Notes under the pieces: model-generated
The model's database searches: none
What the model was told of the DNA's origin: nothing
What the model saw: only the letters and a program-made list of their open reading frames with translations
Position numbers and translations under genes: made by a program
From: Phycisphaerales bacterium
Lineage (GTDB): Bacteria > Planctomycetota > Phycisphaerae > Phycisphaerales > SM1A02
NCBI GenBank assembly: GCA_009691915.1
Contig: SIAD01000001.1
Location: forward strand, 248,001 to 312,000
Direction: 5' to 3'
DNA: 64,000 nt
Shown here: in pieces, positions 1 through 64,000 of the stretch
How positions within the stretch are numbered: the first letter of the stretch is position 1
Layout of the letters: each line of letters starts with the position of its first letter

Positions 1-2
1 CA

Positions 3-3000
3 CCGACCCTTCACCGCATGGGAATCCAGGCGTTTGAGCCGGTGCTCGTCGAGGGGAATGCCATCAAAATTCATCCTCTGGTCTGCGCCGGATACAACGC
101 GGACTTCGACGGCGACCAGATGGCCGTCCATCTTCCTCTCTCGCTCGAGGCTCAGGTCGAAGCGCAGGTGCTCATGATGAGCACGCACAACATCTTCAGC
201 CCGGCCAACGGCAATCCGATCGTCAGCCCGTCGCAGGACATCGTGATGGGTGTCTACTTCCTAACAACTGCACCGATCGAGCCGCCCGTCGACCCGCCCA
301 ACCAGCGCTCCAAGGTCCCGTCGTTCGGTTCTGTGCACGAACTGATTTTGGCGCACGATCTGCGCAAGGTCGGGGTCCACGACTGGGTCGATGTCCGGCT
401 GGAACGGTTCTCTGAAGTCGTCGGAGATCAAGCCGACGCTCCCAAGGCAGCTCCCGCCAATCACCGCTTCCGCACGACTGTTGGTCGCGTGATTTTCTCC
501 GAGATCCTCGCGGACGGTATGCCCTTCTACAACTGCGCCCTCGGCAAGAAGGGGGCTGCCCGCGTCATCGACGACACCTTTGCCCGCAAGGGGAAGGCGA
601 CGACGATCGAACTCCTCGACGCCCTGAAGGAGACTGGCTTCAAGGCATCTACGACCAGCGGACTCTCTTTCGGCATCACCGACCTGCACATCCCCGAGAA
701 CAAGGAAAAGCTGATCAGCGAAACGCAGCGCAAGGTCGACCGCGCTCAATCCAACTACGAGGACGGCAACATCACGGACGACGAGCGGCGCAACCGCGTG
801 CTCGATGCCTGGGCTCAGTGCCGCGATGGCCTGCAGAACATGCTCATCGAGACTCTCAGGACCGACCGGCGCACGAAATGGGCAGGCACCAAGGATGTCG
901 CTGGCAATGTCCCCGGTCTCCCCTCCAAGCCCAGCCCCAGCGCTCGCTATCTCAACCCGGTCTATTTGTTCATGGACTCTGGCGCGCGAGGAAACAAGAG
1001 CCAGATGCAGCAGCTCGCCGGAATGCGCGGCCTCATGGCCAAGCCGAGCGGCGAAATCATCGAGACTCCCATCAAGTCGAACTTCCGAGAGGGTCTTTCG
1101 GTCATCGAGTACTTCTCTTCGACCCATGGAGCCCGCAAGGGACTCGCCGACACCGCCCTCAAGACCGCCGACTCCGGCTACCTCACGCGCAAGTTGTGCG
1201 ATGTGGCTCAGAGCGTCGTCGTCATCGAGCACGACTGCGGCCAGACCAGCGGCATCGCCAAAGAGGCGATTTACAAGGGCGAAGAGGTGGATGTTCCGCT
1301 GCGCGACATGATTCGCGGACGCACCAGCTGCGAAAATATCGTCGATCCGCGCACCGACCGCGCGATCGTGTCCCGCAACGAGATCATCACGGTCGACAAG
1401 GCCCGTGAGATTGAGGCGCTTGGCATCCGCACGGTGTTTGTGCGAAGCCCGCTCACCTGCCAGACCGCGCGAGGGGTCTGCGGTGCCTGCTACGGCATGG
1501 ATATGTCAACTGGGCAACTCGTGGAAGTAGGATTGGCGGTCGGGATCATCGCCGCAGAGTCGATCGGCGAGCCTGGCACGCAGCTGACGATGCGCACCTT
1601 CCACACCGGAGGAATTGCAGTCAGCGCGACCACTGAGAACCAGTGGAAGGTCACGCAGGCCGGCACGATTAAGTACAGCGACTGCGGTGAGGTCAAGGTC
1701 ACGATTGACCAGAAGCCTCTGTGCATCGCGCTGCGCAAGACGGGCGAAGTGCGCATCCTCGATGCCAAGGGACGGGAGCTCGAGAAGTACAAGGTTCCGT
1801 ACGGCGCCACCCTGCTGGCCGTCGCCGGCGACGCCGTCAAGAAGGGGCAGTCGGTCATTGAGTGGGACATCCATGTCGCGCCGATCCTTGCCGAAAAGTC
1901 GGGAAAGATCCGCTTCCGAGACATCGAAGACGGCGAGACCGTGCGCATTGAACGCAAGGCCAACAAGGAAGAGATGGTCGTCATTGAGCACAAGGGTGAA
2001 AAGCACCCGCGGATCACCATCGAAGACGAGGCCGGCAATGTGCTTGACCTCCACCATCTCCCCGCCAAGGCCCATATCGAGGTGAAGGACGGCGCGCCCA
2101 TCGACGCCGGGCAGCGCATCGCGTTCACCCCCAAGGGTGCCGCGAGAAGTGCCGACATCGTCGGTGGTCTTCCGCGCGTCACTGAGATCTTCGAAGCGCG
2201 CATCCCCAAGGATCCTGCAGTTCTGGCCCGAATCTCAGGGCGCGTCGAACTGCTCCCCAACGAGCGCCGCGGCAAGATGACCATCCGCATTCACGCGGAG
2301 GGTGCCAAAGAAGAGCTGGTTGAGGATCACTACGCCCTTCAGGGCAAGCGACTCCTTGTCCACACCGGCGATACTGTCGAAGCTGGCGACGCCCTCACCG
2401 AGGGGCCGCTCACTCCGAGCGAGATCTTGGCGATCAAGGGTGAGGACGAACTCTATCGGTACATGCTGACCGAAGTGCAGAATGTCTACCGTGCACAGGG
2501 AGTGCCCATCAGCGACAAGCACATCGAGGTCGTGCTCCGCCAGATGCTCAGCAAGGTGCGCGTTGTCGAGGTCGGTGACACGGGTCTCCTCCCCAATGAT
2601 GTCGTGGAGCGCCATGTCTTCCGCAAGGTGAATGAGGATCTGGCCGGCACACTGAAGATCGAAGACGCCGGTGGCACCACGCTGGTCAAGGGAACACTGG
2701 TCGCCAAGGACGAGGTGAAACAGGCGAATGCCGAGGCGGAACTCGCGGGTAAGCACATCGCCAAGACCAAGCGAGCCAAGCCGGCGCGCGCCCGCACGCT
2801 GCTCCTGGGCATCACCAAGGCGTCGCTTCAGGCGGAGAGCTTCCTCTCGGGAGCAAGCTTCCAAGAGACAACCAAGGTTCTTACGGAGGCCGCGCTCAGG
2901 GGTGCCGTCGACAATCTGGTCGGTCTCAAGGAAAATGTGCTGCTTGGGCATCTCATTCCGGCCGGAACTGGGTTCGACACCTATACAGGAATCATTGTGG

Positions 3001-3200
3001 CGCAGCTCGTCACCGCCCCTGCGGACCCTGACGGAGAAGTCGCCGAAATCGAGGCGGCTGCCCAGGCGGCGGAGGCCTTGGGTGCCGAGCGGGTCGGCGA
3101 GGCACCTACCATCAAGCAAGTGGCCACTATGGCCGCTGCCGAGCAGGTTGCCTTCGACGGCAACGACGCATCGGATCACGCCTCCGAAGACGACCAGTAG
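3..3200 (+). CDS. rpoC: DNA-directed RNA polymerase subunit beta' (5' end missing)
   Basis: Catalytic largest subunit of RNA polymerase. The reading frame is open from base 3 and begins inside the conserved [15 protein letters not shown] stretch, so roughly the first 430 codons lie upstream of the window. The Mg-binding NADFDGDQ motif is encoded at about 96-119. The trigger-loop region reads [15 protein letters not shown], and the second zinc site is present (DCG followed by [14 protein letters not shown], around 1234-1490). The C-terminal tail is acidic (EDDQ) and stops at TAG 3198-3200. rpoB is expected directly upstream. The first internal ATG at 18 is not the true start. Identification is secure. 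Confidence 0.98.
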
Positions 3201-3207
3201 CCTTGGG

Positions 3208-3684
3208 ATGATGGATGATCCTGTGCGCGATCCCTGGTACCAGGGCGGGTTGCAGTTCTCCTGCACTCAGTGCGGGAACTGCTGCACGGGTGCCCCCGGT
3301 GCCGTTTGGTTCACTGAGGAAGAAGGTCGCGCCATGGCCGCGCAAGTATCACTTTCGGAGCAGGAGTTTCTCGATGGGCACACCCGTCTCGTCGGATCCC
3401 GACGCTCGCTCAAGGAGATAGAGACCAGCCATGGGTTCGACTGCGCGTTCCTTGATCGTGACTCGGTTCCCGGTAAGGCCTTGTGCCGGATCTATCGCGC
3501 AAGGCCATCGCAGTGCCGGACCTGGCCGTTCTGGCCGACCAACTTGAGTTCGAGGCGCGCGTGGGAGCAAGCCAGAGCGGCGACACCGTGCCCTGGGATG
3601 GGCGCGGGCGCGCTCGTTAGGGTCGAAGAGATCCGGATCATGCGCGATCAGGATCAACTAGACAACGGATCCGCTCCCTGGTGA
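3208..3684 (+). CDS. YkgJ-family cysteine-cluster protein 1
   Basis: Predicted 158-residue cytoplasmic protein of the YkgJ/CxxCxxCC family, thought to bind Fe-S or zinc; its biochemical role is unknown. Visible motifs are CTQCGNCC near the N-terminus, then GFDCAF, LCRIYRARPSQCRTWPFWP and a late TPCPG, giving about eight Cys in the usual family order. It starts 8 bases after the rpoC stop, so it is probably co-transcribed with the polymerase genes. Two consecutive ATGs (3208 and 3211) are equally good starts. A second, diverged member of the same family follows 6 bases later. Confidence 0.85.
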   Translation: MMDDPVRDPWYQGGLQFSCTQCGNCCTGAPGAVWFTEEEGRAMAAQVSLSEQEFLDGHTRLVGSRRSLKEIETSHGFDCAFLDRDSVPGKALCRIYRARPSQCRTWPFWPTNLSSRRAWEQARAATPCPGMGAGALVRVEEIRIMRDQDQLDNGSAPW

Positions 3685-3690
3685 GCGACC

Positions 3691-4218
3691 ATGCTCCGTC
3701 CAACCACGCCGCTGGATGATCGGACAATTCTCTCGTGGTGGCGTGCCGCCGGTGAGGCGCCCGTTCGCGACGCATTTGAAGCACTCGCGGAGCATGCGGC
3801 GACAGTCGCGCAATTCCATCGTCCGATCTGTCTGAGCTCCGGTCGCTGCTGTCGCTTCAAGGACCACGGTCACTCACTGCTGGTCACTGGACTCGAGGCG
3901 GCGTGGGTTCTTCGTCGAGTGCGCCGACGGGTCACCGTCGCCGAGACCACCTCGGCGCGCCGCAACGGCGTGTGCGTCCACCTTGTTGAAGGGCAGTGCT
4001 CGATTCACGCGACGCGGCCCCTCGGTTGCCGCGCCTACTATTGCGACTCCTCGGGCGGCCCATGGCAAGCGGACCTCGCAGAGAGCCTGCACAACGCGGT
4101 TCGGCGGCTCCACGATGACCTGTCGATCGAATATCTCTGCGCAGAGTGGACCTATCTGGTCGAGGCACTTTCGCAGGCAGACGGACGGGGACTTCTTCCG
4201 CACGGCCTTACGCCGTAG
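3691..4218 (+). CDS. YkgJ-family cysteine-cluster protein 2
   Basis: Predicted 175-residue soluble protein. The Cys pattern is CLSSGRCCRF in the first third, then GVCVHLVEGQCSIHATRPLGCRAYYCD, which is the signature of the YkgJ-like Cys-cluster family. A late Cys sits in YLCAEW. The spacing differs from the preceding gene, so this is a separate subfamily rather than a recent duplicate. It begins 6 bases after gene 3208-3684 and is followed 9 bases later by another gene on the same strand, so all are probably one transcript with rpoC. Metal binding is inferred from the Cys cluster only. Confidence 0.8.
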   Translation: MLRPTTPLDDRTILSWWRAAGEAPVRDAFEALAEHAATVAQFHRPICLSSGRCCRFKDHGHSLLVTGLEAAWVLRRVRRRVTVAETTSARRNGVCVHLVEGQCSIHATRPLGCRAYYCDSSGGPWQADLAESLHNAVRRLHDDLSIEYLCAEWTYLVEALSQADGRGLLPHGLTP

Positions 4219-4227
4219 GATTGGGCC

Positions 4228-5190
4228 ATGCGAGAGTTTGAGCTTCGCGGCGACATCACGCGCGCCGAAATCGAGGGGTACAAGTTCCCCTTGGGAATCG
4301 AGCCAGTCTCGCTGCCCGCACCCAAGCAGGGTTTCACCCTCGAATACACGCCGGGGGAGGATGGGGATCCGGATACCTACGCCTTCCATGTCGTGGTCAG
4401 CCATGACCGCCTCAAGCCGATCCTCGAAGACGCCTTCGAGCTCCTCCCGGAAGAGGTCGTCCCCATCGTCGAGATCGGCTCGCGCGATGCCTACCGCGCA
4501 CTTGATGTCTACATCGGAAGTGAGCCAATTCCGACCAGCGAGTTTCTTGAGTCGTGGCGTCAGTTCGAGGCGATTCTTCTTGAGGACGGGTCGATCGGAG
4601 CGGGAGGCAATGCCGAAGAACCATTCGTGGAAGTGTTCCTCGATACATGGAAGGGTCTGCTCATCAATGTCCCCATCGGGATGCGCCGTGAAGTGGAGCG
4701 GCTTCTTGCGCGTCACGGTCTCCGCGAGGTTCTCGAGACCTGGCCTCAGGATCTTGAGCGATCCCCTGAACCTCCCTCGCAATTGCGCGAAGTGCTGGTT
4801 ACCGAAGATGACCAGAGCCCTGATCTCGACGAGATTCTCCTTCAGCTGCGCGAGTTCTGGGGGCTCGAACTGGATGTCGACCCCGAGGTCAATGTCGACG
4901 AAAGCGGTCGGCGGTTGGGGATGGTTCTCTGGCATGCGATCGTGCTCGCCTCGCGTGAGGGGAAACAGAGCAAGGGGGCGTACCTCACCTTCTGGGCTAC
5001 CGCGAGCAATCTCTCCGAAATGGAACGGCTCGTCGGTGATTATGTCGATGCGCGCCTTCCGGAGTGGCAGGTCGATGGATTCTTCTCGGTCGACCGCGTG
5101 GCCTTCGACGAACGCCCCGACGAACTGTCAGACCTCGTGCCTCGCCGCAGCGAATCTGAAATCCACATCGCCTCGGTTGACGAGTGGTGA
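4228..5190 (+). CDS. conserved-looking hypothetical protein
   Basis: 320-residue acidic, soluble protein without signal peptide or membrane segment. I do not recognise the family. The sequence has strong codon bias (G/C third positions) and no low complexity, so it is a real gene. There are two roughly similar-sized halves rich in Asp/Glu; the second ends in SEIHIASVDEW. It sits 9 bases behind the second Cys-cluster gene and is probably the last gene of the rpoC transcript, since the next gene is convergent. No function is assigned. Confidence 0.75.
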   Translation: MREFELRGDITRAEIEGYKFPLGIEPVSLPAPKQGFTLEYTPGEDGDPDTYAFHVVVSHDRLKPILEDAFELLPEEVVPIVEIGSRDAYRALDVYIGSEPIPTSEFLESWRQFEAILLEDGSIGAGGNAEEPFVEVFLDTWKGLLINVPIGMRREVERLLARHGLREVLETWPQDLERSPEPPSQLREVLVTEDDQSPDLDEILLQLREFWGLELDVDPEVNVDESGRRLGMVLWHAIVLASREGKQSKGAYLTFWATASNLSEMERLVGDYVDARLPEWQVDGFFSVDRVAFDERPDELSDLVPRRSESEIHIASVDEW

Positions 5191-5203
5191 AGTGCGCGGG
5201 GTG

Positions 5204-5230
5204 GCGTCGGTTGGCACCCGGTGCCTACGC
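5204..5230. terminator. possible bidirectional terminator hairpin
   Basis: Between convergent genes, GGCAC-CCG-GTGCC (5213-5225) forms a 5-bp stem, flanked by GCGT (5204-5207) and ACGC (5227-5230), which can pair outside it. It overlaps the livF stop codon. There is no T-tract, so this is only a structural suggestion. Confidence 0.3.
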
Positions 5231-5941
5231 GCCGAGGTACGCGCTCTGAACCCGCGGATCGCCCAAGAGCGCCGACGCCGGACCGCTAAACGCGATTCTC
5301 CCCGTCTCCATCACATAGCCATTGCGTGAAAGCCCCAAGGCGCGCCGGGCGTTCTGTTCGACGAGGAAGATCGTCATTCCCTCACGATTGAGCCGGCTGA
5401 TTGCCTCAAAGATCCGCGACACGAGGATGGGTGCGATCCCCATGGAGGGCTCATCCATCATCAGGAGGCGTGGCCGACTCATGAGCGAGCGCCCGATGGC
5501 GAGCATCTGCTGTTCTCCCCCCGAGAGCGTCCCAGCCAACTGAGACTTGCGCTCTTCCATGACCGGAAAGAGTTCCCAGACATGGCGGAGATCGCGCGCG
5601 ATGGCATCCGCATCGCGGCGCAAGTACGCCCCCATGCGCAGGTTTTCGAGGACGGTCATCCGGGCGAACACCCGTCGACCCTCCGGCACCTGCACCAGCC
5701 CGCGCGCGATGACTTCATCGGGACGAAGCCCTATCAGCGACTCCCCCGCCAGACGGACATCGCCTCGCCGCGGTACAACGACCTGACTGATCGACATCAG
5801 CGTCGTACTCTTGCCGGCTCCGTTGGAGCCGATGAGCGAGACGACCTCTCCCTCGTCGACGGTCACGCAGATGCCGCGAAGGACTTCGATGGCCCCGTAT
5901 CCCGCGTGAAGGTCGACGACTTCCAGCAGCGGCGTGCTCAT
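5225..5941 (-). CDS. livF: branched-chain amino acid ABC transporter ATP-binding protein LivF
   Basis: Second ATPase of a LivFGHMK-type importer, 238 residues, the usual length. Walker A GSNGAGKST is at residues 38-46; the signature LSGGEQQM and Walker B LLMMDEPS are intact; the H-loop region reads VEQNARRAL, a LivF hallmark. The chosen start is the ATG at 5941, which overlaps the livG stop in ATGA; a longer frame upstream has no family similarity. Last gene of the liv cluster. The substrate (Leu/Ile/Val or another amide or amino acid) cannot be told from sequence. Confidence 0.95.
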   Translation of the reverse strand: MSTPLLEVVDLHAGYGAIEVLRGICVTVDEGEVVSLIGSNGAGKSTTLMSISQVVVPRRGDVRLAGESLIGLRPDEVIARGLVQVPEGRRVFARMTVLENLRMGAYLRRDADAIARDLRHVWELFPVMEERKSQLAGTLSGGEQQMLAIGRSLMSRPRLLMMDEPSMGIAPILVSRIFEAISRLNREGMTIFLVEQNARRALGLSRNGYVMETGRIAFSGPASALLGDPRVQSAYLGA

Positions 5942-6972
5942 CCGTTCTCCTCCACTCCGAGGTACGCCTCGATGCACCTAGGATTCGAGCGGATCGCATC
6001 GGGAGATCCCTCGGCAATGGTGCGACCATACTGGAGAACATGGATCCGATCGGAGATCCCCATCACCAGCTTCATGTGGTGCTCGATGAGGATGACGGTC
6101 GTCCCGCGATCGCGCACCCGGCGGATTAGCGCCATCAGCCCGCCGACTTCGGTCGGATTCATCCCGGCGGCAGGTTCGTCAAGGAGGATGAGCTTCGGTG
6201 TGCCTGCGAGCGCGCGCGCGATCTCCAGACGCCGCCGGAATCCATAGGGAAGCGCCCCCGCCGCCTCAAGCGCGCGGTCGGCGAGGCCGACGAATTCGAG
6301 CAGTTTCATGGCCTCCGCGTGGAACCGTTCCCGCTCGCGCCGGAATCTCGGCAGCCTGAGTAGTGCGCTGAAAAACCCCGCCCTCATGCGTGCATCCATA
6401 CCGACGAGCACATTCTGCACGAGGCTCAGTTCGTTGAACAGCCTGATGTTCTGGAAGGTTCGCGCGACACCGGTTCTGGCAATGTGATCCGGAGATCGCC
6501 GTGCGCGCGACCAGTTGGTCCATGCCGCGCCCGCTCCGACGAGACCGCCGCACACGAGCGGAAGTGCTCCCCCGAGCCACCCAAGAGTGGCAACCGCCCT
6601 GCCAAGATCGGCGAGCGCACTTCCCCATGGGAATGGCTGCTCGTAGATGTAGTTGTCGATCACCGATGCCTGCCAGAGCCTCTCGACATTGACTGTGGCG
6701 GCGACTCCTACGCCGACGAGCAAGAACGCCACCAGAAGTTCCACCATGGTCTGCCGGGTCATCGGCGCGACCTGTTCCCTGCCGTCGAGCTCGACATGTC
6801 CATGGGTTGGCGGGTGGATCCCCGTCACCGCGTTGAACAGTGTCGTCTTGCCGGCGCCGTTGGGGCCGATCACCGCGAATATCTCCCCTGGTTCGACGGC
6901 GAAACTGACATCATGCACCGCGATGATCCCGCCGAATGTCACGCCTACCCCATGAACCTCCATCGCCTTCAT
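5938..6972 (-). CDS. livG: ABC transporter ATP-binding protein LivG with inserted membrane hairpin
   Basis: First ATPase of the Liv-type importer. The 344-residue length exceeds the usual 250-260. Walker A GPNGAGKTT is at 36-44, the Q-loop at VARTFQNIRLF (Q174), the signature-like region at PYGFRRRLEIARAL, Walker B at LILLDEPAAGMNP, and the H-loop at LIEHHMKLVM. Between the Walker A subdomain and the Q-loop, at about residues 72-157 (bases about 6502-6759), there is an extra segment with two hydrophobic stretches (about 75-94 and 131-151) joined by an aromatic linker. Canonical LivG has a few residues here. The frame is continuous and both halves align to LivG, so this is an in-frame insertion and not two genes. 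The start ATG 6972 overlaps the livM stop (ATGA). Confidence 0.93.
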   Translation of the reverse strand: MKAMEVHGVGVTFGGIIAVHDVSFAVEPGEIFAVIGPNGAGKTTLFNAVTGIHPPTHGHVELDGREQVAPMTRQTMVELLVAFLLVGVGVAATVNVERLWQASVIDNYIYEQPFPWGSALADLGRAVATLGWLGGALPLVCGGLVGAGAAWTNWSRARRSPDHIARTGVARTFQNIRLFNELSLVQNVLVGMDARMRAGFFSALLRLPRFRRERERFHAEAMKLLEFVGLADRALEAAGALPYGFRRRLEIARALAGTPKLILLDEPAAGMNPTEVGGLMALIRRVRDRGTTVILIEHHMKLVMGISDRIHVLQYGRTIAEGSPDAIRSNPRCIEAYLGVEENG

Positions 6973-7985
6973 ACGCGCCCCCGTTCGAGCTTTGGAGGGA
7001 GGATTCCGGTTGGTTTGATGCGCACCGCGATCACCAAGGCGAGCCCGAATATGAGGAACTTCCAGTTGTTGGGGGAGAGCATGACATTGCCCTGCGATCC
7101 GATTCCGTGGGCGGCCATCCAGGCAGTCGCCTTGGCGAGGACGATTGAATTGAGCCCGACCATCACTAGCGAACCCACCAGCACACCCGCCACGCCACCG
7201 ATCCCTCCGACGATGATGATGCACAAGGCGAGAATCGACACCTGAAAGTCGTAGTTGTTTGGTTCCCCAGTCGAACTCAACACACTCGCGGAGAGCCCGC
7301 CCGCAAACGCGGCGATGGCCGCACCGGTCGCGAAGGCGATCATCTTCGCTCTCTCCACGCGAATCCCCATCGACCGCGAGGCGAGCTCGTCCTCTCGGAT
7401 GCTGAACCACGCCCGGCCAAGACGCGACCGCTCGAGATTGCGCGCAGCGATGACCGTCAGGGTCAGCAAGGCGAGCAGCAGGTAGTACCAGCTGCGTTCA
7501 TCGTTGGATGTCCACATCGCCCCACCGATCGAGGGCGCGGGCAAGGGATTGATCCCCTGCATCCCCTTGGTGATCGAATCGAGATTCTTGAGGATGTCCT
7601 GCACGATCTCTCCGAATCCCAGCGTCACAATCGCGAGGTAGTCCCCCCGCAGTCCCAGCGTCGGCGCCCCCAGAATGAATCCTGCCAGTGCGCCGATGGG
7701 AATCGTGAGCGCGAGTGCCGGCCAGAAACCCAATTGAAACGGATAGATCTCACAGCTGAGGATTCCGAAGGCGTAGGCGCCGATGGCCATGAACGCGGCG
7801 ATCCCCAGATTCAGCATTCCCGCGTACCCGGTCATCACATTCAACCCCAGGGCGAGAATCGCGTACAGGAATACGGTTCGCACCGCCTCGCTCAAGGCGA
7901 GTTCAGCGGGAAGCACCAGATCGACGAGCGGGACGACAGCCGCGATGGCAAGGATGGTGACGATCGGCCCTGGGCGCCAGCGCAT
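6969..7985 (-). CDS. livM: branched-chain amino acid ABC transporter permease LivM
   Basis: 338-residue polytopic inner-membrane permease. The family landmark LGLNVMTGYAGMLNLG is followed by GLRGDYLAIVTLGFGEI (the EAA-like loop contacting the ATPase). Several hydrophobic helices follow, ending near KPTGILPP. The start ATG 7985 is taken because it lies 1 base after the livH stop and gives the usual N-terminus (a short basic segment, then a helix). It pairs with LivH to form the translocation pore. Confidence 0.95.
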   Translation of the reverse strand: MRWRPGPIVTILAIAAVVPLVDLVLPAELALSEAVRTVFLYAILALGLNVMTGYAGMLNLGIAAFMAIGAYAFGILSCEIYPFQLGFWPALALTIPIGALAGFILGAPTLGLRGDYLAIVTLGFGEIVQDILKNLDSITKGMQGINPLPAPSIGGAMWTSNDERSWYYLLLALLTLTVIAARNLERSRLGRAWFSIREDELASRSMGIRVERAKMIAFATGAAIAAFAGGLSASVLSSTGEPNNYDFQVSILALCIIIVGGIGGVAGVLVGSLVMVGLNSIVLAKATAWMAAHGIGSQGNVMLSPNNWKFLIFGLALVIAVRIKPTGILPPKLERGRV

Positions 7986-7986
7986 C

Positions 7987-8943
7987 TCAGACCTTTTCCT
8001 TCCGAGACGAACCCAGAATCCCACTGGGTCGGAAGATCAGGATCAGCACGAGGATGCAGAAGACGATGGTGTTTGTCCAACGAGTTTCGAGGTACTGGTC
8101 ACTCATCGCGCGGACGCATCCGATGGTGAGTCCACCGAGCACGGCCCCGGGCAGACTCCCGATGCCGCCGAGCACCGCCGCAGTGAACGCGTCGAGCCCG
8201 GCACGGGTGCCCATCTGAAAGCCGATAGTGTTGTTGTACAGCGAGTAGACGACGCTCGCGAACCCTCCAAGGGCACCGCCGATGAAGAAGGTCGCGCCGA
8301 TCACTCGGTCCACCGGGATCCCCATGAGCGAAGCCGCCACCGGGTCCTGAGCCACGGCGCGCATCGCACGGCCGAGGTTTGTGCGATTGACCATTAGGGT
8401 CAGTGCGACCATCAGAGGAATAGTGACCGCGAAGACGAGCGCATCAGCCGGGGTGATCCGAATGAACGACTCTCCCAGCAGATTGACCTGGGGGACAAGC
8501 GCGGGAAAGTCCTTGGGGGCTGCAGCCGCCACGCCGCCCGCAAAGACATCCATGGGGAGTCCACCCCAGAACAGCCCGAGATTCATGCAGATGAATGAGC
8601 ATCCGATCGCGGAGACGAGCAGCGCCAGTTTGGATGACCTGCGGAGTGCGCGGTACGCAACGCGATCCAGTGACCAGTTGAGCGCCCCGCAGAAGAGCGC
8701 ACTGCCCACAAGCATCGCGGCGACTCCAACCGCCTGGCCGCCCGGGCCCCACGACTCCATCCCCAATACGCCCATCAGCGTCAGAGCGAAGAACGCCCCC
8801 AGCATAAAGACATCGCCGTGAGCGAAGTTGATCAACTCGATGATCCCATACACCATCGTGTAGCCGATGGCGATGAGCGCGATGATCATGCCATTGGAGA
8901 GGCCGGTGATCAGCTGCTGGACGAGGACTTCGAAGTCAAACAT
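7987..8943 (-). CDS. livH: branched-chain amino acid ABC transporter permease LivH
   Basis: 318-residue polytopic permease. The N-terminal GLSNGMIIALIAIGYTMVYG and INFAHGDVFMLGAF are LivH landmarks. The cytoplasmic loop reads MRAVAQDPVAASLMGI, and the C-terminus RPSGILGSSRKEKV is typical. It follows livK after a 57-base gap that contains a hairpin, and precedes livM by 1 base. Together with LivM it forms the membrane channel of the importer. Confidence 0.95.
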   Translation of the reverse strand: MFDFEVLVQQLITGLSNGMIIALIAIGYTMVYGIIELINFAHGDVFMLGAFFALTLMGVLGMESWGPGGQAVGVAAMLVGSALFCGALNWSLDRVAYRALRRSSKLALLVSAIGCSFICMNLGLFWGGLPMDVFAGGVAAAAPKDFPALVPQVNLLGESFIRITPADALVFAVTIPLMVALTLMVNRTNLGRAMRAVAQDPVAASLMGIPVDRVIGATFFIGGALGGFASVVYSLYNNTIGFQMGTRAGLDAFTAAVLGGIGSLPGAVLGGLTIGCVRAMSDQYLETRWTNTIVFCILVLILIFRPSGILGSSRKEKV

Positions 8944-8964
8944 TCGCGGTGGGTCGAAGGCTTC

Positions 8965-8979
8965 GGCGCTTCACGCGCC
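8965..8979 (-). promoter_or_regulatory. intercistronic hairpin between livK and livH
   Basis: GGCGC-TTCAC-GCGCC forms a perfect 5-bp stem with a 5-base loop in the only sizeable gap of the liv cluster. Hairpins at this place commonly protect or partly terminate the abundant binding-protein mRNA. No T-tract follows, so an RNA-stability role is inferred rather than full termination. Confidence 0.35.
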
Positions 8980-9000
8980 CTTGGCAGAGTGAATCGAGAC

Positions 9001-10206
9001 TCAGTCGCCGAGGATCTTTACGAACTCAAACTTGCCGCCGTGCACCGTCTGCCCGCTCATCACAGTGCTGGAGGTGTCGCCATTGGCATCAAAACTCCAG
9101 CGGGCCAGCACGCCGTCGAAGTCCTTGGTGGCCGCAATCGCCTCGAGGACACCGGCTCGATCCTTGGTCTTGGCGCGCGCCATGGCCTGCAGGATCACGC
9201 GCGCACACTCGTAGCCGTAGGCGGCATATGCCTCCGGATCCGCGCTGTACTTCGTCCGGTACGCCGAGCAGAACTGGGCCCCGCGGCCGGTGAGCTTTTC
9301 CGGCGGCAGACCGCCAAATGTGATGAAAGTATTGTCGTTGAGGTTGCCCGCACCGGCCGCGTCGATGAACGCCTGCTCGAAACACCCATCGGGGACCATG
9401 TACTTCCCCTTGAAGCCGCCGGAACGGAGATCCTTGGCGATCTGCCCCGCGTTGCTCTGGGTCGTCCCGCCGAAGTAGACGAGATCTGGATTCAACGCCT
9501 TGATTTTGGTAACGGTTGATCGGTAGTTCGCAGCCTTGGAGTCAATCCCTTCGAAGCCGACGACCTCGATACCCAGCGACTCAGCCTGCTTCTTGAAAAC
9601 ATCGGCGATCCCCTCCCCGTACAGCTCTCGGTCATGAAGAATGAAAACCTTGTGGATCCCGAGATCTTTCGCCCAGTTGGCTGCCTGAACGCCTTGAAGG
9701 TCGTCGGTGGGAACTACCCGGAAATAGTTGATCTTCCCCGACGGTCGATAGACCATCGGCTCGTTGGCCTCGCCCTTCCCCGGCTTGGTAAGTCCGGGAT
9801 AGGTGTTCGCTGGACTCACCATCACGAGACCAGCTCGATTGAGAATCGGGATCGCCACCTTCGCCGCCCCCGAGTTGAATGTCCCGATATAGGCCACGAC
9901 CTCCTCATCCTTCGCGGCGGTGTTGGCATTCTGCGCCTCGACCGCGGGATCCCAGTTACCGCGCTGCGGGCTCGCATCGTCCATGTCCTGATACGCAATC
10001 GTCCAGCCATCGACCTTCCCTCCGACTTCGTCGATGGCCATCTTGATGCCGTTGACGATGGTCGAAGTTTGGGCGTTCGCGCTCCCGGTACGGGGGAGGC
10101 TAGACACGATCTTGAGTGTCCCCTGGGCGGAAGCCGAGTGTGATCCAAGCAGACCGACACATGGAATGAGGATCAGTGTGAGGATGGCGGTGCGCGTGGC
10201 ATTCAT
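9001..10206 (-). CDS. livK: ABC transporter substrate-binding protein, Leu/Ile/Val-binding family
   Basis: 401-residue secreted solute-binding protein. The N-terminal signal peptide has a hydrophobic core (ILTLILIPCVGLLG) and an AxA cleavage site (SASA-QG). The mature part begins LKIVSSLPRTGS, like Leu/Ile/Val- and amide-binding periplasmic proteins (Peripla_BP_6 family). ASPANTYPGL-like and FILHDRELYGEGIA segments mark the two-lobed fold. It is first of the liv genes, 23 bases after the lpxB stop. Ligand specificity is not evident; short-chain amides, urea or amino acids are all possible for the family. Confidence 0.92.
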   Translation of the reverse strand: MNATRTAILTLILIPCVGLLGSHSASAQGTLKIVSSLPRTGSANAQTSTIVNGIKMAIDEVGGKVDGWTIAYQDMDDASPQRGNWDPAVEAQNANTAAKDEEVVAYIGTFNSGAAKVAIPILNRAGLVMVSPANTYPGLTKPGKGEANEPMVYRPSGKINYFRVVPTDDLQGVQAANWAKDLGIHKVFILHDRELYGEGIADVFKKQAESLGIEVVGFEGIDSKAANYRSTVTKIKALNPDLVYFGGTTQSNAGQIAKDLRSGGFKGKYMVPDGCFEQAFIDAAGAGNLNDNTFITFGGLPPEKLTGRGAQFCSAYRTKYSADPEAYAAYGYECARVILQAMARAKTKDRAGVLEAIAATKDFDGVLARWSFDANGDTSSTVMSGQTVHGGKFEFVKILGD

Positions 10207-10229
10207 GGCGTGTTCTCCGAGTGTGATGG

Positions 10230-11411
10230 CTAGGCTATCGGGATTCCCTGCTTCGCATGTGCGAGCGCCCGCTCCCCCATCGCCACGCCGACGATCAGCC
10301 CGGCTGCCTCCGCACCTGGATCATGTCCGGCAAACGACTGCACGATCTCGTCCATCCCCCGTGAGATCTGCTGGCGCCACGAAGGATCGGCGGCCATTCG
10401 CAGGCACGACGCCACGATCGGTGCTGACGAACCAGAGCATGGGACGAATTCAGGAACCAACTCGCGGCCGGCGAGGATGTTGGGGAGCAGCCGGTACCCC
10501 GCCGACAGAACCGCCCGCGCGGCGAGGGCCGCGATGGGACCAGTCCGATAGACACCGATGAGCGGCTTTCTTGCACGAGTCAGATCGAGTGACACCGTCC
10601 CCGACACGGCGATTGCAAAGTCACACCAGGCTGCCGCGCGCGAGATCGCCTCGGTGACAAGCGTCGCGCGTGAGCCAAGGCGACCCCCGACGAGTCCCTC
10701 GAACCGTCGTCGCACGAGGTCACCCGCCGCACACACCACCGCTTGGGCGTTGGGGTGGGCGCGGGCGATCGCCTGCCAGCACTCCACCAGAAGCTCTGCG
10801 TTGCGTTCGACTTCCAGAGTTCGAGACCCCGGTAGGAGCAACACCTTTAGGGCGTCAGCGCTGCCCGTTGGCGGAGCAAACGCACCGAGGTCCTCCGGGT
10901 CGGCCGCATTGATGACCGGATGGCCTACGAATGTCGCGGCGACACCCCGACTGCGAAACCACGCCTCCTCAAAGGGAAGAAGGCAGATCACATGATCTGC
11001 AATGCGTCGGACTCTGCCAATCCTCCACGGCCCCCACGCCCACAGTTGCGGTGCGACAAGTTGCACGACTGACGCGCCGCAACGCTTCGTCCGCCGGCAG
11101 ATCGGCAGATTTGCCGCTGGAGAGTCAACACCAATGTGCACGGTCACGCTATTGGAGGCGGCGAAACTCACAATGTCAGCGGCCGTCTTGCGCATGGACA
11201 ACAGCCGTCCAATCGATGGCACCCCCATCGTCCCATCTTCCGCGGTGCGACAGAGCATCTCGGCCCCTGCGCACGCCATCCGTTCACCCCCCCACGCGAC
11301 AATTCGCGCGCTGGAATCCCGCGCGCGCAGCGATGCGATCACAGGCGCGGCATGGGCATCGCCCGACGGTTCGAACGCTGTGAAGAGATAGGTCCGCGCG
11401 GAGGCGCCCAC
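10230..11411 (-). CDS. lpxB: lipid-A-disaccharide synthase (probable)
   Basis: 393-residue GT19 glycosyltransferase-like protein that would join UDP-2,3-diacylglucosamine and lipid X in lipid A synthesis at the inner membrane. Motifs seen are EPSGDAHAAPVI near the N-terminus (usual form AGExSGD), IGVDSPAANLPI (usual IDxPDFN), QLWAWGPWRIGRVRRIADHVICLLPFEE, FVGHPV and LLLPGSR. The C-terminal region has AVSGTVSLDLT (usual SGTATLE) and a PNILAGRELVPEFV motif. The N-terminal motifs are diverged, so activity is probable but not proven. Divergent from aspS across 64 bases. Confidence 0.85.
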   Translation of the reverse strand: MGASARTYLFTAFEPSGDAHAAPVIASLRARDSSARIVAWGGERMACAGAEMLCRTAEDGTMGVPSIGRLLSMRKTAADIVSFAASNSVTVHIGVDSPAANLPICRRTKRCGASVVQLVAPQLWAWGPWRIGRVRRIADHVICLLPFEEAWFRSRGVAATFVGHPVINAADPEDLGAFAPPTGSADALKVLLLPGSRTLEVERNAELLVECWQAIARAHPNAQAVVCAAGDLVRRRFEGLVGGRLGSRATLVTEAISRAAAWCDFAIAVSGTVSLDLTRARKPLIGVYRTGPIAALAARAVLSAGYRLLPNILAGRELVPEFVPCSGSSAPIVASCLRMAADPSWRQQISRGMDEIVQSFAGHDPGAEAAGLIVGVAMGERALAHAKQGIPIA

Positions 11412-11475
11412 CTTCGCAGACTAGCACCGCGCGGCGTGCCCGTCCCGTTACCATTCCCGACCCAACCCAACACCC

Positions 11476-13269
11476 ATGCTCAAACGAACTCACTTCTGCG
11501 GCGACCTTCGATCCGTACACGCGGGCGAGCGCGCGACCCTGTGCGGATGGATCAACACCTATCGGGAACAGGGCCGGGGTCTCTTTTTCGTCGACCTCCG
11601 CGACAAGCAGGGGCTGGCGCAGGTGGTCTTCGGAACCGAAACATGCCCCGCCGAACTACTCGAGGCAGGCCGGACTCTGCGACGGGAGGATGTCGTCGGT
11701 GTGACCGGCATGATCCGCGTGCGAACTGGTGGCGCGAACCCCAAGCTCGCCAGTGGTGAAGTTGAACTTCTCGCAGAGAAGCTCGAGGTCTTCAACAAGG
11801 CGGAGACGCCGCCAATCCTTCCCGACGAGTATGAGGCGGACAAGATCGGCGAAGAGACGAGGCTCAAGTACCGCTACATCGACCTGCGCCGCCCCAAAAT
11901 GCAGGGAATCCTGCGCACCCGCTCGCGCATCACCAAGGCGACGCGCGATTTTTTCGCCGCCCACGGCTTCCTGGAGATCGAAACACCACTGCTCATCAAG
12001 AGCACCCCGGAGGGAGCGCGCGATTTCGTGGTTCCCAGTCGGCTCCACCCTGGGAGCTGGTATGCCCTCCCCCAGAGCCCCCAGCTCTTCAAACAGATCC
12101 TGATGGTCGCCGGGTGCGACCGGTACCTGCAGATCTGCCGGTGCCTGCGCGACGAGGACCCGCGGGCGGATCGACAGGCTGAGTTCAGCCAGATTGATCT
12201 CGAGATGAGTTTCGTCGAGCGGGAGGATGTAATCGCCATGATGGGCGGCTATGTCGCCTCACTATGGAAGGAACTATTCGGCGTGGACCTCGGCACCATC
12301 CCCACGATGACCTGGGCTACGGCGATGGAGCGCTACGGCATTGATCGGCCCGACACTCGTTTCGAACTCTTCATTGATGACATCAGCCTCATGGCAGCGC
12401 GCTGCGACTTCCAAGTCTTTCAACAGGCGCTCGCCTCGCGCAGCCCCGCCGGCCGTTCTGGGGTTGTCAAGTGCATCAGGGTGCCCGGCGGTGCCGACAA
12501 GCTCACGCGCAAGATGACCGACGGATACAGCGAGTGGGTCAAGACCTTCCGCGCCGGCGGCGTGCCGGTCGTGAAGTACACGGCGCAGGGATTCGAGTCG
12601 GGGATCGCCAAGTTCCTCGGGCCCATCGCCGACGAGTTGGCCGCGCGCCTCTCCCTCGTCCCCGGCGACATGGTGCTCTTCGCCGCGGATACCTGGGAGA
12701 TCGCCACGAAAGCGCTGGGGGAATTGCGTCTGCGACTCGCGGCCGATCTCAAGCTCATCCCCCCGGGGAAGTGGGAGTTTCTCTGGGTCGTCGACTTCCC
12801 GATGTTCGATTGGGACGCCGAGGGGAATCGCTGGGTCGCCCTGCATCACCCGTTCACCAGCCCCAATCCGGATCAATTCGGAATCCTGGAGAGCGACCCG
12901 GGCGCGTGCCTCTCTGCGGGGTACGACCTCGTTCTCAATGGAAGCGAGATCGCCGGGGGCTCGATCCGCATCCACCGGATGGATGTCCAGCAGCGGGTTT
13001 TCAACCTGATCGGCCTCTCAAACGAGGAGGCCCAGTCCAAGTTCGGATTCCTTCTCAACGCGCTGCGTCACGGGGCACCACCGCACGGCGGAATCGCCTT
13101 CGGACTCGACCGCCTCGTCATGCATGTCGTGGGCACCGACAACATCCGCGATGTCATCGCCTTCCCGAAGACCCAGTCGGGCGGTGACCTGATGATCGAC
13201 GCTCCAAGCCCGATCTCTGACGAGCAGTTGCGGGAACTCAGTGTGCGCACCACCGCCCCGACATCCTGA
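11476..13269 (+). CDS. aspS: aspartate--tRNA ligase
   Basis: Class IIb aminoacyl-tRNA synthetase, 597 residues, the usual bacterial length including the GAD insert. The N-terminal OB fold (GWINTYREQGRGLFFVDLRD) binds the anticodon. The catalytic core has SPQLFKQ at about residue 200, motif 2 (RCLRDEDPRADRQ, about 220-235) and motif 3 (GIAFGLDRLVM, about 538-548). No strong Shine-Dalgarno precedes ATG 11476. From sequence alone I cannot say whether it is discriminating or also charges tRNA-Asn. Confidence 0.97.
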   Translation: MLKRTHFCGDLRSVHAGERATLCGWINTYREQGRGLFFVDLRDKQGLAQVVFGTETCPAELLEAGRTLRREDVVGVTGMIRVRTGGANPKLASGEVELLAEKLEVFNKAETPPILPDEYEADKIGEETRLKYRYIDLRRPKMQGILRTRSRITKATRDFFAAHGFLEIETPLLIKSTPEGARDFVVPSRLHPGSWYALPQSPQLFKQILMVAGCDRYLQICRCLRDEDPRADRQAEFSQIDLEMSFVEREDVIAMMGGYVASLWKELFGVDLGTIPTMTWATAMERYGIDRPDTRFELFIDDISLMAARCDFQVFQQALASRSPAGRSGVVKCIRVPGGADKLTRKMTDGYSEWVKTFRAGGVPVVKYTAQGFESGIAKFLGPIADELAARLSLVPGDMVLFAADTWEIATKALGELRLRLAADLKLIPPGKWEFLWVVDFPMFDWDAEGNRWVALHHPFTSPNPDQFGILESDPGACLSAGYDLVLNGSEIAGGSIRIHRMDVQQRVFNLIGLSNEEAQSKFGFLLNALRHGAPPHGGIAFGLDRLVMHVVGTDNIRDVIAFPKTQSGGDLMIDAPSPISDEQLRELSVRTTAPTS

Positions 13270-13284
13270 CAGCCCCGACGGACA

Positions 13285-13319
13285 GATCGCCCCAATCCGC
13301 TACGAGACTGGGCGCGATC
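13285..13319. terminator. possible terminator between convergent aspS and trxB
   Basis: GATCGCCC (13285-13292) can pair with GGGCGCGATC (13310-13319), leaving a 2-base bulge. It lies exactly between two convergent genes and touches the trxB stop. There is no T-run on either side. Confidence 0.3.
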
Positions 13320-14310
13320 AGTGAATCCCACGCGAGCCGAGCCACCGTTCACACTCGAGTGCGGCTTGGCATCCCATCCCCGCGGCGGTGACCGCCTGCC
13401 GGTAGTGGGCATCGGCGACATCCCCTGCGGCAAACACGCCGTCAACGCTGGTGGCAGACGAACGGGTCGCAAGCGTCACATACCCCTGAGAGTCGAGCGC
13501 GACCGCAGCCGAAGATCCGTTGCGAAGGAATTCAGTCGCCGGCGCGTGTCCGATGGCGACAAAGAGCCCGGAGACCGGCAGCGTGCTGCGGCTCCCCGTT
13601 GTCGTGTCTTCGAGTTCCACGGCTTCGATCCGCTCCTCGCCGATCACGCTGACCACCCTCTTGTTCCAGTGCGGCACCGAGTTCGACATACCGAGCAGTC
13701 GATCCTGCATGGTCTTGGACGCGCGGAAGGAGTCGCGCCGGTGAATCACATGGACCTTCGAGGCGAACTTCGTGAGGTAGGTTGCCTCCTCCATGGCCGT
13801 ATCCCCGCCGCCGACAACCGCGAGCTCTTTGCCGCGGAAAACTGGTAGTGCGCCGTCGCAGACTGCGCAGGCGCTGACCCCCCCACCCGAGCGCGCCAGA
13901 CGCATCTCGCCGGGGACTCCCAGCCAATTCGCGACCGCACCGGTCGCGATGATGACGCTATGGGCGCGGACGGTCGCGCCGCCGGCCAGCCTTAGGGTGA
14001 ACGGGTGCGCTGAGAAATCGCAGGACTCGACATCGTCGTCGATGACCCTTGTTCCAAACCGCTCTGCCTGAGCGCGAAAGTGTTCCATCAACTCCGGACC
14101 CGTGATTCCCTTCGGAAATCCGGGGTAGTTTTCCACTTCCGTAGTCAGCATGAGCTGCCCACCTGGCAGCACAGGTGCAGGATCGCTCCGTGGAGTCCCC
14201 TGGATGCACAGCGGCTCGAGGTTCGCGCGTGCGCAGTAGATCCCCGCCGTCCATCCGGCGGGCCCTGATCCGATGATGACCACCCGCTCAATGCGCCCGG
14301 CGTCGCTCAC
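13318..14310 (-). CDS. trxB: thioredoxin-disulfide reductase
   Basis: 330-residue cytoplasmic FAD/NADPH enzyme that reduces thioredoxin. FAD-binding VVIIGSGPAGW is at the N-terminus. The redox pair CAVC lies at C148/C151 in GGGVSACAVCDGALP. The NADPH motif is VVGGGDTAMEEA, and the second FAD motif GVFAAGDVAD is near the C-terminus. Length and motif order match low-Mr TrxB. Its ATG overlaps the stop of the upstream secreted protein gene (ATGA), so the two are translationally coupled. Confidence 0.96.
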   Translation of the reverse strand: MSDAGRIERVVIIGSGPAGWTAGIYCARANLEPLCIQGTPRSDPAPVLPGGQLMLTTEVENYPGFPKGITGPELMEHFRAQAERFGTRVIDDDVESCDFSAHPFTLRLAGGATVRAHSVIIATGAVANWLGVPGEMRLARSGGGVSACAVCDGALPVFRGKELAVVGGGDTAMEEATYLTKFASKVHVIHRRDSFRASKTMQDRLLGMSNSVPHWNKRVVSVIGEERIEAVELEDTTTGSRSTLPVSGLFVAIGHAPATEFLRNGSSAAVALDSQGYVTLATRSSATSVDGVFAAGDVADAHYRQAVTAAGMGCQAALECERWLGSRGIH

Positions 14311-15770
14311 TTCAGCTCACCCTCTTCGCGAGCCAGTGCCCGCACCGGGGGCCAGATCAGAAGATCGCCCACGGCCGCATCGTTAGAGGTTTCCAGTCCT
14401 TGGTCGTCGTCGTTGTCCGCGCCCATGGCCCAGACCATGCATCCGGATGCCCAGATGCGACCCAGCGGTGTCTCGATCGCCTGGCGCTCTGTGCCGAGCG
14501 ACCGGTACTGAAGCCTTCCGTACTCCTTGTCGTAGGGGTCGAAGTCGAAGCGCTTCTGGAAGAACACCGCGTAGGCGCGCTCTCGATCCTTCGGCCAAGT
14601 CTGTTTGAATTCGTTGTAGTAGCCGCAGAGCCCCGCACTCATAATCGTGCCGTTTACTTCGGCAATCAGAACATTGCGCCACGCGAACGCCCGCTCCATG
14701 TCGCGGACCATCGCCAGAACCGCCGCGTACTTGATTGGATTTGCTCTCGCGAACTCCGTCGGGGTCTGATGGAGCGCGGTGTAGGGCCTTACCCGCCAAC
14801 GCCGCCACCAGTCGTCGTAGACATTGAGCAGCTTGTCGTCACTGGCCTCGAGCGATCCGTGCACCTGAGAGACCCGCCGCCACATTTCCTGCGTGTTGAA
14901 CCGTTGCAGAGCCCCCTCACCGGAATCCTGGCTGCCCACGACCAGAGCAAAGTTTTCGGAGTCAATCGTCGATCCCGTCTTGGGTGAGAGTGCCTGGCGA
15001 AGCACCGCCTCGGTGACAATGCGGTCGCCCTCGGGCATCTGAAGGCGCCTCATGCGCTCGTTGTCCGAGGGGCGCAGGAACGAGTACTCCTTCAACGCAA
15101 CCTTCTTCATGAGATCGACCCCGAGTCCCTTGAGGTAAACCCACATGAAATCGCGGTGGATGGAGAGCGCCTCAGCCAGGTTTTCGAGCGCGAAGAGTTT
15201 CTCTTCAAGCATGGACTGTTCGCACGCCTGCCTCAGAACGCGGGCGTAGGCGATGCCGACCCGGAAGGCACCCTCGATGTCCCCCGCTTCACCACGCCGA
15301 TACATCTCGGCCGTGGCGTATGCGCCGATGGCGCGGATCGCCTTGAAGTAGCCATAGCGGATGCGTGCGATGTCCGCGCCATCACCGATCTCGATAGCCA
15401 GCCCGGCCTTGGCAATCGCAGGATCGACGGCGCTGGTGCCGTATCCGAGGCCGAACACGAGCCCGAACTGCGCGTCAACGAGAGCCTTCTCCATCGCCTC
15501 ATTTGCCTTCGCCCACTCTGCGACCTTGGCCCATCCGTCCATCTTTGGCCAGATGGTCCCCTGATTGAATCCCTCGCCGACTTCAAAGGGCGGCGGTGTC
15601 ATCGTGAGATATGCCGCCAGAACCGCCGGACCCGAGCGGTTCTTCTGGGTGACATCCTTGAACTGGTTGTTCAGTGCGCGGGCGACCGCCGCATCGTCAG
15701 CCACAGCGCCCGGGACGGCGACCCAGAGCGCAACCGCGAGCATCGGAACCCATCGAACAGTGCCTGACAT
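14307..15770 (-). CDS. secreted hypothetical protein coupled to trxB
   Basis: 487 residues starting at ATG 15770 (an in-frame ATG at 15782 is an alternative). It begins with a signal peptide: Arg-containing N-region, hydrophobic MLAVALWVAV, likely cleavage after AVA. The mature part is mostly helical with Arg/Glu-rich stretches, and three Cys are scattered in the C-terminal half. I recognise no domain. It overlaps trxB by 4 bases, so a role linked to envelope redox or simply co-expression is possible, but nothing in the sequence shows it. Divergent from the alanine dehydrogenase remnant. Confidence 0.75.
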   Translation of the reverse strand: MSGTVRWVPMLAVALWVAVPGAVADDAAVARALNNQFKDVTQKNRSGPAVLAAYLTMTPPPFEVGEGFNQGTIWPKMDGWAKVAEWAKANEAMEKALVDAQFGLVFGLGYGTSAVDPAIAKAGLAIEIGDGADIARIRYGYFKAIRAIGAYATAEMYRRGEAGDIEGAFRVGIAYARVLRQACEQSMLEEKLFALENLAEALSIHRDFMWVYLKGLGVDLMKKVALKEYSFLRPSDNERMRRLQMPEGDRIVTEAVLRQALSPKTGSTIDSENFALVVGSQDSGEGALQRFNTQEMWRRVSQVHGSLEASDDKLLNVYDDWWRRWRVRPYTALHQTPTEFARANPIKYAAVLAMVRDMERAFAWRNVLIAEVNGTIMSAGLCGYYNEFKQTWPKDRERAYAVFFQKRFDFDPYDKEYGRLQYRSLGTERQAIETPLGRIWASGCMVWAMGADNDDDQGLETSNDAAVGDLLIWPPVRALAREEGELK

Positions 15771-15874
15771 GGGGCATCTCATATGGATTTTCAAGCGTAG
15801 CACACTCAATGGCACAGGAGCATCACTACACTCACCGAACCCCGTCGACCGCAACCAATGATCGGAGAAAGACC

Positions 15875-16162
15875 ATGATTGACGGCGTCCCTACAGAAGT
15901 GAAGACTGACGAGTTTCGCGGCTGCATGCGCCCGGCAGGCGTTGAAGTGCTCGGGAAGGATGGGCACTCAGTGCTCGTTCAGTCGGGGGCCGGACTCTGC
16001 CGTGGGTTCATCGATGAGCAGCACGCAACTGCAGGGGAACTGGTCACCACCCACCGCGATCCCGGATACACAATCGATGGCGTCGTCCACTGCTGCGTCG
16101 GAAACATACCGAGGGCGGTTGCGCAGGCACACGAGCTCGAGTGTGCGCCGCTGGGTCTCTGA
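15875..16162 (+). pseudogene. ald: alanine dehydrogenase remnant with large internal deletion
   Basis: A 95-residue open frame. Residues 1-53 match the N-terminus of alanine dehydrogenase (GVPTEVKTDEFR, MRPAGVEVL, GHSVLVQSGAGL). The sequence then jumps directly to the C-terminal part of the same enzyme (DPGYTIDGVVHCCVGNIPRAV; intact enzymes have DGVVHYCVANMPGAVPRTS). About 210 residues, including the NAD-binding Rossmann domain and the catalytic Lys and His, are missing, and the tail is diverged before the stop. The substrate-binding Arg of the EFR motif remains. A good ribosome site (GGAGAAAG, 15864-15871) precedes ATG 15875, and purD starts 3 bases after the stop without an obvious site of its own. 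The frame may therefore survive as a translated leader for purD. It cannot be an active dehydrogenase. Confidence 0.8.
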
Positions 16163-16165
16163 GCG

Positions 16166-17500
16166 ATGTCCCTCCCACTTCCAGACAAGGTGAATGTCCT
16201 CCTCGTCGGATCGGGAGGGCGCGAGCATGCCCTGGCGTGGCGGATCTCCCAATCTAAACACTTCGGAACGCTCTGGGTCGACCGGTATGCCAACGCCGGA
16301 CTCCTGGAATTCGGCAAGCCCTGCCCTGAAGAGTTCTCCCTGAAGCGACGGTACTACCTCGATCGATGGATGGCCAAAGAGAAGATCGACTTCATCGTCA
16401 TCGGACCGGAAGGGCCGCTCGCTGAGGGGCTCGTCGATCAGTTTGCAACTCCCACACGCCCAGTCTTTGGACCCACGAAGGCGGCCGCGCGCCTCGAGTG
16501 GGACAAGGCGTACGCCAAGTCGATCATGCGGCAGACTTCGGTGCCGACCGCGGAAGGGCGCGTCTGTACGACTCTAAGCGCCGCGCTCGCCTATGTCACC
16601 GAGCGCAATGAACCATGCGTAGTCAAGGCCACTGGTCTGTGCGCAGGTAAGGGGGTGACGGTCTGCGGAGACACAAAAGAAGCGATCGCCGCCATCAACC
16701 GCTGCATGGCGTCGAGGGAATTCGGCGACGCCGGGGCATCAGTGGTGATCGAAGAGCGCCTCGAGGGACAGGAAGTCTCGGTGTTCGCGCTGGTCGATGG
16801 ACGAACTATCACCCTTCTTGACACCGTGCAGGACCACAAGCAGGTCGGTGAGGGTGACACGGGCCCCAACACCGGCGGCATGGGCGCTTATTGCCCGACG
16901 CCGCTCCTTGATCAGGCCGCGCTCGCGTCAATCGCACATGACATCTTTGTGCCGACGATCGATGGCCTGCGAAGGCAGGGTGTCGATTACCGGGGAGTTC
17001 TCTTCGCCGGGATCATGCTGACACACGCCGGTCCAAAGGTTCTTGAATTCAACTGCCGTTTCGGAGACCCCGAGACGCAGGTGCTCATGGCGAGATTCAA
17101 CGGAGACCTCCTCAAGACCCTCTGGCAGACCGCGACCGGATCCCTTGACGAAGCCGAGTTTTCGTTTGAGCCTCGCTGTGCCTGCTGCGTCGTCGTGTGT
17201 GCCCCCGGATATCCCGGTCCAGTTCCGAAGGGTTCAACCGTCTCCGGGCTCGCGCCGCTTCGCGACTGCGACGGATCCGCCGCAAGGCCATACTTCTTTC
17301 AGGCCGGGACCCGAGCCACCAAGGATTCTCGCCCGGTGACGAGTGGCGGACGGGTCGTCGGAGCAACCGCCCTTGGAGAGGGACTTGCAGATGCCGCGCT
17401 GGCGGCGACAGAGGCGGCCAAACGAATCGTGTTCGATGGTGCGTTCTTTCGTCGTGACATCGGCCACAGGGTGCTCCACTCGCAATCAACCGGTCGATAA
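16166..17500 (+). CDS. purD: phosphoribosylamine--glycine ligase
   Basis: GAR synthetase, step 2 of de novo purine synthesis: phosphoribosylamine + glycine + ATP. 444 residues with the usual architecture: N-domain VLLVGSGGREHALAW, ATP-grasp with VVKATGLCAGKGV, the family signature RFGDPETQVLM, and a C-domain hydrolase-like lid. An extra stretch around residues 50-70 (PEEFSLKRRYYLDRWMAKE) replaces the shorter family linker. It starts 3 bases after the alanine dehydrogenase remnant and probably relies on coupling, because no Shine-Dalgarno is visible. Confidence 0.95.
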   Translation: MSLPLPDKVNVLLVGSGGREHALAWRISQSKHFGTLWVDRYANAGLLEFGKPCPEEFSLKRRYYLDRWMAKEKIDFIVIGPEGPLAEGLVDQFATPTRPVFGPTKAAARLEWDKAYAKSIMRQTSVPTAEGRVCTTLSAALAYVTERNEPCVVKATGLCAGKGVTVCGDTKEAIAAINRCMASREFGDAGASVVIEERLEGQEVSVFALVDGRTITLLDTVQDHKQVGEGDTGPNTGGMGAYCPTPLLDQAALASIAHDIFVPTIDGLRRQGVDYRGVLFAGIMLTHAGPKVLEFNCRFGDPETQVLMARFNGDLLKTLWQTATGSLDEAEFSFEPRCACCVVVCAPGYPGPVPKGSTVSGLAPLRDCDGSAARPYFFQAGTRATKDSRPVTSGGRVVGATALGEGLADAALAATEAAKRIVFDGAFFRRDIGHRVLHSQSTGR

Positions 17501-17610
17501 TTTTGCAATGACCAAATCAATTCGCCCCCTGGCCGCGTACGGATGCTTGAACGGGTCTAGACTCCCGTCCTCAGGATCACCGTTCAGATAAGCCCCAGTT
17601 TCGCCAAACA

Positions 17611-17634
17611 GGTCGCCTCTTTGCGACCTTGGAG
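17611..17634 (+). promoter_or_regulatory. hairpin directly upstream of a ribosome-binding site
   Basis: GGTCGC (17611-17616) and GCGACC (17623-17628) form a perfect stem, extended by A17610-T17629, with a 6-base loop. GGAG (17631-17634) follows at once and serves the ATG at 17646. The stem could shield or expose the ribosome site, or be an end-of-transcript hairpin for purD. Confidence 0.35.
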
Positions 17635-17645
17635 TGTTCGACCTC

Positions 17646-20633
17646 ATGCGCCTTCTCTGCATCGTAAGTCTGTGTGTTCTGGTCGCATTCTTCGGCCGTC
17701 CCGTCGCGGCGACCGACCGACCCACTTCGCCCACGCCGCAGGGGCGGACACCCGGCAAGAACGCCGACGATCTCTTCATGCCGGTGCACCCGATCCGCGG
17801 CACTCCAGAGCACACCGGACGACTCATCGTGATGTTTGCACCAGACGCGGAGTTCCGCGCCAGTCGCGTCGCATCGCCTGATCTCTACAGCGTTCGTGGT
17901 TTGGATGTGGGCCCCGCCGCCGGTCTGTGCATGAAGTATGGCGCCACGATCCGGCAGGCGATCAACGCCGATCCTGCGATGCTCGCCGATCTCCGCGCCC
18001 GAGCGCAGGCAAAGACGTCCGAGCCCATGCCGGATCTCGCCTCGATGATGTACCTCGAGGGGATTCCTCCAAACTTGCTCCTCAGCGCGGGCCAGGAATT
18101 CCTTGGGCTCGGGGAGGTCGCGTGGGTTGAGATCGAGGCGAAGACGGAACTCGCGCAAGGTCTCATGTCCCCGGGAATTTGCGACGCGTGCGGTGATTGC
18201 GGCCCCGATGAGCCGCCAGACTGTCGGACGGCCCCTTGCGAGTACCCGCACCCAGGCAGTACTCTAGGCCCGTCCCCCGAGTGTGGTCCGCCGACCGGGA
18301 ACTGTTTCGACATTACCGACACAGGGGTCTGCGAGAGAGTCCTTGTTATTCGGCCAGGATGCGCTACTTCGTGGGATGAAGTATGCGCGACACTGGCCAA
18401 TTTGTTTGGCCCATCTGTTTTCGGCGGCCAGGGCCCGTACGACACCTGCCTCCAGTTTCCGACGCTTCCGGTGACGAACGGCTGGCCCGAGTGGGATCCG
18501 ACTGACGAGTCTGTCCTCCTCCTCAGTTCCCCGTTCATCGAGAGTTCACGAGGCGGCTCCATCAATGCGCAGTGCTGCCGGACGGTCTGCTTCGAGGATG
18601 TCACTTGCTGCAATGTCTCGTGGGATCTCAGCTGCACGGCGATCGCGATCGGTCTCTATGACGACTGCTACTCGACCGTCGGCTACACATTCCCCGGCGG
18701 CGGTGGAGGCGGCAATCCTCAGACACCGAGCAAACAGTCGGCGTCTCCTCTCTACAGCGCAGCGATGCTCGAAGATCCGCCGCCGCCTGAGGCCCAGCCC
18801 GGCAGTGCGGCTCTCGCTCTCTACACGACTGCGGAAAGGGCGCCCGATCCTTACACAGGCCCGAATCCGCCGCCTACTGACCTCGGACCGTTCACGACCT
18901 TCGCGTCGGTGACTGGATTCCGAGGAGGCGGACTGGATGTCGCCGCCTTCGCGTCGCTCCTGGCGCAGTTCCCGGGCACGGCAGGTCCCCAGCTTCCGCG
19001 AGTGAAGGTTGCCCTCGTGGAACCGTCGGCGTTGGTCAATCACGAAGACCTCATCGACCCGGCGACCGGCCTGTCGAAGGTCACAGTCGAGCCGGGGCAG
19101 ACACCGCTGGTCATCAACGATCAGCAGTCGCCTCCGCCAGGATTCTCCGGCGCGTTCGCGACTGCTCCCATGCACGGCACCGCCAACCTTGGAATCCTCT
19201 TCGCCAACGAGAACGAGTTTGGCGTCACGGGAGTCATTCCCGACGCTGACGCGTACTTCTTTCCAACCGAGTCCTTTGAAGAGCAGGGCCGGACGCTGAC
19301 GGCGATGACAAACGCTGTGAGTGCGCTAACCGCGCCCACAACGGCCGATCCCAACCCCGGCAATGTCATTGTGATGCCAATCTCGGAAGCAGGACAGCCA
19401 CTGACGATTAGCGAGTCCCGTGGCTCCGTGATTGCGACGGGACTCGCGCTGGGCGTCAACTTTGTGGTCGCGGCCGGAAATGCAGCACAGGCAATCAACG
19501 CGCCCTGGACTGATGCCGGGGACGCGATTGTCGTCGGTGGCTGCTGGCCCGGGTTCCAATCAATCACTGCTCCCGCTGGCAGCACAGTATTCCCTGGTTT
19601 GAACTACTGCCGCTCTCCCTTGAGCAATTATACTGGCGCCGGAACGGTTCAGATTTCGGCGTGGGGCGCCGGGGTCTGCACACTCGGCTACGGGGACCTG
19701 TTCTGTGGTGCCAACGGCCCGGCATCCACCGATCCGGCTGTGGCCGAATACGAAATCAATCGACTCCGCACCTATACGGCAACATTTGCGGGAACAAGCG
19801 CTGCAACCGCGCAGATCGCCGGCGTAGTCGCCCTAGTCCAGGCACTAGCAAAGCAGGTGTATGAGGGGTCGCCATTCGCGCCGGAGAACATGATCGAAAT
19901 CGTTTCGGACCCGCAGAGCAAGTTCCTACAGTGCGGTCAGCCCGTCCCGACCAGCTTTGCCGTTGGATCGGCCGACCTCGGTGACACGCTTGCTGCCGAG
20001 CTCGGGACCACGGCCCTCATCGGAGGTTTTCCCAACCTCGGGCAGATGGGGGTGTCGGCAATCACCGGAGACTTCTACGACGGCAACGGAGCGGTCTTCA
20101 AGATCGTGTGCGGCACGCTGATCTCGGGAACTCAGTTCAGCATTCGCAGCGCCGACGACAAGTTTGTGAAAGCGCGCACTGCCCGACCACGCAGCAACTC
20201 ATCAGGTTCAGGGCTGGGACCGCCCCTCTTGTACCCGCCGAGCCAGCGAATACTCGATGTTCAGGTGACGCGTTCGACTGACCTCCAGTCGCCGGCGGAT
20301 CTCGCTAGGATTTCGGTAATAGTGCGCGGCCAGACTTCCGGTTTCGGCTCCGCGATGTGCCTTGTGTTCCTCTACAATGGCGCCATGAACCGTTGGCAGT
20401 TCTTGCCACCATTTGTGCTGAATCTCACGGCGACAAACAACAACCTTACGTACACACTGGGCGCGTGTGCCAACCCGGCCAATCACTCCTATGTCGGTCC
20501 CGCTGGCGTGCAGATGACCTGCCGTGTTGTCGGCGTCCCGTTCGGCGGGCTCGGACAGGCGCAGCTCTGGCTCGATCAAGTGCTGATCAATTACAACTCC
20601 CCTGCCATCCCCGTATCGCCACCCTGTCCGTGA
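17646..20633 (+). CDS. secreted subtilisin-like (S8) protein with Glu at the catalytic Asp position
   Basis: 995 residues from ATG 17646 (GTG 17634 is possible but lacks a ribosome site). Signal peptide at 1-26 (LLCIVSLCVLVAFF, cleavage near VAA-TD). A Cys-rich segment at about 180-340 contains two copies of a CATSWDEVC / CCNVSWDLSC-type motif. The S8 domain follows: VALVEPSALVNHEDL where VAVIDxG is usual (Glu459 for the triad Asp), MHGTANLGILF (His510), VVAAGNAAQ (oxyanion Asn), and FAGTSAATAQIAG (Ser718). His, Asn and Ser are kept. The C-terminal 250 residues look like beta-rich extracellular domains. Secretion and fold are clear; proteolytic activity is uncertain because of Asp to Glu. No dockerin-like tail is seen. 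Confidence 0.85.
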   Translation: MRLLCIVSLCVLVAFFGRPVAATDRPTSPTPQGRTPGKNADDLFMPVHPIRGTPEHTGRLIVMFAPDAEFRASRVASPDLYSVRGLDVGPAAGLCMKYGATIRQAINADPAMLADLRARAQAKTSEPMPDLASMMYLEGIPPNLLLSAGQEFLGLGEVAWVEIEAKTELAQGLMSPGICDACGDCGPDEPPDCRTAPCEYPHPGSTLGPSPECGPPTGNCFDITDTGVCERVLVIRPGCATSWDEVCATLANLFGPSVFGGQGPYDTCLQFPTLPVTNGWPEWDPTDESVLLLSSPFIESSRGGSINAQCCRTVCFEDVTCCNVSWDLSCTAIAIGLYDDCYSTVGYTFPGGGGGGNPQTPSKQSASPLYSAAMLEDPPPPEAQPGSAALALYTTAERAPDPYTGPNPPPTDLGPFTTFASVTGFRGGGLDVAAFASLLAQFPGTAGPQLPRVKVALVEPSALVNHEDLIDPATGLSKVTVEPGQTPLVINDQQSPPPGFSGAFATAPMHGTANLGILFANENEFGVTGVIPDADAYFFPTESFEEQGRTLTAMTNAVSALTAPTTADPNPGNVIVMPISEAGQPLTISESRGSVIATGLALGVNFVVAAGNAAQAINAPWTDAGDAIVVGGCWPGFQSITAPAGSTVFPGLNYCRSPLSNYTGAGTVQISAWGAGVCTLGYGDLFCGANGPASTDPAVAEYEINRLRTYTATFAGTSAATAQIAGVVALVQALAKQVYEGSPFAPENMIEIVSDPQSKFLQCGQPVPTSFAVGSADLGDTLAAELGTTALIGGFPNLGQMGVSAITGDFYDGNGAVFKIVCGTLISGTQFSIRSADDKFVKARTARPRSNSSGSGLGPPLLYPPSQRILDVQVTRSTDLQSPADLARISVIVRGQTSGFGSAMCLVFLYNGAMNRWQFLPPFVLNLTATNNNLTYTLGACANPANHSYVGPAGVQMTCRVVGVPFGGLGQAQLWLDQVLINYNSPAIPVSPPCP

Positions 20634-20684
20634 CCGCCGTGCTCTCAACGACGCCTTGCGCCCACCGATTCTCGATCGGTTCCC

Positions 20685-20712
20685 TTGACAATCTGCGAGT
20701 CAGGCGTATGGT
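20685..20712 (+). promoter_or_regulatory. sigma-70-type promoter candidate
   Basis: TTGACA (20685-20690), a 16-base spacer, then TATGGT (20707-20712), in the 205-base gap before the metalloprotease gene at 20839. A hairpin ACCGAT-TCTCG-ATCGGT (20664-20680) lies just before it and may end the previous transcript. A second -10-like TATACT occurs at 20762-20767. Confidence 0.4.
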
Positions 20713-20838
20713 GAAACCATCACCTGCGGGGCGTCGCGGGAAACAATCGGGTCTGGCGAGTTATACTTCCACCCGTTGCGTGATTATTGCCCCTGACCGA
20801 ACGATGCAGGTTTCCACGAGTCCCAAGACCACCTACCC

Positions 20839-23800
20839 ATGAAGACTGTGCCCTACTCCGCCCTTGCTCTTGCGACGATGGCCATAACAACGCTCTCGAT
20901 CGCCACCAGTTCCACAGACAAGCGCTTGGCGGCGCGATCCACCCCCGCCGCCGCGGCGCCGCAACTCGGCACAGGCCCGACACTGGGTGCAGCAATCGGC
21001 GGGTTGGGACCAAACGGTGCGCAGCTCAATGAACTCAACTACTCCGCTCTCGGTGCCCCCAACCTCACTTCCGATGCTGTCAGGACGCTCAAGGTCGGCG
21101 ACCATGTGGCGATTCCGCTGCCCGAGGGAGGCGTTCTCGACTTCGTAGTAAGTTGGCGGTCGTGGACTGCGGCCGATGAGCAGCAGGTGCACCTTCGGCA
21201 GGGTCTGAGCCCTAACGCGACCTACGGCATCATCTCTCAAGTTGGTCCACGGCTGACAGGGTTCTTCCAGCGGCGCGATGGTGTGGCGTACGCCTTGGTT
21301 CCAACGGAGCACGGCTGGTCGCGAGTGACTGAGCGCCCCAACTATGGTGACCTCGAGTGCGGGGTCGATCGGGTCCGGGCGCAGGCTCCTCATGCCAGCG
21401 AGGATCGTGTCCATCCCGAGGGAGGACTCGCTGGCGCGGTGACCCCGTGCCCGCCAGAAGTCACGCCGTTCTATGTTCCCCCGGGGCTCAAGAAGGACAG
21501 TGGGATCGTCATCGATGTGCTCTTTGTCTTCTCAGTCGATGCCAACGATGAGATCGTGTCGGGCGGACTCACCGCCTACGACCAGGCAGTCATCACCGTG
21601 GCTCAGGCCAACCTGGCGCTCAAGAACTCAACTGAGCAAGGGGCAACGGGCTTCGACGGCCAGGATCAGGACAATGAACTCAATCAGAATTGTGGGTATG
21701 ACGGCCCATACGCCTTCGGCGCCGCTGTCAACGGTGTCATTGACGCGCCTAACGCACCCGATGGCCCGTTCTCGTGCGACAAAGAGGATCCAGCCATGCG
21801 CGCGGAGCACCTCGCCAAAGCCGGCGTGAGCCCCGCAGAGGGCGATGTCTGCACGCCGAGAATCAGGCTTGTTGCTGCACTCGTCTGCGATGGTTTCTTC
21901 GGCTCAGAAGAGCCCTTTGTCAGTACTGGTCAGGCAGTCGATCTCGCACGCATCGAGGATCCCACCGACGGAATCCTCGACTATGTCCAGCTCTGGCGTG
22001 ACGCGCTGGGTGCTGATTCCGTCGCTTTGATCGGGAAGGACTACGGATCGGACAGCGCGTTCGTCGGCCTTGCGTCTGTCATGAACGACGCCAATACCTT
22101 TCCTCAGGGAATGGCTGGACTCTCGATTCCCGCGAACCCCCATCCCATTGTGGACGAGACAAACCCTGCCGTCGGCCTGGGCGGCACAGGGAGTATCTCG
22201 ACCTTGCAGGCATTCTCGGAGTCCCCATACTGTCTCCTCGATCTCGAGATCCTCGGAGACTTGACCTACGCGCACGAATTGGGCCACAACTTCGGCTGCC
22301 AGCACAACCACGAGAACGGCGCAGAGACGCAGAATGCCCTCTTCCCCGATTCATTTGGTTTCCGTGACGAGGACGCAAAGGGCGGCTTCCGGACCATCAT
22401 GTCGTACGGCGACCAGTGGACCAGGCTCCCAGGGTTTTCGAACCCCAAAAAGCGCTGGGTCGACTTCGTCGATGCGAACGGCGACCCCATTGCAGACGAC
22501 ACAGATTTTGCAGGCAAGGAGTTCGACTTCAAGTGCTTTGCCATCGACGGCACCGGAACCGGCGCCAACTATGTTGCCTCGAGCGGGGTCCCTACGAACA
22601 CCTGTACCGTCGAAGGAGACGATGATCCAGCCGAAGCTGCCGCCATGGTCGTCGGACCCAGCGACTCCGTCATTGAAGACAACGCCAAGGAGTCTGCCTA
22701 CAACGCGCGTTCGATTTCGCAGGTGAAGTTCGACTTTGCCAAGTTCCGGTGCAGCATCTTCGCACCGGTCGATTGCAACAACAATCTCATTGACGACTTC
22801 GTCGAGTCACTCGACGGGACGAATGAGGACTGCGATGCGAACGGCATCCCCGACGAGTGCGAAACGGCGGTTGAGGATCCTGGGATCCCCAGCCCGATTG
22901 ACTGCAATCAGGATCAGATTCCAGACAGTTGCAATATTGCCAACGGCGACAGTCAGGATGTCAACGCCAACGGAATCCCCGACGAGTGCGAGGATTCGAC
23001 CCTCCTCTTCCGCGAGACATTCGAGAACATCCCGCTTGGGAGCCACGACAGTGAACTGCCCATCTGCAAGGTCGCCCCGGCGACCCTCGCCGAGATCAGG
23101 CTGACTGATCCGGAGTTCCCGGAGTACTTCGCGACAATCGAGTCGACCGATTACAGCCCAGACCCGCTCGACACCGCATTCGTGTACTCCGATTTCGTGC
23201 CGAGTCTCTTCCAGTACGCGCTGGGAGAAAACGGCAACATGAACCTGAGAGGTGTCCTTGGCCAGGGATTCGGAATGGCGTTCGGCAATCGGGCATTCGG
23301 CCAGCGACTCGACTTCAATGCGGAGACCGGCGATTTCTCCTCGGGTAACGGGGTTGTCATCATCAAGCTCGCGCGATCGGCAGCCGAGGCCCGCTTCTAT
23401 CTCAACGCGGCTGACTTCGCGAGCTACTTCGCGTTCGACCCTCCACTGCCAAATCTCGTGAATCACCCCTACCTCGAAGAGAACATTGTCGTCGTCGATG
23501 CGATCAGTGTTGACCCACTCACCGGCGCCGAGACTGTCGTCTCACAGAAGCAGTACGACCTGCGCGGCGTCCAGACACCTGCTGTTCCAAGTGGGTTTGA
23601 GTTTGCCATCATTCGAGCCGAGCCGGGAGCACCCGCAATCTCGTTCGACAAGATCATCATTACTGGCGCGTTCATTGCGCTCGACAACCTTTCACTCGAC
23701 CTCGGACAGGAGTTTGAACCATGCGGCGCGGATATCGCCGGAGGGGATCCTGTGCAGGGACTGCCCACTCCGGATGGCCATGTCCGCGCTGACGATCTCC

Positions 23801-23958
23801 TCGTGGTGCTGGCGACTTTCGGACTCACCGTCGATCCGGGGAGTCCGCTGACCGGCATTGCCGACATTAATGGTGACGGCTTTGTCGATGCGTTTGATCT
23901 CGTCGAGATCTTCTCAGCTTGGGGAACCTGCCCCGGCAGTGGCGTTCCCGGCGGCTGA
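20839..23958 (+). CDS. secreted metzincin (M12B/reprolysin-like) with dockerin-like C-terminus
   Basis: 1039 residues. Signal peptide at 1-25. The zinc site HELGHNFGCQH is at residues 479-489 (HExxHxxxxxH), with a Met-turn IMSYGD about 35 residues later, as in metzincins of the reprolysin/snapalysin-like groups. After the protease domain come three DCN..N.I.D-type repeats (bases 22771-22998), then a beta-rich domain of about 230 residues. Last come two dockerin-like motifs (DGHVRADDLLVVLATFG and DINGDGFVDAFDLVEIFSAWG) ending GTCPG. All catalytic residues are present, so it should be an active secreted endopeptidase. The tail is probably a sorting or anchoring device. It has its own promoter candidate upstream. 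Confidence 0.9.
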   Translation: MKTVPYSALALATMAITTLSIATSSTDKRLAARSTPAAAAPQLGTGPTLGAAIGGLGPNGAQLNELNYSALGAPNLTSDAVRTLKVGDHVAIPLPEGGVLDFVVSWRSWTAADEQQVHLRQGLSPNATYGIISQVGPRLTGFFQRRDGVAYALVPTEHGWSRVTERPNYGDLECGVDRVRAQAPHASEDRVHPEGGLAGAVTPCPPEVTPFYVPPGLKKDSGIVIDVLFVFSVDANDEIVSGGLTAYDQAVITVAQANLALKNSTEQGATGFDGQDQDNELNQNCGYDGPYAFGAAVNGVIDAPNAPDGPFSCDKEDPAMRAEHLAKAGVSPAEGDVCTPRIRLVAALVCDGFFGSEEPFVSTGQAVDLARIEDPTDGILDYVQLWRDALGADSVALIGKDYGSDSAFVGLASVMNDANTFPQGMAGLSIPANPHPIVDETNPAVGLGGTGSISTLQAFSESPYCLLDLEILGDLTYAHELGHNFGCQHNHENGAETQNALFPDSFGFRDEDAKGGFRTIMSYGDQWTRLPGFSNPKKRWVDFVDANGDPIADDTDFAGKEFDFKCFAIDGTGTGANYVASSGVPTNTCTVEGDDDPAEAAAMVVGPSDSVIEDNAKESAYNARSISQVKFDFAKFRCSIFAPVDCNNNLIDDFVESLDGTNEDCDANGIPDECETAVEDPGIPSPIDCNQDQIPDSCNIANGDSQDVNANGIPDECEDSTLLFRETFENIPLGSHDSELPICKVAPATLAEIRLTDPEFPEYFATIESTDYSPDPLDTAFVYSDFVPSLFQYALGENGNMNLRGVLGQGFGMAFGNRAFGQRLDFNAETGDFSSGNGVVIIKLARSAAEARFYLNAADFASYFAFDPPLPNLVNHPYLEENIVVVDAISVDPLTGAETVVSQKQYDLRGVQTPAVPSGFEFAIIRAEPGAPAISFDKIIITGAFIALDNLSLDLGQEFEPCGADIAGGDPVQGLPTPDGHVRADDLLVVLATFGLTVDPGSPLTGIADINGDGFVDAFDLVEIFSAWGTCPGSGVPGG
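22771..22998 (+). repeat. DCxxNxIPDxCE protein repeats
   Basis: Inside the metzincin gene, three successive segments encode variants of an acidic, Cys-bearing calcium-loop-like repeat (DCNNNLIDDF, DCDANGIPDECE, DCNQDQIPDSC, DVNANGIPDECE). Such repeats are frequent linkers in Phycisphaerae-type exoproteins and resemble thrombospondin type 3 repeats. Confidence 0.6.
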
Positions 23959-23990
23959 TTCACTCACAAGGACCAAGACACGAGACTCTC

Positions 23991-25808
23991 ATGCTGACTC
24001 CATTCCTCATTGCGTCGCAGGCTTTTGTTCTCCAGTCGCTCGCTTCGGGACCCGAGGCCAGCCCGCAGAGACAAGACGCTGTCCTCGTTGTCCATGAAGG
24101 CAAATCGCCTTCGGGGGAAGATCTCGTATTCGTGTCGACACCGATCAGCGTTGGCGACGGTGCCCCGGTCTCTCTCGCGGAACTCCGCGACGCGGCGCGG
24201 AAGTCGCAGGCGGCGATCCTCCGCGCGGCGACGGAGTTCACCGTCGATGAAACCCTCGGCGGCCGGCCAAAGCACGCGAAGGATGGAAGCGACAGTGGCG
24301 GTGGCGACTCATCCGACGGCGGGATCGCGGGAGGCCCGCCGCAATCGGATTTCGACCTCGTCTTTCAGATCAGCTCGACGACTGTCATCCCGAATTCGAT
24401 CGCCACGCAGTTCTACGCGGCCCTGGCAAGCATCGAGCGGTACTTTGAGTCGCAGATCCTGACGGCGACACAGGTCCGGATTCGGATGGCGTATGTCCAA
24501 CTCTCCCCTGGACGCCTAGGCATGACCTCGTGCCGGTACGCCGTCAAGCCCATTCCACAAGTCTTTGCCGCGGTCAATGGGCAGCAGCCCAACGACGGCG
24601 ACGATGTCCAGTCGACTCCCGTGTCAACGACTCTGCCGACTCGCTACAGCGGCATCAGCATCAGTGTCACGCCTGAGGATCGTGTCTATGTCACGCAGGC
24701 GCTCCAGAAGGCCTTGGGGATCTATGCGGGATCTGGGCTCGGGGAACTCGCCTATGACGGCGTGATCACCTTGAACAATTCGATCCAGTGGGACTTCGAC
24801 CCTTCCAATGGACTCATGCAAGGCACGACCTATCTCTACTCGTTTCAGGACGCGATCGTCCGTGAGTTGATGCAGGTGCTGGGCACGGTGGCTGGGGCGG
24901 ACTTTCTTACCCGCGACTGCACGGTAATGGATTTCTCCCGGTTCCAGCAGGATGTCATCAGCCCAGCGCTCGTGGTAGTCGATCCAGCGACCATGGGTGC
25001 CCCACCGCCGTCTTGCTCAGATGTCAATGACGACATGATCGACGCTCTAGTTGGCGGCGGCCACCTCCCGGGGGGGCATGCGCTCGACTACAACCCGGGG
25101 CTCAACAAGGACACGATCGCCGCCGCGGCCGCACTGGCCCCGCCAGTGACGGCAATCCAATTGATGACGGCTGTCGGAGGTGGTACAGCACCACCGCCAG
25201 AGTTGTACCTCATCTACCAGATGCGTGGACTTCTTGACTCTGCGGGCACCCCACTGACTCCCGAGCAAGGGAACACCTTTGATGACGCGCGCCTTCCGAC
25301 CACTGTCCCAACGGAGATCACAGCATTCCCCGACGGTGCAACGCAGACGGTGGTGCCAGTCAATGGCGGAGCCCGATGTGCCTTCGTCGACTATCAACGG
25401 AGCCCTTACAATTTGGGCGGCATCGTGACTCAGGTGAACTTCTTCGGTGCGTGCCCACGGCTTGTTGCGCGCAACAGCCCCTCGGATGGATCCATCCTGA
25501 ACTTTCTCCAGGACACGGCGCGTGATCCGGACGATTTCGAGCTGAGGATGTACGACGGAACTCCCATTCGTGGGATCTTTGTGATCCAAGACGAACTTGC
25601 CGAACTCTCGACACGGTGCCTCATGGGGCGAACCATGTCGCGCGGGGTCACCTGGTACAGCCGGGATCCTCTGGCGATCCCACCTTACTCAGTCCCGCTG
25701 GGGGCCCTCCCGGACTTTCTTACGAAGCGAGAGTGGCTGATCCTCGACTCGATGGGCTGGGCGGTGAACGCCTCTGGCGCGCTGGCGATTGACGCGACCA
25801 CCGAGTGA
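23991..25808 (+). CDS. secreted metalloprotease-fold protein lacking the zinc motif, copy A
   Basis: 605 residues from ATG 23991. The N-terminal 18 residues are a short signal peptide, followed by a low-complexity Gly/Ser/Asp linker (about 96-112). The C-terminal 480 residues follow the plan of large secreted matrixin-like metalloproteases: WDFDPSNG, then the helix that should carry HEIGHALGF, then closing ILDSMGWAV. At the zinc helix the sequence is RELMQVLGT (R291, E292, Q295): both His are replaced and only the Glu stays. It is paralogous to the next gene. It is likely a catalytically dead, possibly binding, exoprotein. The family assignment comes from motif order and is less certain than the loss of the HExxH. 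Confidence 0.75.
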   Translation: MLTPFLIASQAFVLQSLASGPEASPQRQDAVLVVHEGKSPSGEDLVFVSTPISVGDGAPVSLAELRDAARKSQAAILRAATEFTVDETLGGRPKHAKDGSDSGGGDSSDGGIAGGPPQSDFDLVFQISSTTVIPNSIATQFYAALASIERYFESQILTATQVRIRMAYVQLSPGRLGMTSCRYAVKPIPQVFAAVNGQQPNDGDDVQSTPVSTTLPTRYSGISISVTPEDRVYVTQALQKALGIYAGSGLGELAYDGVITLNNSIQWDFDPSNGLMQGTTYLYSFQDAIVRELMQVLGTVAGADFLTRDCTVMDFSRFQQDVISPALVVVDPATMGAPPPSCSDVNDDMIDALVGGGHLPGGHALDYNPGLNKDTIAAAAALAPPVTAIQLMTAVGGGTAPPPELYLIYQMRGLLDSAGTPLTPEQGNTFDDARLPTTVPTEITAFPDGATQTVVPVNGGARCAFVDYQRSPYNLGGIVTQVNFFGACPRLVARNSPSDGSILNFLQDTARDPDDFELRMYDGTPIRGIFVIQDELAELSTRCLMGRTMSRGVTWYSRDPLAIPPYSVPLGALPDFLTKREWLILDSMGWAVNASGALAIDATTE

Positions 25809-25900
25809 CTGCAACAACTGGTACCCGCGGGGCGTGCTGCCCCGACCTGCCGCCGCGACTGACATGAGTTGCGGCGGCTTGATTTGGTAGCCTCGCATTC

Positions 25901-27634
25901 ATGCCGTCTACCACGATCATTTGGCTTGCACTTGTCGCTCTCGCCGCTAGTTCCAGCGCACCTCGATTGGCGGCGGCGGGTCTCGATGCCGAACCAAGTC
26001 CAGCATTCGTCGAGTGGGACACTTCGCGTGCGGGAATCGCGGCAGAGTGTCAGGGGACGGCATGGATGCCGATTGCTTCCGCTAAGGACCGCGCACTGAC
26101 CGACGAGGGATTCCAACAAATGGTCAAGGGAATCAAGGCGCAGGAACTGATCGACGCGCCCCTCCAGACCATCACGGTTGTCGGACAGGGCGGCGCTCAG
26201 GGAGGCGTCGCTGGCAACGGCTCGGTCATCTTTGTTCTCGCATCGGTCCCCGCCGATGTCGTCATGCCGGTGTTTCAGGCAGTGCAGGCAGTTGCCAACT
26301 ATCTCCAGGCAACGATTTCGCTGGCCACGAATGTCACGATCAAGGTGCAGTTCCAGAGTCTCGCAGCTCCGACGATCTCTGTCGTGAGCGCGCGAGTCTC
26401 TGCCCAGAACCCCTCCCCCACGCTCGCAAGCCTGATCGCCTCGGGCTCGTCGGGAGCGACCCTGGATGACGCACGATTCATGCCGAACCCCCCCGCGCCC
26501 TACGGGACCGGCCCGGCGATCAACGGGAAGTGGCGGGTCTTCTATTCAAACATCCAGTCAAACGGGAAGAACCGGTACACCTCGGAGAACCGGCTCTTTT
26601 GGACAAACGCCAACCTCCGTGCGGCGTGGATCTATGCGCTGCCAAACCTCTCGTACTTCGACGGGACCATCACCTTCACGACCGATACGACCACGCTCGC
26701 GCTCTACGACTTCGACCCATCCGACGGAATCCCCGCTGGCGGCATCTCTTTTCAGGATTGGCTCGTGCGCATGACGGTCGTCAACATGGGGTGGCTCTCG
26801 TCCATCCAGGCGAACCTCGCCGGCGACAGCTGCATCCTGGACATGTATCGGTTCCGTAGCGACATTCTCGCGGAGGACACCAACGGAACAGTGGGCTCTC
26901 TCCCCACCGACTTCGGGTACCTCACGCAGGAACCCGCCGCCTTCGCCTCAATCTTCGTGGGACTGGACTGTGACGATGTCTCCGAGACCCTGGAGACAGT
27001 CATCGACAATGGCGGAACATTCAGCGACTCGAACCTCGGGCTCTTCGCTCCTGACTATAACCCCGGGGGGTATCGGCCGTTTCGCACAGCGCTCGCCCTC
27101 AACTCGCCCTTTCCTACAACCGAAGCGCAGGCCGCGTTCGTCTCGTCGAATTACGGTGCTGCGCTCAGTGGTTTTTCTGCCTATGGAACGGCAATCCGCA
27201 ATCAGTTCGGAGGATCCGGAATCTTCGACGATCAGCAACTGATTCCGCTTCCTCCCATCGCGCTGAGGACTCGCTACCTCGACTACACGATGCCCTCGTA
27301 TGTCAGCCAGCAGGGATTCTGCTACCTCATCGACTACAACCCCACCTACCCGGGCTACTACGGACGGTTCGTGGTTCGCGGGCTGAACCTCACGCCCGGC
27401 GAAGTCATTCTGAACTTCGTGACCGGGCTCAACGGTTCGACCACAGACGACTCGGCTACGGGCGTCGACTTTGAGGTTTCGCTGATCGACGACACCAACG
27501 GCGCGGCAGGTTTCCTCGATGCCGACTCGGTCATGGGCCAGGCGGTGATCCCAAATGGAACGACCTACTACCCCACATTCCTGAGCCCGACGGAACTCAA
27601 GGTCATCGATTGCCTTGGGTGGGACGTCCCCTGA
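25901..27634 (+). CDS. secreted metalloprotease-fold protein lacking the zinc motif, copy B
   Basis: 577 residues with an N-terminal signal peptide (WLALVALAASSSAP, cleavage near AAA). It shares with copy A the landmarks DFDPSDGIPAG, a following amphipathic helix, DYNPG (about residue 387) and a terminal LKVIDCLGWDV, so the two are diverged tandem paralogues. At the zinc helix it reads RMTVVNMGWLSS (R290, M291, V294): all three HExxH residues are lost. The region 25809-25900 between the copies carries nothing obvious. A pseudoenzyme role (binding, inhibition, surface structure) is inferred. Confidence 0.75.
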   Translation: MPSTTIIWLALVALAASSSAPRLAAAGLDAEPSPAFVEWDTSRAGIAAECQGTAWMPIASAKDRALTDEGFQQMVKGIKAQELIDAPLQTITVVGQGGAQGGVAGNGSVIFVLASVPADVVMPVFQAVQAVANYLQATISLATNVTIKVQFQSLAAPTISVVSARVSAQNPSPTLASLIASGSSGATLDDARFMPNPPAPYGTGPAINGKWRVFYSNIQSNGKNRYTSENRLFWTNANLRAAWIYALPNLSYFDGTITFTTDTTTLALYDFDPSDGIPAGGISFQDWLVRMTVVNMGWLSSIQANLAGDSCILDMYRFRSDILAEDTNGTVGSLPTDFGYLTQEPAAFASIFVGLDCDDVSETLETVIDNGGTFSDSNLGLFAPDYNPGGYRPFRTALALNSPFPTTEAQAAFVSSNYGAALSGFSAYGTAIRNQFGGSGIFDDQQLIPLPPIALRTRYLDYTMPSYVSQQGFCYLIDYNPTYPGYYGRFVVRGLNLTPGEVILNFVTGLNGSTTDDSATGVDFEVSLIDDTNGAAGFLDADSVMGQAVIPNGTTYYPTFLSPTELKVIDCLGWDVP

Positions 27635-27703
27635 GTCCGTGCCGCGAGACCCATCGGACTCCATCGTTGGACCGATTGCTACACTCGCTCCAGCTCTGTG
27701 TGA

Positions 27704-27794
27704 GGACAGGTGGCCGAGTGGCTGAAGGCGTCGGTTTGCTAAACCGGTATAGGGGCTTATACCCCTATCGAGAGTTCGAATCTCTCCCTGTCCG
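27704..27794 (+). tRNA. tRNA-Ser(GCT)
   Basis: Acceptor GGACAGG (27704-27710) pairs with CCTGTCC (27787-27793), discriminator G. The anticodon loop TTGCTAA gives anticodon GCT (27738-27740), reading AGC/AGU. There is a long class II variable arm (stem AGGGG/CCCCT), and the T-loop is GTTCGAATC. CCA is not encoded. Confidence 0.96.
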
Positions 27795-27817
27795 TTGCCT
27801 GCAGTCGGCGTCGATCG

Positions 27818-28468
27818 ATGGAAGGCCTCCTCGACCAACTTCCTCGGCTCTTCACGGAGCTCGACGCATTTCTTGTTGATCTGGTTCATGCCTCGGGGGG
27901 GTGGTCCTACGCGATCCTCTTCCTGATCGTCTTCTGTGAGACAGGCCTCGTGATTACGCCATTCCTCCCCGGGGACAGCCTGCTGTTTGCCGTCGGGGCG
28001 ATCTGTGCTCGAGGGATAGGTCTAGACCTCTGGACCGCGGCGATCACGATCTTCGTGGCCGCGGTCGTCGGAGACGCGGTCAACTACCACCTCGGACAGT
28101 GGATCGGCCCCCGCGCGTTCTCGGGGAATCATCGCTTCCTCAAGGTCGCACATCTCACGCGCACCCGGGACTTCTTTGTGCGTCATGGACCCAAGGCGAT
28201 CGTTCTGGCGCGGTTCGTCCCCATCGTGCGAACCTTTGCTCCGTTTCTCGCGGGCATCGGGGCGATGGGGTATCGGCGCTTCATGGTCTACAACATCGCG
28301 GGCGCGGCACTGTGGGTTGGGGGGCTTGTAGGCGCGGGGGCCGCCTTCGGCGAGATCCCGGTGGTGAAGCGAAACTTTGAAGTCGTCGTCGTCGTGATTG
28401 TGATCGTCTCGATCCTCCCCGTGGCCTTCGAGTGGTGGAAGGGACGCCGACTCTCGCGGGCCAAGTAG
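27818..28468 (+). CDS. DedA-family membrane protein
   Basis: 216-residue inner-membrane protein of the DedA/VTT family, linked in other bacteria to undecaprenyl-phosphate or phospholipid flipping and membrane potential. It has ETGLVITPFLPGDSLLFAVG (the E..PFLPGDSLL re-entrant motif), GRFVP-type ARFVPIVRTFAPFLAGIGAM, and four or five hydrophobic helices including a final one at about 183-203. The motif Arg and the acidic residue are present, so it should be functional. It starts 23 bases after tRNA-Ser and is followed 12 bases later by sucC. Confidence 0.92.
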   Translation: MEGLLDQLPRLFTELDAFLVDLVHASGGWSYAILFLIVFCETGLVITPFLPGDSLLFAVGAICARGIGLDLWTAAITIFVAAVVGDAVNYHLGQWIGPRAFSGNHRFLKVAHLTRTRDFFVRHGPKAIVLARFVPIVRTFAPFLAGIGAMGYRRFMVYNIAGAALWVGGLVGAGAAFGEIPVVKRNFEVVVVVIVIVSILPVAFEWWKGRRLSRAK

Positions 28469-28480
28469 GATCATCGGCCC

Positions 28481-29698
28481 ATGAAGGTCCATGAGTTTCA
28501 GGCGCGAGAGCTCCTCGCCTCTGCCGGAATTCCCGTCCCGAAGAGCACGATGGTGACTTCGGTCGACGCGGCGCACACGGCCGCGACTGGACTGTTCTCG
28601 TCTGGGTCCACGATGGTGGTCGTCAAGGCTCAGGTGCACGCGGGAGGGCGCGGAAAGGCGGGATTCGTGAAGGTTGTCAAGAGCGCCGCCGAAGCACGCG
28701 CCGCATCGGCGTTCATGCTCGGCAACCGGATGCACAGTCCGCAGACCCCGCCCGAAGGACTTCCCATCACCCGTCTCCTCGTCGCCGATGCTGTCGACAT
28801 CGTTCATGAGTACTACGCGGCGGTGCTCGTCGACCGCGCCGCAGGGACCAATACGCTCATCACTAGCGCGGAAGGTGGTGTCGAGATCGAACGCGTGGCA
28901 GCCACCAACCCGGGAGCAATCCTGAGGGTGGTACTGGACCCCCTTCTCGGCCTCCAACCGTACGAAGCCAGAGCCACCGCGCTGGGCTTGGGATTCAGGG
29001 GCGCGGCACTGCCACAGGCAGTCTCGGTCCTGACAAAGCTCGCCCGACTCCAACAGGAGACTGACGCCAGCGTTGTCGAGATCAATCCGCTCGTCCTGAC
29101 CCCTCCCAGTGCAGCCCATCCCGACGGCGAGGTGCTGGCCATCGATGCCAAGTTCTCTTTCGATGACAGCGCGCTCTTTCGGCATGGAGACATCGCGGCG
29201 ATGAACGACCCCGCAGAAGAGAACCCTGCGGAAGTACGCGCAAAGGCTCACGGACTGTCGTATGTCGCGCTTGACGGCAACATCGGCTGCCTCGTCAACG
29301 GCGCCGGGCTTGCGATGAGCACGATGGACATCGTCAAGCTTCACGGTGGCGAACCGGCCAACTTTCTTGATGTCGGCGGGAGCGCGTCGGAAGCCGCGGT
29401 CACCGAGGCATTCAGGATCATTCTCAGCGACTCGCGCGTTGAAGGGGTGCTCGTCAACATCTTCGGCGGGATCATGCAGTGCGACCGGATCGCCCGCGCC
29501 ATCGTGCAGGCGGCGAGAAACATCGGATTCACGGTTCCCCTTGTGGTCCGTCTCGAGGGGACCAATGTCCGTGAAGCGCAGGAGATTCTCCGTGAGGCGA
29601 GCGTAGACATCCCAACGATGGCGACAGCGACCGACCTGGCCGATGCTGCCGCGAAAATTGTCGCGGCGGTCTCGCAGCCATCCCCAAAGCGATGCTGA
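28481..29698 (+). CDS. sucC: succinate--CoA ligase (ADP-forming) subunit beta
   Basis: 405-residue ATP-grasp subunit of the TCA-cycle enzyme that interconverts succinyl-CoA and succinate. N-terminal KVHEFQARELLASAGIPVP; VVKAQVHAGGRGKAG; nucleotide-grasp residues in VEINPLVL; C-terminal phosphate-loop region NIFGGIMQCDRIA and RLEGTNV, all at usual positions. The partner sucD normally follows; here the next gene, overlapping by 7 bases, is a HAD phosphatase. sucD must lie elsewhere if the enzyme is complete. Confidence 0.95.
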   Translation: MKVHEFQARELLASAGIPVPKSTMVTSVDAAHTAATGLFSSGSTMVVVKAQVHAGGRGKAGFVKVVKSAAEARAASAFMLGNRMHSPQTPPEGLPITRLLVADAVDIVHEYYAAVLVDRAAGTNTLITSAEGGVEIERVAATNPGAILRVVLDPLLGLQPYEARATALGLGFRGAALPQAVSVLTKLARLQQETDASVVEINPLVLTPPSAAHPDGEVLAIDAKFSFDDSALFRHGDIAAMNDPAEENPAEVRAKAHGLSYVALDGNIGCLVNGAGLAMSTMDIVKLHGGEPANFLDVGGSASEAAVTEAFRIILSDSRVEGVLVNIFGGIMQCDRIARAIVQAARNIGFTVPLVVRLEGTNVREAQEILREASVDIPTMATATDLADAAAKIVAAVSQPSPKRC

Positions 29699-30384
29699 TC
29701 CTCTTTGACATTGACGGCACACTCCTGCGGACACAGGGCGCAGGGATCGCAGCGATGCTGAGGGCCGCGCAGGAACTCCACCCAGAGAAGTCGTTCTCCA
29801 TGGACGGGATCCTGATCTCGGGGCGCCTCGACTCGCTCATCTGGCGCGATCTCATGGGGTCTGCGGGCGTCGATCCCAACGAGTCCAACCACGCGGATTT
29901 TCGGGAGTGTTACGGTAGGCATCTTCGTTCCGGGTTCAACGACTCCTGCCGATCGGAGCCTCTGCCTGGGGCTCGTGCGCTCGTAGAGCGGCTTGCCAGT
30001 GAACCGGAGATTGCGCTCGGACTCCTGACCGGAAACTACGAACACACCGGGAGGTTGAAGGTCGAACGGGCGGGGATTCCCGTCGAGGTGTTTCAGTTCA
30101 ACGCTTGGGCGGACGACGGATCCCACCGACGGGATCTACCGCCCATTGCGATGGAGCGCTTTCGGGAGCATTCCGGTGTCGCCTTGAGACCGGGCGAGGT
30201 CGTGATCGTCGGCGACACTCCGCTCGACATCGACTGCGCACATGCCAATGGCTGCCAAGTGGTTGCGGTTGCGACCGGTGCTCACGACCTCGATGAACTG
30301 CGCAACTTCAGCCCTGATCACCTGCTGGAGAATCTTTCAGACACTGACGCCATCGCTCTGTGGATGACCGGTCGGAATCCCTGA
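29692..30384 (+). CDS. HAD-family hydrolase (phosphatase-like)
   Basis: 230 residues. Motif I FDIDGTLLRT has nucleophile D6 and acid/base D8; motif II is LLTGN; motif III is probably the Lys of LKVERAG; motif IV is VGDTPLDIDCA. The alpha-helical cap between motifs I and II places it among phosphoglycolate-phosphatase-like HADs. The substrate is not predictable. It overlaps sucC by 7 bases and is thus translationally coupled. Confidence 0.88.
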   Translation: MLILFDIDGTLLRTQGAGIAAMLRAAQELHPEKSFSMDGILISGRLDSLIWRDLMGSAGVDPNESNHADFRECYGRHLRSGFNDSCRSEPLPGARALVERLASEPEIALGLLTGNYEHTGRLKVERAGIPVEVFQFNAWADDGSHRRDLPPIAMERFREHSGVALRPGEVVIVGDTPLDIDCAHANGCQVVAVATGAHDLDELRNFSPDHLLENLSDTDAIALWMTGRNP

Positions 30385-30415
30385 TCCGGCCCTCAGGGGT
30401 GGGTAGTTTGCTGCC

Positions 30416-31150
30416 ATGCTGGACTTCGGTGGCTGGTGCAGCGACTTCTCGGTGACCCAGCGGATCGCCCTCACGATGGATCTCCCCGGGGCGCGCGAGC
30501 CAACGCTCGAACTCTTTGATCGAGTTCGCCGCGAGATTCCCCGCCTGTCGCACATTAGGCGCAGCGGCGATGAGGTCGTCCTCGAATCTGAGGCGGATTC
30601 TCCCGACTTCATGTGGCTCGCACTCCGGCGCACTGAGATCCGATCGGGGCATCTCAACCCCGCATCGACTGACGAGGCCTACGCGATTCACCGCACAGTG
30701 CTGGAGACGGCGCCGTGGTTCCTATCGCTTACTCCATTGGACTTTGAGTGCGTCGAACTCACCTTCGGCTTGGACATCGAGGTGGAGTCGGACCGCGACA
30801 GCGTGGTCTCACACGCGCTGCTTGGGGGCAGTGCGCTCGCCTTGCTCATTGACTCGGAGCAGGAGTCAGCGATCGATGTGCAGCCCTTTGTCGGAATTTC
30901 TCTCACCCCCACGAGGGAGTTACAGGCGTCGTTCGAGGTGAAGACAAGGGCGCGCGCCGTCGGCAGCTCGTCTTCGCATCCGGGCCCCATCAGCATCTAT
31001 GTGACCGTTCGACGAAATGGACCCCTCACGAGTCTCAGCGACCTCCCGACCATCTTTGCCACGCTGTGTGGACATGCCGAGCGACTCTGCGAGGAGCGCG
31101 CGATCCCCCACCTCGTGATGCCGATTCGCCAAGCGATTGGGGCCGTCTAG
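30416..31150 (+). CDS. hypothetical protein
   Basis: 244 residues, soluble, no signal peptide. The sequence opens MLDFGGWCSDFSVTQRI and has a mid region WFLSLTPLDFECVELTFGLDIE, with about 70 final residues rich in His/Arg. Codon use matches neighbours. I do not recognise a family. It follows the HAD gene by 31 bases on the same strand and converges with the small basic protein at 31189. Confidence 0.65.
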   Translation: MLDFGGWCSDFSVTQRIALTMDLPGAREPTLELFDRVRREIPRLSHIRRSGDEVVLESEADSPDFMWLALRRTEIRSGHLNPASTDEAYAIHRTVLETAPWFLSLTPLDFECVELTFGLDIEVESDRDSVVSHALLGGSALALLIDSEQESAIDVQPFVGISLTPTRELQASFEVKTRARAVGSSSSHPGPISIYVTVRRNGPLTSLSDLPTIFATLCGHAERLCEERAIPHLVMPIRQAIGAV

Positions 31151-31188
31151 ACCGGCTAGTTACGCCGCAAGCAAAGCCGTCGCGCGAA

Positions 31189-31497
31189 CTAAGCGATCTC
31201 GACGAACCGCATGATCGCCTTCACATCAGGGATGATCTGGGGGGTCACGCGCAGCGTGAACTTAGCCCCCTTTTCCGCACGGACGCAGCGGGTAGCAGCC
31301 ATGCGGCTGATCCACATCCGACCACCGCGCTGATTGACTGGGTTGGTTCTGCCGCGCACTCGGGCCACTCGTGACAGCGTCCGCTGGATCGCCGGCTGAA
31401 GCCTCATCAGCCGCTCAATTGTCTTGCGGTGGCGAGGCTGCGCAGGAACCTTGATGACGGAGATCGTGACGGTGGTGCCGGGGATGAGGTCAGTCAT
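31189..31497 (-). CDS. small basic hypothetical protein
   Basis: 102 residues from ATG 31497. Strongly basic, with the run RHRKTIERLMRLQPAIQRTL and a compact beta-rich second half (RGGRMWISRM, FTLRVTPQIIPDVKAIMRFVE). The size, charge and RGGR stretch suggest nucleic-acid or ribosome association, but I recognise no named domain. It lies 70 bases downstream of the dehydrogenase gene on the same strand. Confidence 0.6.
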   Translation of the reverse strand: MTDLIPGTTVTISVIKVPAQPRHRKTIERLMRLQPAIQRTLSRVARVRGRTNPVNQRGGRMWISRMAATRCVRAEKGAKFTLRVTPQIIPDVKAIMRFVEIA

Positions 31498-31567
31498 GGT
31501 TGGCTCCCGAAGGGGGTTTGAGAGGCTACCCGCCGCCAGCAACCCGCGCAAGGGCGGCACCGGATGC

Positions 31568-32464
31568 CTACACGAAGCGATGCTCCGTCGCGCGCGGCGC
31601 ATAGGCGAGAGTGAGTGCCTGCGTTCCCCGCCGACCATGGCCGTCCCGTATGAGCTGCGTGTATAGAGTCTGCGCCCTGGCGAGGCCGGGAAGATCCAGA
31701 TTGAGACGCCGAGCTAGGTCAAGCGCAAGTCCTAGGTCCTTGACGAAGTGTTCGACCATGAAACCAGGTTCAAGGTCTCCGCGCAGCACCCTCGGCGCAA
31801 GATTGGCGAGTGCCCAGCTCCCCGCCGCCCCGGTTGAGACTGACTCAAGGAGCCGCTGCGCATCTAGCCCTGCCGCTGAAGCGAGTGCAAGCCCCTCGCA
31901 CATCCCGACCATCGTCGAAGCGATCAGCACTTGATTGACGAGCTTTGCACGCTGTCCCTGACCCGGCCCGCCGTGACGCACAACGGTCTTCCCCATCACC
32001 GACAGCAAGGGAAGGATCTCTGCAAATGAGTCCTCGTCGGCCCCGACCATGATCGATAGGGTCGCCTGACGCGCCCCGATGTCTCCCCCGGTTACGGGGG
32101 CGTCACATCCCCTGCCGCCCCGTGCGCGCGCCTCCAGATCAATGAGCACGGCGAGTTCAGGCGAGCTGGTGCTCATGTCGACGACGATTCGCGGAGGGTT
32201 CTTGGCCGACAGAATCCCGCTAGGACCACGATGGACGGCCTCGACCTCCTCCGGAGTACCAACCATCGCGAATGCGACATCCGTTCCCTCGGCGGCTGCC
32301 GCTGGCGAGTCCGCCCACCCGGCTCCGTGGTCGAGGACCCGTTGGGCGCGAGCCTTGGTTCTCGTGTGCACACAGACGCGGTGACCCGCTGCGACCAGAT
32401 GCCCTGCCATCGCCCCCCCCATCACGCCGGTTCCGATCCACGCCACATTGAAGAGTTTCGCCAT
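31568..32464 (-). CDS. NAD(P)-dependent beta-hydroxyacid dehydrogenase (3-hydroxyisobutyrate dehydrogenase family)
   Basis: 298 residues. N-terminal Rossmann motif WIGTGVMGGAMAGHL; substrate-binding DAPVTGGDIGARQATLSIMVG (family DxPVSGG); catalytic Lys in GQRAKLVNQVL (family KxxNN, here KLVNQ); C-terminal helical dimer domain with KDLGLAL. The cofactor loop VHTRTKARA, with Arg after the second strand, suggests NADP. The likely substrate is a small beta-hydroxyacid (3-hydroxyisobutyrate, tartronate semialdehyde or succinic semialdehyde). Divergent from moxR. Confidence 0.9.
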   Translation of the reverse strand: MAKLFNVAWIGTGVMGGAMAGHLVAAGHRVCVHTRTKARAQRVLDHGAGWADSPAAAAEGTDVAFAMVGTPEEVEAVHRGPSGILSAKNPPRIVVDMSTSSPELAVLIDLEARARGGRGCDAPVTGGDIGARQATLSIMVGADEDSFAEILPLLSVMGKTVVRHGGPGQGQRAKLVNQVLIASTMVGMCEGLALASAAGLDAQRLLESVSTGAAGSWALANLAPRVLRGDLEPGFMVEHFVKDLGLALDLARRLNLDLPGLARAQTLYTQLIRDGHGRRGTQALTLAYAPRATEHRFV

Positions 32465-32539
32465 CGCGCAAAGGTAGCTGGTTTATCATCCCCTTCCAGC
32501 TCCGTACGAACCCGACTCGCTCGGGTGCGTACCTTCAGG

Positions 32540-33550
32540 ATGAATTCCACCATGACGACATCACAACGCGACATTACTGACCTTGAACGACAGGTTCAGG
32601 CCGCCAGCCGACCCTTCCGCCACCTTGTCGACCAGATCCAGCGGGTGATGGTCGGGCAGGACGAACTCATAGAGGGACTGCTGTGCAGCCTGCTCATGAA
32701 CGGCCATGTACTCATCGAGGGAGTCCCCGGGCTCGCCAAGACCACCGCAGTCAGTTGCCTTGCGAAAGGAATCAACACTGGGTTCCGCAGGATTCAATTC
32801 ACCCCGGATCTCCTGCCGGCTGACCTCATCGGAACACTGATCTACAGGCCCAATACCGGGGAGTTTACTGTCAAGCATGGTCCGATCTTTTCAAACATCA
32901 TCCTCGCCGACGAGATCAATCGCGCGCCTGCAAAGGTTCAGTCGGCGTTGCTTGAGGCGATGCAGGAGCGCCAAGTCACTATCGGCGACACCACCTACCA
33001 GCTCCCGCAGCCGTTCATCGTGCTCGCTACCCAGAACCCGATTGAGCAGGAAGGGACTTACCCGCTGCCGGAGGCGCAGGTCGATCGCTTCGCTATGAAG
33101 CTGGTCGTCGGCTACCCGACCATCAAGCAGGAACGGCAGATCCTTGATCGAATGGCTACGACGAAGTCCAACCTCACGGTGGACGCCGTCATGAGCCCTG
33201 AGGACATTCTGGCTGCCCGCGCGCTCGTGGATCAGATCTTTATGGATGACCGGATCAAAGATTATGTCGTGGACCTCGTGACCAGTACGCGTGATCCGTC
33301 GCGCCACAAAGTGCCGATCCTTGGACTCGTGCAGTTCGGGTGTTCGCCGCGCGCAACGATCTCGCTCACGATGGCTGCGAAGGCAAAGGCATTCCTGGAC
33401 GGCCGCGGCTATGTCGTACCGCAGGACATCAAGGATGTCGCCCACGCCGTGCTCCGCCACAGGATCGGCCTTTCCTATGAGGCCGAAGCTGAGGAGAAGA
33501 CGCAGGATGATGTCGTGCAGTCGCTACTCGATCATGTGCCGGTCCCCTGA
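32540..33550 (+). CDS. moxR: MoxR-family AAA+ ATPase
   Basis: 336-residue AAA+ chaperone-like ATPase that in this gene context acts on or with vWA proteins. Walker A GVPGLAKTT is at residues 61-69, Walker B IILADEINRAP, sensor 1 ATQNPIEQEGTYPLPEAQVDRF with its Arg finger, and a C-terminal lid with sensor 2. The start is ATG 32540; ATG 32552 with AGGA 11 bases upstream is possible. First gene of the Bat locus, followed by DUF58 after 52 bases. Confidence 0.93.
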   Translation: MNSTMTTSQRDITDLERQVQAASRPFRHLVDQIQRVMVGQDELIEGLLCSLLMNGHVLIEGVPGLAKTTAVSCLAKGINTGFRRIQFTPDLLPADLIGTLIYRPNTGEFTVKHGPIFSNIILADEINRAPAKVQSALLEAMQERQVTIGDTTYQLPQPFIVLATQNPIEQEGTYPLPEAQVDRFAMKLVVGYPTIKQERQILDRMATTKSNLTVDAVMSPEDILAARALVDQIFMDDRIKDYVVDLVTSTRDPSRHKVPILGLVQFGCSPRATISLTMAAKAKAFLDGRGYVVPQDIKDVAHAVLRHRIGLSYEAEAEEKTQDDVVQSLLDHVPVP

Positions 33551-33602
33551 GCCCACTTCCCGTCACGCGCCGTGCAACGAATGAACCATTGGGAGGAGTG
33601 AC

Positions 33603-34484
33603 ATGCTCACCAGCGAGATGATCAGGAAGATCCGGCGGATCGAAATCCGCACCTCGCGGGTCGTCCAGGAGGCGGTGGCCGGGCGCTATCTCTCCGCATT
33701 CAAGGGTCGGGGGATGGAGTTCGAGGAGGTGCGACCCTACGAAATCGGGGATGACATCAGGACGATTGACTGGAATGTCTCAGCCCGCGCCGGGTCCCCC
33801 CATGTCAAACTCTTCCGGGAGGAGCGGGAACTCACGGTGGTTCTCGCGGTGGACCTTTCCGGCTCGCTCTCATTCGGGTCGCGCACGCGACTCAAGCGCG
33901 AACTTGTCGCGGAGGTCGCCGCGACGCTGGCCTTCAGCGCGACTCGCAACAACGACAAGGTAGGGCTGCTCCTCTTCTCCGACCGCATCGAACGCCATGT
34001 GCCGCCGCGAAAGGGCCGCCGCCATGTGCTGCGCATCGTGCGCGAACTTCTGGCGCACACCCCTGAGGGGCGCGGCACCGCAATTGCCTCGGCCCTTGAC
34101 GAACTCAATCGGATCCAGAAGCGGCGCGCGGTCGTCTTCGTGATCAGCGACTTCCTGGATGCTGGCTGGGAGCGCCCGATGGCGATCGCTCACAGCCGCC
34201 ACGATGTGATCCCAGTCCGCATCGATGACCCGCTGGAGCGAGAACTGCCGAGTGTGGGTCTCGTGGAGATGGAGGACCAGGAAACCGGGGAGCTTGTCAC
34301 CGTTGACACCGGGAGCCGCCGGGTTCGCGAGGCCTACAAGCGACAGGGAGACATGCGCGCCCTCCAGTTCGAACTGGCGTTGCGCCGGATGAGGATCGAG
34401 CCGATCTGCGTTCAGACGGGGTGCGATCCGATCGGGCCCATCACGGCGTACTTCCGAAGGCGCGAAGCGCGGAGGAGCCGATGA
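33603..34484 (+). CDS. DUF58-family protein (degenerate vWA)
   Basis: 293 residues. The DUF58 hallmark EEVRPYEIGDDIRTIDWNVSAR is present, then a vWA-like domain with AVDLSGSL (metal-site DxSxS) and FVISDFLD. It is cytoplasmic and has no membrane segment. Always found with MoxR and Bat proteins; the exact role is unknown. A strong ribosome site (GGGAGGAG) precedes ATG 33603. Its stop overlaps the next start (ATGA). Confidence 0.92.
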   Translation: MLTSEMIRKIRRIEIRTSRVVQEAVAGRYLSAFKGRGMEFEEVRPYEIGDDIRTIDWNVSARAGSPHVKLFREERELTVVLAVDLSGSLSFGSRTRLKRELVAEVAATLAFSATRNNDKVGLLLFSDRIERHVPPRKGRRHVLRIVRELLAHTPEGRGTAIASALDELNRIQKRRAVVFVISDFLDAGWERPMAIAHSRHDVIPVRIDDPLERELPSVGLVEMEDQETGELVTVDTGSRRVREAYKRQGDMRALQFELALRRMRIEPICVQTGCDPIGPITAYFRRREARRSR

Positions 34485-35527
34485 ATCGTGCGGCTTCCGC
34501 GCTGATCGCCGCCGCGCTGCTGGCGTCACCCGTGTACCTCGTGGAGGCACAGACGGTTCCTGCGACGACCGCGGCCGACACGGCACCAGTCCCTAGGGCG
34601 CGAGGTGCGTACTCGAAGCCCCAGCCAGTGGTGGTCACCGCGTCGGCATCAGGAATCTCCGCAACGCTTTCCGCCCCAGTCGACCAGAGCGAAGTCGGAG
34701 TGGCGATCCCGTTCACGCTGACTGTCGTTGCTGCCGAGGGAGTCACACTGACGATGCCGACAATCGGCCCAGCGCTCGGAGGATTCGAGGTGCGGGGAGT
34801 TGAGCACAGAACGCTCGGCAATGACGAGGTGCGCACCGAATCCATTCGGTTCCTCGCCACGACCTTTGAAAGCGGGCTTGTGGAGACGGCCCCTATTGAG
34901 ATCGTCTGGAAGGATGGGAGTGGGGTCGAACAGCGGCTCACCGTCGATGCAACGGCCATCGAGGTGTCGAGCCTCGTCGGCGCAGAGTTCGATCCTGCGA
35001 TTTACCGCGACATCAAGTCTGCAGTTGACATCGACCTCGGCCAGCCTGTGTGGTTGTGGCTCACGCTGGGGTCGGTGGCGGTGTTGGCCGCGGTGCTCAT
35101 CGCCCTCAGGGCGCGGCGACGGACACTGGCCGCACGGCGACTGGCCCCACATGAGTGGGCGATTGCTGAACTCGATCGGCTTGAGCGCGACGGGCTTGTC
35201 GCGACCGGCGCGCTGCACGCCTATTGGGTGCGCCTCTCTGACATCGTGCGCCACTACATTGAGCGAAGGTTCGAGATCGCCGCCCCCGAGCAGACCACCA
35301 AGGAGTTCCTCGCCTCGGTCAGCGATCACCCCATGATCGGTGCCGAGCATCGGCATCTGCTGACCGACTTTCTGCGCGCCGCGGACATGGTCAAGTTCGC
35401 GGCTCACCAGCCGGCCCAGTCCGAATGCGCGCGTGGGCTCGAGGCCGCCCGGGGATTTGTGTTGGAGACCACCCCCTCCACCTCGGATCCTGCGCCTCGG
35501 CCCATCCATGCGGAGGTTCTCTCATGA
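34481..35527 (+). CDS. membrane-anchored DUF4381/BatD-like protein
   Basis: 348 residues. Signal peptide or N-anchor at 1-22, then a beta-sandwich periplasmic part of about 160 residues resembling one BatD domain. A single membrane helix (WLWLTLGSVAVLAAVLIAL, about 184-203) follows. The cytoplasmic helical tail contains HAYWVRLSDIVRHYIERRFEI and DFLRAADMVKFA, the DUF4381 pattern. It overlaps the DUF58 gene before it and batA after it by 4 bases each. It probably bridges the periplasm to the MoxR/vWA machinery. Confidence 0.8.
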   Translation: MNRAASALIAAALLASPVYLVEAQTVPATTAADTAPVPRARGAYSKPQPVVVTASASGISATLSAPVDQSEVGVAIPFTLTVVAAEGVTLTMPTIGPALGGFEVRGVEHRTLGNDEVRTESIRFLATTFESGLVETAPIEIVWKDGSGVEQRLTVDATAIEVSSLVGAEFDPAIYRDIKSAVDIDLGQPVWLWLTLGSVAVLAAVLIALRARRRTLAARRLAPHEWAIAELDRLERDGLVATGALHAYWVRLSDIVRHYIERRFEIAAPEQTTKEFLASVSDHPMIGAEHRHLLTDFLRAADMVKFAAHQPAQSECARGLEAARGFVLETTPSTSDPAPRPIHAEVLS

Positions 35528-36621
35528 ACTCCTTCCAGACACTCTCTTGGTGGGCGTTGCCGCTCGTGCTGCTTGGCGTCGTGGCCCTCTGGCGATCCTT
35601 CGACTCGCGGAGGCGGTCGACTGTTGCCTTCTCGTCTGCCGCGCTCATCAAGGCAGCGGGAACATCGTGGGTCGTGCGGACTCGCTGGATCATCCCCGCC
35701 ATGCGCGTGATGGCCATCGCGCTCCTCGCCTTCTGTCTCGCGCGCCCCGTGATCGCCCACCAGCAGACCAAGGTGTTTGTCGAGGGAGCAGCGATCCAAC
35801 TGGTGGTCGACCGCTCCGGGTCGATGCGGGCACTCGACTTCCAGGTCAAGGGGCAGACGGCGGATCGACTCGCTGCCGTGAAGAGCGTTGCGAATGCGTT
35901 CGTGCTTGGGGGTCAGGGACTGGAAGGCCGCCCTAACGACCTCGTCGGTGTCATCACCTTCGCCCGCTTCGCGGACGGCCTCGCGCCTCCAACACTCGAC
36001 CACGCGTATGTGATCGACGCCCTTGAGAAGGTGCAGCCAGCCAATGACGAGGCCGAGAGCGGCACTGCGATCGGTGATGCTGTTGCGCTGGCCGTCGAAC
36101 GGATTCGCGACTCGATGAAGCACGCGCACACCGGCGACGGGCGCGATCCCATCAAGAGCGCGGCGATCATTCTCATGACCGATGGCGAAAACAACGCCGG
36201 CGAGGTCGATCCCCGAGTCGCAGCTGACCTGGCCGCGAGTTACGGAATCAAGATCTATGCGATCGGTGTGGGGACGCGAGGGATGGCCCCATTCCCAGTG
36301 GGAACCGATCCGTTCGGAAGACCGGTGATCCGCAATGTTCCCGTCTCCATCGACGAGGATCTCATGCGGGACATGGCTTCACGCACTGGCGGCGAATACT
36401 TCCGAGCGACCGACTCAGCAAGCCTGCTCTCGATCTCGAAACAGATCGACTCGCTCGAGAAGACGACCACCGAACAACGACAGTCTTTCCAGTTCACTGA
36501 ACTTGCCGTGCAGCCATCACGACTCGGTGGAACCTGGATCCCTCCGCTCCTGGTCGGGGTACTTATCCTGCTTGGGGCGGAGCTGGTGCTCGTTGGAACC
36601 CGCTACCGGAGTGCCAACTGA
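35524..36621 (+). CDS. batA: vWA-domain membrane protein BatA
   Basis: 365 residues. N-terminal aerotolerance-type hairpin (two hydrophobic segments, about 8-23 and 55-75), then a vWA domain with intact MIDAS: VVDRSGSM (D96, S98, S100), a Thr loop and MTDGENNAG. A C-terminal membrane helix (about 338-357) closes it. The arrangement is that of BatA in Bacteroides aerotolerance loci. The domain probably faces the side reached by MoxR, but the topology is not proven. Start ATG 35524 overlaps the previous stop. Confidence 0.9.
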   Translation: MNSFQTLSWWALPLVLLGVVALWRSFDSRRRSTVAFSSAALIKAAGTSWVVRTRWIIPAMRVMAIALLAFCLARPVIAHQQTKVFVEGAAIQLVVDRSGSMRALDFQVKGQTADRLAAVKSVANAFVLGGQGLEGRPNDLVGVITFARFADGLAPPTLDHAYVIDALEKVQPANDEAESGTAIGDAVALAVERIRDSMKHAHTGDGRDPIKSAAIILMTDGENNAGEVDPRVAADLAASYGIKIYAIGVGTRGMAPFPVGTDPFGRPVIRNVPVSIDEDLMRDMASRTGGEYFRATDSASLLSISKQIDSLEKTTTEQRQSFQFTELAVQPSRLGGTWIPPLLVGVLILLGAELVLVGTRYRSAN

Positions 36622-36637
36622 GAGGCCGGATGCGCAC

Positions 36638-37678
36638 ATGACGATCGACTTCAACAATCTCGCGGCACTCCACTGGCTCTGGCTCCTCCTCGGCGTGACG
36701 GTCCTCTGCGCAATCGCGGTGGCGGCTCGCCGAAGGGCGATCCGGCGATTGGTTGATGCCGTACTGATTCCACGCGTCGCCCCCACGCACTCCACATGGA
36801 GGCCCGCCTGTCGTGCGGCGCTCGTCGTCCTCGCGATGACCGCGGTTGTCGCCGCGCTGGCCGATCCACGATGGGGAACACGCTCGGAAGAAGTACGGCG
36901 CAGCGGAGTGGACATCATGTTCGTGGTGGATGTCAGCCGATCGATGCTTGCCGAAGATGTCGCCCCAAACCGCCTTGAACGAGCAAAATTGTTCATCGAT
37001 GATGCCGTCCATGAGATGGGTGGCGATCGAGTCGGCCTCGTCGACTTCGCCGGTGACGCGGCGCTGAGGACACCGTTGACGCTCAACTACGCCGCCCTCA
37101 TGCAGAGCGTTGCAGGGCTTGAACCCAAGGACGCAGCGCGCGGCGGGTCAATGCTTGGTGATGCCATCACGCGCGCCGCGCAGAGTTTTCCATCGGATGC
37201 AACTCAAGGACGGGCCATCGTGGTTCTGACCGATGGCGAAGACATGGGGAGCGATCCCGCAGCCGCGGCAACTGAAGCCTTCAACGACGAAGGGATCCGT
37301 GTCATCACCGTCGGGATCGGGGACTCCCGCGATGGGGGACGAATCCCCGTCGATCGAGGCGGGGAGCGCACCTGGCAACTTCACGACGGACAGGAGGTGT
37401 GGTCGCGAATGGACCCCACGGTCCTCAGTGAAGTCGCTAAGGCGGGCGGAGGCATCTATGTGGGTGCTGGAACTGCGCACATTGACCTCGCTGGGGTTCT
37501 CTCGGGCGCGTTGGCGGATCTGGATCGTGGTCAATTCGAGACGAGTACTGTTGTCAGGACGATCCCGAGGTATGAGTGGCCCGTGGCGATCGCCCTTCTG
37601 CTGCTCGTAGGTGAGTGTCTCATCAGCGACCGCCGCACAGTCCGGACACAAGCGGTCATTCCAGGAGGCGCAACATGA
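36638..37678 (+). CDS. batB: vWA-domain membrane protein BatB
   Basis: 346 residues. It has the same plan as BatA: two N-terminal hydrophobic segments (about 12-30 and 58-75), a vWA domain with VVDVSRSM (D98, S100, S102) and LTDGEDMGSDP, and a final helix near 310-325. ATG 36638 is preferred; it lies 16 bases after batA. The stop overlaps batC. Paralogous to BatA, but clearly separated in sequence. Confidence 0.9.
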   Translation: MTIDFNNLAALHWLWLLLGVTVLCAIAVAARRRAIRRLVDAVLIPRVAPTHSTWRPACRAALVVLAMTAVVAALADPRWGTRSEEVRRSGVDIMFVVDVSRSMLAEDVAPNRLERAKLFIDDAVHEMGGDRVGLVDFAGDAALRTPLTLNYAALMQSVAGLEPKDAARGGSMLGDAITRAAQSFPSDATQGRAIVVLTDGEDMGSDPAAAATEAFNDEGIRVITVGIGDSRDGGRIPVDRGGERTWQLHDGQEVWSRMDPTVLSEVAKAGGGIYVGAGTAHIDLAGVLSGALADLDRGQFETSTVVRTIPRYEWPVAIALLLLVGECLISDRRTVRTQAVIPGGAT

Positions 37679-38751
37679 GACCCATCGCAATCGCTGCAAT
37701 CGTTCTTGCACAGGCGGCGCTGGGTGCGGACAGGGTTGCTCCTGCCCCCCCGCCACAGATTGCCAAGCAAGTCGACCTTCGTGCGTTCCGCGAAGCGGCC
37801 GCAAAGGCTCGCGCGGCGCTCGATGCCGGGGACTTTGTTGAGGCCTCCGCCGCCTATTCAAAGGCTGCCGAGGCCGATCCATCGAGTGCCCCGGCCTTCT
37901 ACAACCGAGGCGTCGCGCAGTACCGAGCTGGGACATTTGAACAGGCCGCCGAGTCGTTCGCCGCCTCTGCGCAGCTAGCTGACGCAACCTTGGCCGCCGC
38001 CTCGATGTTCAACGAGGGGAATGCGATCTACGCGCAAGCACTCGCACAGATGCCAGAGGGGGCGCCGCCCGAAGCAGCGGCAGCGCCGCAGGCCGACCTT
38101 GGCCAGGCCATCGAGCAGGTAAAGAAGGCGCTGACTCATTACAAGGACGCGGCGGCGGCTGATGCAGGCGATGTGGACGCGCGTGTCAACGGCGAAACTG
38201 CGTACCGTCTTCTGAAGAAGTTGGAGGAGAAGAAGAAGGAACAGGACGACAAGAAGGAGCAGGAGAAGCAGGAGCAGGAGAAGCAGGATCAGGAGAAGCA
38301 GGATCAGCAACCAGAGAACCAGCCACAGGATGGACAACAGGAACAGCCGAAGGATCAGGCGCAAGACGGTGACGATCCGAAGAATCAGGAGAAGTCCCAG
38401 AAGAACTCCGATCAGTCGAAGGCCGATGCTCGCGCCAAGAAACCGACTCCCAAGGACGACGCCACGGAGCAGAGTCAGGAGCAGAGTCAGGAGCAGGTCC
38501 AGGAAGAGGCGCAACAGAAGGAACAGGATCGCAAACAGGAAGCCGCCGCGGAGGCCCGCGAGGAGGCACCTGCAGATGGCAAGGAAGAACCCAAGGACTC
38601 CAAGGCTGGTGAACTCGTCAAGGGAGCGCCCCTCTCGAAGGAACAGGCCGAGAAGATTCTTCAAGGCGTGCGCGATCGGGAGAAGGCTCGTCAGGATGCC
38701 AGGGACTCGGCACAGCGGTCGCGCCAAGCACCCGCACAGAAGGACTGGTGA
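37675..38751 (+). CDS. batC: TPR protein BatC with long Glu/Lys/Gln-rich tail
   Basis: 358 residues. Signal peptide at 1-18. Two to three TPR-like helices pairs at about 35-175 (AYSKAAEADPSSAPAFYNRGVAQYRAGTFEQA). From about residue 180 the protein is almost entirely Glu, Lys, Gln and Asp, highly charged and probably disordered or a single long helix, ending QKDW. The canonical BatC has a much shorter charged region. An excellent ribosome site AGGAGG (37663-37668) precedes ATG 37675. The stop overlaps a GTG that could start batD. Confidence 0.85.
   Translation: MRPIAIAAIVLAQAALGADRVAPAPPPQIAKQVDLRAFREAAAKARAALDAGDFVEASAAYSKAAEADPSSAPAFYNRGVAQYRAGTFEQAAESFAASAQLADATLAAASMFNEGNAIYAQALAQMPEGAPPEAAAAPQADLGQAIEQVKKALTHYKDAAAADAGDVDARVNGETAYRLLKKLEEKKKEQDDKKEQEKQEQEKQDQEKQDQQPENQPQDGQQEQPKDQAQDGDDPKNQEKSQKNSDQSKADARAKKPTPKDDATEQSQEQSQEQVQEEAQQKEQDRKQEAAAEAREEAPADGKEEPKDSKAGELVKGAPLSKEQAEKILQGVRDREKARQDARDSAQRSRQAPAQKDW
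38218..38345 (+). repeat. AG-rich imperfect short repeats within batC
   Basis: Units of GAGAAGCAGGA/TCAG-type sequence repeat about ten times and encode EKQEQEKQDQ-like protein. This is a candidate for slippage and length variation between strains. Confidence 0.6.
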
Positions 38752-38777
38752 GCACGATGGAACACAGAGGAACGATC

Positions 38778-40619
38778 ATGACCAAACGCTTCGGATGTGA
38801 CACTAGGCTCGTCCTGACGCTCATCGCGCTCGCCGTTGCGCTCTTCGTGGGCGCACCAGCCCTCGCAGGCGATGTCGAGTTCAAGTTCACGCAGCGCGAA
38901 ACCTGGGTTGGCAGTCCGGCAGTTCTGACCGTCACAGTTCATGATGGCTCGACGATCGGCGATCCCGTCTGCCCGACCGTGGACGGCCTCGACTTCTCTG
39001 TCCAGCCTGGACGACAGACGATGAGCTCGATGCAGTTCATCAACGGGCAGGTCGCACGAGAAAACACGACCACGATGACGGTGTTCGTCACGCCCACCCG
39101 CCCCGGCCGTTTCACCGTCCCGCCGATCAGGGTCATGGTCGACGGAACCGACCATGCCAGCCAACCCACCACTATCTCATCGCTGCCATCTACTACGGGC
39201 GATCTGCTCAGCGCAGAGGTCGTGGGAGAGCCGTCGACCGCCTGGGTCGGACAGTCGATGAAGGCAATTCTTCGGATCCTCGTGAAGCCCTACCGAAGCC
39301 AAGAACATCGCGTGAGCCTGGATGAAGGGGACATGTGGCAGTTCATAGATCTCCAGCGGAGCGAGTTGGGGATTTTCCGCACCCCAATGACTGAGCTCCA
39401 ACAGCGCGGACAGCGACCAATGGGTCGCGAGGAGCTCGTCGGGGGATCGAGTTACCTCGTCTACGAAGTCGCCGCAGAGTTCACACCCACGACCCCGGGC
39501 ATCCCCAACTTCGGCGATGTGCGAATCGCGTGGAACTACCCGACGCGCATCACCGAGAACCGGGGCTTCTTCGGCCGCGCGGAGCTGGCCGTCTCAGCGA
39601 CCAAGCCGATTGCCGCCCATGCCACCGCGCGCGGAATCGATGTCCGCGCGCTGCCTTCGGAGGGTCGGCCCCGCGAGTTCACTGGCGCAATCGGAAACTT
39701 TTCGATCGAGGCCTCGGCGAAGCCGCTACGCGTTGGAGTCGGTGACCCGATCACGCTGACCATTGTCGTGAGAGACTTGCAGGGTGCCGACGCGCTCGCT
39801 CAATTGCAGCCGCCACTCCTTGACACACCGGAACTTGAGCGTGACTTCCGCATGCCATCCGCGCCACTGGCCGGCACCATTGCGGGCAAGACCAAGACAT
39901 TCACCCAGACGCTTCGACCTGTGCGGGCGGGGATCGAGTCCATTCCGTCGATCGCATTCGCCTGGTTCGACCCTGCGTCCGGGACCTACCGGAACACGGC
40001 CACCGCCTCCATCAGCCTCGAGGTCGTCCCGTCGGAACGGATCTCGACACTGGCGATACTCGGCGTAGGCAATGGTTCCACTCCCCCGGAGCTAACACTG
40101 ACACCGGCAGGGAGCGGGCTCGTCGCCAACATCGCGCCAACGGCAGCCATGGTCGCCGACGCACGCATGTCTGGCGGAACTCTCGCGACCGCTGCGATCA
40201 TGGGAGTCCCTCCGCTCCTCTGCGCCGCAGTACTTTTTGTGCGCAGACGCCGCGAGCGCCTCGCCGGGGACAGCGCCTTCGCGCGTGCGAAGGGCGCACG
40301 GGCCGAAGCGAAGCGGCACCTCATGAAGGGGGACGCAACGGCGGCACTACTGGGATTCATCGCCGACTCAACCAATACGGCACTGGGAACTCTAACCCGG
40401 GCGGACGCACGAGGGTGGGTGGAGCGCGCCGGAGCGAGCGACCTCCTCGTTGAGAAGGTCGATTCCCTGCTGGCCAGTGCCGAACGATCGCGATTCGCCG
40501 CCTCTGGGTCCGCTGCCTCCGAGACCGCCGACATCAGCCAAGTGGCCGCGGTCATCAAGGATCTCGGCCGCCTTCAGTGGGCTAGGGCGTGTGAATCGCG
40601 GACGGAGACCAATCCATGA
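38778..40619 (+). CDS. batD: BatD-family oxygen-tolerance protein
   Basis: 613 residues from ATG 38778, which has AGAGG seven bases upstream; GTG 38748 (overlapping the batC stop) and ATG 38757 are alternatives. Signal peptide, then about 430 residues of repeated beta-sandwich domains beginning EFKFTQRETWVGSPAVLTV, the BatD pattern. A late membrane helix (about 470-488, IMGVPPLLCAAVLFV) is followed by a cytoplasmic helical tail with ALLGFIADSTNTALGTL. The stop overlaps batE. Confidence 0.88.
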   Translation: MTKRFGCDTRLVLTLIALAVALFVGAPALAGDVEFKFTQRETWVGSPAVLTVTVHDGSTIGDPVCPTVDGLDFSVQPGRQTMSSMQFINGQVARENTTTMTVFVTPTRPGRFTVPPIRVMVDGTDHASQPTTISSLPSTTGDLLSAEVVGEPSTAWVGQSMKAILRILVKPYRSQEHRVSLDEGDMWQFIDLQRSELGIFRTPMTELQQRGQRPMGREELVGGSSYLVYEVAAEFTPTTPGIPNFGDVRIAWNYPTRITENRGFFGRAELAVSATKPIAAHATARGIDVRALPSEGRPREFTGAIGNFSIEASAKPLRVGVGDPITLTIVVRDLQGADALAQLQPPLLDTPELERDFRMPSAPLAGTIAGKTKTFTQTLRPVRAGIESIPSIAFAWFDPASGTYRNTATASISLEVVPSERISTLAILGVGNGSTPPELTLTPAGSGLVANIAPTAAMVADARMSGGTLATAAIMGVPPLLCAAVLFVRRRRERLAGDSAFARAKGARAEAKRHLMKGDATAALLGFIADSTNTALGTLTRADARGWVERAGASDLLVEKVDSLLASAERSRFAASGSAASETADISQVAAVIKDLGRLQWARACESRTETNP

Positions 40620-41482
40620 ATCAGACCGTGAGTCCCATCCGAACCACTCTGCTCGCGACCGCCATGCTTTTCGCGGCGGGCCTCCCGGTCAATGCGCAGG
40701 CTCAATCGCTCTCGGAGTCTGAGCGCCTCCAACTCGCGCTCGCCGCACAGAGCGCGTACGACCTGGCCACGAAACTTTCGGCCTCCGAGGCTCCAGAGGC
40801 CGCGGCGCTCTTCCGCGAGTCAGCAGCGAAATTCCAGGAGGCAGTCGATGGTGGCGCGGCGAGCGGCGAACTCCAATTCAACCTTGGCAATGCCTTTGTC
40901 CAGGCCGGCGATCCCGCCCGCGGCATCGGTAGCTACCTCGAGGCAGAGCGTCTCCTTCCCGGCGACAGCCGAATCGCAACGAATCTCGCTCATGCGCGAA
41001 ACCTCGTTGGACCGGGAGCGGTACCAAACGCCTCTACCTCCACGCTCGACCGGATCGCCTCGGCGTGGGCGGTCGTGGCCCACAGAACACGGCTCCAGAT
41101 CGCCTCCGGTGTGTGGATTGCACTGTGGGGGATCGTTGCTGTCGGAATCCTGACGCGCTGGGCGGCAAAGGCTCCATGGCGACTTCTTATCGCCGTGACC
41201 TCGACAGTGTGCGCGATCACTGCGGCGACCTTGGGGGTAGATGCCTTGCGAGCGCAACTTGAACCACAGGGCGTCCTCGTGGCGGACGAGGTCATCGCCC
41301 GCAAGGGCAACGGCGAGGGATTCGCACCGGCGTTCACCGAAACGCTCACGGCCGGGTCCGAGTTCACGCTCGTGGAGGCGAGGCCAGGGTGGTACTGCAT
41401 CCGCCTCGGTGACGGTCAGATTGGTTGGGTCCCAAGTTCCGACGCTGTCGTTGCAACTGGGCGTGACCCTAGCGGCAAGTAG
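40616..41482 (+). CDS. batE: BatE-like TPR/SH3 membrane protein
   Basis: 288 residues. Signal peptide at 1-30 (VNAQAQ), TPR-like helices (FNLGNAFVQAGDPARGIGSYLEAERLLP), two membrane helices at about 150-170 and 178-200, then a C-terminal bacterial SH3-like domain (SEFTLVEARPGWYCIRLGDGQIGWVPSSD). This domain order is that of BatE in Bat loci. ATG overlaps the batD stop (ATGA). Last gene of the locus; a convergent tRNA gene begins 3 bases later. Confidence 0.85.
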   Translation: MNQTVSPIRTTLLATAMLFAAGLPVNAQAQSLSESERLQLALAAQSAYDLATKLSASEAPEAAALFRESAAKFQEAVDGGAASGELQFNLGNAFVQAGDPARGIGSYLEAERLLPGDSRIATNLAHARNLVGPGAVPNASTSTLDRIASAWAVVAHRTRLQIASGVWIALWGIVAVGILTRWAAKAPWRLLIAVTSTVCAITAATLGVDALRAQLEPQGVLVADEVIARKGNGEGFAPAFTETLTAGSEFTLVEARPGWYCIRLGDGQIGWVPSSDAVVATGRDPSGK

Positions 41483-41485
41483 CAA

Positions 41486-41573
41486 CGGAGAGGGTGGGAT
41501 TCGAACCCACGGTGAACACAAGGCCCACACCAGTTTTCGAGACTGGCTCCTTCAACCGCTCGGACACCTCTCC
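41486..41573 (-). tRNA. tRNA-Ser(CGA)
   Basis: On the minus strand, acceptor GGAGAGG (41573-41567) pairs with CCTCTCC (41493-41487), discriminator G at 41486. Loop CTCGAAA gives anticodon CGA (41539-41537), reading UCG. The long variable arm and GGTTCGAATCC T-arm fit tRNA-Ser. CCA is not encoded. Confidence 0.96.
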
Positions 41574-41601
41574 AGGCACCTCCGAGTATCCCGACTGAGG
41601 G

Positions 41602-43143
41602 TCAGTTTGTCCAGTTGCTCAGGACGACGGTCATGTCAAGACCGTTCACGACTCCGTCGTTGTTGATGTCAGCAGGTGTTCCGCCACCAGATGGACCCCA
41701 ATTGGCTAGTACCTGGGTCATATCGAGTCCATTGACGAACCCGTCGCCGTTGATGTCCCCTGGCGGATTCGACACCTCGCACTGGTCGGCGGTTCCGTTC
41801 CCGTTGGAGTCTGCACAGGTCGTGCCTGCACCCTTCCAGACCGCGCCGGAGGCAACCGCATCCGACGCAGTCATGATGAGGCAGAATCCGCTGGGGAAGC
41901 AAGACGCGCCCATCGGCATGGGGCAGTTAGCAGTCGCGCAACTCGATCCGTTGCCCTGAAAATTTCCACCTTGCGCGGCGCACGCTGAGGGCGAGACAGG
42001 CCCGACGCAACTGCCGTTTGGCAGGCAACACGCTCCAGTAGGGAAGCACACCGTCGACGCGCATGCGCTCCCTTCGGCACCGGGCACACCACCTGCGCCA
42101 AGGCATGATGCGTAGGAGAGATTCACACACCCACCGGTCGCCGCGAAACAGCACGCGATATTTCCCTGCGGGAGGCAGATGCTGGAGGTGCAGGTCGTGC
42201 CATCTCCGCGGTAGATGCCGGCGGCGGCAGCACAGTCGGCCTGCGATCCGACGGCGCAGTTCGATCCGACGCAGCAGGCTCCCTGCGCGGCGGGACAGTT
42301 GACGGGGGTAACGGTTGCGCGAATGACCCAGTCGCCGGAGGGGCGACAGAGCGTCGGAAGTTGCGCAAAGCTCTTCCAGCCTGCTCCGCAACCTAGGGGG
42401 CAGGAGACCATCCAGATCCAGTTCTGCGATGCCTGCTGCAGGCCACCCGTGTCGGTGGTGGGGAAGGCATTGCTAGTACTCGGCGGCGCGGTTAAGCAGG
42501 GATTCGCCGTCTGATTGTTGTGGTCATCGATGCGGTAGGCGATTGAGAAAGTGTGACTTCCGTTGTCGCTGATGTAGATCTGATCCGGATCCCCTGGATC
42601 AACCATGAACTGAACATTGACGCCGTTGGTTCCCGGGGCCAAGACGATATGCGGGACCATTAGGTCGTCGGAGGCGAAGCTGAATATCAGTGTCCCTGTT
42701 GCGGGCGTCCCCTCGTAGACGAGGATCGACCACTTGGTTGTCGTCTGCACTGTGGCGGCACTGGTGGCAAAGATCATCTCGGCAAGGTCCAGGCGCGCGG
42801 GGAACATCGTCGCAGGAAGGACAAATGATGCCCCTGCCATCTCCTGCTCCGCGAATCCAGCCTGAACGATGAACGATCCGCCTGAGAAGTTGGCACTAGA
42901 GTGAGTCCGAACTTCCTGAGGACAGCCTCCTGCGATAGAACCGCTCCCCTGATCGGTGCTTCGGTAGACCCCGGTCAAGGTCGGGATGTCCCGGAATGCG
43001 CTGAAGATCGGCCACTGTCGATTCTCGAGTACCAGCGGCACGCCTTCAACGGGGACTGGGACGGAGACGCTGTCGACGCCAAAGCTCGTCGCAGCTGGAA
43101 CGACCAAGGTCATGCAAGCAAAAACAGTCCTGAGATAAGGCAT
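41602..43143 (-). CDS. secreted Cys-rich protein with dockerin-like tail
   Basis: 513 residues from ATG 43143 (AGGAG eight bases upstream). Signal peptide at 1-20. The N-terminal 280 residues form a beta-rich domain without recognised family. Four Cys-rich units of about 40 residues follow (GACCVGSNC..., ACCFAATGGC..., ACCLPNGSC..., ASCFPSGFC...). A DSNGNGTADQCE element follows, then two dockerin-like EF loops, DINGDGFVNGLDMTQVLANWG and DINNDGVVNGLDMTVVLSNW. The tail ends at NWTN, so it is a terminal sorting or attachment module. It probably resides on the cell surface or in the medium. No enzymatic motif is seen. Confidence 0.85.
   Translation of the reverse strand: MPYLRTVFACMTLVVPAATSFGVDSVSVPVPVEGVPLVLENRQWPIFSAFRDIPTLTGVYRSTDQGSGSIAGGCPQEVRTHSSANFSGGSFIVQAGFAEQEMAGASFVLPATMFPARLDLAEMIFATSAATVQTTTKWSILVYEGTPATGTLIFSFASDDLMVPHIVLAPGTNGVNVQFMVDPGDPDQIYISDNGSHTFSIAYRIDDHNNQTANPCLTAPPSTSNAFPTTDTGGLQQASQNWIWMVSCPLGCGAGWKSFAQLPTLCRPSGDWVIRATVTPVNCPAAQGACCVGSNCAVGSQADCAAAAGIYRGDGTTCTSSICLPQGNIACCFAATGGCVNLSYASCLGAGGVPGAEGSACASTVCFPTGACCLPNGSCVGPVSPSACAAQGGNFQGNGSSCATANCPMPMGASCFPSGFCLIMTASDAVASGAVWKGAGTTCADSNGNGTADQCEVSNPPGDINGDGFVNGLDMTQVLANWGPSGGGTPADINNDGVVNGLDMTVVLSNWTN
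41776..42285 (-). repeat. four tandem Cys-rich repeats of about 40 residues
   Basis: Each unit follows roughly ACCxxxxxC, a Cys about 8 residues later, GGxYxGxGTxC and a closing C. Unit four has lost the second Cys of the opening pair. Six Cys per unit suggests a disulfide-stabilised mini-domain. Confidence 0.6.
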
Positions 43144-43172
43144 GGATAGGCTCCTGTGTCGAGATAACCGTC

Positions 43173-43193
43173 GGGGCAACTGCCCCATCGGGG
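43173..43193 (-). promoter_or_regulatory. alternative hairpins in the 5' leader of the 43143 gene
   Basis: On the minus strand the order is CCCC-GAT-GGGGCA-GT-TGCCCC. The central GGGG can pair with the upstream CCCC or, more stably, with the downstream TGCCCC. The element lies about 30 bases before the start codon. Mutually exclusive stems could act as a simple switch, but this is inference from pairing only. Confidence 0.3.
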
Positions 43194-43243
43194 ACTCTTC
43201 CTCGAAAGCCTACCCCGCCACGAAGCCGTGGCAAGAAAAGTCT

Positions 43244-43269
43244 GAAAAAACTCGAAGGAACCCGGAGTT
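43244..43269 (-). terminator. weak intrinsic terminator after rpoZ
   Basis: On the minus strand AACTC and GAGTT flank an 11-base loop and are followed by a run of T (GAGTTTTTTC). It lies 63 bases past the rpoZ stop and before the exoprotein leader. The stem is only 5 bp. Confidence 0.35.
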
Positions 43270-43331
43270 CGCCTACTGAGGGCGCAAACAGGATCACACT
43301 GTGGCCCATTGCCCCCCAAAAAAGGCCAAAT

Positions 43332-43565
43332 CTAGTTCTTTCGACTCTTGGCCGGAGCCTTGATCCCCGACCGCTCCCAGTCGATCGAGATCTTGTCGGT
43401 CGCAATCTCATCGATGACCACCTCGAAGTCGCTCCGTCCGTTGCGCTCCACCAGCGGCCGTGCGCCGTCAAGGAGCTGCGAGATCCGACGCTGGATCAGT
43501 GCTGCAAGCTTGAAGCGTCCACCGACCTTGGCCACGATGTCGTCGCTCTTTAGGATCTCGTTCAT
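43332..43565 (-). CDS. rpoZ: DNA-directed RNA polymerase subunit omega
   Basis: 77 residues, the usual size of omega, which helps fold and assemble beta'. It shows GGRFKLAALIQRRISQLLDGARPLVE (family RFELVxxAAxRARQLxxGAxPLV) and the initial MNEILKSDDI. The C-terminal tail is basic (KAPAKSRKN). Start ATG 43565 has GGGAGGA about 8 bases upstream. Unlike in many bacteria, gmk is not adjacent. It has its own promoter candidate at 43596-43624. Confidence 0.9.
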   Translation of the reverse strand: MNEILKSDDIVAKVGGRFKLAALIQRRISQLLDGARPLVERNGRSDFEVVIDEIATDKISIDWERSGIKAPAKSRKN

Positions 43566-43595
43566 GTAGTGGGTCCTCCCAATGGGCAGCCCAAT

Positions 43596-43624
43596 AGCAT
43601 AACCAATTCGTTGGCAGAGGGCAA
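43596..43624 (-). promoter_or_regulatory. sigma-70-type promoter candidate for rpoZ
   Basis: On the minus strand TTGCCC (43624-43619), a 17-base spacer, then TATGCT (43601-43596), giving a leader of about 25 bases before the rpoZ ribosome site. Its position argues against the longest possible start of the divergent ClC gene. Confidence 0.45.
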
Positions 43625-45446
43625 GCCCATCGTCTCCCCACTGGGACACCGACTCCTGCGCCGCCTCGCCCACGGCCTGAGGTTGTCCCAGGACTGGCAC
43701 ATGCTGGCACTTGCCAGCGTCATCGGAGTGCTTGTCGGCACTTTGGCGGTGGGTTTCATCAAGTCGATCAACTCGATGGAGGACTGGATCTCTCAGTTCG
43801 CGCAGACATCGCCAATCGCCTTCTGGACCGCCGTGGTGCTTCCCATTGCCGGAGCGCTCGTGACGATAGCGGTGTTCCGCCTCTTCCCGAGCTCGTTTCG
43901 GGGTCATGGCATCTCGCGGGTCCTGCTGGCGGTTCATCGGCAGCGGTCGAACATTCCCCTTTCGCTGGCTCCCCGACAGTGGCTCGCATCAAGCGCCACG
44001 ATCGTCTCGGGCGGCTCGGCCGGCCCCGAGGGTCCGATCGTCGCCATCGGTGCTGCCATCGGCAGCGCGATGGCGAACTGGCTCGCTCTCGACGGAACTC
44101 GCCGAACCACTTTGCTGGGATGCGGCGCCGCGGCTGGACTGTCCGCGGTGTTCAATGCACCGATTGCGGGTGTGTTCTTCGTGTTGGAAGTCATCCTCCG
44201 CGACTTTACGCAGCGCACATTCACGCCCATCGTGATCGCCGCCGTCACCTCGGCGGCAACAGCACAGACGATTCTCCACTCGACGGAGCCACCGTTTGGC
44301 ATCAACCCAAAATTGTTCGATGACGCGCTGACGCTCGAGCATGTTCCGCTCTATGCCCTGCTCGGTGTCGTCGTTGGAGCGGCGGCCGCGGGATTCGCCT
44401 ACTGGATGAAGTTCGCGCACCGACTGTTCGATCGCGCCGGAATCCGTACCGCGCTGCGACCGCTAGCGGGCGCAGTGGTACTCGTCGGCCTCGGTGCTGC
44501 GGTGTCGTCGATGAGCACGACCGGGGAGTGGGCGATCGTCGCACCCGAGGGAACTACACCGCCCTTCTACGGGACGGGGTACGACTTGATCGAGAGGCTG
44601 CTCGAACTGCGCGACGAAGGGCTCATCAGCAGTTCCTTCATCGGTGTGCTCCTCGTGTGGGCTCTCCTCAAGGCGCTCGCAACCGGGGCAACCTTGGGTT
44701 CTGGCTCCGCCGGAGGACTCTTCGCCCCCGGGCTGGTCCTCGGCGCGCTGATCGGTGCCAGTTTCAGCGTAGCGACCGCTGCGATCCCGTCCATCCCCGA
44801 TGTCAGTCCCGTCGCCGCGATCCTCGTCGGCATGGGATCGTTTGTCGCCGCTGGCGCGCACGCCCCACTCGCCGGGGCATTCCTCGTCTACGAACTCTCC
44901 CGCTCCTACTCGGTAGTCCTTCCGCTGCTATTGGCCGCCGTACTGGCAACGGTCGTCGCGCGGCTCGTGAACCGGGAGAGCATCTATACGGCGGAACTGG
45001 CCGCGTTCAATATCCGACTCGGGACCATCGCCGATCACTCGATCATGCGTCGGACCGCAGTCGCTGAGATCACGCTCGCGAGTGCCGTCGTCGTCACACT
45101 GACCGACTCTGCCCAGCACCTGATCGATCTCGGCGAACTGCACAGCGTGCACGACTTCCCCGTGGTCGACGAGCATGGTCGGTATCGGGGCTTTGTATGC
45201 GGGAGCGATCTGCGTCAGGCACTCGTCTACCGCGATTCGCTGCGACTCCTGACCGTCAGTGAATTGGAACGGACTGACTTCAATCCGCTCGAACCCGAGG
45301 ACACCCTCGATACCGCGCTCCAGCGATTCGGAAGGCACGAGACTCCGATGCTGCCAGTCGTCGACCCGCACACGAAGAAAGTGCTCGGTTTGCTGAGCAG
45401 GAACCATCTCCTAGCGGTCTACGGCAACGCCCTGGAGGAGGAGTGA
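43611..45446 (+). CDS. ClC-family chloride channel/transporter with two CBS domains
   Basis: About 611 residues. Ten or more membrane helices carry the ClC filter motifs: FRGHGISRV (usual GSGIP), GGSAGPEGPIVAIG (gating Glu of GxEGP kept), GSGSAGGLFAPGL, and SIYTAEL with the anion-site Tyr. At the internal proton-Glu position of E. coli ClC the sequence has Val (FVLEVIL where FIIEEMR is found), so proton coupling may be altered or absent. Two cytoplasmic CBS domains follow (about 465-600), implying nucleotide regulation. The start is uncertain: TTG 43611 keeps the usual basic helix before helix B, GTG 43569 is longer, and ATG 43701 has the best ribosome site. The stop overlaps rnpA (GTGA). Confidence 0.88.
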   Translation: MAEGKPIVSPLGHRLLRRLAHGLRLSQDWHMLALASVIGVLVGTLAVGFIKSINSMEDWISQFAQTSPIAFWTAVVLPIAGALVTIAVFRLFPSSFRGHGISRVLLAVHRQRSNIPLSLAPRQWLASSATIVSGGSAGPEGPIVAIGAAIGSAMANWLALDGTRRTTLLGCGAAAGLSAVFNAPIAGVFFVLEVILRDFTQRTFTPIVIAAVTSAATAQTILHSTEPPFGINPKLFDDALTLEHVPLYALLGVVVGAAAAGFAYWMKFAHRLFDRAGIRTALRPLAGAVVLVGLGAAVSSMSTTGEWAIVAPEGTTPPFYGTGYDLIERLLELRDEGLISSSFIGVLLVWALLKALATGATLGSGSAGGLFAPGLVLGALIGASFSVATAAIPSIPDVSPVAAILVGMGSFVAAGAHAPLAGAFLVYELSRSYSVVLPLLLAAVLATVVARLVNRESIYTAELAAFNIRLGTIADHSIMRRTAVAEITLASAVVVTLTDSAQHLIDLGELHSVHDFPVVDEHGRYRGFVCGSDLRQALVYRDSLRLLTVSELERTDFNPLEPEDTLDTALQRFGRHETPMLPVVDPHTKKVLGLLSRNHLLAVYGNALEEE

Positions 45447-45850
45447 TCGAGCCGCGCTTGCGATTTCCGTCGGGAGCCCGGCTCTCCGGTGCACGCCAGT
45501 TCGCCGCCGTGTTTGCGGCGCGCACGAGACAAGATCTCGGGTGGATCATCATCCATGGTGCGCTCAATGGGACACTTCAAACACGCCTTGGATTGTCCAT
45601 CGGCGCGCGCGCGGGCAATGCGATCCGGCGCTCCCGGATCAAGCGGCTCGTACGGGAAGCATTCAGGCTCGAACGAATGACGCTTCCGAAGGGTCTTGAC
45701 CTCGTCGTTTCCGTGCGCGACTCCGGAGATCGTCCGCTCGCCGACTACCGAGCTGTGATCGCGGTACAGGCTGGAGTCGTAGCCCTCAAGCTGGCGGAAC
45801 GGGATCGTCGCCAGAACCCCCCCAAGGGTGGCAGCGCAGAAGACGCTTGA
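45443..45850 (+). CDS. rnpA: ribonuclease P protein component
   Basis: 135 residues, basic. The RNA-binding signature is clear: [27 protein letters not shown] (family KxxGNAVxRNRxKRxxRE). It cooperates with the RNA subunit to trim tRNA 5' ends. GTG 45443 overlaps the ClC stop, preceded by GGAGGAG. rpmH, which usually lies just upstream, is absent. The last 65 bases overlap the convergent yidD. Confidence 0.92.
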
Positions 45851-46025
45851 AGGCAAGCCACGACCCGCGGATTGCCCCGTGGCTCTCGAGCGCCCTGGCG
45901 GCGTAGATCGAGCAGGATGGGTGGAACCGGCAGCGTCCGCCGAGGATCGGCGAGAGAATGATCTGGTACGCGCGCACGAGCGCGAGGAATCCGCGGGTGA
46001 CGAGTGCTGGTCTGGGACCAGTCAC
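45786..46025 (-). CDS. yidD: membrane protein insertion efficiency factor YidD
   Basis: 79 residues. Family motifs [19 protein letters not shown] and [16 protein letters not shown] are intact, preceded by an amphipathic [20 protein letters not shown]. It is thought to aid YidC-dependent insertion at the inner membrane. GTG 46025 overlaps the stop of the FAH-family gene. It is convergent with rnpA and shares 65 bases with it, whereas most genomes have rnpA-yidD in the same direction. Confidence 0.93.
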
Positions 46026-46681
46026 GGAGCTTCGACGACGGTATTGACGAGGAGGCCGAGCGGGTCAATCGACACTTCGACCCGATCACCATCGCGGAGA
46101 TAGACGGGCGGATTCCGAGCATGGCCGACTCCGGCTGGCGATCCGGTGAGGATGATCGTGCCACTGTGAAGCGTCGTCGCGCGCGAGAGTTCGCTCACCA
46201 GCCGGCTCACGCTGAAAATCATCTTCGCGGTCGACGCGTCCTGCCTGATCTCTCCGTTGACGCGCGTGACGATGCGCAGCGCCTGCGGATCGGGAACCCT
46301 GGAGGCATCGACGGGATCCGTCATGGGGCAGAATGTGTCGAAACTCTTGCCGCGGCTGAACTGCCCGCCCGCCCCCTGGTTCTGCCACCAGCGCGCACTG
46401 ACATCATTGGCAATCGCGTACCCGGCCACGCAGGCGAGCGCGTCACTCTCGGGAATGTCGAGGCAGTCTCTACCGAGAATCACCGCGAGTTCTCCCTCAT
46501 AATCGACCTGAGGTCCGCCCTCCCGGCAGATGGTGGGAATCACGATCGTCGCCCCGGAGGGAACAATCGACGCCGGGTTCTTGAAGAACACAACTGGTCG
46601 CGTGGGAACTGTGCCGCCCATCTCCGAGGCGTGGTCGGCGTAGTTGCGGCCGATGCAGATGATCGCGGGTGGGCGTGTCAT
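46022..46681 (-). CDS. fumarylacetoacetate hydrolase family protein
   Basis: 219 residues, the compact FAH fold. It opens [17 protein letters not shown]. The metal triad appears as [11 protein letters not shown] (Glu-x-Glu) and an Asp in the following conserved block (NDVSARWWQ). C-terminal [25 protein letters not shown] is typical. Members act on 2-oxo acids (acylpyruvate hydrolase, oxaloacetate decarboxylase or tautomerase); the exact substrate is open. It lies 20 bases after the 651-residue gene and overlaps yidD, at the end of the SPFH/ABC operon. Confidence 0.88.
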
Positions 46682-46701
46682 CGGGTCATGCCTTCATGGC
46701 G

Positions 46702-48657
46702 TTACTTGATCTCCGCCGTGGAGCGATTGGCTGCCTCGGCCTCCGCCGCGCGGTTTGCAGCCTCGGCGGCGCGACTCTGCCGGAACACCTCCATCTCGGG
46801 AGGTTCGGGAAACACCTGCGGAAATGGCGCCACATTGGAGATCTGGTCCGCAGCGAACTCCGTCTCCAGGGGTCCCTTGACGATGTCGTAGATGAGCCGT
46901 CGCTCCGACTCGCTCGCCCGGTTGTAGATCGTCAGGCGGTCGATCAGAGGTTGTGATTGGTCCATGAGCACATTGGCAAAGACATCCTGCACGCTGCTCT
47001 TGAGGTTGCCGACAAGATCGGCCATCCGGCGCTCCCCAAACTTGTTGACAAAGTCCGTGTAGCGGTTCCCCTGGAAATAGATGATGAGGTCACGCGCGAA
47101 CGCCAGCGCGTCCTTGAGGACCTGCGGGCGATCGAGCAGCAGCCCCTCGCGGAACCCCCGCGCCAGCGAGGCGTAGACATCGCTGCGGGCGACATCGGGG
47201 GACCCCTCGTACTCGCCGTAGGTCACATTGCGCACAAAGGTGTCCAGTTGCGCCTCGTACTTGTTGTTGGGAATGAGGCCGCCTCGGCCGAACAGCGTGT
47301 CCAGCTTGGTGAGAATCGACTGCGCCCCTTCGTAGTCACCCATGCGGTAGAGCTCGCGAACCGCCTGGGACATGTAGTTCTGATAGAAGTCGCAAAACGA
47401 GTCGCCGCCACCACCGCGCGTCCCGAAGTGCTTGCGGTAGAGGTCGCCGAAGTACCGATCAATCGACTTGATCCAGCGGGGATCGTTTAGTCGCCCCGGA
47501 TTGTCGTTGCTGAACGGGTCGAACTGCATGAGCCCAGTGCGCGAGAGTGCCTGCATCGCCTGGATGTTGATCCGATCGTTGTTGAGGACTTTGTAGATGT
47601 CTTCGACATTGGTCCAGCGCTTGGCGGCCGTTGTCGCCCCCTTGCGCGCCCAGTAGAAGGCGTGGGATTGCGGATGGCGCCAGTCAAAGGGGCCGAATTC
47701 CTTGGTGTACTCCCACATCAGCGCGGGATCCATGTTGTAGGAATCATTGAGGACCTTCTTGCGAAGGAATGGGAGGAAACTTTTGAGGGCCTCCTGCGCC
47801 TCCGGGGTCGATAGCGCCGCGTCGAATGTCGCGTACACAGGGTCGTTGCGCAAGTAGGTCTCATCAAGGTGAAGCAACTTTGCATAGCGGCTCGTCTGCA
47901 CAGCCTGCCAGCGTCCTAGATTGACGAGGAAGTCGCGGTCGAGGCGAAACTGAAACCGCTGATCGAACCCCGACAAGTCGCCAGTGAGCGCGGCCACGAG
48001 TGCCTTGACCGAAGGGTCGCGGAGTTCGAGCTCCTCGATGGTGTCCGGCGCGTTCTTGATCTCCTCCAGAAACGCAATGCGATCCTGGTGCGTACCCGGT
48101 GGGACCCCGAGGAGGAACTGCCACTCACGCGCAAACTCCCGTTTGTAGTAGAGGTGCGCGTCGTCGGCGACTCCATCGACCTTGTGCGCGAGCCAGAAGG
48201 CGAGTTCCTTGTGGAGCGGGAGATCGTTGGGGTTGTAGCGCAGCCCCTCATCGCGCACGAGGTCGATGCCCGCGCGCACCCACTCCCACCGCTCGCTCGG
48301 CGTGTCGGTGAGAACAGAGATGTTGTACGCCATGTTGTGGCCCTGAAACGCCCACACCTCGCCGAATCGGGGCTGCAGTTTGGTGATGAGCCGTGCGTCA
48401 GCCATCGCCTCGTAGAAGAGTCCCTTCTCCTTCTGGATCCCTGCCTTGATCCAGAGGTAGTCCACGATTATCCCCCGTAGTGCGCCGATCGCCGTCCCGA
48501 CCGCGATGATGGGCGGCGCACCCTCCAGCGACACATCGGTGTAGCGCAGGGATTTCTCGTCACTGATCCTCAGGATCGCGCCCAGCATCGACCCGCCCAG
48601 TGCCACCGCAGTCACCGCGACGGCACAACAGAGCAGTTGGATGGCTCGATCGCGCAT
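46702..48657 (-). CDS. membrane-anchored hypothetical protein of the SPFH/ABC operon
   Basis: 651 residues. One N-terminal membrane helix (LLCCAVAVTAVALGGSMLGA, about 9-28), then a long soluble helical region. The segment YLWIKAGIQKEKGLFYEAMADARLITKLQPRFGEVWAFQGHNMAYN looks like TPR-style helices. There are many Tyr/Trp/Arg, and the C-terminus is Ala/Glu-rich (AAEAANRAAEAEAANR). I recognise no catalytic motif. It sits 3 bases after the ABC-2 permease and shares its operon, so it is probably an accessory of that exporter on one face of the inner membrane. Confidence 0.75.
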   Translation of the reverse strand: MRDRAIQLLCCAVAVTAVALGGSMLGAILRISDEKSLRYTDVSLEGAPPIIAVGTAIGALRGIIVDYLWIKAGIQKEKGLFYEAMADARLITKLQPRFGEVWAFQGHNMAYNISVLTDTPSERWEWVRAGIDLVRDEGLRYNPNDLPLHKELAFWLAHKVDGVADDAHLYYKREFAREWQFLLGVPPGTHQDRIAFLEEIKNAPDTIEELELRDPSVKALVAALTGDLSGFDQRFQFRLDRDFLVNLGRWQAVQTSRYAKLLHLDETYLRNDPVYATFDAALSTPEAQEALKSFLPFLRKKVLNDSYNMDPALMWEYTKEFGPFDWRHPQSHAFYWARKGATTAAKRWTNVEDIYKVLNNDRINIQAMQALSRTGLMQFDPFSNDNPGRLNDPRWIKSIDRYFGDLYRKHFGTRGGGGDSFCDFYQNYMSQAVRELYRMGDYEGAQSILTKLDTLFGRGGLIPNNKYEAQLDTFVRNVTYGEYEGSPDVARSDVYASLARGFREGLLLDRPQVLKDALAFARDLIIYFQGNRYTDFVNKFGERRMADLVGNLKSSVQDVFANVLMDQSQPLIDRLTIYNRASESERRLIYDIVKGPLETEFAADQISNVAPFPQVFPEPPEMEVFRQSRAAEAANRAAEAEAANRSTAEIK

Positions 48658-48660
48658 CGC

Positions 48661-50694
48661 TCAGCCGTGCCCGCTGTAGATGGCGATCTCCTTGCGACGA
48701 AACGCAAGGAACCCTACCGAGAGCGCGACAGCGCTCCACGCCAATGCCACCTTCCAGAAGGTCGAGAACACATCCATCCAGCTGATCGCCTGTCCATCGA
48801 CGAGATCGGTGGTCGCCCCGGACTGCGAGAAGGGAGCGAATGCCCAGCGAACGATCTCGGCGATGGCCTTGACGGCGTGCTGAAACGCTCGTGTGGCAAA
48901 GTCCGACTCGTCGCGGATGTAGTAGTTGCTGAGGGCCATTCCGAGGAAGGGCGAGAGCGATCCGGAGATGAAGACGGTGAAGGCGAGCAGCACCGCGACT
49001 GGAAATGACAGGATGCTGCCCGCGGCCACGCCCAGGGCCGCGATGAACACTAGCTTCGACCAGTCGACGAGCAGCGCTCGCCCGAAATTGCCCTCAAAGG
49101 AACCCACCCGATGGAGCACTTCGAAGCCGTCACGATCGAAGTTCATCGACCACGGCCCGGGGTAGAACTGGAGATCGTTGGTGAGACCTCCGTTGACGAC
49201 CTGCACGCTCAGCGTGCCATCCTCCGCGATCGCCGCGACCGGAATGGGGAAGACATTGCGCTGGACCGGGACATAGTTCACGAGTGCCGGTGGCGCGTCG
49301 GCAAAGATGAACAGCACCGGGAAGGTTTCATGCGAGTCATCGCGGCCGATGTGAAACTTGTAACGAAGCACCGGATCCGAACCGGCCGCGCGCGCCTCGG
49401 ACAGACCATGAAAGACGAAGGTGCGCGCCTTCCCCGCGTCGATCGTGCGCTGCTGTACATCGAATGCCTTCACTTTGTCGTCAGTGAGGTCGCGCCGGAC
49501 TTCCGACTCAGAGCGCCGCCCCTCCGCGATATCGGCACGGAGCACTGAGTCCTGCTCCACCGCGCGGTTCACCGAGTCTTGAAGGACTAGCGGATCGATC
49601 GACTCATAGTCAGGGATCGCCACCGCGCGCGCGACCAGCACCTGATCCTGCAGCGCGGCGGCATCGGCGATATCTACGGCCGGGCGAGTGCGGAGGAACT
49701 CAGTGTGCAGGAGCACCGCCGCGCCCCCGACCAAGAGAATGATCGCGTTGAGGATGATGAGGCCGGCGAACTTGCCGAGGAGGTATTGGATCCGTGAGAG
49801 CGGCTTGGTCAGAAGCGTCCAGATCTGCCGGTCGCGGATCTCGAAGGAAACCGTGGCGCACGACAGGAACAGCGTGAGACATGCCGCAAAGACGAACAAC
49901 AGAGTCGTCCCTTTCGAGAGATAGGTCTGCACCTGGTAGCGCAACGGTTCGCGCGCGTCGATCGTCAGGGGGATGAGCGGCAGAATGACCAGCAGGGCGC
50001 CCAGGAATCCGAGTGAGATGCGCTGTCGCAGCCCCTCTAGGAGCAGCGTGTGCGCGACGGCGGCGGCGGGAAATGGGAACGCGAGGAGTCTCAGTGCGAG
50101 ACGAGTGAGCAGGAGAAATGAGAATAGGAGTGCGCCGATTGCGCCCACGGCCACCATCGGGTCGAGAAGTCCGAGCATCCACAGCGGGGCCATCACGCCC
50201 CCGCATGCCGCCACGATGAGGACCATCGGGAGAAAGAGCCCGGCCCAGACGGCCGTCACCACCAGCAGTCCGACCCCTGTCGCAATGCCTGTTACTAACC
50301 ACGGCCTCTCGAGGATCGACGGTGGCGCCCATGTCGGCGCGAGTGTGGCCGCGATCACGGAGGCGACGGCTCGCGCTTCGGACATTCCCCCTGACTCGTC
50401 GAAGAACTGCGGTGCCATTGCCTTGACGCGCGCCGATCCGACGGTACGCGGCCCGAGAGTGACCGTGCCCTTCTCCAGGAGCTCGACCGCAACGGGGGTC
50501 CGCTGCGCCGCGTTGGCATCGATGAGAACCGCCTCGATTTCACGGCAGAGTCGTTCGTAACTGAAGGATTCCGCGACGAGCGGCCAGGCGCATGCGCCTC
50601 CGAGGATCACGACAACCGCTGTGAGGATGACCCGGCCACGCAGTGACGACTCCCACGCGGCGAGGCGCTCGCGCAGCGCGGCGTACTTCCTCAC
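48661..50694 (-). CDS. large ABC-2 type transporter permease
   Basis: 677 residues. One N-terminal helix (about 22-40) is followed by a soluble loop of about 80 residues, then a group of six to seven helices. The ABC-2 landmark SFEIRDRQIWTLLTKPLSRIQYLLGKFAG lies in the middle. A long extracytoplasmic insert of about 230 residues follows, with charged helical and beta segments. Three final helices end at KEIAIYSGHG. The fold suggests an exporter or lipid/protein-handling ABC-2 complex with a large outer domain. GTG 50694 overlaps the ATPase stop. Partner ATPase: the next gene upstream in the operon. Confidence 0.85.
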   Translation of the reverse strand: MRKYAALRERLAAWESSLRGRVILTAVVVILGGACAWPLVAESFSYERLCREIEAVLIDANAAQRTPVAVELLEKGTVTLGPRTVGSARVKAMAPQFFDESGGMSEARAVASVIAATLAPTWAPPSILERPWLVTGIATGVGLLVVTAVWAGLFLPMVLIVAACGGVMAPLWMLGLLDPMVAVGAIGALLFSFLLLTRLALRLLAFPFPAAAVAHTLLLEGLRQRISLGFLGALLVILPLIPLTIDAREPLRYQVQTYLSKGTTLLFVFAACLTLFLSCATVSFEIRDRQIWTLLTKPLSRIQYLLGKFAGLIILNAIILLVGGAAVLLHTEFLRTRPAVDIADAAALQDQVLVARAVAIPDYESIDPLVLQDSVNRAVEQDSVLRADIAEGRRSESEVRRDLTDDKVKAFDVQQRTIDAGKARTFVFHGLSEARAAGSDPVLRYKFHIGRDDSHETFPVLFIFADAPPALVNYVPVQRNVFPIPVAAIAEDGTLSVQVVNGGLTNDLQFYPGPWSMNFDRDGFEVLHRVGSFEGNFGRALLVDWSKLVFIAALGVAAGSILSFPVAVLLAFTVFISGSLSPFLGMALSNYYIRDESDFATRAFQHAVKAIAEIVRWAFAPFSQSGATTDLVDGQAISWMDVFSTFWKVALAWSAVALSVGFLAFRRKEIAIYSGHG

Positions 50695-51941
50695 GGGCGG
50701 CGCGCCTTGGTCTCATCACTCCCCGGACCCGTGCCACCCACAAGCCCATCGATCATCGACGAGTCGATGTTGCTGGGTGCCGTGGGCGCAGGCGGGGTGG
50801 GCGCAGGCGGTTGAGCGGGAGCCGCGCGCGCAAGAAGTTCTCTAACGACATCCGAGGACGGCGTCGGCGAGGTCGGCGCTGTCGTCGAGGCGCGCCCCTT
50901 GGCATTGGTCGGATCGGCTGGCCGTTCGAGCTCGGCGATGACCGCCTCGCTGGCCCCCGCCTCAGAATCGCCACCTTGACCCAACAGGAACGCGGCGGTT
51001 CCGCCACCGTGGAGCGCGCCGCTCGTCGACGACTGCTCCAGCCGCGCCTTCTCGACGATCTGCATGAAGAGATCCTCAAGCCGCTGGCGCGGCGAGTCGA
51101 CTCGTTCGATCGCCACCCCCTCTTCGCGGGCAATCAGTTCGTCGATCTTTGTAATCGTCTCGCTTCGGATCCGCGGGATGAAGATGGTGGTTCGATTGGA
51201 GTCGGTGAGGAGTTCGTCGGTCGTCCCCTCGGCGCGGATCCTGCCTCCGTAGAGCACCACCATGCGATCACACACACTCTCGACATCGGCCAGGAGGTGC
51301 GAAGAGAGCAGGATCGTCTTTCCCCGTCGGCCCAGATCGAGCAATAGATCCTTGACCTGACGGGTGCCGATGGGATCGAGGCCCGAGGTCGGTTCGTCAA
51401 GGATCAGGAACTCCGGATCGTTGATGAGAGCCTGGGCCAGACCCAGACGGCGGGCCATCCCCTTAGAGAACTCACCGACTGCGCGGTGCGCCGCCCCCTC
51501 GAGGCCGACCATCTCAAGCAATTCGTCCGTCCGGCGGCGCCGCATTGCGCGCGGGATCCCGAACAGCTTGGCGTAATAGTCGAGAGTTTCCCTCGGGTTG
51601 AGAAAGCGGTACATGTACGACTCTTCCGGGAGGTACCCGATGCGCGCCTTGAGCGCGACATCGCTGGGATCGCGCCCGAAGACCAGCAGCCGTCCCTTTG
51701 TCGGGCGCAGCAACCCGAGGATCATCTTGATCGTCGTGGACTTCCCCGACCCGTTGGGACCGAGCAGACCGAAGATCTCATGCGGGCTGATCTCGAAGGA
51801 AATCCCATCAACGGCCCGCGCCTTGGCACGCAGCCAGAAGTCCCCGAAGACCCTCACGAGCCCGGTCGCCTCAACAACCGGCTGGACCCGCGACGCAGTC
51901 GAATCCCCCGAGACACCTCTTGTGCCTCGCTGACCGGTCAT
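50691..51941 (-). CDS. ABC-2 type transporter ATP-binding protein with long Pro/Ala/Thr tail
   Basis: 416 residues. Walker A GPNGSGKSTT, then GYLPEESYMYRFLNPRETL (Q-loop part), signature EFSKGMARRLGLAQ, Walker B FLILDEPTSGLDP, and switch His in LLSSHLLADVE. These are DRA/CcmA-type exporter ATPase features. After about residue 300 there is a non-conserved tail of over 100 residues rich in Ala, Pro, Thr and Ser, ending with SMIDGLVGG. The start ATG 51941 lies 9 bases from the SPFH gene stop. It energises the adjacent permease, and possibly also the divergent one at 56594. Confidence 0.92.
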   Translation of the reverse strand: MTGQRGTRGVSGDSTASRVQPVVEATGLVRVFGDFWLRAKARAVDGISFEISPHEIFGLLGPNGSGKSTTIKMILGLLRPTKGRLLVFGRDPSDVALKARIGYLPEESYMYRFLNPRETLDYYAKLFGIPRAMRRRRTDELLEMVGLEGAAHRAVGEFSKGMARRLGLAQALINDPEFLILDEPTSGLDPIGTRQVKDLLLDLGRRGKTILLSSHLLADVESVCDRMVVLYGGRIRAEGTTDELLTDSNRTTIFIPRIRSETITKIDELIAREEGVAIERVDSPRQRLEDLFMQIVEKARLEQSSTSGALHGGGTAAFLLGQGGDSEAGASEAVIAELERPADPTNAKGRASTTAPTSPTPSSDVVRELLARAAPAQPPAPTPPAPTAPSNIDSSMIDGLVGGTGPGSDETKARRP

Positions 51942-51950
51942 GGTTCGCTC

Positions 51951-53384
51951 CTACTCACGGCCGAAGCCCTTCTCCCCCGAGGCATCGAGACGACGCCCTG
52001 CCTTGTCGATCATGATGGTTCTGGACCCGAGCTGGAATGACGGCCGATCAAACCCGATCATCTCGGCTTCGCGTTTCTTCTTGGCGAGTTCAGCGTCGCG
52101 GCGCGCCTGCATGACTTCCGGGGAGCTCTTGATGTGGATGGCGTACTTGCCCAATCCTGGCGGGACCGAGAATACTTCTGCCCCGACCTGGCTCGTAACT
52201 TCACGGACGGCGTCAAGCCAAAGCTTCTGGATGAGTTGGCGTGGATTTTCACGGTAACTCGCAGAGAGGCTCTCAATGCGCTGCGCCTCCTTCCCAAGTG
52301 TCGCTTCGAGCGCCGATTGGTAGGCCTTGGCGCGGGCGACGATCATCGAGGCGGAGCCTCCGATGTCGGGCTGATCGAGCCGCTCCCCGATCGTTGCGAG
52401 AATCGCATCGGCTTCGGTCTGATCGCCCGCTGTCAGGCGATGCTCATACTCGTCAATCATCGTCAGCACCGCCTGGAAGTTCGGACCCGCCGCGCCGACG
52501 AGCTTCGAGTTCGCCTCCTGCCGCGCCCTCTCGACGGCGGTCTTGGCATCCTCGCGCGCAGTCTGCACTCGCCGCAGCGCATTGCGGACGGCCAGCGGTG
52601 CCGTGCGTTCGCTCAACACGACCGACACGATCTTCACGCCCAGCCCGAGTCGACCTGCCGATTCCTGCAGGGTGCGTCGGATGTCGGCTTCGGGAGTGTC
52701 CCGCTGCTCGAGGAGTTCTGGAAGCGTGTACTGGGCGACGACCTGCACAACCGCACGGCGTAACAGCGTGCGCACCGTCGCGTCGATCCGCTCGGCACCT
52801 GCATTTGTGAGCAGCGACACCGGATCCTCGACGGCGTACTCCGCGTTGACGCGTGTATGCACGAGGTCTCCGTCAGCAGTGATGAGCGACCCGTCGCGCC
52901 CGGGGCGGATCGGGTTGTTCTCATCCGCAGAGTCAGTGGCCTGCTCGATCGTCATGTCGGATTGAGGAAATGTCGGAAAGAAGGCATTGCCAAGGTCGAT
53001 CGCACGGCGCTGCCCGAGTGTGTGAAACTCACCGACTGGGTAGGGCCAGAATGGATGGAGTCCTGGCACGAGCGATTCCTCGCCCGGCGCACCCGCAACG
53101 CGTCCGAAAACGGTTCGAACGCCGGTGACCCCCTCGACGACCTGCTGGAATCCCGAGAAGAGGAAGGTCACCACGAGGCCGAGGATCGAGATCTGCAGCA
53201 GGCGATACGACAGTTTGAGTGCGTCGCCGAGACTCTGGTTGGCCGGATCCATCGCCTCGCGAAGCGAGGCAGTCTCGCTCGACGCCGCCTCAAGTTTCAG
53301 ACGGGCGCTCTTACCACGCCGCGAGGCGCGCTCTTGCGCCTCGTCGCCTTCGCGGCCTTCAGTCCCATTGCCTTCAGACGCCAT
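51951..53384 (-). CDS. SPFH-domain (prohibitin/HflK-like) membrane protein, third of three
   Basis: 477 residues. A cytoplasmic charged leader of about 60 residues is followed by one membrane helix (LLQISILGLVVTFLFSGF, about 75-93). The SPFH/Band 7 domain then runs VVEGVTGVRTVFGRVAG, GLHPFWPYPVGEF, ITADGDLVHTRVNAEYAVEDP, and a long coiled-coil (ARQEANSKLVGAAGPNF). It ends in a short tail with AELAKKKREAEMIGF. Such proteins oligomerise into membrane rings or microdomains. The start ATG 53384 is 1 base after the HflC-like stop. Three SPFH genes in tandem are unusual; the usual arrangement is a pair. Confidence 0.88.
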   Translation of the reverse strand: MASEGNGTEGREGDEAQERASRRGKSARLKLEAASSETASLREAMDPANQSLGDALKLSYRLLQISILGLVVTFLFSGFQQVVEGVTGVRTVFGRVAGAPGEESLVPGLHPFWPYPVGEFHTLGQRRAIDLGNAFFPTFPQSDMTIEQATDSADENNPIRPGRDGSLITADGDLVHTRVNAEYAVEDPVSLLTNAGAERIDATVRTLLRRAVVQVVAQYTLPELLEQRDTPEADIRRTLQESAGRLGLGVKIVSVVLSERTAPLAVRNALRRVQTAREDAKTAVERARQEANSKLVGAAGPNFQAVLTMIDEYEHRLTAGDQTEADAILATIGERLDQPDIGGSASMIVARAKAYQSALEATLGKEAQRIESLSASYRENPRQLIQKLWLDAVREVTSQVGAEVFSVPPGLGKYAIHIKSSPEVMQARRDAELAKKKREAEMIGFDRPSFQLGSRTIMIDKAGRRLDASGEKGFGRE

Positions 53385-53385
53385 C

Positions 53386-54324
53386 TCAGCGATCCCCTCC
53401 GGTCGCCGGTGCCGCGTAGGGCTTGGCGGGCTGCGGGATCGAGCCATCATCGGAGGGGGCTGACAGGTCAAGAAGATGGAACGGGGCGCGATTGAGATCG
53501 GTCACAAAGGTCGTCGATCCTGCGAGAGAACCCTTGAGGGCATCGAGCCATGACAGAAAGATCGCTAGCTCCGCGTCTTCCTTCATGATCTGGTAGTACC
53601 GCGTCGCTTCCACATTGCCTTTGGCTTCGATCTGGGCGGCCCACTGATCGGCAAAGTTCCGGATCGTGTCAGCCGCGCTCGCGGCTTGGCTCTTGATCGC
53701 CTCGGCCTCCGAATGGCCCTTCGACTCCTCAAGGTTCGCAAGCGTCTCCTGCACCGCGGCCATTCGGCGCTGCACTGCAACGGTCGTCTTGGGAGGCAGA
53801 ACGATTTGAGAAATCCCCACACTAACCGGTTCAATTCCCGCCAGCTTCGTCGACCTAAGATCTGCAAGGATCGCACTCTCGGCATCGGCAATCTTGCTGC
53901 CTGTGCCGATCAATTCGCCGAACTGATACTTGCCCACGGCCCGAACGGCTCCCTGAAGTTGGGTCTCCAGTTCCTTGCCAGCCGCCTCAGCAGTTCCGTA
54001 GGAGACAAAGAACTGCAGCGGGGCATCCCCCTCGGCGTCCACACGCCACAGGAGATACGCCTGCACCAGCACCTGCTGGCCATCCTTTGTGAGGACCGTC
54101 TCAAGCGGGCTCTCAATGAATTGCAGGCGGGTGTCAATGCGCGTGACCTGATCAATGAACAGTGGCGCCTTCAGATGGAGCCCGGCGTCGCGTTCGATGC
54201 CCGCGGGCTTGCCGAACCGTGTCAGCACGGCAATCTCGTGGAAGTTGACGGTGTAGGTCGTGTTGAAGAGGATCAGCACCGCCGTGATGGCGATCGCGAT
54301 GATGATGGGAATGCGTCGAATCAC
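53386..54324 (-). CDS. HflC-like SPFH-domain protein
   Basis: 312 residues. N-terminal membrane helix (IPIIIAIAITAVLILFNTTYTV), SPFH domain beginning NFHEIAVLTRFGKPAG, GLHLKAPLFIDQVTRIDTRLQFIE, then VLTKDGQQVLVQAYLLWRV. The helical C-terminus ATRYYQIMKEDAELAIFLSWLDALKGSL is the HflC pattern. GTG 54324 overlaps the stop of the HflK-like gene (GTGA). In E. coli the HflK/HflC pair forms a cage around FtsH; no ftsH lies in this window. Confidence 0.9.
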   Translation of the reverse strand: MIRRIPIIIAIAITAVLILFNTTYTVNFHEIAVLTRFGKPAGIERDAGLHLKAPLFIDQVTRIDTRLQFIESPLETVLTKDGQQVLVQAYLLWRVDAEGDAPLQFFVSYGTAEAAGKELETQLQGAVRAVGKYQFGELIGTGSKIADAESAILADLRSTKLAGIEPVSVGISQIVLPPKTTVAVQRRMAAVQETLANLEESKGHSEAEAIKSQAASAADTIRNFADQWAAQIEAKGNVEATRYYQIMKEDAELAIFLSWLDALKGSLAGSTTFVTDLNRAPFHLLDLSAPSDDGSIPQPAKPYAAPATGGDR

Positions 54325-56441
54325 TTGCTCTCCTTCTTCTCGAGGTAATCGCCGAGATTCAATCCGGACTCGGGCTGCTCCATCTGCACATCGAACTCGA
54401 CTCGAGCTGGGTCGACGGCAAGCACATACTTGATGCGGGCGGCGGCGAGTGCCCTCGTGAGCGTGTTCATGATCGCGCGCTCGCGGTAGAGCCGCGGGGC
54501 GACCAGGTACGCGGGAGCTTGTCCGGCTACATCGCTCGCGCTGGCGCGCGACCGCATGAGCATGTCCCAGCGGCGCGCACGGGCCGCACTTATGACGCTG
54601 GCGGCGGCGGCCCCCGCGTCGACGAGGGTTCGCTCGATGACCGCGCGCTTGGCTAGAACCACTGGTGCGGAGGCGCCCAACTCTCGTTCGAGTGAGCGCA
54701 GCGCACGGATCTCCTCCACAGCCGACAGCGCCGCCTGCGGTGTTCCCACGAGTGTCGACAGAGTCGTGTTCTCGATCCGCCGCGCCTCGTCGACAACCTT
54801 CCTCGCGTTCTGCACATCAATCGAGAGTTCCTCGAACATGGCCGCAGCTTCGCCCGCCGGTGGCCGCAGCACTGGGATGAGCACACCCACGACCTCGACC
54901 CCAGACCGTCCGCGATCAAATGCCCCTTGGATCCGGTCCTTGAGTTGCCGCACGATCGAGTCGCCGCTGGGTGAGAGCACCTGATCGATGGTCCTCGTGG
55001 AGAGCAACTGGCTTGCCTCGCGCATAGCCATCGCCTTGAGGGTCCGCTCGCGCATGTCAAGGGCGCTGGTTCGGGAGCGCGAGTCACTTGTGAAGGTGAG
55101 GAAGTCGAGCAGCCCATCTGGCTTGAGTCGGTATTCCAGGACGATGTCCGCATCGACCAGCGCAAACTGACTGGAGACCGGTGATGCGTCAGCGGACTCC
55201 GTAGTTCTCGACGCTGGTGGCAGTGGACTGCCGACGCCTGAGTGGGCATTCGCCAGCACGATGAATGGCGAGCGCTCCGGCTCCCCCTGGGCGTCTACCG
55301 GCCACAGGTTGATGGCCGATGTCTTGAGGAGCTTCGGTCCCAGAACGAGAGTCCTGATCTGGCCGATGTCGTACCGCTCAACCGTCTCGAATGGCCACGG
55401 CCACTTGAAGATGAGCGATCCCTGCGTGACATCGCCCACGATTCGCCCAGCGCGAAGACGAACGGCCTGCTCACCCGGCTCGACAACTAGAACCATCGAC
55501 ATCAATAGAAGGATCGCCACCCCCAAAACCCCGAGGCGAACGACACTGCGCAAGAGGAGCTGGTATCCCCACGAACTCGTGATGTCGAAGCCGAACTGGT
55601 AATTGACCGCCTCGTTGATCGTGCGAACGATCGAGTCGGGCGCTGAGGCGAGGCCCAGAAGCTTGGAGTCGAACGCGGGCCGTGGAACCTCGCCCGACCG
55701 CCGCGGCCGGTAGAGATTGAGGACGAAATTCATGGCGATTTCCGCAGCGACCAATCCGCCGAAGACTGCTATCCCGTAGGCAATCCCCTCCAGGGCCGCC
55801 GGCTTGCGGAACACCTGGAAAACGATCCCTACGGCGATGGCAAGAAGCACAATCGAGATCCCGACCATGGCCCCCGCGCCGCCCCGGAGATTCTGCCAAG
55901 CGGGCTGCCTGGACATCCCCGCGACGAAGCGCGAGAAAATAAATGTCAGCAGTGCCCCGGCCAGACAGACGGCGAGTTGCCATCCGGCATGGGTTCCGAC
56001 GGCAAACTTTGTGGCGTTTCCCTGAGTGTCGTCGAGCCTCGCGAGCCAGGCCAGCGTGGCGTAACAGAAGACGCCCAGCAGCAGCGCGACCGCCAGGCTA
56101 CTGATGGGCATGAGCCACTGGTGCATGAGGCGGAGACGGTTGGCCGCCGCGAGGCTCGCCTCGCGCTCCCCCTCGAAGACACTTGCCGCGCCCCCACGCT
56201 GCGACTCGATCTCGTCATTCTCAAGCGCTTCGATCCGCTCGAGGCGGTGCTGGTGAAAGACGACGGTGAGAGAGAGCCAGACGAGCACGCCAGTGAGGAC
56301 ATAGACCGAGGCGATCAGGATGGAAGTGTCTCCGACCGCACGACCAAAGATCAGAAGGAAGATTCCCAGCGCCGCCTGGAGGAGGAGACCAAAGCCACAG
56401 ACGCGGGTGGCTTGTTGGTATACGAAGTGGTCCTGGGTCAT
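54321..56441 (-). CDS. HflK-like SPFH protein with N-terminal polytopic membrane domain
   Basis: 706 residues. The first 330 hold about seven predicted membrane helices (for example LLLQAALGIFLLIFG, ASVYVLTGVLVWLSL, SLAVALLLGVFCYATL, AVCLAGALLTFIFS, ISIVLLAIAVGIVF). An HflK-like helix and SPFH domain follow (MVLVVEPGEQAVRLRAGRIVG, GSLIFKWPWPFETVE). A long helical region with VEVVGVLIPVLRPP comes next. Canonical HflK has one helix, so the polytopic part is an extra fused domain. First gene of the operon; divergent from the permease at 56594. Confidence 0.88.
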   Translation of the reverse strand: MTQDHFVYQQATRVCGFGLLLQAALGIFLLIFGRAVGDTSILIASVYVLTGVLVWLSLTVVFHQHRLERIEALENDEIESQRGGAASVFEGEREASLAAANRLRLMHQWLMPISSLAVALLLGVFCYATLAWLARLDDTQGNATKFAVGTHAGWQLAVCLAGALLTFIFSRFVAGMSRQPAWQNLRGGAGAMVGISIVLLAIAVGIVFQVFRKPAALEGIAYGIAVFGGLVAAEIAMNFVLNLYRPRRSGEVPRPAFDSKLLGLASAPDSIVRTINEAVNYQFGFDITSSWGYQLLLRSVVRLGVLGVAILLLMSMVLVVEPGEQAVRLRAGRIVGDVTQGSLIFKWPWPFETVERYDIGQIRTLVLGPKLLKTSAINLWPVDAQGEPERSPFIVLANAHSGVGSPLPPASRTTESADASPVSSQFALVDADIVLEYRLKPDGLLDFLTFTSDSRSRTSALDMRERTLKAMAMREASQLLSTRTIDQVLSPSGDSIVRQLKDRIQGAFDRGRSGVEVVGVLIPVLRPPAGEAAAMFEELSIDVQNARKVVDEARRIENTTLSTLVGTPQAALSAVEEIRALRSLERELGASAPVVLAKRAVIERTLVDAGAAAASVISAARARRWDMLMRSRASASDVAGQAPAYLVAPRLYRERAIMNTLTRALAAARIKYVLAVDPARVEFDVQMEQPESGLNLGDYLEKKESK

Positions 56442-56509
56442 CGCGGAGGTCGCAGTGCGTCTTCGGAGAGAGATCGGGAATCCTAGAGGCTAGTCGCTGA
56501 CCGCGCCTC

Positions 56510-56572
56510 CGGCTCGGGTACGACCTCGGACCATCTCTGGTTCGGTCAGCCCTCCGGAGTGCACCCGAGCCG
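56510..56572. repeat. 10-bp inverted repeat between divergent SPFH operon and permease gene
   Basis: CGGCTCGGGT (56510-56519) and ACCCGAGCCG (56563-56572) are perfect inverted copies 43 bases apart. A small ACCA-TCTC-TGGT hairpin (56530-56541) lies between them. The whole intergenic region is 152 bases, and the second arm ends 21 bases before ATG 56594. It could be a shared regulator site or an RNA stem in the permease leader. Confidence 0.5.
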
Positions 56573-56593
56573 CTACCCTTGGAATGCCACTCC

Positions 56594-57631
56594 ATGGTCT
56601 TCCTTGAGCAGTTCATCGCCATCGCCGGGCACACATTCCTCGAGTGCGTGCGGCAGCCGATCACCCTGATCGTCGTAGTCGCCGCGACTCTGCTGGTCTT
56701 CTTGAGCAACCAGTTTGCGGCGTTCACAATGTCGGATGACCAGCGCATGTTTGTCGACCTCGGCCTGTCCACGATCTTCATGGCGGGGGCACTTCTGGCC
56801 GCGTTCCTGGCCACCAGCGTGATCGACCGGGAGATCCACAATCGCACCGTGCTCACCGTCGTCTCCAAGCCCGTGGCGCGGGCAACCTTCATCGTGGGCA
56901 AGTACGGCGGCGTGCTGCTCGCGCTTCTGGCGGCCATCGCCCTGCCGGCGATGGCCTTCTTCCTCGTGGAAGTTCATGGGGTGATGCAGACTGCCGCGAC
57001 CCCAGTCGGCTGGCCGTGCGTCATCTTCGGGGTTGCCGCGACAGCTATCACCATCGGCGCGGCCACATGGTGCAATTTCTTCTACGGGAGGAGTTTTGGG
57101 GCGGTCGCGATAATGCTCGGCGGTCCTCTGCTGCTGATTGCGTATGCACTGAGCCTTCTCTTTGACCCACAATGGAACCTGATCGAGATCTCAAAGGAGT
57201 TCCGTCTGGAACTCTGGGCGGCCGTACTCCTGATGGCGATGGCGCTCGCTGTCCTGACAGCCATCGCCATCGGCGTGAGCACACGGTTCGGTCAGGTCAC
57301 CACCATAGGGATCACCCTAGGCGCGCTGATCCTTGGGCTGCTCTCCGACTGGATCATTGGCCGCAAGGTCCACGATCTCGAACAATCGGCGGCCGTACGC
57401 GAGGCAGCCGGGACCGCGGCCACACTATCTGACCAAGTGCTATTGACCGCCGCTGAGGCGGCCTATTCGGTCGTCCCCAACTTTCAAGTCTTCTGGGTCA
57501 TCGATGCCGTCAACCAAGGGCAGTCGATCCCGTTGGAGTACACCGTGCGGGTCCTCGGGTACGGGGCGCTGATGGTCACGGCGGCACTGGCGCTGGCGAT
57601 CGCGCTCTTTCAGCGGCGTGAGGTCGGCTGA
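56594..57631 (+). CDS. ABC-2 type transporter permease (second)
   Basis: 345 residues, start ATG 56594. N-terminal IAGHTFLECVRQPITLIVVVAATLLVFL is the ABC-2 membrane opening. IDREIHNRTVLTVVSKPVARATFIVGKYGGVLLALL is the coupling-helix landmark shared with the permease at 48661. Six helices are visible, without the large outer insert. No ATPase accompanies it on the plus strand, so it probably uses the ATPase of the divergent operon or one elsewhere. Convergent with the protease-like gene at 57659. Confidence 0.87.
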   Translation: MVFLEQFIAIAGHTFLECVRQPITLIVVVAATLLVFLSNQFAAFTMSDDQRMFVDLGLSTIFMAGALLAAFLATSVIDREIHNRTVLTVVSKPVARATFIVGKYGGVLLALLAAIALPAMAFFLVEVHGVMQTAATPVGWPCVIFGVAATAITIGAATWCNFFYGRSFGAVAIMLGGPLLLIAYALSLLFDPQWNLIEISKEFRLELWAAVLLMAMALAVLTAIAIGVSTRFGQVTTIGITLGALILGLLSDWIIGRKVHDLEQSAAVREAAGTAATLSDQVLLTAAEAAYSVVPNFQVFWVIDAVNQGQSIPLEYTVRVLGYGALMVTAALALAIALFQRREVG

Positions 57632-57658
57632 GTCTGCCTGCGCACCGACACCGGCGCG

Positions 57659-58735
57659 TCAGTTCCCCTGCCGCGACTGCATCTCTTTGATCTGCTCTCT
57701 CATCTCCTTTATCTCCAGCTCGAGTGCCTCGATCGTTCGCTCAGAGACATTGAGCTCATAGATCATGGCTGGCTTAGCCTTCTTGAACCAGTCGATGATC
57801 TTCTGGGTATTGCGGATCCGCGCCTGCAGGAAGCCGATCCCCCCCCCTGAAGTTCCCTCGATATCTCGCTTCTGGATCAGCAGCGGAACTTCGTCGTGCG
57901 CTCCCTTGATGAGTTTCTGCCACTTCGACGCGATCTTCTTGCCCGCGTCGTTGACGGCGAATTTCTCCTGATCGTCGACTCCGAGCTCCTTGAAGAGCTG
58001 CGCCTCTGTGGCCGCGGTCCCTTCTGAAAAACCCGAGTGCTCGGCGGTCGCGGCGCTGAAGTCCAGATTCTCCGTGTTGCTCGAGAGTTTGAAGGCGTGC
58101 TTGTAGTCGTTGTAGAAGGTGACTCGGCCGGTCTTGGGATCCTTGTCGTAGGACAACTCGACGGCCGAATGCACCATCGCCGGGCCGATCTTGGGGTCGC
58201 GTCCGCCCATAGCGCACGCCTCGGCGACGCGCGCTTTCCAATCCTCGCGGACCGCAGCAACCTCGGTCTGACCCGAGAGCATGGTGATCGATCCCAGCGC
58301 CGCCTCGGGCATGAAGTACATCTCGTCTGCGTGGAGTGCCGTAAAGGCTCCTCCTGAGATGGCCTTCTCGATCCACGCCACGAGTCGATGCTTCTGCTTG
58401 ATCCGCAGGAGTGACTCGCTGATCTTGTCTCCTTCGATGACGAGTCCGCCATTCGAGTTGACTCGGAGGATGATCACCTGTCCGGGGCCGATGGCATCGG
58501 CGATCTTTTCGACCTCCTCCATCTCTTCATGTCGAAGTCCGACGCCGACCATTCCATCGAGCGGCAGCACGAACACCTGCGTCTTCTTCTTCACAGCCGT
58601 GTCGCCCGTGACGCTGGTCTTCGCGTCACTCTGCGACGCAGTCCCGGCGGCAGGTTTCTGCGCACTGGCGAAGGGGCATGAGGCCAGCGCGGCCACAGAA
58701 GCGACGACAGCAACACGATGGATCATGGTGTTCAT
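57659..58735 (-). CDS. secreted SppA/ClpP-fold serine protease-like protein
   Basis: 358 residues from ATG 58735 (ATG 58726 also possible). Signal peptide at 1-26 (VAVVASVAALASCPFASA). The crotonase/ClpP-fold core has ILRVNSNGGLVIEGDKI, then AISGGAFTALHADEMYFMPEAALGSIT, where Ser127 aligns with the SppA/NfeD nucleophile (ASGGY...A.....P...GSIG). The C-terminus is a helical segment rich in Glu and Lys (EMREQIKEM). It probably acts on the outer face of the inner membrane. It follows its paralogue by 23 bases and lies next to the SPFH/ABC region. No membrane anchor beyond the signal peptide. Confidence 0.8.
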   Translation of the reverse strand: MNTMIHRVAVVASVAALASCPFASAQKPAAGTASQSDAKTSVTGDTAVKKKTQVFVLPLDGMVGVGLRHEEMEEVEKIADAIGPGQVIILRVNSNGGLVIEGDKISESLLRIKQKHRLVAWIEKAISGGAFTALHADEMYFMPEAALGSITMLSGQTEVAAVREDWKARVAEACAMGGRDPKIGPAMVHSAVELSYDKDPKTGRVTFYNDYKHAFKLSSNTENLDFSAATAEHSGFSEGTAATEAQLFKELGVDDQEKFAVNDAGKKIASKWQKLIKGAHDEVPLLIQKRDIEGTSGGGIGFLQARIRNTQKIIDWFKKAKPAMIYELNVSERTIEALELEIKEMREQIKEMQSRQGN

Positions 58736-58758
58736 GTTGAGTTCGGAGTGACGATGGA

Positions 58759-60069
58759 TCAACCCCCGGTGCCCAGGCCAGGCCCCGCAGGTCCCTTGCC
58801 TGATCCGCCCCCTTTAGTCGGCGCCGACTTGCTTAGTCCGCGGATCCTCTCCTTGATCTTCTCGAGCTCGACCTCCAACTGGAGCTTGCCCGCACCGAAG
58901 GAGCGCGCACGCATCGCGACGGCCGGGTACTTCTTGAAAGCCGCCAGCACCCTCTCAAGAATCGTCCGTGCCTGGCTGAGGTACTTCTTCTCTTCCTTCC
59001 CCGAGGCATTGCCCATCGCCTCCTGGAAGGAGTCGAATGACTTCCGACACTCCTCGAGCGACTTGCGCCATCCGTCGACATACGCGCGGACGAGGGCTTC
59101 GCCGTCGGAGGGAATTCGTTGGAACTCGCGGATCCCGCGCTGAAACATGAGATCCTCGAGCATGGCGCCGTCTTCGTCGGCGACCGTCCCGTCGGAAAGG
59201 CCGAGTTCTTCCGCGCTCTGCGCCGTGAATCCGGCCACGCGGTCAGCCGCGTTGTCCACGACCCACGCCCCCTTGTCGGTGTCGCTCCACACGATGTCGC
59301 GCCCCTTGTAGGTGGCGCTGAGCATCTTCTCCGGCCGCATCATCGCGAGACCGATCACATCGGCGTAGCCGCCAGAGACCAGAAATCCGTTGCAGATCCC
59401 GACAAACGCCTCCTGGAACTTTGCTCGAACTTCGGTGTCCTCGACTTGCGTCCGCTCCTGGATGCGGTTGAGTCCCGCAAGGCGCGCGCGTGATGTCATG
59501 TACATGTCCGGCCAGTAGAGACCGAGCAACGCGCCGTATCCGACCGCATCGCGGATCACCATCACCTGCTCGGCCCCCGACTGCTTCACCGCCTCCTTGA
59601 GCTTGCGCATCCCGTCGCGCATCGAGTCATCTTCGAAGATCCCGCGCTCCGTGGGGTCGTCGCCCATATAGGCAACCTGGTCGACATCCGCCGAGTGGAG
59701 GACGTACACGACGATGTCGGGTTTCTTCTCAGCGATGTCGGCGCTGACCTTCTCGTAGACCATGGGATGGATGTCAAGGCCGAACTGCCCCGTGCCGGGG
59801 AATCCCATCGGAACCACATAGACGCTCTTGACCCTCTCGCTTTCAGCCGCTGGGACGGCGGCACTGTCCTTCGCAGGCGCCTGCGCGGCAGGCGTCGCAG
59901 ACCCGGAGGCTGGCTTCCCTGACGACGGCTTCGTCGCCACTGGCTTCGTCGCCACTGGCTTGGTCGCCTTTGGGGTTGATCCAGGCCTGGACTGGGGCTG
60001 CTGAGCGACGGCATCGACAGCAAGCACTGCGAGGGCAACCGCGGCGGTGAGAATCAGCGGGGATTTCAT
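58759..60069 (-). CDS. secreted SppA/ClpP-fold paralogue lacking the nucleophile Ser
   Basis: 436 residues from ATG 60069. Signal peptide at 1-22, then a Pro/Ala/Lys/Thr-rich linker with short repeats (ATKPVATKPSSGKPASG). The core aligns by position with the neighbouring protease: VVYVLHSADVDQ for the first strand and AVGYGALLGLYWPDMYMTSRARLAGLNRI for the nucleophile strand. Gly177 replaces Ser there, so a classical protease activity is not expected. A helical region follows (about 340-410), with a Gly/Pro-rich C-terminal tail. It is likely a pseudoprotease partner of the downstream gene; the stop is 23 bases before the next start. Confidence 0.72.
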   Translation of the reverse strand: MKSPLILTAAVALAVLAVDAVAQQPQSRPGSTPKATKPVATKPVATKPSSGKPASGSATPAAQAPAKDSAAVPAAESERVKSVYVVPMGFPGTGQFGLDIHPMVYEKVSADIAEKKPDIVVYVLHSADVDQVAYMGDDPTERGIFEDDSMRDGMRKLKEAVKQSGAEQVMVIRDAVGYGALLGLYWPDMYMTSRARLAGLNRIQERTQVEDTEVRAKFQEAFVGICNGFLVSGGYADVIGLAMMRPEKMLSATYKGRDIVWSDTDKGAWVVDNAADRVAGFTAQSAEELGLSDGTVADEDGAMLEDLMFQRGIREFQRIPSDGEALVRAYVDGWRKSLEECRKSFDSFQEAMGNASGKEEKKYLSQARTILERVLAAFKKYPAVAMRARSFGAGKLQLEVELEKIKERIRGLSKSAPTKGGGSGKGPAGPGLGTGG

Positions 60070-60116
60070 GACACCCAGATCATAGTCGGGACCGTCGCAG
60101 GATGACCAACGCCGCT

Positions 60117-61373
60117 TCAACTTTCCCTCGGATTGAGCCTCTCCATGGCGGCGGCCAGCGCCTCTTCTCGAATCGCGAACCTTCCCTCGAGCTGGTCGTC
60201 ATAGAGCGCATGAAGGAGTCCCTTGAAGTGCGGCCCGGGAATCGCGCCCATCTGGATGAGATCCGTCCCGTTGACAAAGGCGGTCGGCGCGAGACCACCG
60301 TGGCAACGATCGAGCTCTTTGACTTCCAGCGCGACTTGAGTACCACACTCCGGTTCCACGGTCGTCAGCACGGCAAGACTCGGCAGAAATGTGCAACGGG
60401 ACGCAAGTCGCTTGCGTGCGCTGGTGCGCGCGCTTCCCCAACTCGACCGGATGGTCTCGATGGTGTCGAGTGACTCGGCAAGGTCATCGCTCTCGCGGTT
60501 GGAAAGCATGAGCGCGCGGCTCCAGTCACCGCCGCCGGATTCTGGAGTTCGCCCTTGACGGTCGAGACGCCATGCCGCCAGGGATGCAAAGAGCGGAACC
60601 GACGGTCCAACGCCGGCAAGTCGCGCCAGAGATCCCGTTGAAGAAGGCTCTATGAGACATCCCGCGTCGAGCCGCCAGCGCTCAACGAGTTCGGCCGCGT
60701 GCGCCCTCGTGTGGTGGTCCATCATCCTCCTGATCTCGACTCCGATGCGTTCGCGGCTCACCGCCATGAGATCGTGCGCGTAGCGCGTCACTGCCGCCTC
60801 TGTCGCCGGATCGATCGAGAGCGAGAAGCGTGCCGCAAAGCGGGCGGCCCTCAGGGTGCGCAGCCGATCCTCGCACATCCGCCGATCGGGATTCTCGATC
60901 GCGCGGAGGACGCGCGCCTCGATATCCCGCTTCCCACCGACGAAGTCGATGACTTCCCCCGTCGCAGGATCTTGGAACAGTCCATTGATCGAGAAATCCC
61001 GTCTCAGGGCATCGCGCTGTGCATCGCCGAACTCGACCTGTGAGGGGCGACGGCCGTCCGCGTACGCCCCCTCGGTCCGGAAGGTGGCCACTTCAATCGT
61101 GCGTCCTCCCAGAGTGACGAGCATGACCCCGAATGATTCGCCCACACCTCGAGAAGATCGAAAAACCGCGCGTATCTCCTCAGGTGTCGCGCTAGTCGCG
61201 ATGTCATAGTCGGTCGGATCAAGTCCCATGATGCTGTCGCGGACGCAACCGCCCGCGAAGTACGCGACATGCCCCCTGTCGCGCAGACGGCCGGCGACGG
61301 CGTACGCCGCCTCGTGTGGCGTCATCACCCGACGGGGACTCTCCGCCCCCGGCGCGTCCGTAGCTCCGCTCAT
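60117..61373 (-). CDS. cca: CCA tRNA nucleotidyltransferase / poly(A) polymerase family
   Basis: 418 residues. The class II nucleotidyltransferase head has FAGGCVRDSIMG and PTDYDIAT (DxD catalytic pair), then RRDFSINGLFQDPATGEVIDFVGGKRDIEARVLRAI and DRLRTLRAARFAARF. Both tRNA-Ser genes here lack encoded CCA, so this activity is needed. It could instead be a poly(A) polymerase or the CC- or A-adding split form. ATG 61373 overlaps the plsC stop (ATGA). Confidence 0.92.
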   Translation of the reverse strand: MSGATDAPGAESPRRVMTPHEAAYAVAGRLRDRGHVAYFAGGCVRDSIMGLDPTDYDIATSATPEEIRAVFRSSRGVGESFGVMLVTLGGRTIEVATFRTEGAYADGRRPSQVEFGDAQRDALRRDFSINGLFQDPATGEVIDFVGGKRDIEARVLRAIENPDRRMCEDRLRTLRAARFAARFSLSIDPATEAAVTRYAHDLMAVSRERIGVEIRRMMDHHTRAHAAELVERWRLDAGCLIEPSSTGSLARLAGVGPSVPLFASLAAWRLDRQGRTPESGGGDWSRALMLSNRESDDLAESLDTIETIRSSWGSARTSARKRLASRCTFLPSLAVLTTVEPECGTQVALEVKELDRCHGGLAPTAFVNGTDLIQMGAIPGPHFKGLLHALYDDQLEGRFAIREEALAAAMERLNPRES

Positions 61374-62053
61374 GACAGCCAAGCCTCTGACGCTCCCTCA
61401 CTCTGACGGCAGCCGGACGCGGCCCCGAGCCGACCGCGACAGTGACGCATCAGCCGCTCGACGCGCAGGCGCAGAGTCTCGAGCCCAGCATCCGGTTCCG
61501 AAAGGAGTTGATCGCGCTCCTCCTCCGGGATCGGTTCGCCAATCGCAGCCCAGATCCGTCCGTTCCACTGAGGCCACTTCTGGCCCCTGGGCCAGACCTG
61601 GAACGCGCCGTCGATCCCCATGGGCACGATGGCCGCATTCGACTTGCGCAGAAGAAACTCGACGCCTCGGCGGAATGGCTTGACTTCACCATCGACGGAG
61701 CGCGTTCCCTCGGGGTAGAGCATTACCGTGCGACCGTGGGCAAGTTCGTCGAGCCCGGTCCTGATCGCGTCCATGTTCCCTCCGCCCTCGCGCACCGAGA
61801 TGCACCCAACGCGGCGAAGCACGAGTCCGAGCAGCGGATTTCGGAACAGGCTCTCCTTGGCCATCGGGCGCGGCGCGCGGTCCGTCACCGCAATCCCGTG
61901 AATCATGGGATCGAGCAGCGACTGGTGATTGGCCACGAAGATGACCGGCCCGGTGTGCGGAATGCGCCAGCGACCCTCGACACGGAAGCGATATCTCCAA
62001 GACATCGCCGCTTGACAGGCGCACACGGCGAGGTCCCACTGCGCCACACGCAT
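61370..62053 (-). CDS. plsC: 1-acyl-sn-glycerol-3-phosphate acyltransferase family protein
   Basis: 227 residues from ATG 62053; a GTG at 62122 would add 23 residues and overlap cmk. Acyltransferase motifs are intact: NHQSLLDPM (HxxxxD), the GxxFIDR-like GCISVRE, YPEGTRS, and VPMGIDGAF. It makes phosphatidic acid at the inner membrane. Only weak hydrophobic segments are seen, so it is probably peripherally or monotopically bound. Downstream of cmk, overlapping cca. Confidence 0.9.
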   Translation of the reverse strand: MRVAQWDLAVCACQAAMSWRYRFRVEGRWRIPHTGPVIFVANHQSLLDPMIHGIAVTDRAPRPMAKESLFRNPLLGLVLRRVGCISVREGGGNMDAIRTGLDELAHGRTVMLYPEGTRSVDGEVKPFRRGVEFLLRKSNAAIVPMGIDGAFQVWPRGQKWPQWNGRIWAAIGEPIPEEERDQLLSEPDAGLETLRLRVERLMRHCRGRLGAASGCRQSEGASEAWLS

Positions 62054-62097
62054 GATTCCGGCCCCAGGAGCACGGCGCCGATGATCAAGCAGCGCGA

Positions 62098-62811
62098 TCA
62101 CACCAGTCCCCCGCAGCCGCACCCCACCGCCGAGGCGGGGACGCGGGCGCGGACAACTCGTTCGAGCTCCTCCAGCACTTGCGCAAAGGACAGATCGCTA
62201 GTGTCTATGGAGACCGCACCGCTAGGACGCGCGAGCGGCCCATCGCGCCGACCTCGATCAGAGGCGTCGCGCGCCGAGATGTCCGCCATCACCTCATGAT
62301 CGTTTACACAGAGTCCGTGGCAACGCAACTCCTCCGCGCGCCGATGAGCCCTCACCTCGGGTCGCGCATCGAGCCAGAGTCGCACGGCCGCGTCGGGAAA
62401 CACAACACTTCCCTGATCGCGCCCCTCGGTGATGAGGCGAGCGTGCTGCGCCGCCACGGCGCGCTGGGCCTCGACCATGCGCGCACGCACGGCAGTGTGC
62501 GAGGCCACTTCGGAGACAATCCTGGTCACATCTTCATCACGGATGCGTTCGTGGACATCGCGCGAACCCAGGCGCACGATCGGCGGGCGCGACGAGAAGT
62601 CGACCACCAGTTCGCACCGATCCATCTCTGCAACGATGCCGGGCCCGTTCGACGGCGCGATCGCCCGTTCAATCGCCAGCAACGCGACCGCGCGGTACAT
62701 AGCACCGGTGTCCAGCATGTCGAAGCCGAGCCGCAGCGCGAGCGCTGCGGCCGCTGACGATTTCCCCGTCCCAGCTGGTCCATCGATCGTGATCACGATC
62801 CCCGGCTTCAT
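62098..62811 (-). CDS. cmk: (d)CMP kinase
   Basis: 237 residues. P-loop GPAGTGKSS at the N-terminus, LDTGAMYRAVALLA, EGRDQGSVVFPDA (family EGRDIGTVVFPxA) and a lid-like ARDASDRGRRDGPL segment. It phosphorylates CMP/dCMP for nucleotide recycling. The tail is slightly long and ends in a Cys/Gly-rich GCGCGGLV not typical of the family. ATG 62811 overlaps the stop of the TIM-barrel gene upstream. Confidence 0.93.
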   Translation of the reverse strand: MKPGIVITIDGPAGTGKSSAAAALALRLGFDMLDTGAMYRAVALLAIERAIAPSNGPGIVAEMDRCELVVDFSSRPPIVRLGSRDVHERIRDEDVTRIVSEVASHTAVRARMVEAQRAVAAQHARLITEGRDQGSVVFPDAAVRLWLDARPEVRAHRRAEELRCHGLCVNDHEVMADISARDASDRGRRDGPLARPSGAVSIDTSDLSFAQVLEELERVVRARVPASAVGCGCGGLV

Positions 62812-63599
62812 GCCACTGGATCCTCACGGCCAAGCAGCTGCATGAGTCGCTCTCGTGCGCGTTCGATCCCCGCGACCCAGTTGGTCTTGCCCTCCCAGCT
62901 GAGGGCGAACTTGTTGGTGTATCCGTAGGACAGCAATCCATCAACGAACGCCGCGATATCCCATGAGGGGTGCTCACCATCCTTTGTGAATCCCGCGACC
63001 GAGAGCTCGATGGCCCCCGCGTAGGGAGCGAGCTTGCGCAGAGTCGCGATGCCGTCCCCAGTTGCCTCGGCATGGGCAAAACTCGGCATAGCCCCGATGT
63101 GAAATCCGCCGATGCGCTTGATCGACTCCATGAGCTGCATCGGATCCGAGACTGGATCAAGCGTCGGACGAAGAAGAAGGTTGATGTCCTGCGCGTGCGG
63201 CGATTGAAGCACACTTCGAACCGCCACGACGGCGCGTTCCTCGTTCTCCGGCTGGGTCTTGGAGCGGATCGCCACCTCGCTGCAGCCCAGCAGTTTCGCC
63301 GCTCGCAGAAGCGTCGTGAGCGTCTTTGTTGCGCTGTCGTCGGCTGCCCCGAAGTCGAGCGGCGCGTCCTGCATCAGCGTCAAGCACGGGCAATGCGCGC
63401 GATCCGCCTCGTCTCTAAACCGTTCGAGGTGCGCGGCGGTCCGACCACGAATCAGATCGACCGGGACGACGAGCCCGCGCAACTCCATGGTCTCTGCAAC
63501 AAACTTGGGAATGTCGAAGAGGTCGAGCGGTTCCCCCTTGCGGGGCAGCGGCGTCATCGCACAACCGGCACAGAGAGCGAGAAGGATCTGGTTGCTCAT
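62808..63599 (-). CDS. TIM-barrel (sugar phosphate isomerase/epimerase-like) protein
   Basis: 263 residues, soluble. The pattern resembles xylose-isomerase-like TIM barrels, with alternating strands and helices: a FDIPKFVAETMELRGLVVPVDLI start, LLRAAKLLGCSEVAIRSK, INLLLRPTLDP, HIGAMPSFAHA, and GAIELSVAGF. Metal-site Glu/His placement is not clear, so the family call is tentative. The C-terminal helix has KFALSWEGKTNWVAGIERARE. First gene of the cmk-plsC-cca set; divergent from gcvH across 74 bases that hold nothing obvious except the gcvH ribosome site. Confidence 0.7.
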   Translation of the reverse strand: MSNQILLALCAGCAMTPLPRKGEPLDLFDIPKFVAETMELRGLVVPVDLIRGRTAAHLERFRDEADRAHCPCLTLMQDAPLDFGAADDSATKTLTTLLRAAKLLGCSEVAIRSKTQPENEERAVVAVRSVLQSPHAQDINLLLRPTLDPVSDPMQLMESIKRIGGFHIGAMPSFAHAEATGDGIATLRKLAPYAGAIELSVAGFTKDGEHPSWDIAAFVDGLLSYGYTNKFALSWEGKTNWVAGIERARERLMQLLGREDPVA

Positions 63600-63673
63600 C
63601 GAGTGGCGTGCAAGTCCGCCTCGGTGAGGATATCAGGAGGCTATGATTCCCACCCCCCAAGGAGACCCTCTCG

Positions 63674-64000
63674 ATGCCCAGCCCGTCCAACCTCAAGTTC
63701 ACCGACTCGCACGAGTGGTTCCGCGTGGATCACGAGACGGTTACGGTCGGCATCACCCAGTACGCGGCGAACGAATTGACCGATGTCACCTATGTCCAGA
63801 TGAAGGCGCCAGGGACCCAGATCGATCCCGGTACGAGCATCGGGGAAGTTGAGAGCGTCAAGACGACAAGCGATGTTTACTCAGTGGTCGGCGGATCGAT
63901 CGTCGAAGTCAACGACGCCGTCTCGAAGGATGCCTCACTGGTCAATAGTGACCCTTACGGCAAGGGCTGGCTCGTCAAACTCAAGGCGACCGACATCTCG
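63674..64000 (+). CDS. gcvH: glycine cleavage system H protein (3' end missing)
   Basis: First 109 codons, running off the window end. Lipoyl-carrier protein that shuttles the aminomethyl group between P, T and L proteins of glycine cleavage. FTDSHEWFRV, VGITQYAANELTDVTYVQMK and the lipoyl site ESVKTTSDVYS with Lys63 are all at normal positions. AAGGAGA at 63659-63665 lies 8 bases before ATG 63674. gcvT or gcvPA/gcvPB may follow downstream. Confidence 0.95.
   Translation, partial: MPSPSNLKFTDSHEWFRVDHETVTVGITQYAANELTDVTYVQMKAPGTQIDPGTSIGEVESVKTTSDVYSVVGGSIVEVNDAVSKDASLVNSDPYGKGWLVKLKATDIS

Follow-up and report, generated by a model that had tools for sequence, protein, structure and literature searches.

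A LivG-type ABC importer ATPase with a predicted membrane hairpin between Walker A and the Q-loop

Introduction

ATPases of ABC importers are taught as soluble subunits that are docked on their permeases solely via coupling helices. A livG-type gene in a 64,000-nucleotide stretch of the genome of a Phycisphaerales bacterium (here called the window) raises the question of whether such an ATPase may itself cross the membrane. A reading of the sequence alone had placed an insert of about 86 residues at 6502-6759, between Walker A and the Q-loop, and had proposed that it forms a membrane hairpin. Here, we describe the insert, its relatives and its partner permeases, and discuss the explanations that may account for them.

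The livG gene and its operon

The genes livK-livH-livM-livG-livF form a tight operon that runs from 10206 down to 5225 on the minus strand (Table 1). According to Pfam, the binding protein of the operon is of the Peripla_BP_6 type and both permeases are BPD_transp_2 proteins, whereas LivG itself contains ABC_tran in two stretches (95.8 bits, cut-off 25) and a BCA_ABC_TP_C tail at its C-terminus (37 bits, cut-off 25.5). The best NCBIfam model is LivG PRK11300.1, whose score of 269.3 bits in two stretches is under the equivalog cut-off of 362, and the protein is therefore named LivG-type here instead of LivG equivalog. Since the window protein lies under this naming cut-off, relatives of similar length (approximately 340 residues) may be hidden behind generic names.

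The frame (5938-6972, minus) is open for all 344 residues, as had been read before. The motif labels used here (Walker A, Q-loop, signature, Walker B E266 and H298), which we take to be the textbook assignments, fall in columns that are invariant or nearly so among 35 sequences: Walker A 36-43, Q174, most of the signature 241-250, E266 and H298. All catalytic motifs are intact, in agreement with the sequence-only reading. The signature of the window protein, LPYGFRRRLE, has the form YGxRRRLE that also occurs in its near relatives, and YGxQRRLE is present in several more distant hairpin forms and in most of the plain (insert-free) LivG proteins examined.

Table 1. Features of the hairpin livG operon in the window
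Feature	Position	Strand	Basis
livG, ABC ATPase of a branched-chain-amino-acid-type importer, internal hairpin	5938..6972	-	344 aa open frame; operon order
livF, partner ATPase without insert	5225..5941	-	ATG overlaps livG stop (ATGA)
livM permease	6969..8024	-	stop overlaps livG start (ATGA)
livH permease	7987..8943	-	Pfam
livK-type periplasmic binding protein	9001..10206	-	Pfam; operon order
Walker A GPNGAGKT, LivG 36-43, upstream of hairpin	6844..6867	-	sequence
Insert of 89 residues, LivG 68-156, missing in plain LivG	6505..6771	-	spacing 135 vs 46; alignment
Predicted TM helix 1, LivG 73-94	6691..6756	-	AlphaFold2 helix; hydropathy 2.39
Putative extracytoplasmic cap, LivG 95-131: two short helices and loop with W100, F114, W116	6580..6690	-	
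Predicted TM helix 2, LivG 132-157, Gly/Ala-rich, G142xxxG146; W154 and R158 at inner end	6502..6579	-	
Q-loop glutamine Q174, 17 residues past TM2 end	6451..6453	-	invariant column
LivH 12-residue extension, TM4-TM5 loop, residues 129-140, putatively periplasmic	8524..8559	-	
LivM segment before last TM helix, residues 301-322, ending SPNNWK	7059..7124	-	

Hydropathy, charge and predicted structure of the insert

The insert lies between beta-strand 3 and the pre-Q-loop helix, ahead of the Q-loop. Its measured size and position (89 residues, 6505-6771) are close to those read earlier, and it extends the distance from Walker A to the RTFQ motif to 135 residues, compared to 46 (once 50) in plain LivG. 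The 42 aligned rows that carry the insert represent Planctomycetota, Hydrogenedentota and differently labelled MAGs, and in 39 of them the same distance is 131-136 residues.

Two 19-residue hydropathy peaks of 2.39 and 1.71 are present in the window insert, and the remainder of the protein does not exceed 1.55. Two equally high peaks appeared in 45 of 2000 shuffles of the window protein; this single-sequence chance test provides moderate evidence, and the comparison across the 42 rows provides stronger evidence. In that comparison, the best hydropathy was at least 1.39 in the TM1 half of each insert and at least 1.23 in the TM2 half, with means of 2.13 and 1.67, respectively, against 1.20 for the best value elsewhere in the protein. 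TM2 is only moderately hydrophobic, its peak being under the best peak elsewhere in 5 of the 42 rows and a rough insertion-energy estimate being positive in all 22 sequences tested. The two strongly hydrophobic stretches noted in the window are thus conserved, and their loss in close homologues, which had been named as one of two points against a hairpin, did not occur. On the other point, a buried soluble subdomain, the evidence is indirect. Mean net charges over the 42 rows were +1.3 and +2.0 for the flanks and -1.4 for the loop, and the positive-inside rule was followed in 40 rows and broken in two. Because of this charge bias, from which the side of the membrane is deduced, the cap is placed outside the cytoplasm.

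Structure modelling was performed with AlphaFold2 on the window LivG aligned with 34 relatives, and gave a pLDDT of 87.3 for the whole protein and about 86-96 for the blocks of the insert. Four helices (73-94, 96-105, 116-128 and 132-157) were predicted in the insert, the two long ones (73-94 and 132-157) being linked through a two-helix cap; when modelled alone, the insert again formed four helices (pLDDT 92.7, pTM 0.75). Solved ABC ATPases (50 entries among the matches listed) could be superposed on the modelled LivG core with an rmsd of 1.8-3.2 A over 223-243 residues, including MJ1267 (1g6h; 230 residues, 1.9 A, Z 28.7), and the insert is therefore predicted to leave the ATPase core intact. 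The conserved hydrophobic pattern, the positive-inside charges, the confident two-helix model and the superposable core together lend good support to the proposed membrane hairpin. The insert, its conservation, the predicted helices, the single change on the tree of the partner subunits and the co-occurring LivH extension (see below) are observations; its insertion into the membrane, well supported by sequence, its orientation, its contacts with LivH/LivM and any effect on ATP hydrolysis are inferences.

A derivation of the hairpin from a known domain was considered and found no support in searches of Pfam, PDB sequences and folds. When 22 inserts were compared with Pfam at E up to 1, no family matched more than three of them, and the best E-value was 0.001 (Trp_oprn_chp, two members). 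The PDB sequence search with the insert returned two entries at E of about 0.2, and the fold search with the insert found no significant match. The best fold alignment was with a two-TM K-channel-like pore, 3beh, over 89 residues (VIA Z 5.1, rmsd 6.1 A), a weak likeness that is under what the tool rates as common; the E-values of Foldseek were above 3. Neither the viral fold library nor PADLOC provided anything informative.

Distribution of hairpin-bearing LivG

The closest sample comprises 61 genomes, namely the window's own and those of 60 relatives. The window protein is matched over nearly its full length in 22 of them, all with the insert, and a contig end truncates one additional match (G017). 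The insert is present in 79 of the 181 genomes of the family sample. A profile of the insert found it in 13 of the 392 genomes of the phylum sample, a count that misses divergent forms such as G384 and G226, in which the profile matches nothing although each carries an insert (spacing 122 in G384 and 128 in G226). Outside the phylum, and counting the genomes that led to each group, the insert was found in 6 of 68 genomes of the group of Hydrogenedentota-labelled MAGs, 4 of 45 of the phylum with Deltaproteobacteria- and Oligoflexia-labelled MAGs, and 1 of 194 of the group of a Verrucomicrobiia-labelled MAG. When a species-genome collection was scanned with a single peptide pattern, 35 relatives were retrieved, and the frame is open across the insert in all of them. 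One record titled as a Bacteroidia MAG (L058) encodes a LivG close to those of L059 and L060, which sit among planctomycete relatives; judged by this similarity, its Bacteroidia label may be wrong.

A search of 72,556 plasmid records with the insert alone returned no match. LivG-like ATPases, whose identity over the two flanks reaches 58%, are common in these records. Three records cover 80% or more of the query, and all six plasmid LivG proteins that were read are plain. A Paraburkholderia plasmid (L130, 3996-5804) encodes LivM and LivG as a single chain of 602 residues, which has no hairpin.

In the window's own genome, the next match to the window LivG is a general ABC ATPase (E 2e-20), and no second, plain LivKHMGF copy was seen there. 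A same-genus relative, G006, has, besides its hairpin form, one extra plain LivG, which belongs to a second, plain LivKHMGF operon (L033, G006:C8, 3220-8194). Another locus (L084, G142:C17) contains two hairpin operons with equal match scores and opposite orientation, approximately 6.5 kb apart (2664-7700 and 14227-19263), which represent either a duplication or an assembly palindrome.

Conservation and selection

The loci of the 35 relatives were fetched by a peptide pattern containing PFPW, and the invariance of PFPW in those loci is thus circular. Residue conservation was counted in 25 loci that came from whole-protein, profile or LivH searches outside the PFPW fetch, a set in which some bias persists because one profile was built from PFPW loci. 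In this set, both PFPW prolines are kept in less than 75% of the relatives. W100, F114 and W116 are kept in 23, 24 and 21 of the 25, and G142, G146, W154 and R158 in 22, 23, 23 and 24, respectively. The best-kept positions of the insert are those of the aromatic cap, the GxxxG helix and the charged inner end.

Identity to the window insert ranges from 27 to 52% among relatives. In 13 of 14 pairs, dN/dS was 0.02-0.40 for the insert (dS was saturated in the 14th), as compared to 0-0.075 for the LivG core. The insert is under purifying selection, which is weaker than that on the core.

Hairpin operons as a subtype

A LivH match at E of 1e-30 or lower was found in 82 of the 392 phylum-sample genomes, and identity to the window LivH divides them into 21 genomes with at least 56% and 61 with at most 47%. 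In the former group the LivG site could be read in 14 genomes, all of which have the insert, the contigs of the other seven ending earlier; in the latter, 11 of the 61 were fetched, 10 of these were readable and all 10 have a plain LivG. The LivH match and the insert also occur in the same six genomes of the Hydrogenedentota group.

Phylogenetic trees were built from the window and selected loci (LivG core, 54 and 56 rows; combined, 53 and 56 rows; LivH/LivM/LivF, 56 rows). Near-copies and loci broken by frame changes or contig ends, including L081, L083 and L085, were omitted; three of the six plasmid operons (L130, L133 and L134) are outside the trees because the motif filter missed their LivG, and L088-L092, L094, L095 and L107 end before or within LivG and are uninformative on the insert. 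In the LivH/LivM/LivF tree, a single change on a branch with support 92 splits the 42 insert-bearing operons from the 14 plain ones, compared to a mean of 12.6 changes for shuffled states. The combined trees, to which the LivG core was added, also have one change and keep the split, with weak support of 22 (53 rows) and 53 (56 rows). Resolution is poor in the free LivG-core tree, which requires four changes; its starred branches force at least two in the 54-row tree (distant outgroup L039 included) and one in the 56-row tree. A LivG-core tree with the hairpin forms kept together had a higher likelihood than the free search and was not rejected (AU p 0.85). A single origin of the hairpin operons is thus likely on these phylogenies, but not proven.

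Partner permeases

Of 41 hairpin operons, 40 have the LivH extension, as compared to none of 11 plain planctomycete operons; one of six plain plasmid operons has an extension, with unrelated letters. The LivM segment before the last helix tends to be longer in hairpin operons than in most plain LivM proteins, and its end motif occurs in 27 of 41 hairpin operons and in none of the 11 plain ones. The plain LivM of L033 fills these columns in part, so that the segment marks the hairpin weakly and less well than the LivH extension does. In this permease family the coupling-helix motif lies in the cytoplasm; from this general knowledge and the positively charged C-terminal end, both loops are placed on the periplasmic side. 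These co-conserved loop features favour a contact of the hairpin with LivH and LivM.

The hairpin might have made up for helices that LivH or LivM had lost, but this was rejected, because the peak numbers are maintained. On average, LivH has 8.0 hydropathy peaks in hairpin operons (n=41) versus 7.6 in plain ones (n=11), LivM has 8.5 versus 7.9, and the only Pfam domain of LivM is BPD_transp_2 in 41 of 41 hairpin and 11 of 11 plain operons. With helix number unchanged in both permeases, the hairpin appears to be additional.

One relative, L077 (G470:C639, 3160-4902), encodes a LivG of 581 residues whose inter-TM loop is 237 residues longer than in the usual hairpin form. The F.W cap is lost and replaced by a longer hydrophilic domain, for which Pfam gave no match above cut-off and which has a match at E of 1e-50 or lower in one of five genomes of its order, its own. 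L077 is also the sole hairpin operon without the LivH extension, and its LivM does not have the NVxxSPxNWK part. The joint loss of the cap and the LivH extension is what a shared interface predicts, although it represents one event; moreover, L093 and several others have an altered cap yet keep the extension.

Possible roles of the hairpin

In our judgement, LivG of the hairpin operons is probably an integral-membrane ATPase whose hairpin packs on LivH/LivM and whose cap meets their periplasmic loops. TM1 would exit the cytoplasm after strand beta-3, the cap would lie outside, and TM2 would return into the pre-Q-loop helix. With the GxxxG motif in TM2, the hairpin may pack beside the helices of LivH/LivM and thereby fix LivG permanently in its transporter half, and the aromatic cap would contact the enlarged periplasmic loops of both permeases. 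Since TM2 ends 17 residues before Q174, it is conceivable that movement of the hairpin feeds into, or is driven by, the ATPase cycle.

The same observations may also be read as those of a plain membrane anchor that makes no specific contact with LivH/LivM, the loop features of the permeases being unrelated and merely inherited with the operon. The insert does evolve faster than the core and has drifted widely (27-52% identity to the window), and the subunits are inherited together, so that shared descent alone could explain the co-occurrence of cap and LivH extension without any contact. However, the best-kept positions (W100, F114, W116 and G142xxxG146) go beyond hydrophobic filler, and the LivH extension is absent in the only operon whose cap is replaced, L077; a plain anchor is unlikely. 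The conserved cap, the large hydrophilic domain in the loop of L077 and the way TM2 continues into the pre-Q-loop helix, to end 17 residues short of Q174, would also suit a transmembrane sensor, in which the cap reads the loaded LivK or the outer gate and TM2 relays this to the Q-loop and, alongside the coupling helices, tunes ATP hydrolysis; but no binding site was recognised, and the L077 domain has no Pfam match above cut-off, and we regard this role as quite unlikely. Its broader form, an importer class with a membrane-crossing ATPase, a periplasmic cap that reads the outer side and a covalent line through TM2 to the Q-loop, is rather unlikely. If true, the line from the cap through TM2 to the Q-loop would be a second outside-in control route besides the coupling helices of the permeases.

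Two further explanations would deny the hairpin its place across the membrane. Instead of spanning the membrane, the segment might fold as a soluble helical subdomain or rest as a hairpin on the membrane surface, considering that several members have marginal hydropathy in TM2 (down to 1.23) and that the short cap helices might be interfacial. The predicted helices of 22 and 26 residues, the positive-inside pattern in 40 of 42 rows, the GxxxG motif and the retention of hydrophobicity in members with diverged letters speak against this, and it is very unlikely. An assembly or frame artefact might be suspected because the sequences are largely MAG-derived, but the same kind of insert in 79 of 181 family genomes and in several phyla, together with purifying selection, makes it hardly credible: independent genomes refute it.

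With an ATPase that probably spans the membrane itself, this conserved importer subtype offers a natural test of how far coupling and the stability of the complex depend on coupling-helix docking. It also indicates that the connection between beta-3 and the Q-loop is able to carry a membrane domain.

Comparison with known systems

Plain LivG (PRK11300.1; MJ1267, 1g6h) shares with the window protein the ABC core and its fold, the BCA_ABC_TP_C tail and the K-H-M-G-F operon, but in the plain forms examined Walker A is separated from RTFQ by 46 residues (50 in one case), and the hairpin predicted for the window protein is absent. No description of a hairpin LivG appeared among the open-access papers listed, which take in only a minority of the subscription journals. 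Other large inserts occur in ABC ATPase folds, namely the regulatory insertion of CFTR, the arm of ABCF proteins and the coiled coil of SMC/Rad50, all of which are soluble. A large insert is tolerated in all of these proteins and in hairpin LivG, and only that of LivG is predicted to span the membrane.

The teichoic-acid exporter TagGH of B. subtilis is described as having an ATPase subunit with a TM helix and an extracellular domain, and the text names this membrane-crossing subunit TagG (PMC11466899). TagGH resembles hairpin LivG in that an ABC ATPase subunit itself crosses the membrane and has a part outside, whereas it is an exporter in which the TM segment sends the C-terminus of the ATPase outside (PMC11466899). 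Hairpin LivG belongs to an importer; ATPase motifs lie on either side of its internal two-helix hairpin, and both protein ends are predicted to stay in the cytoplasm. A hairpin within an importer ATPase fold thus differs in place and topology from TagGH, the closest published precedent that we found.
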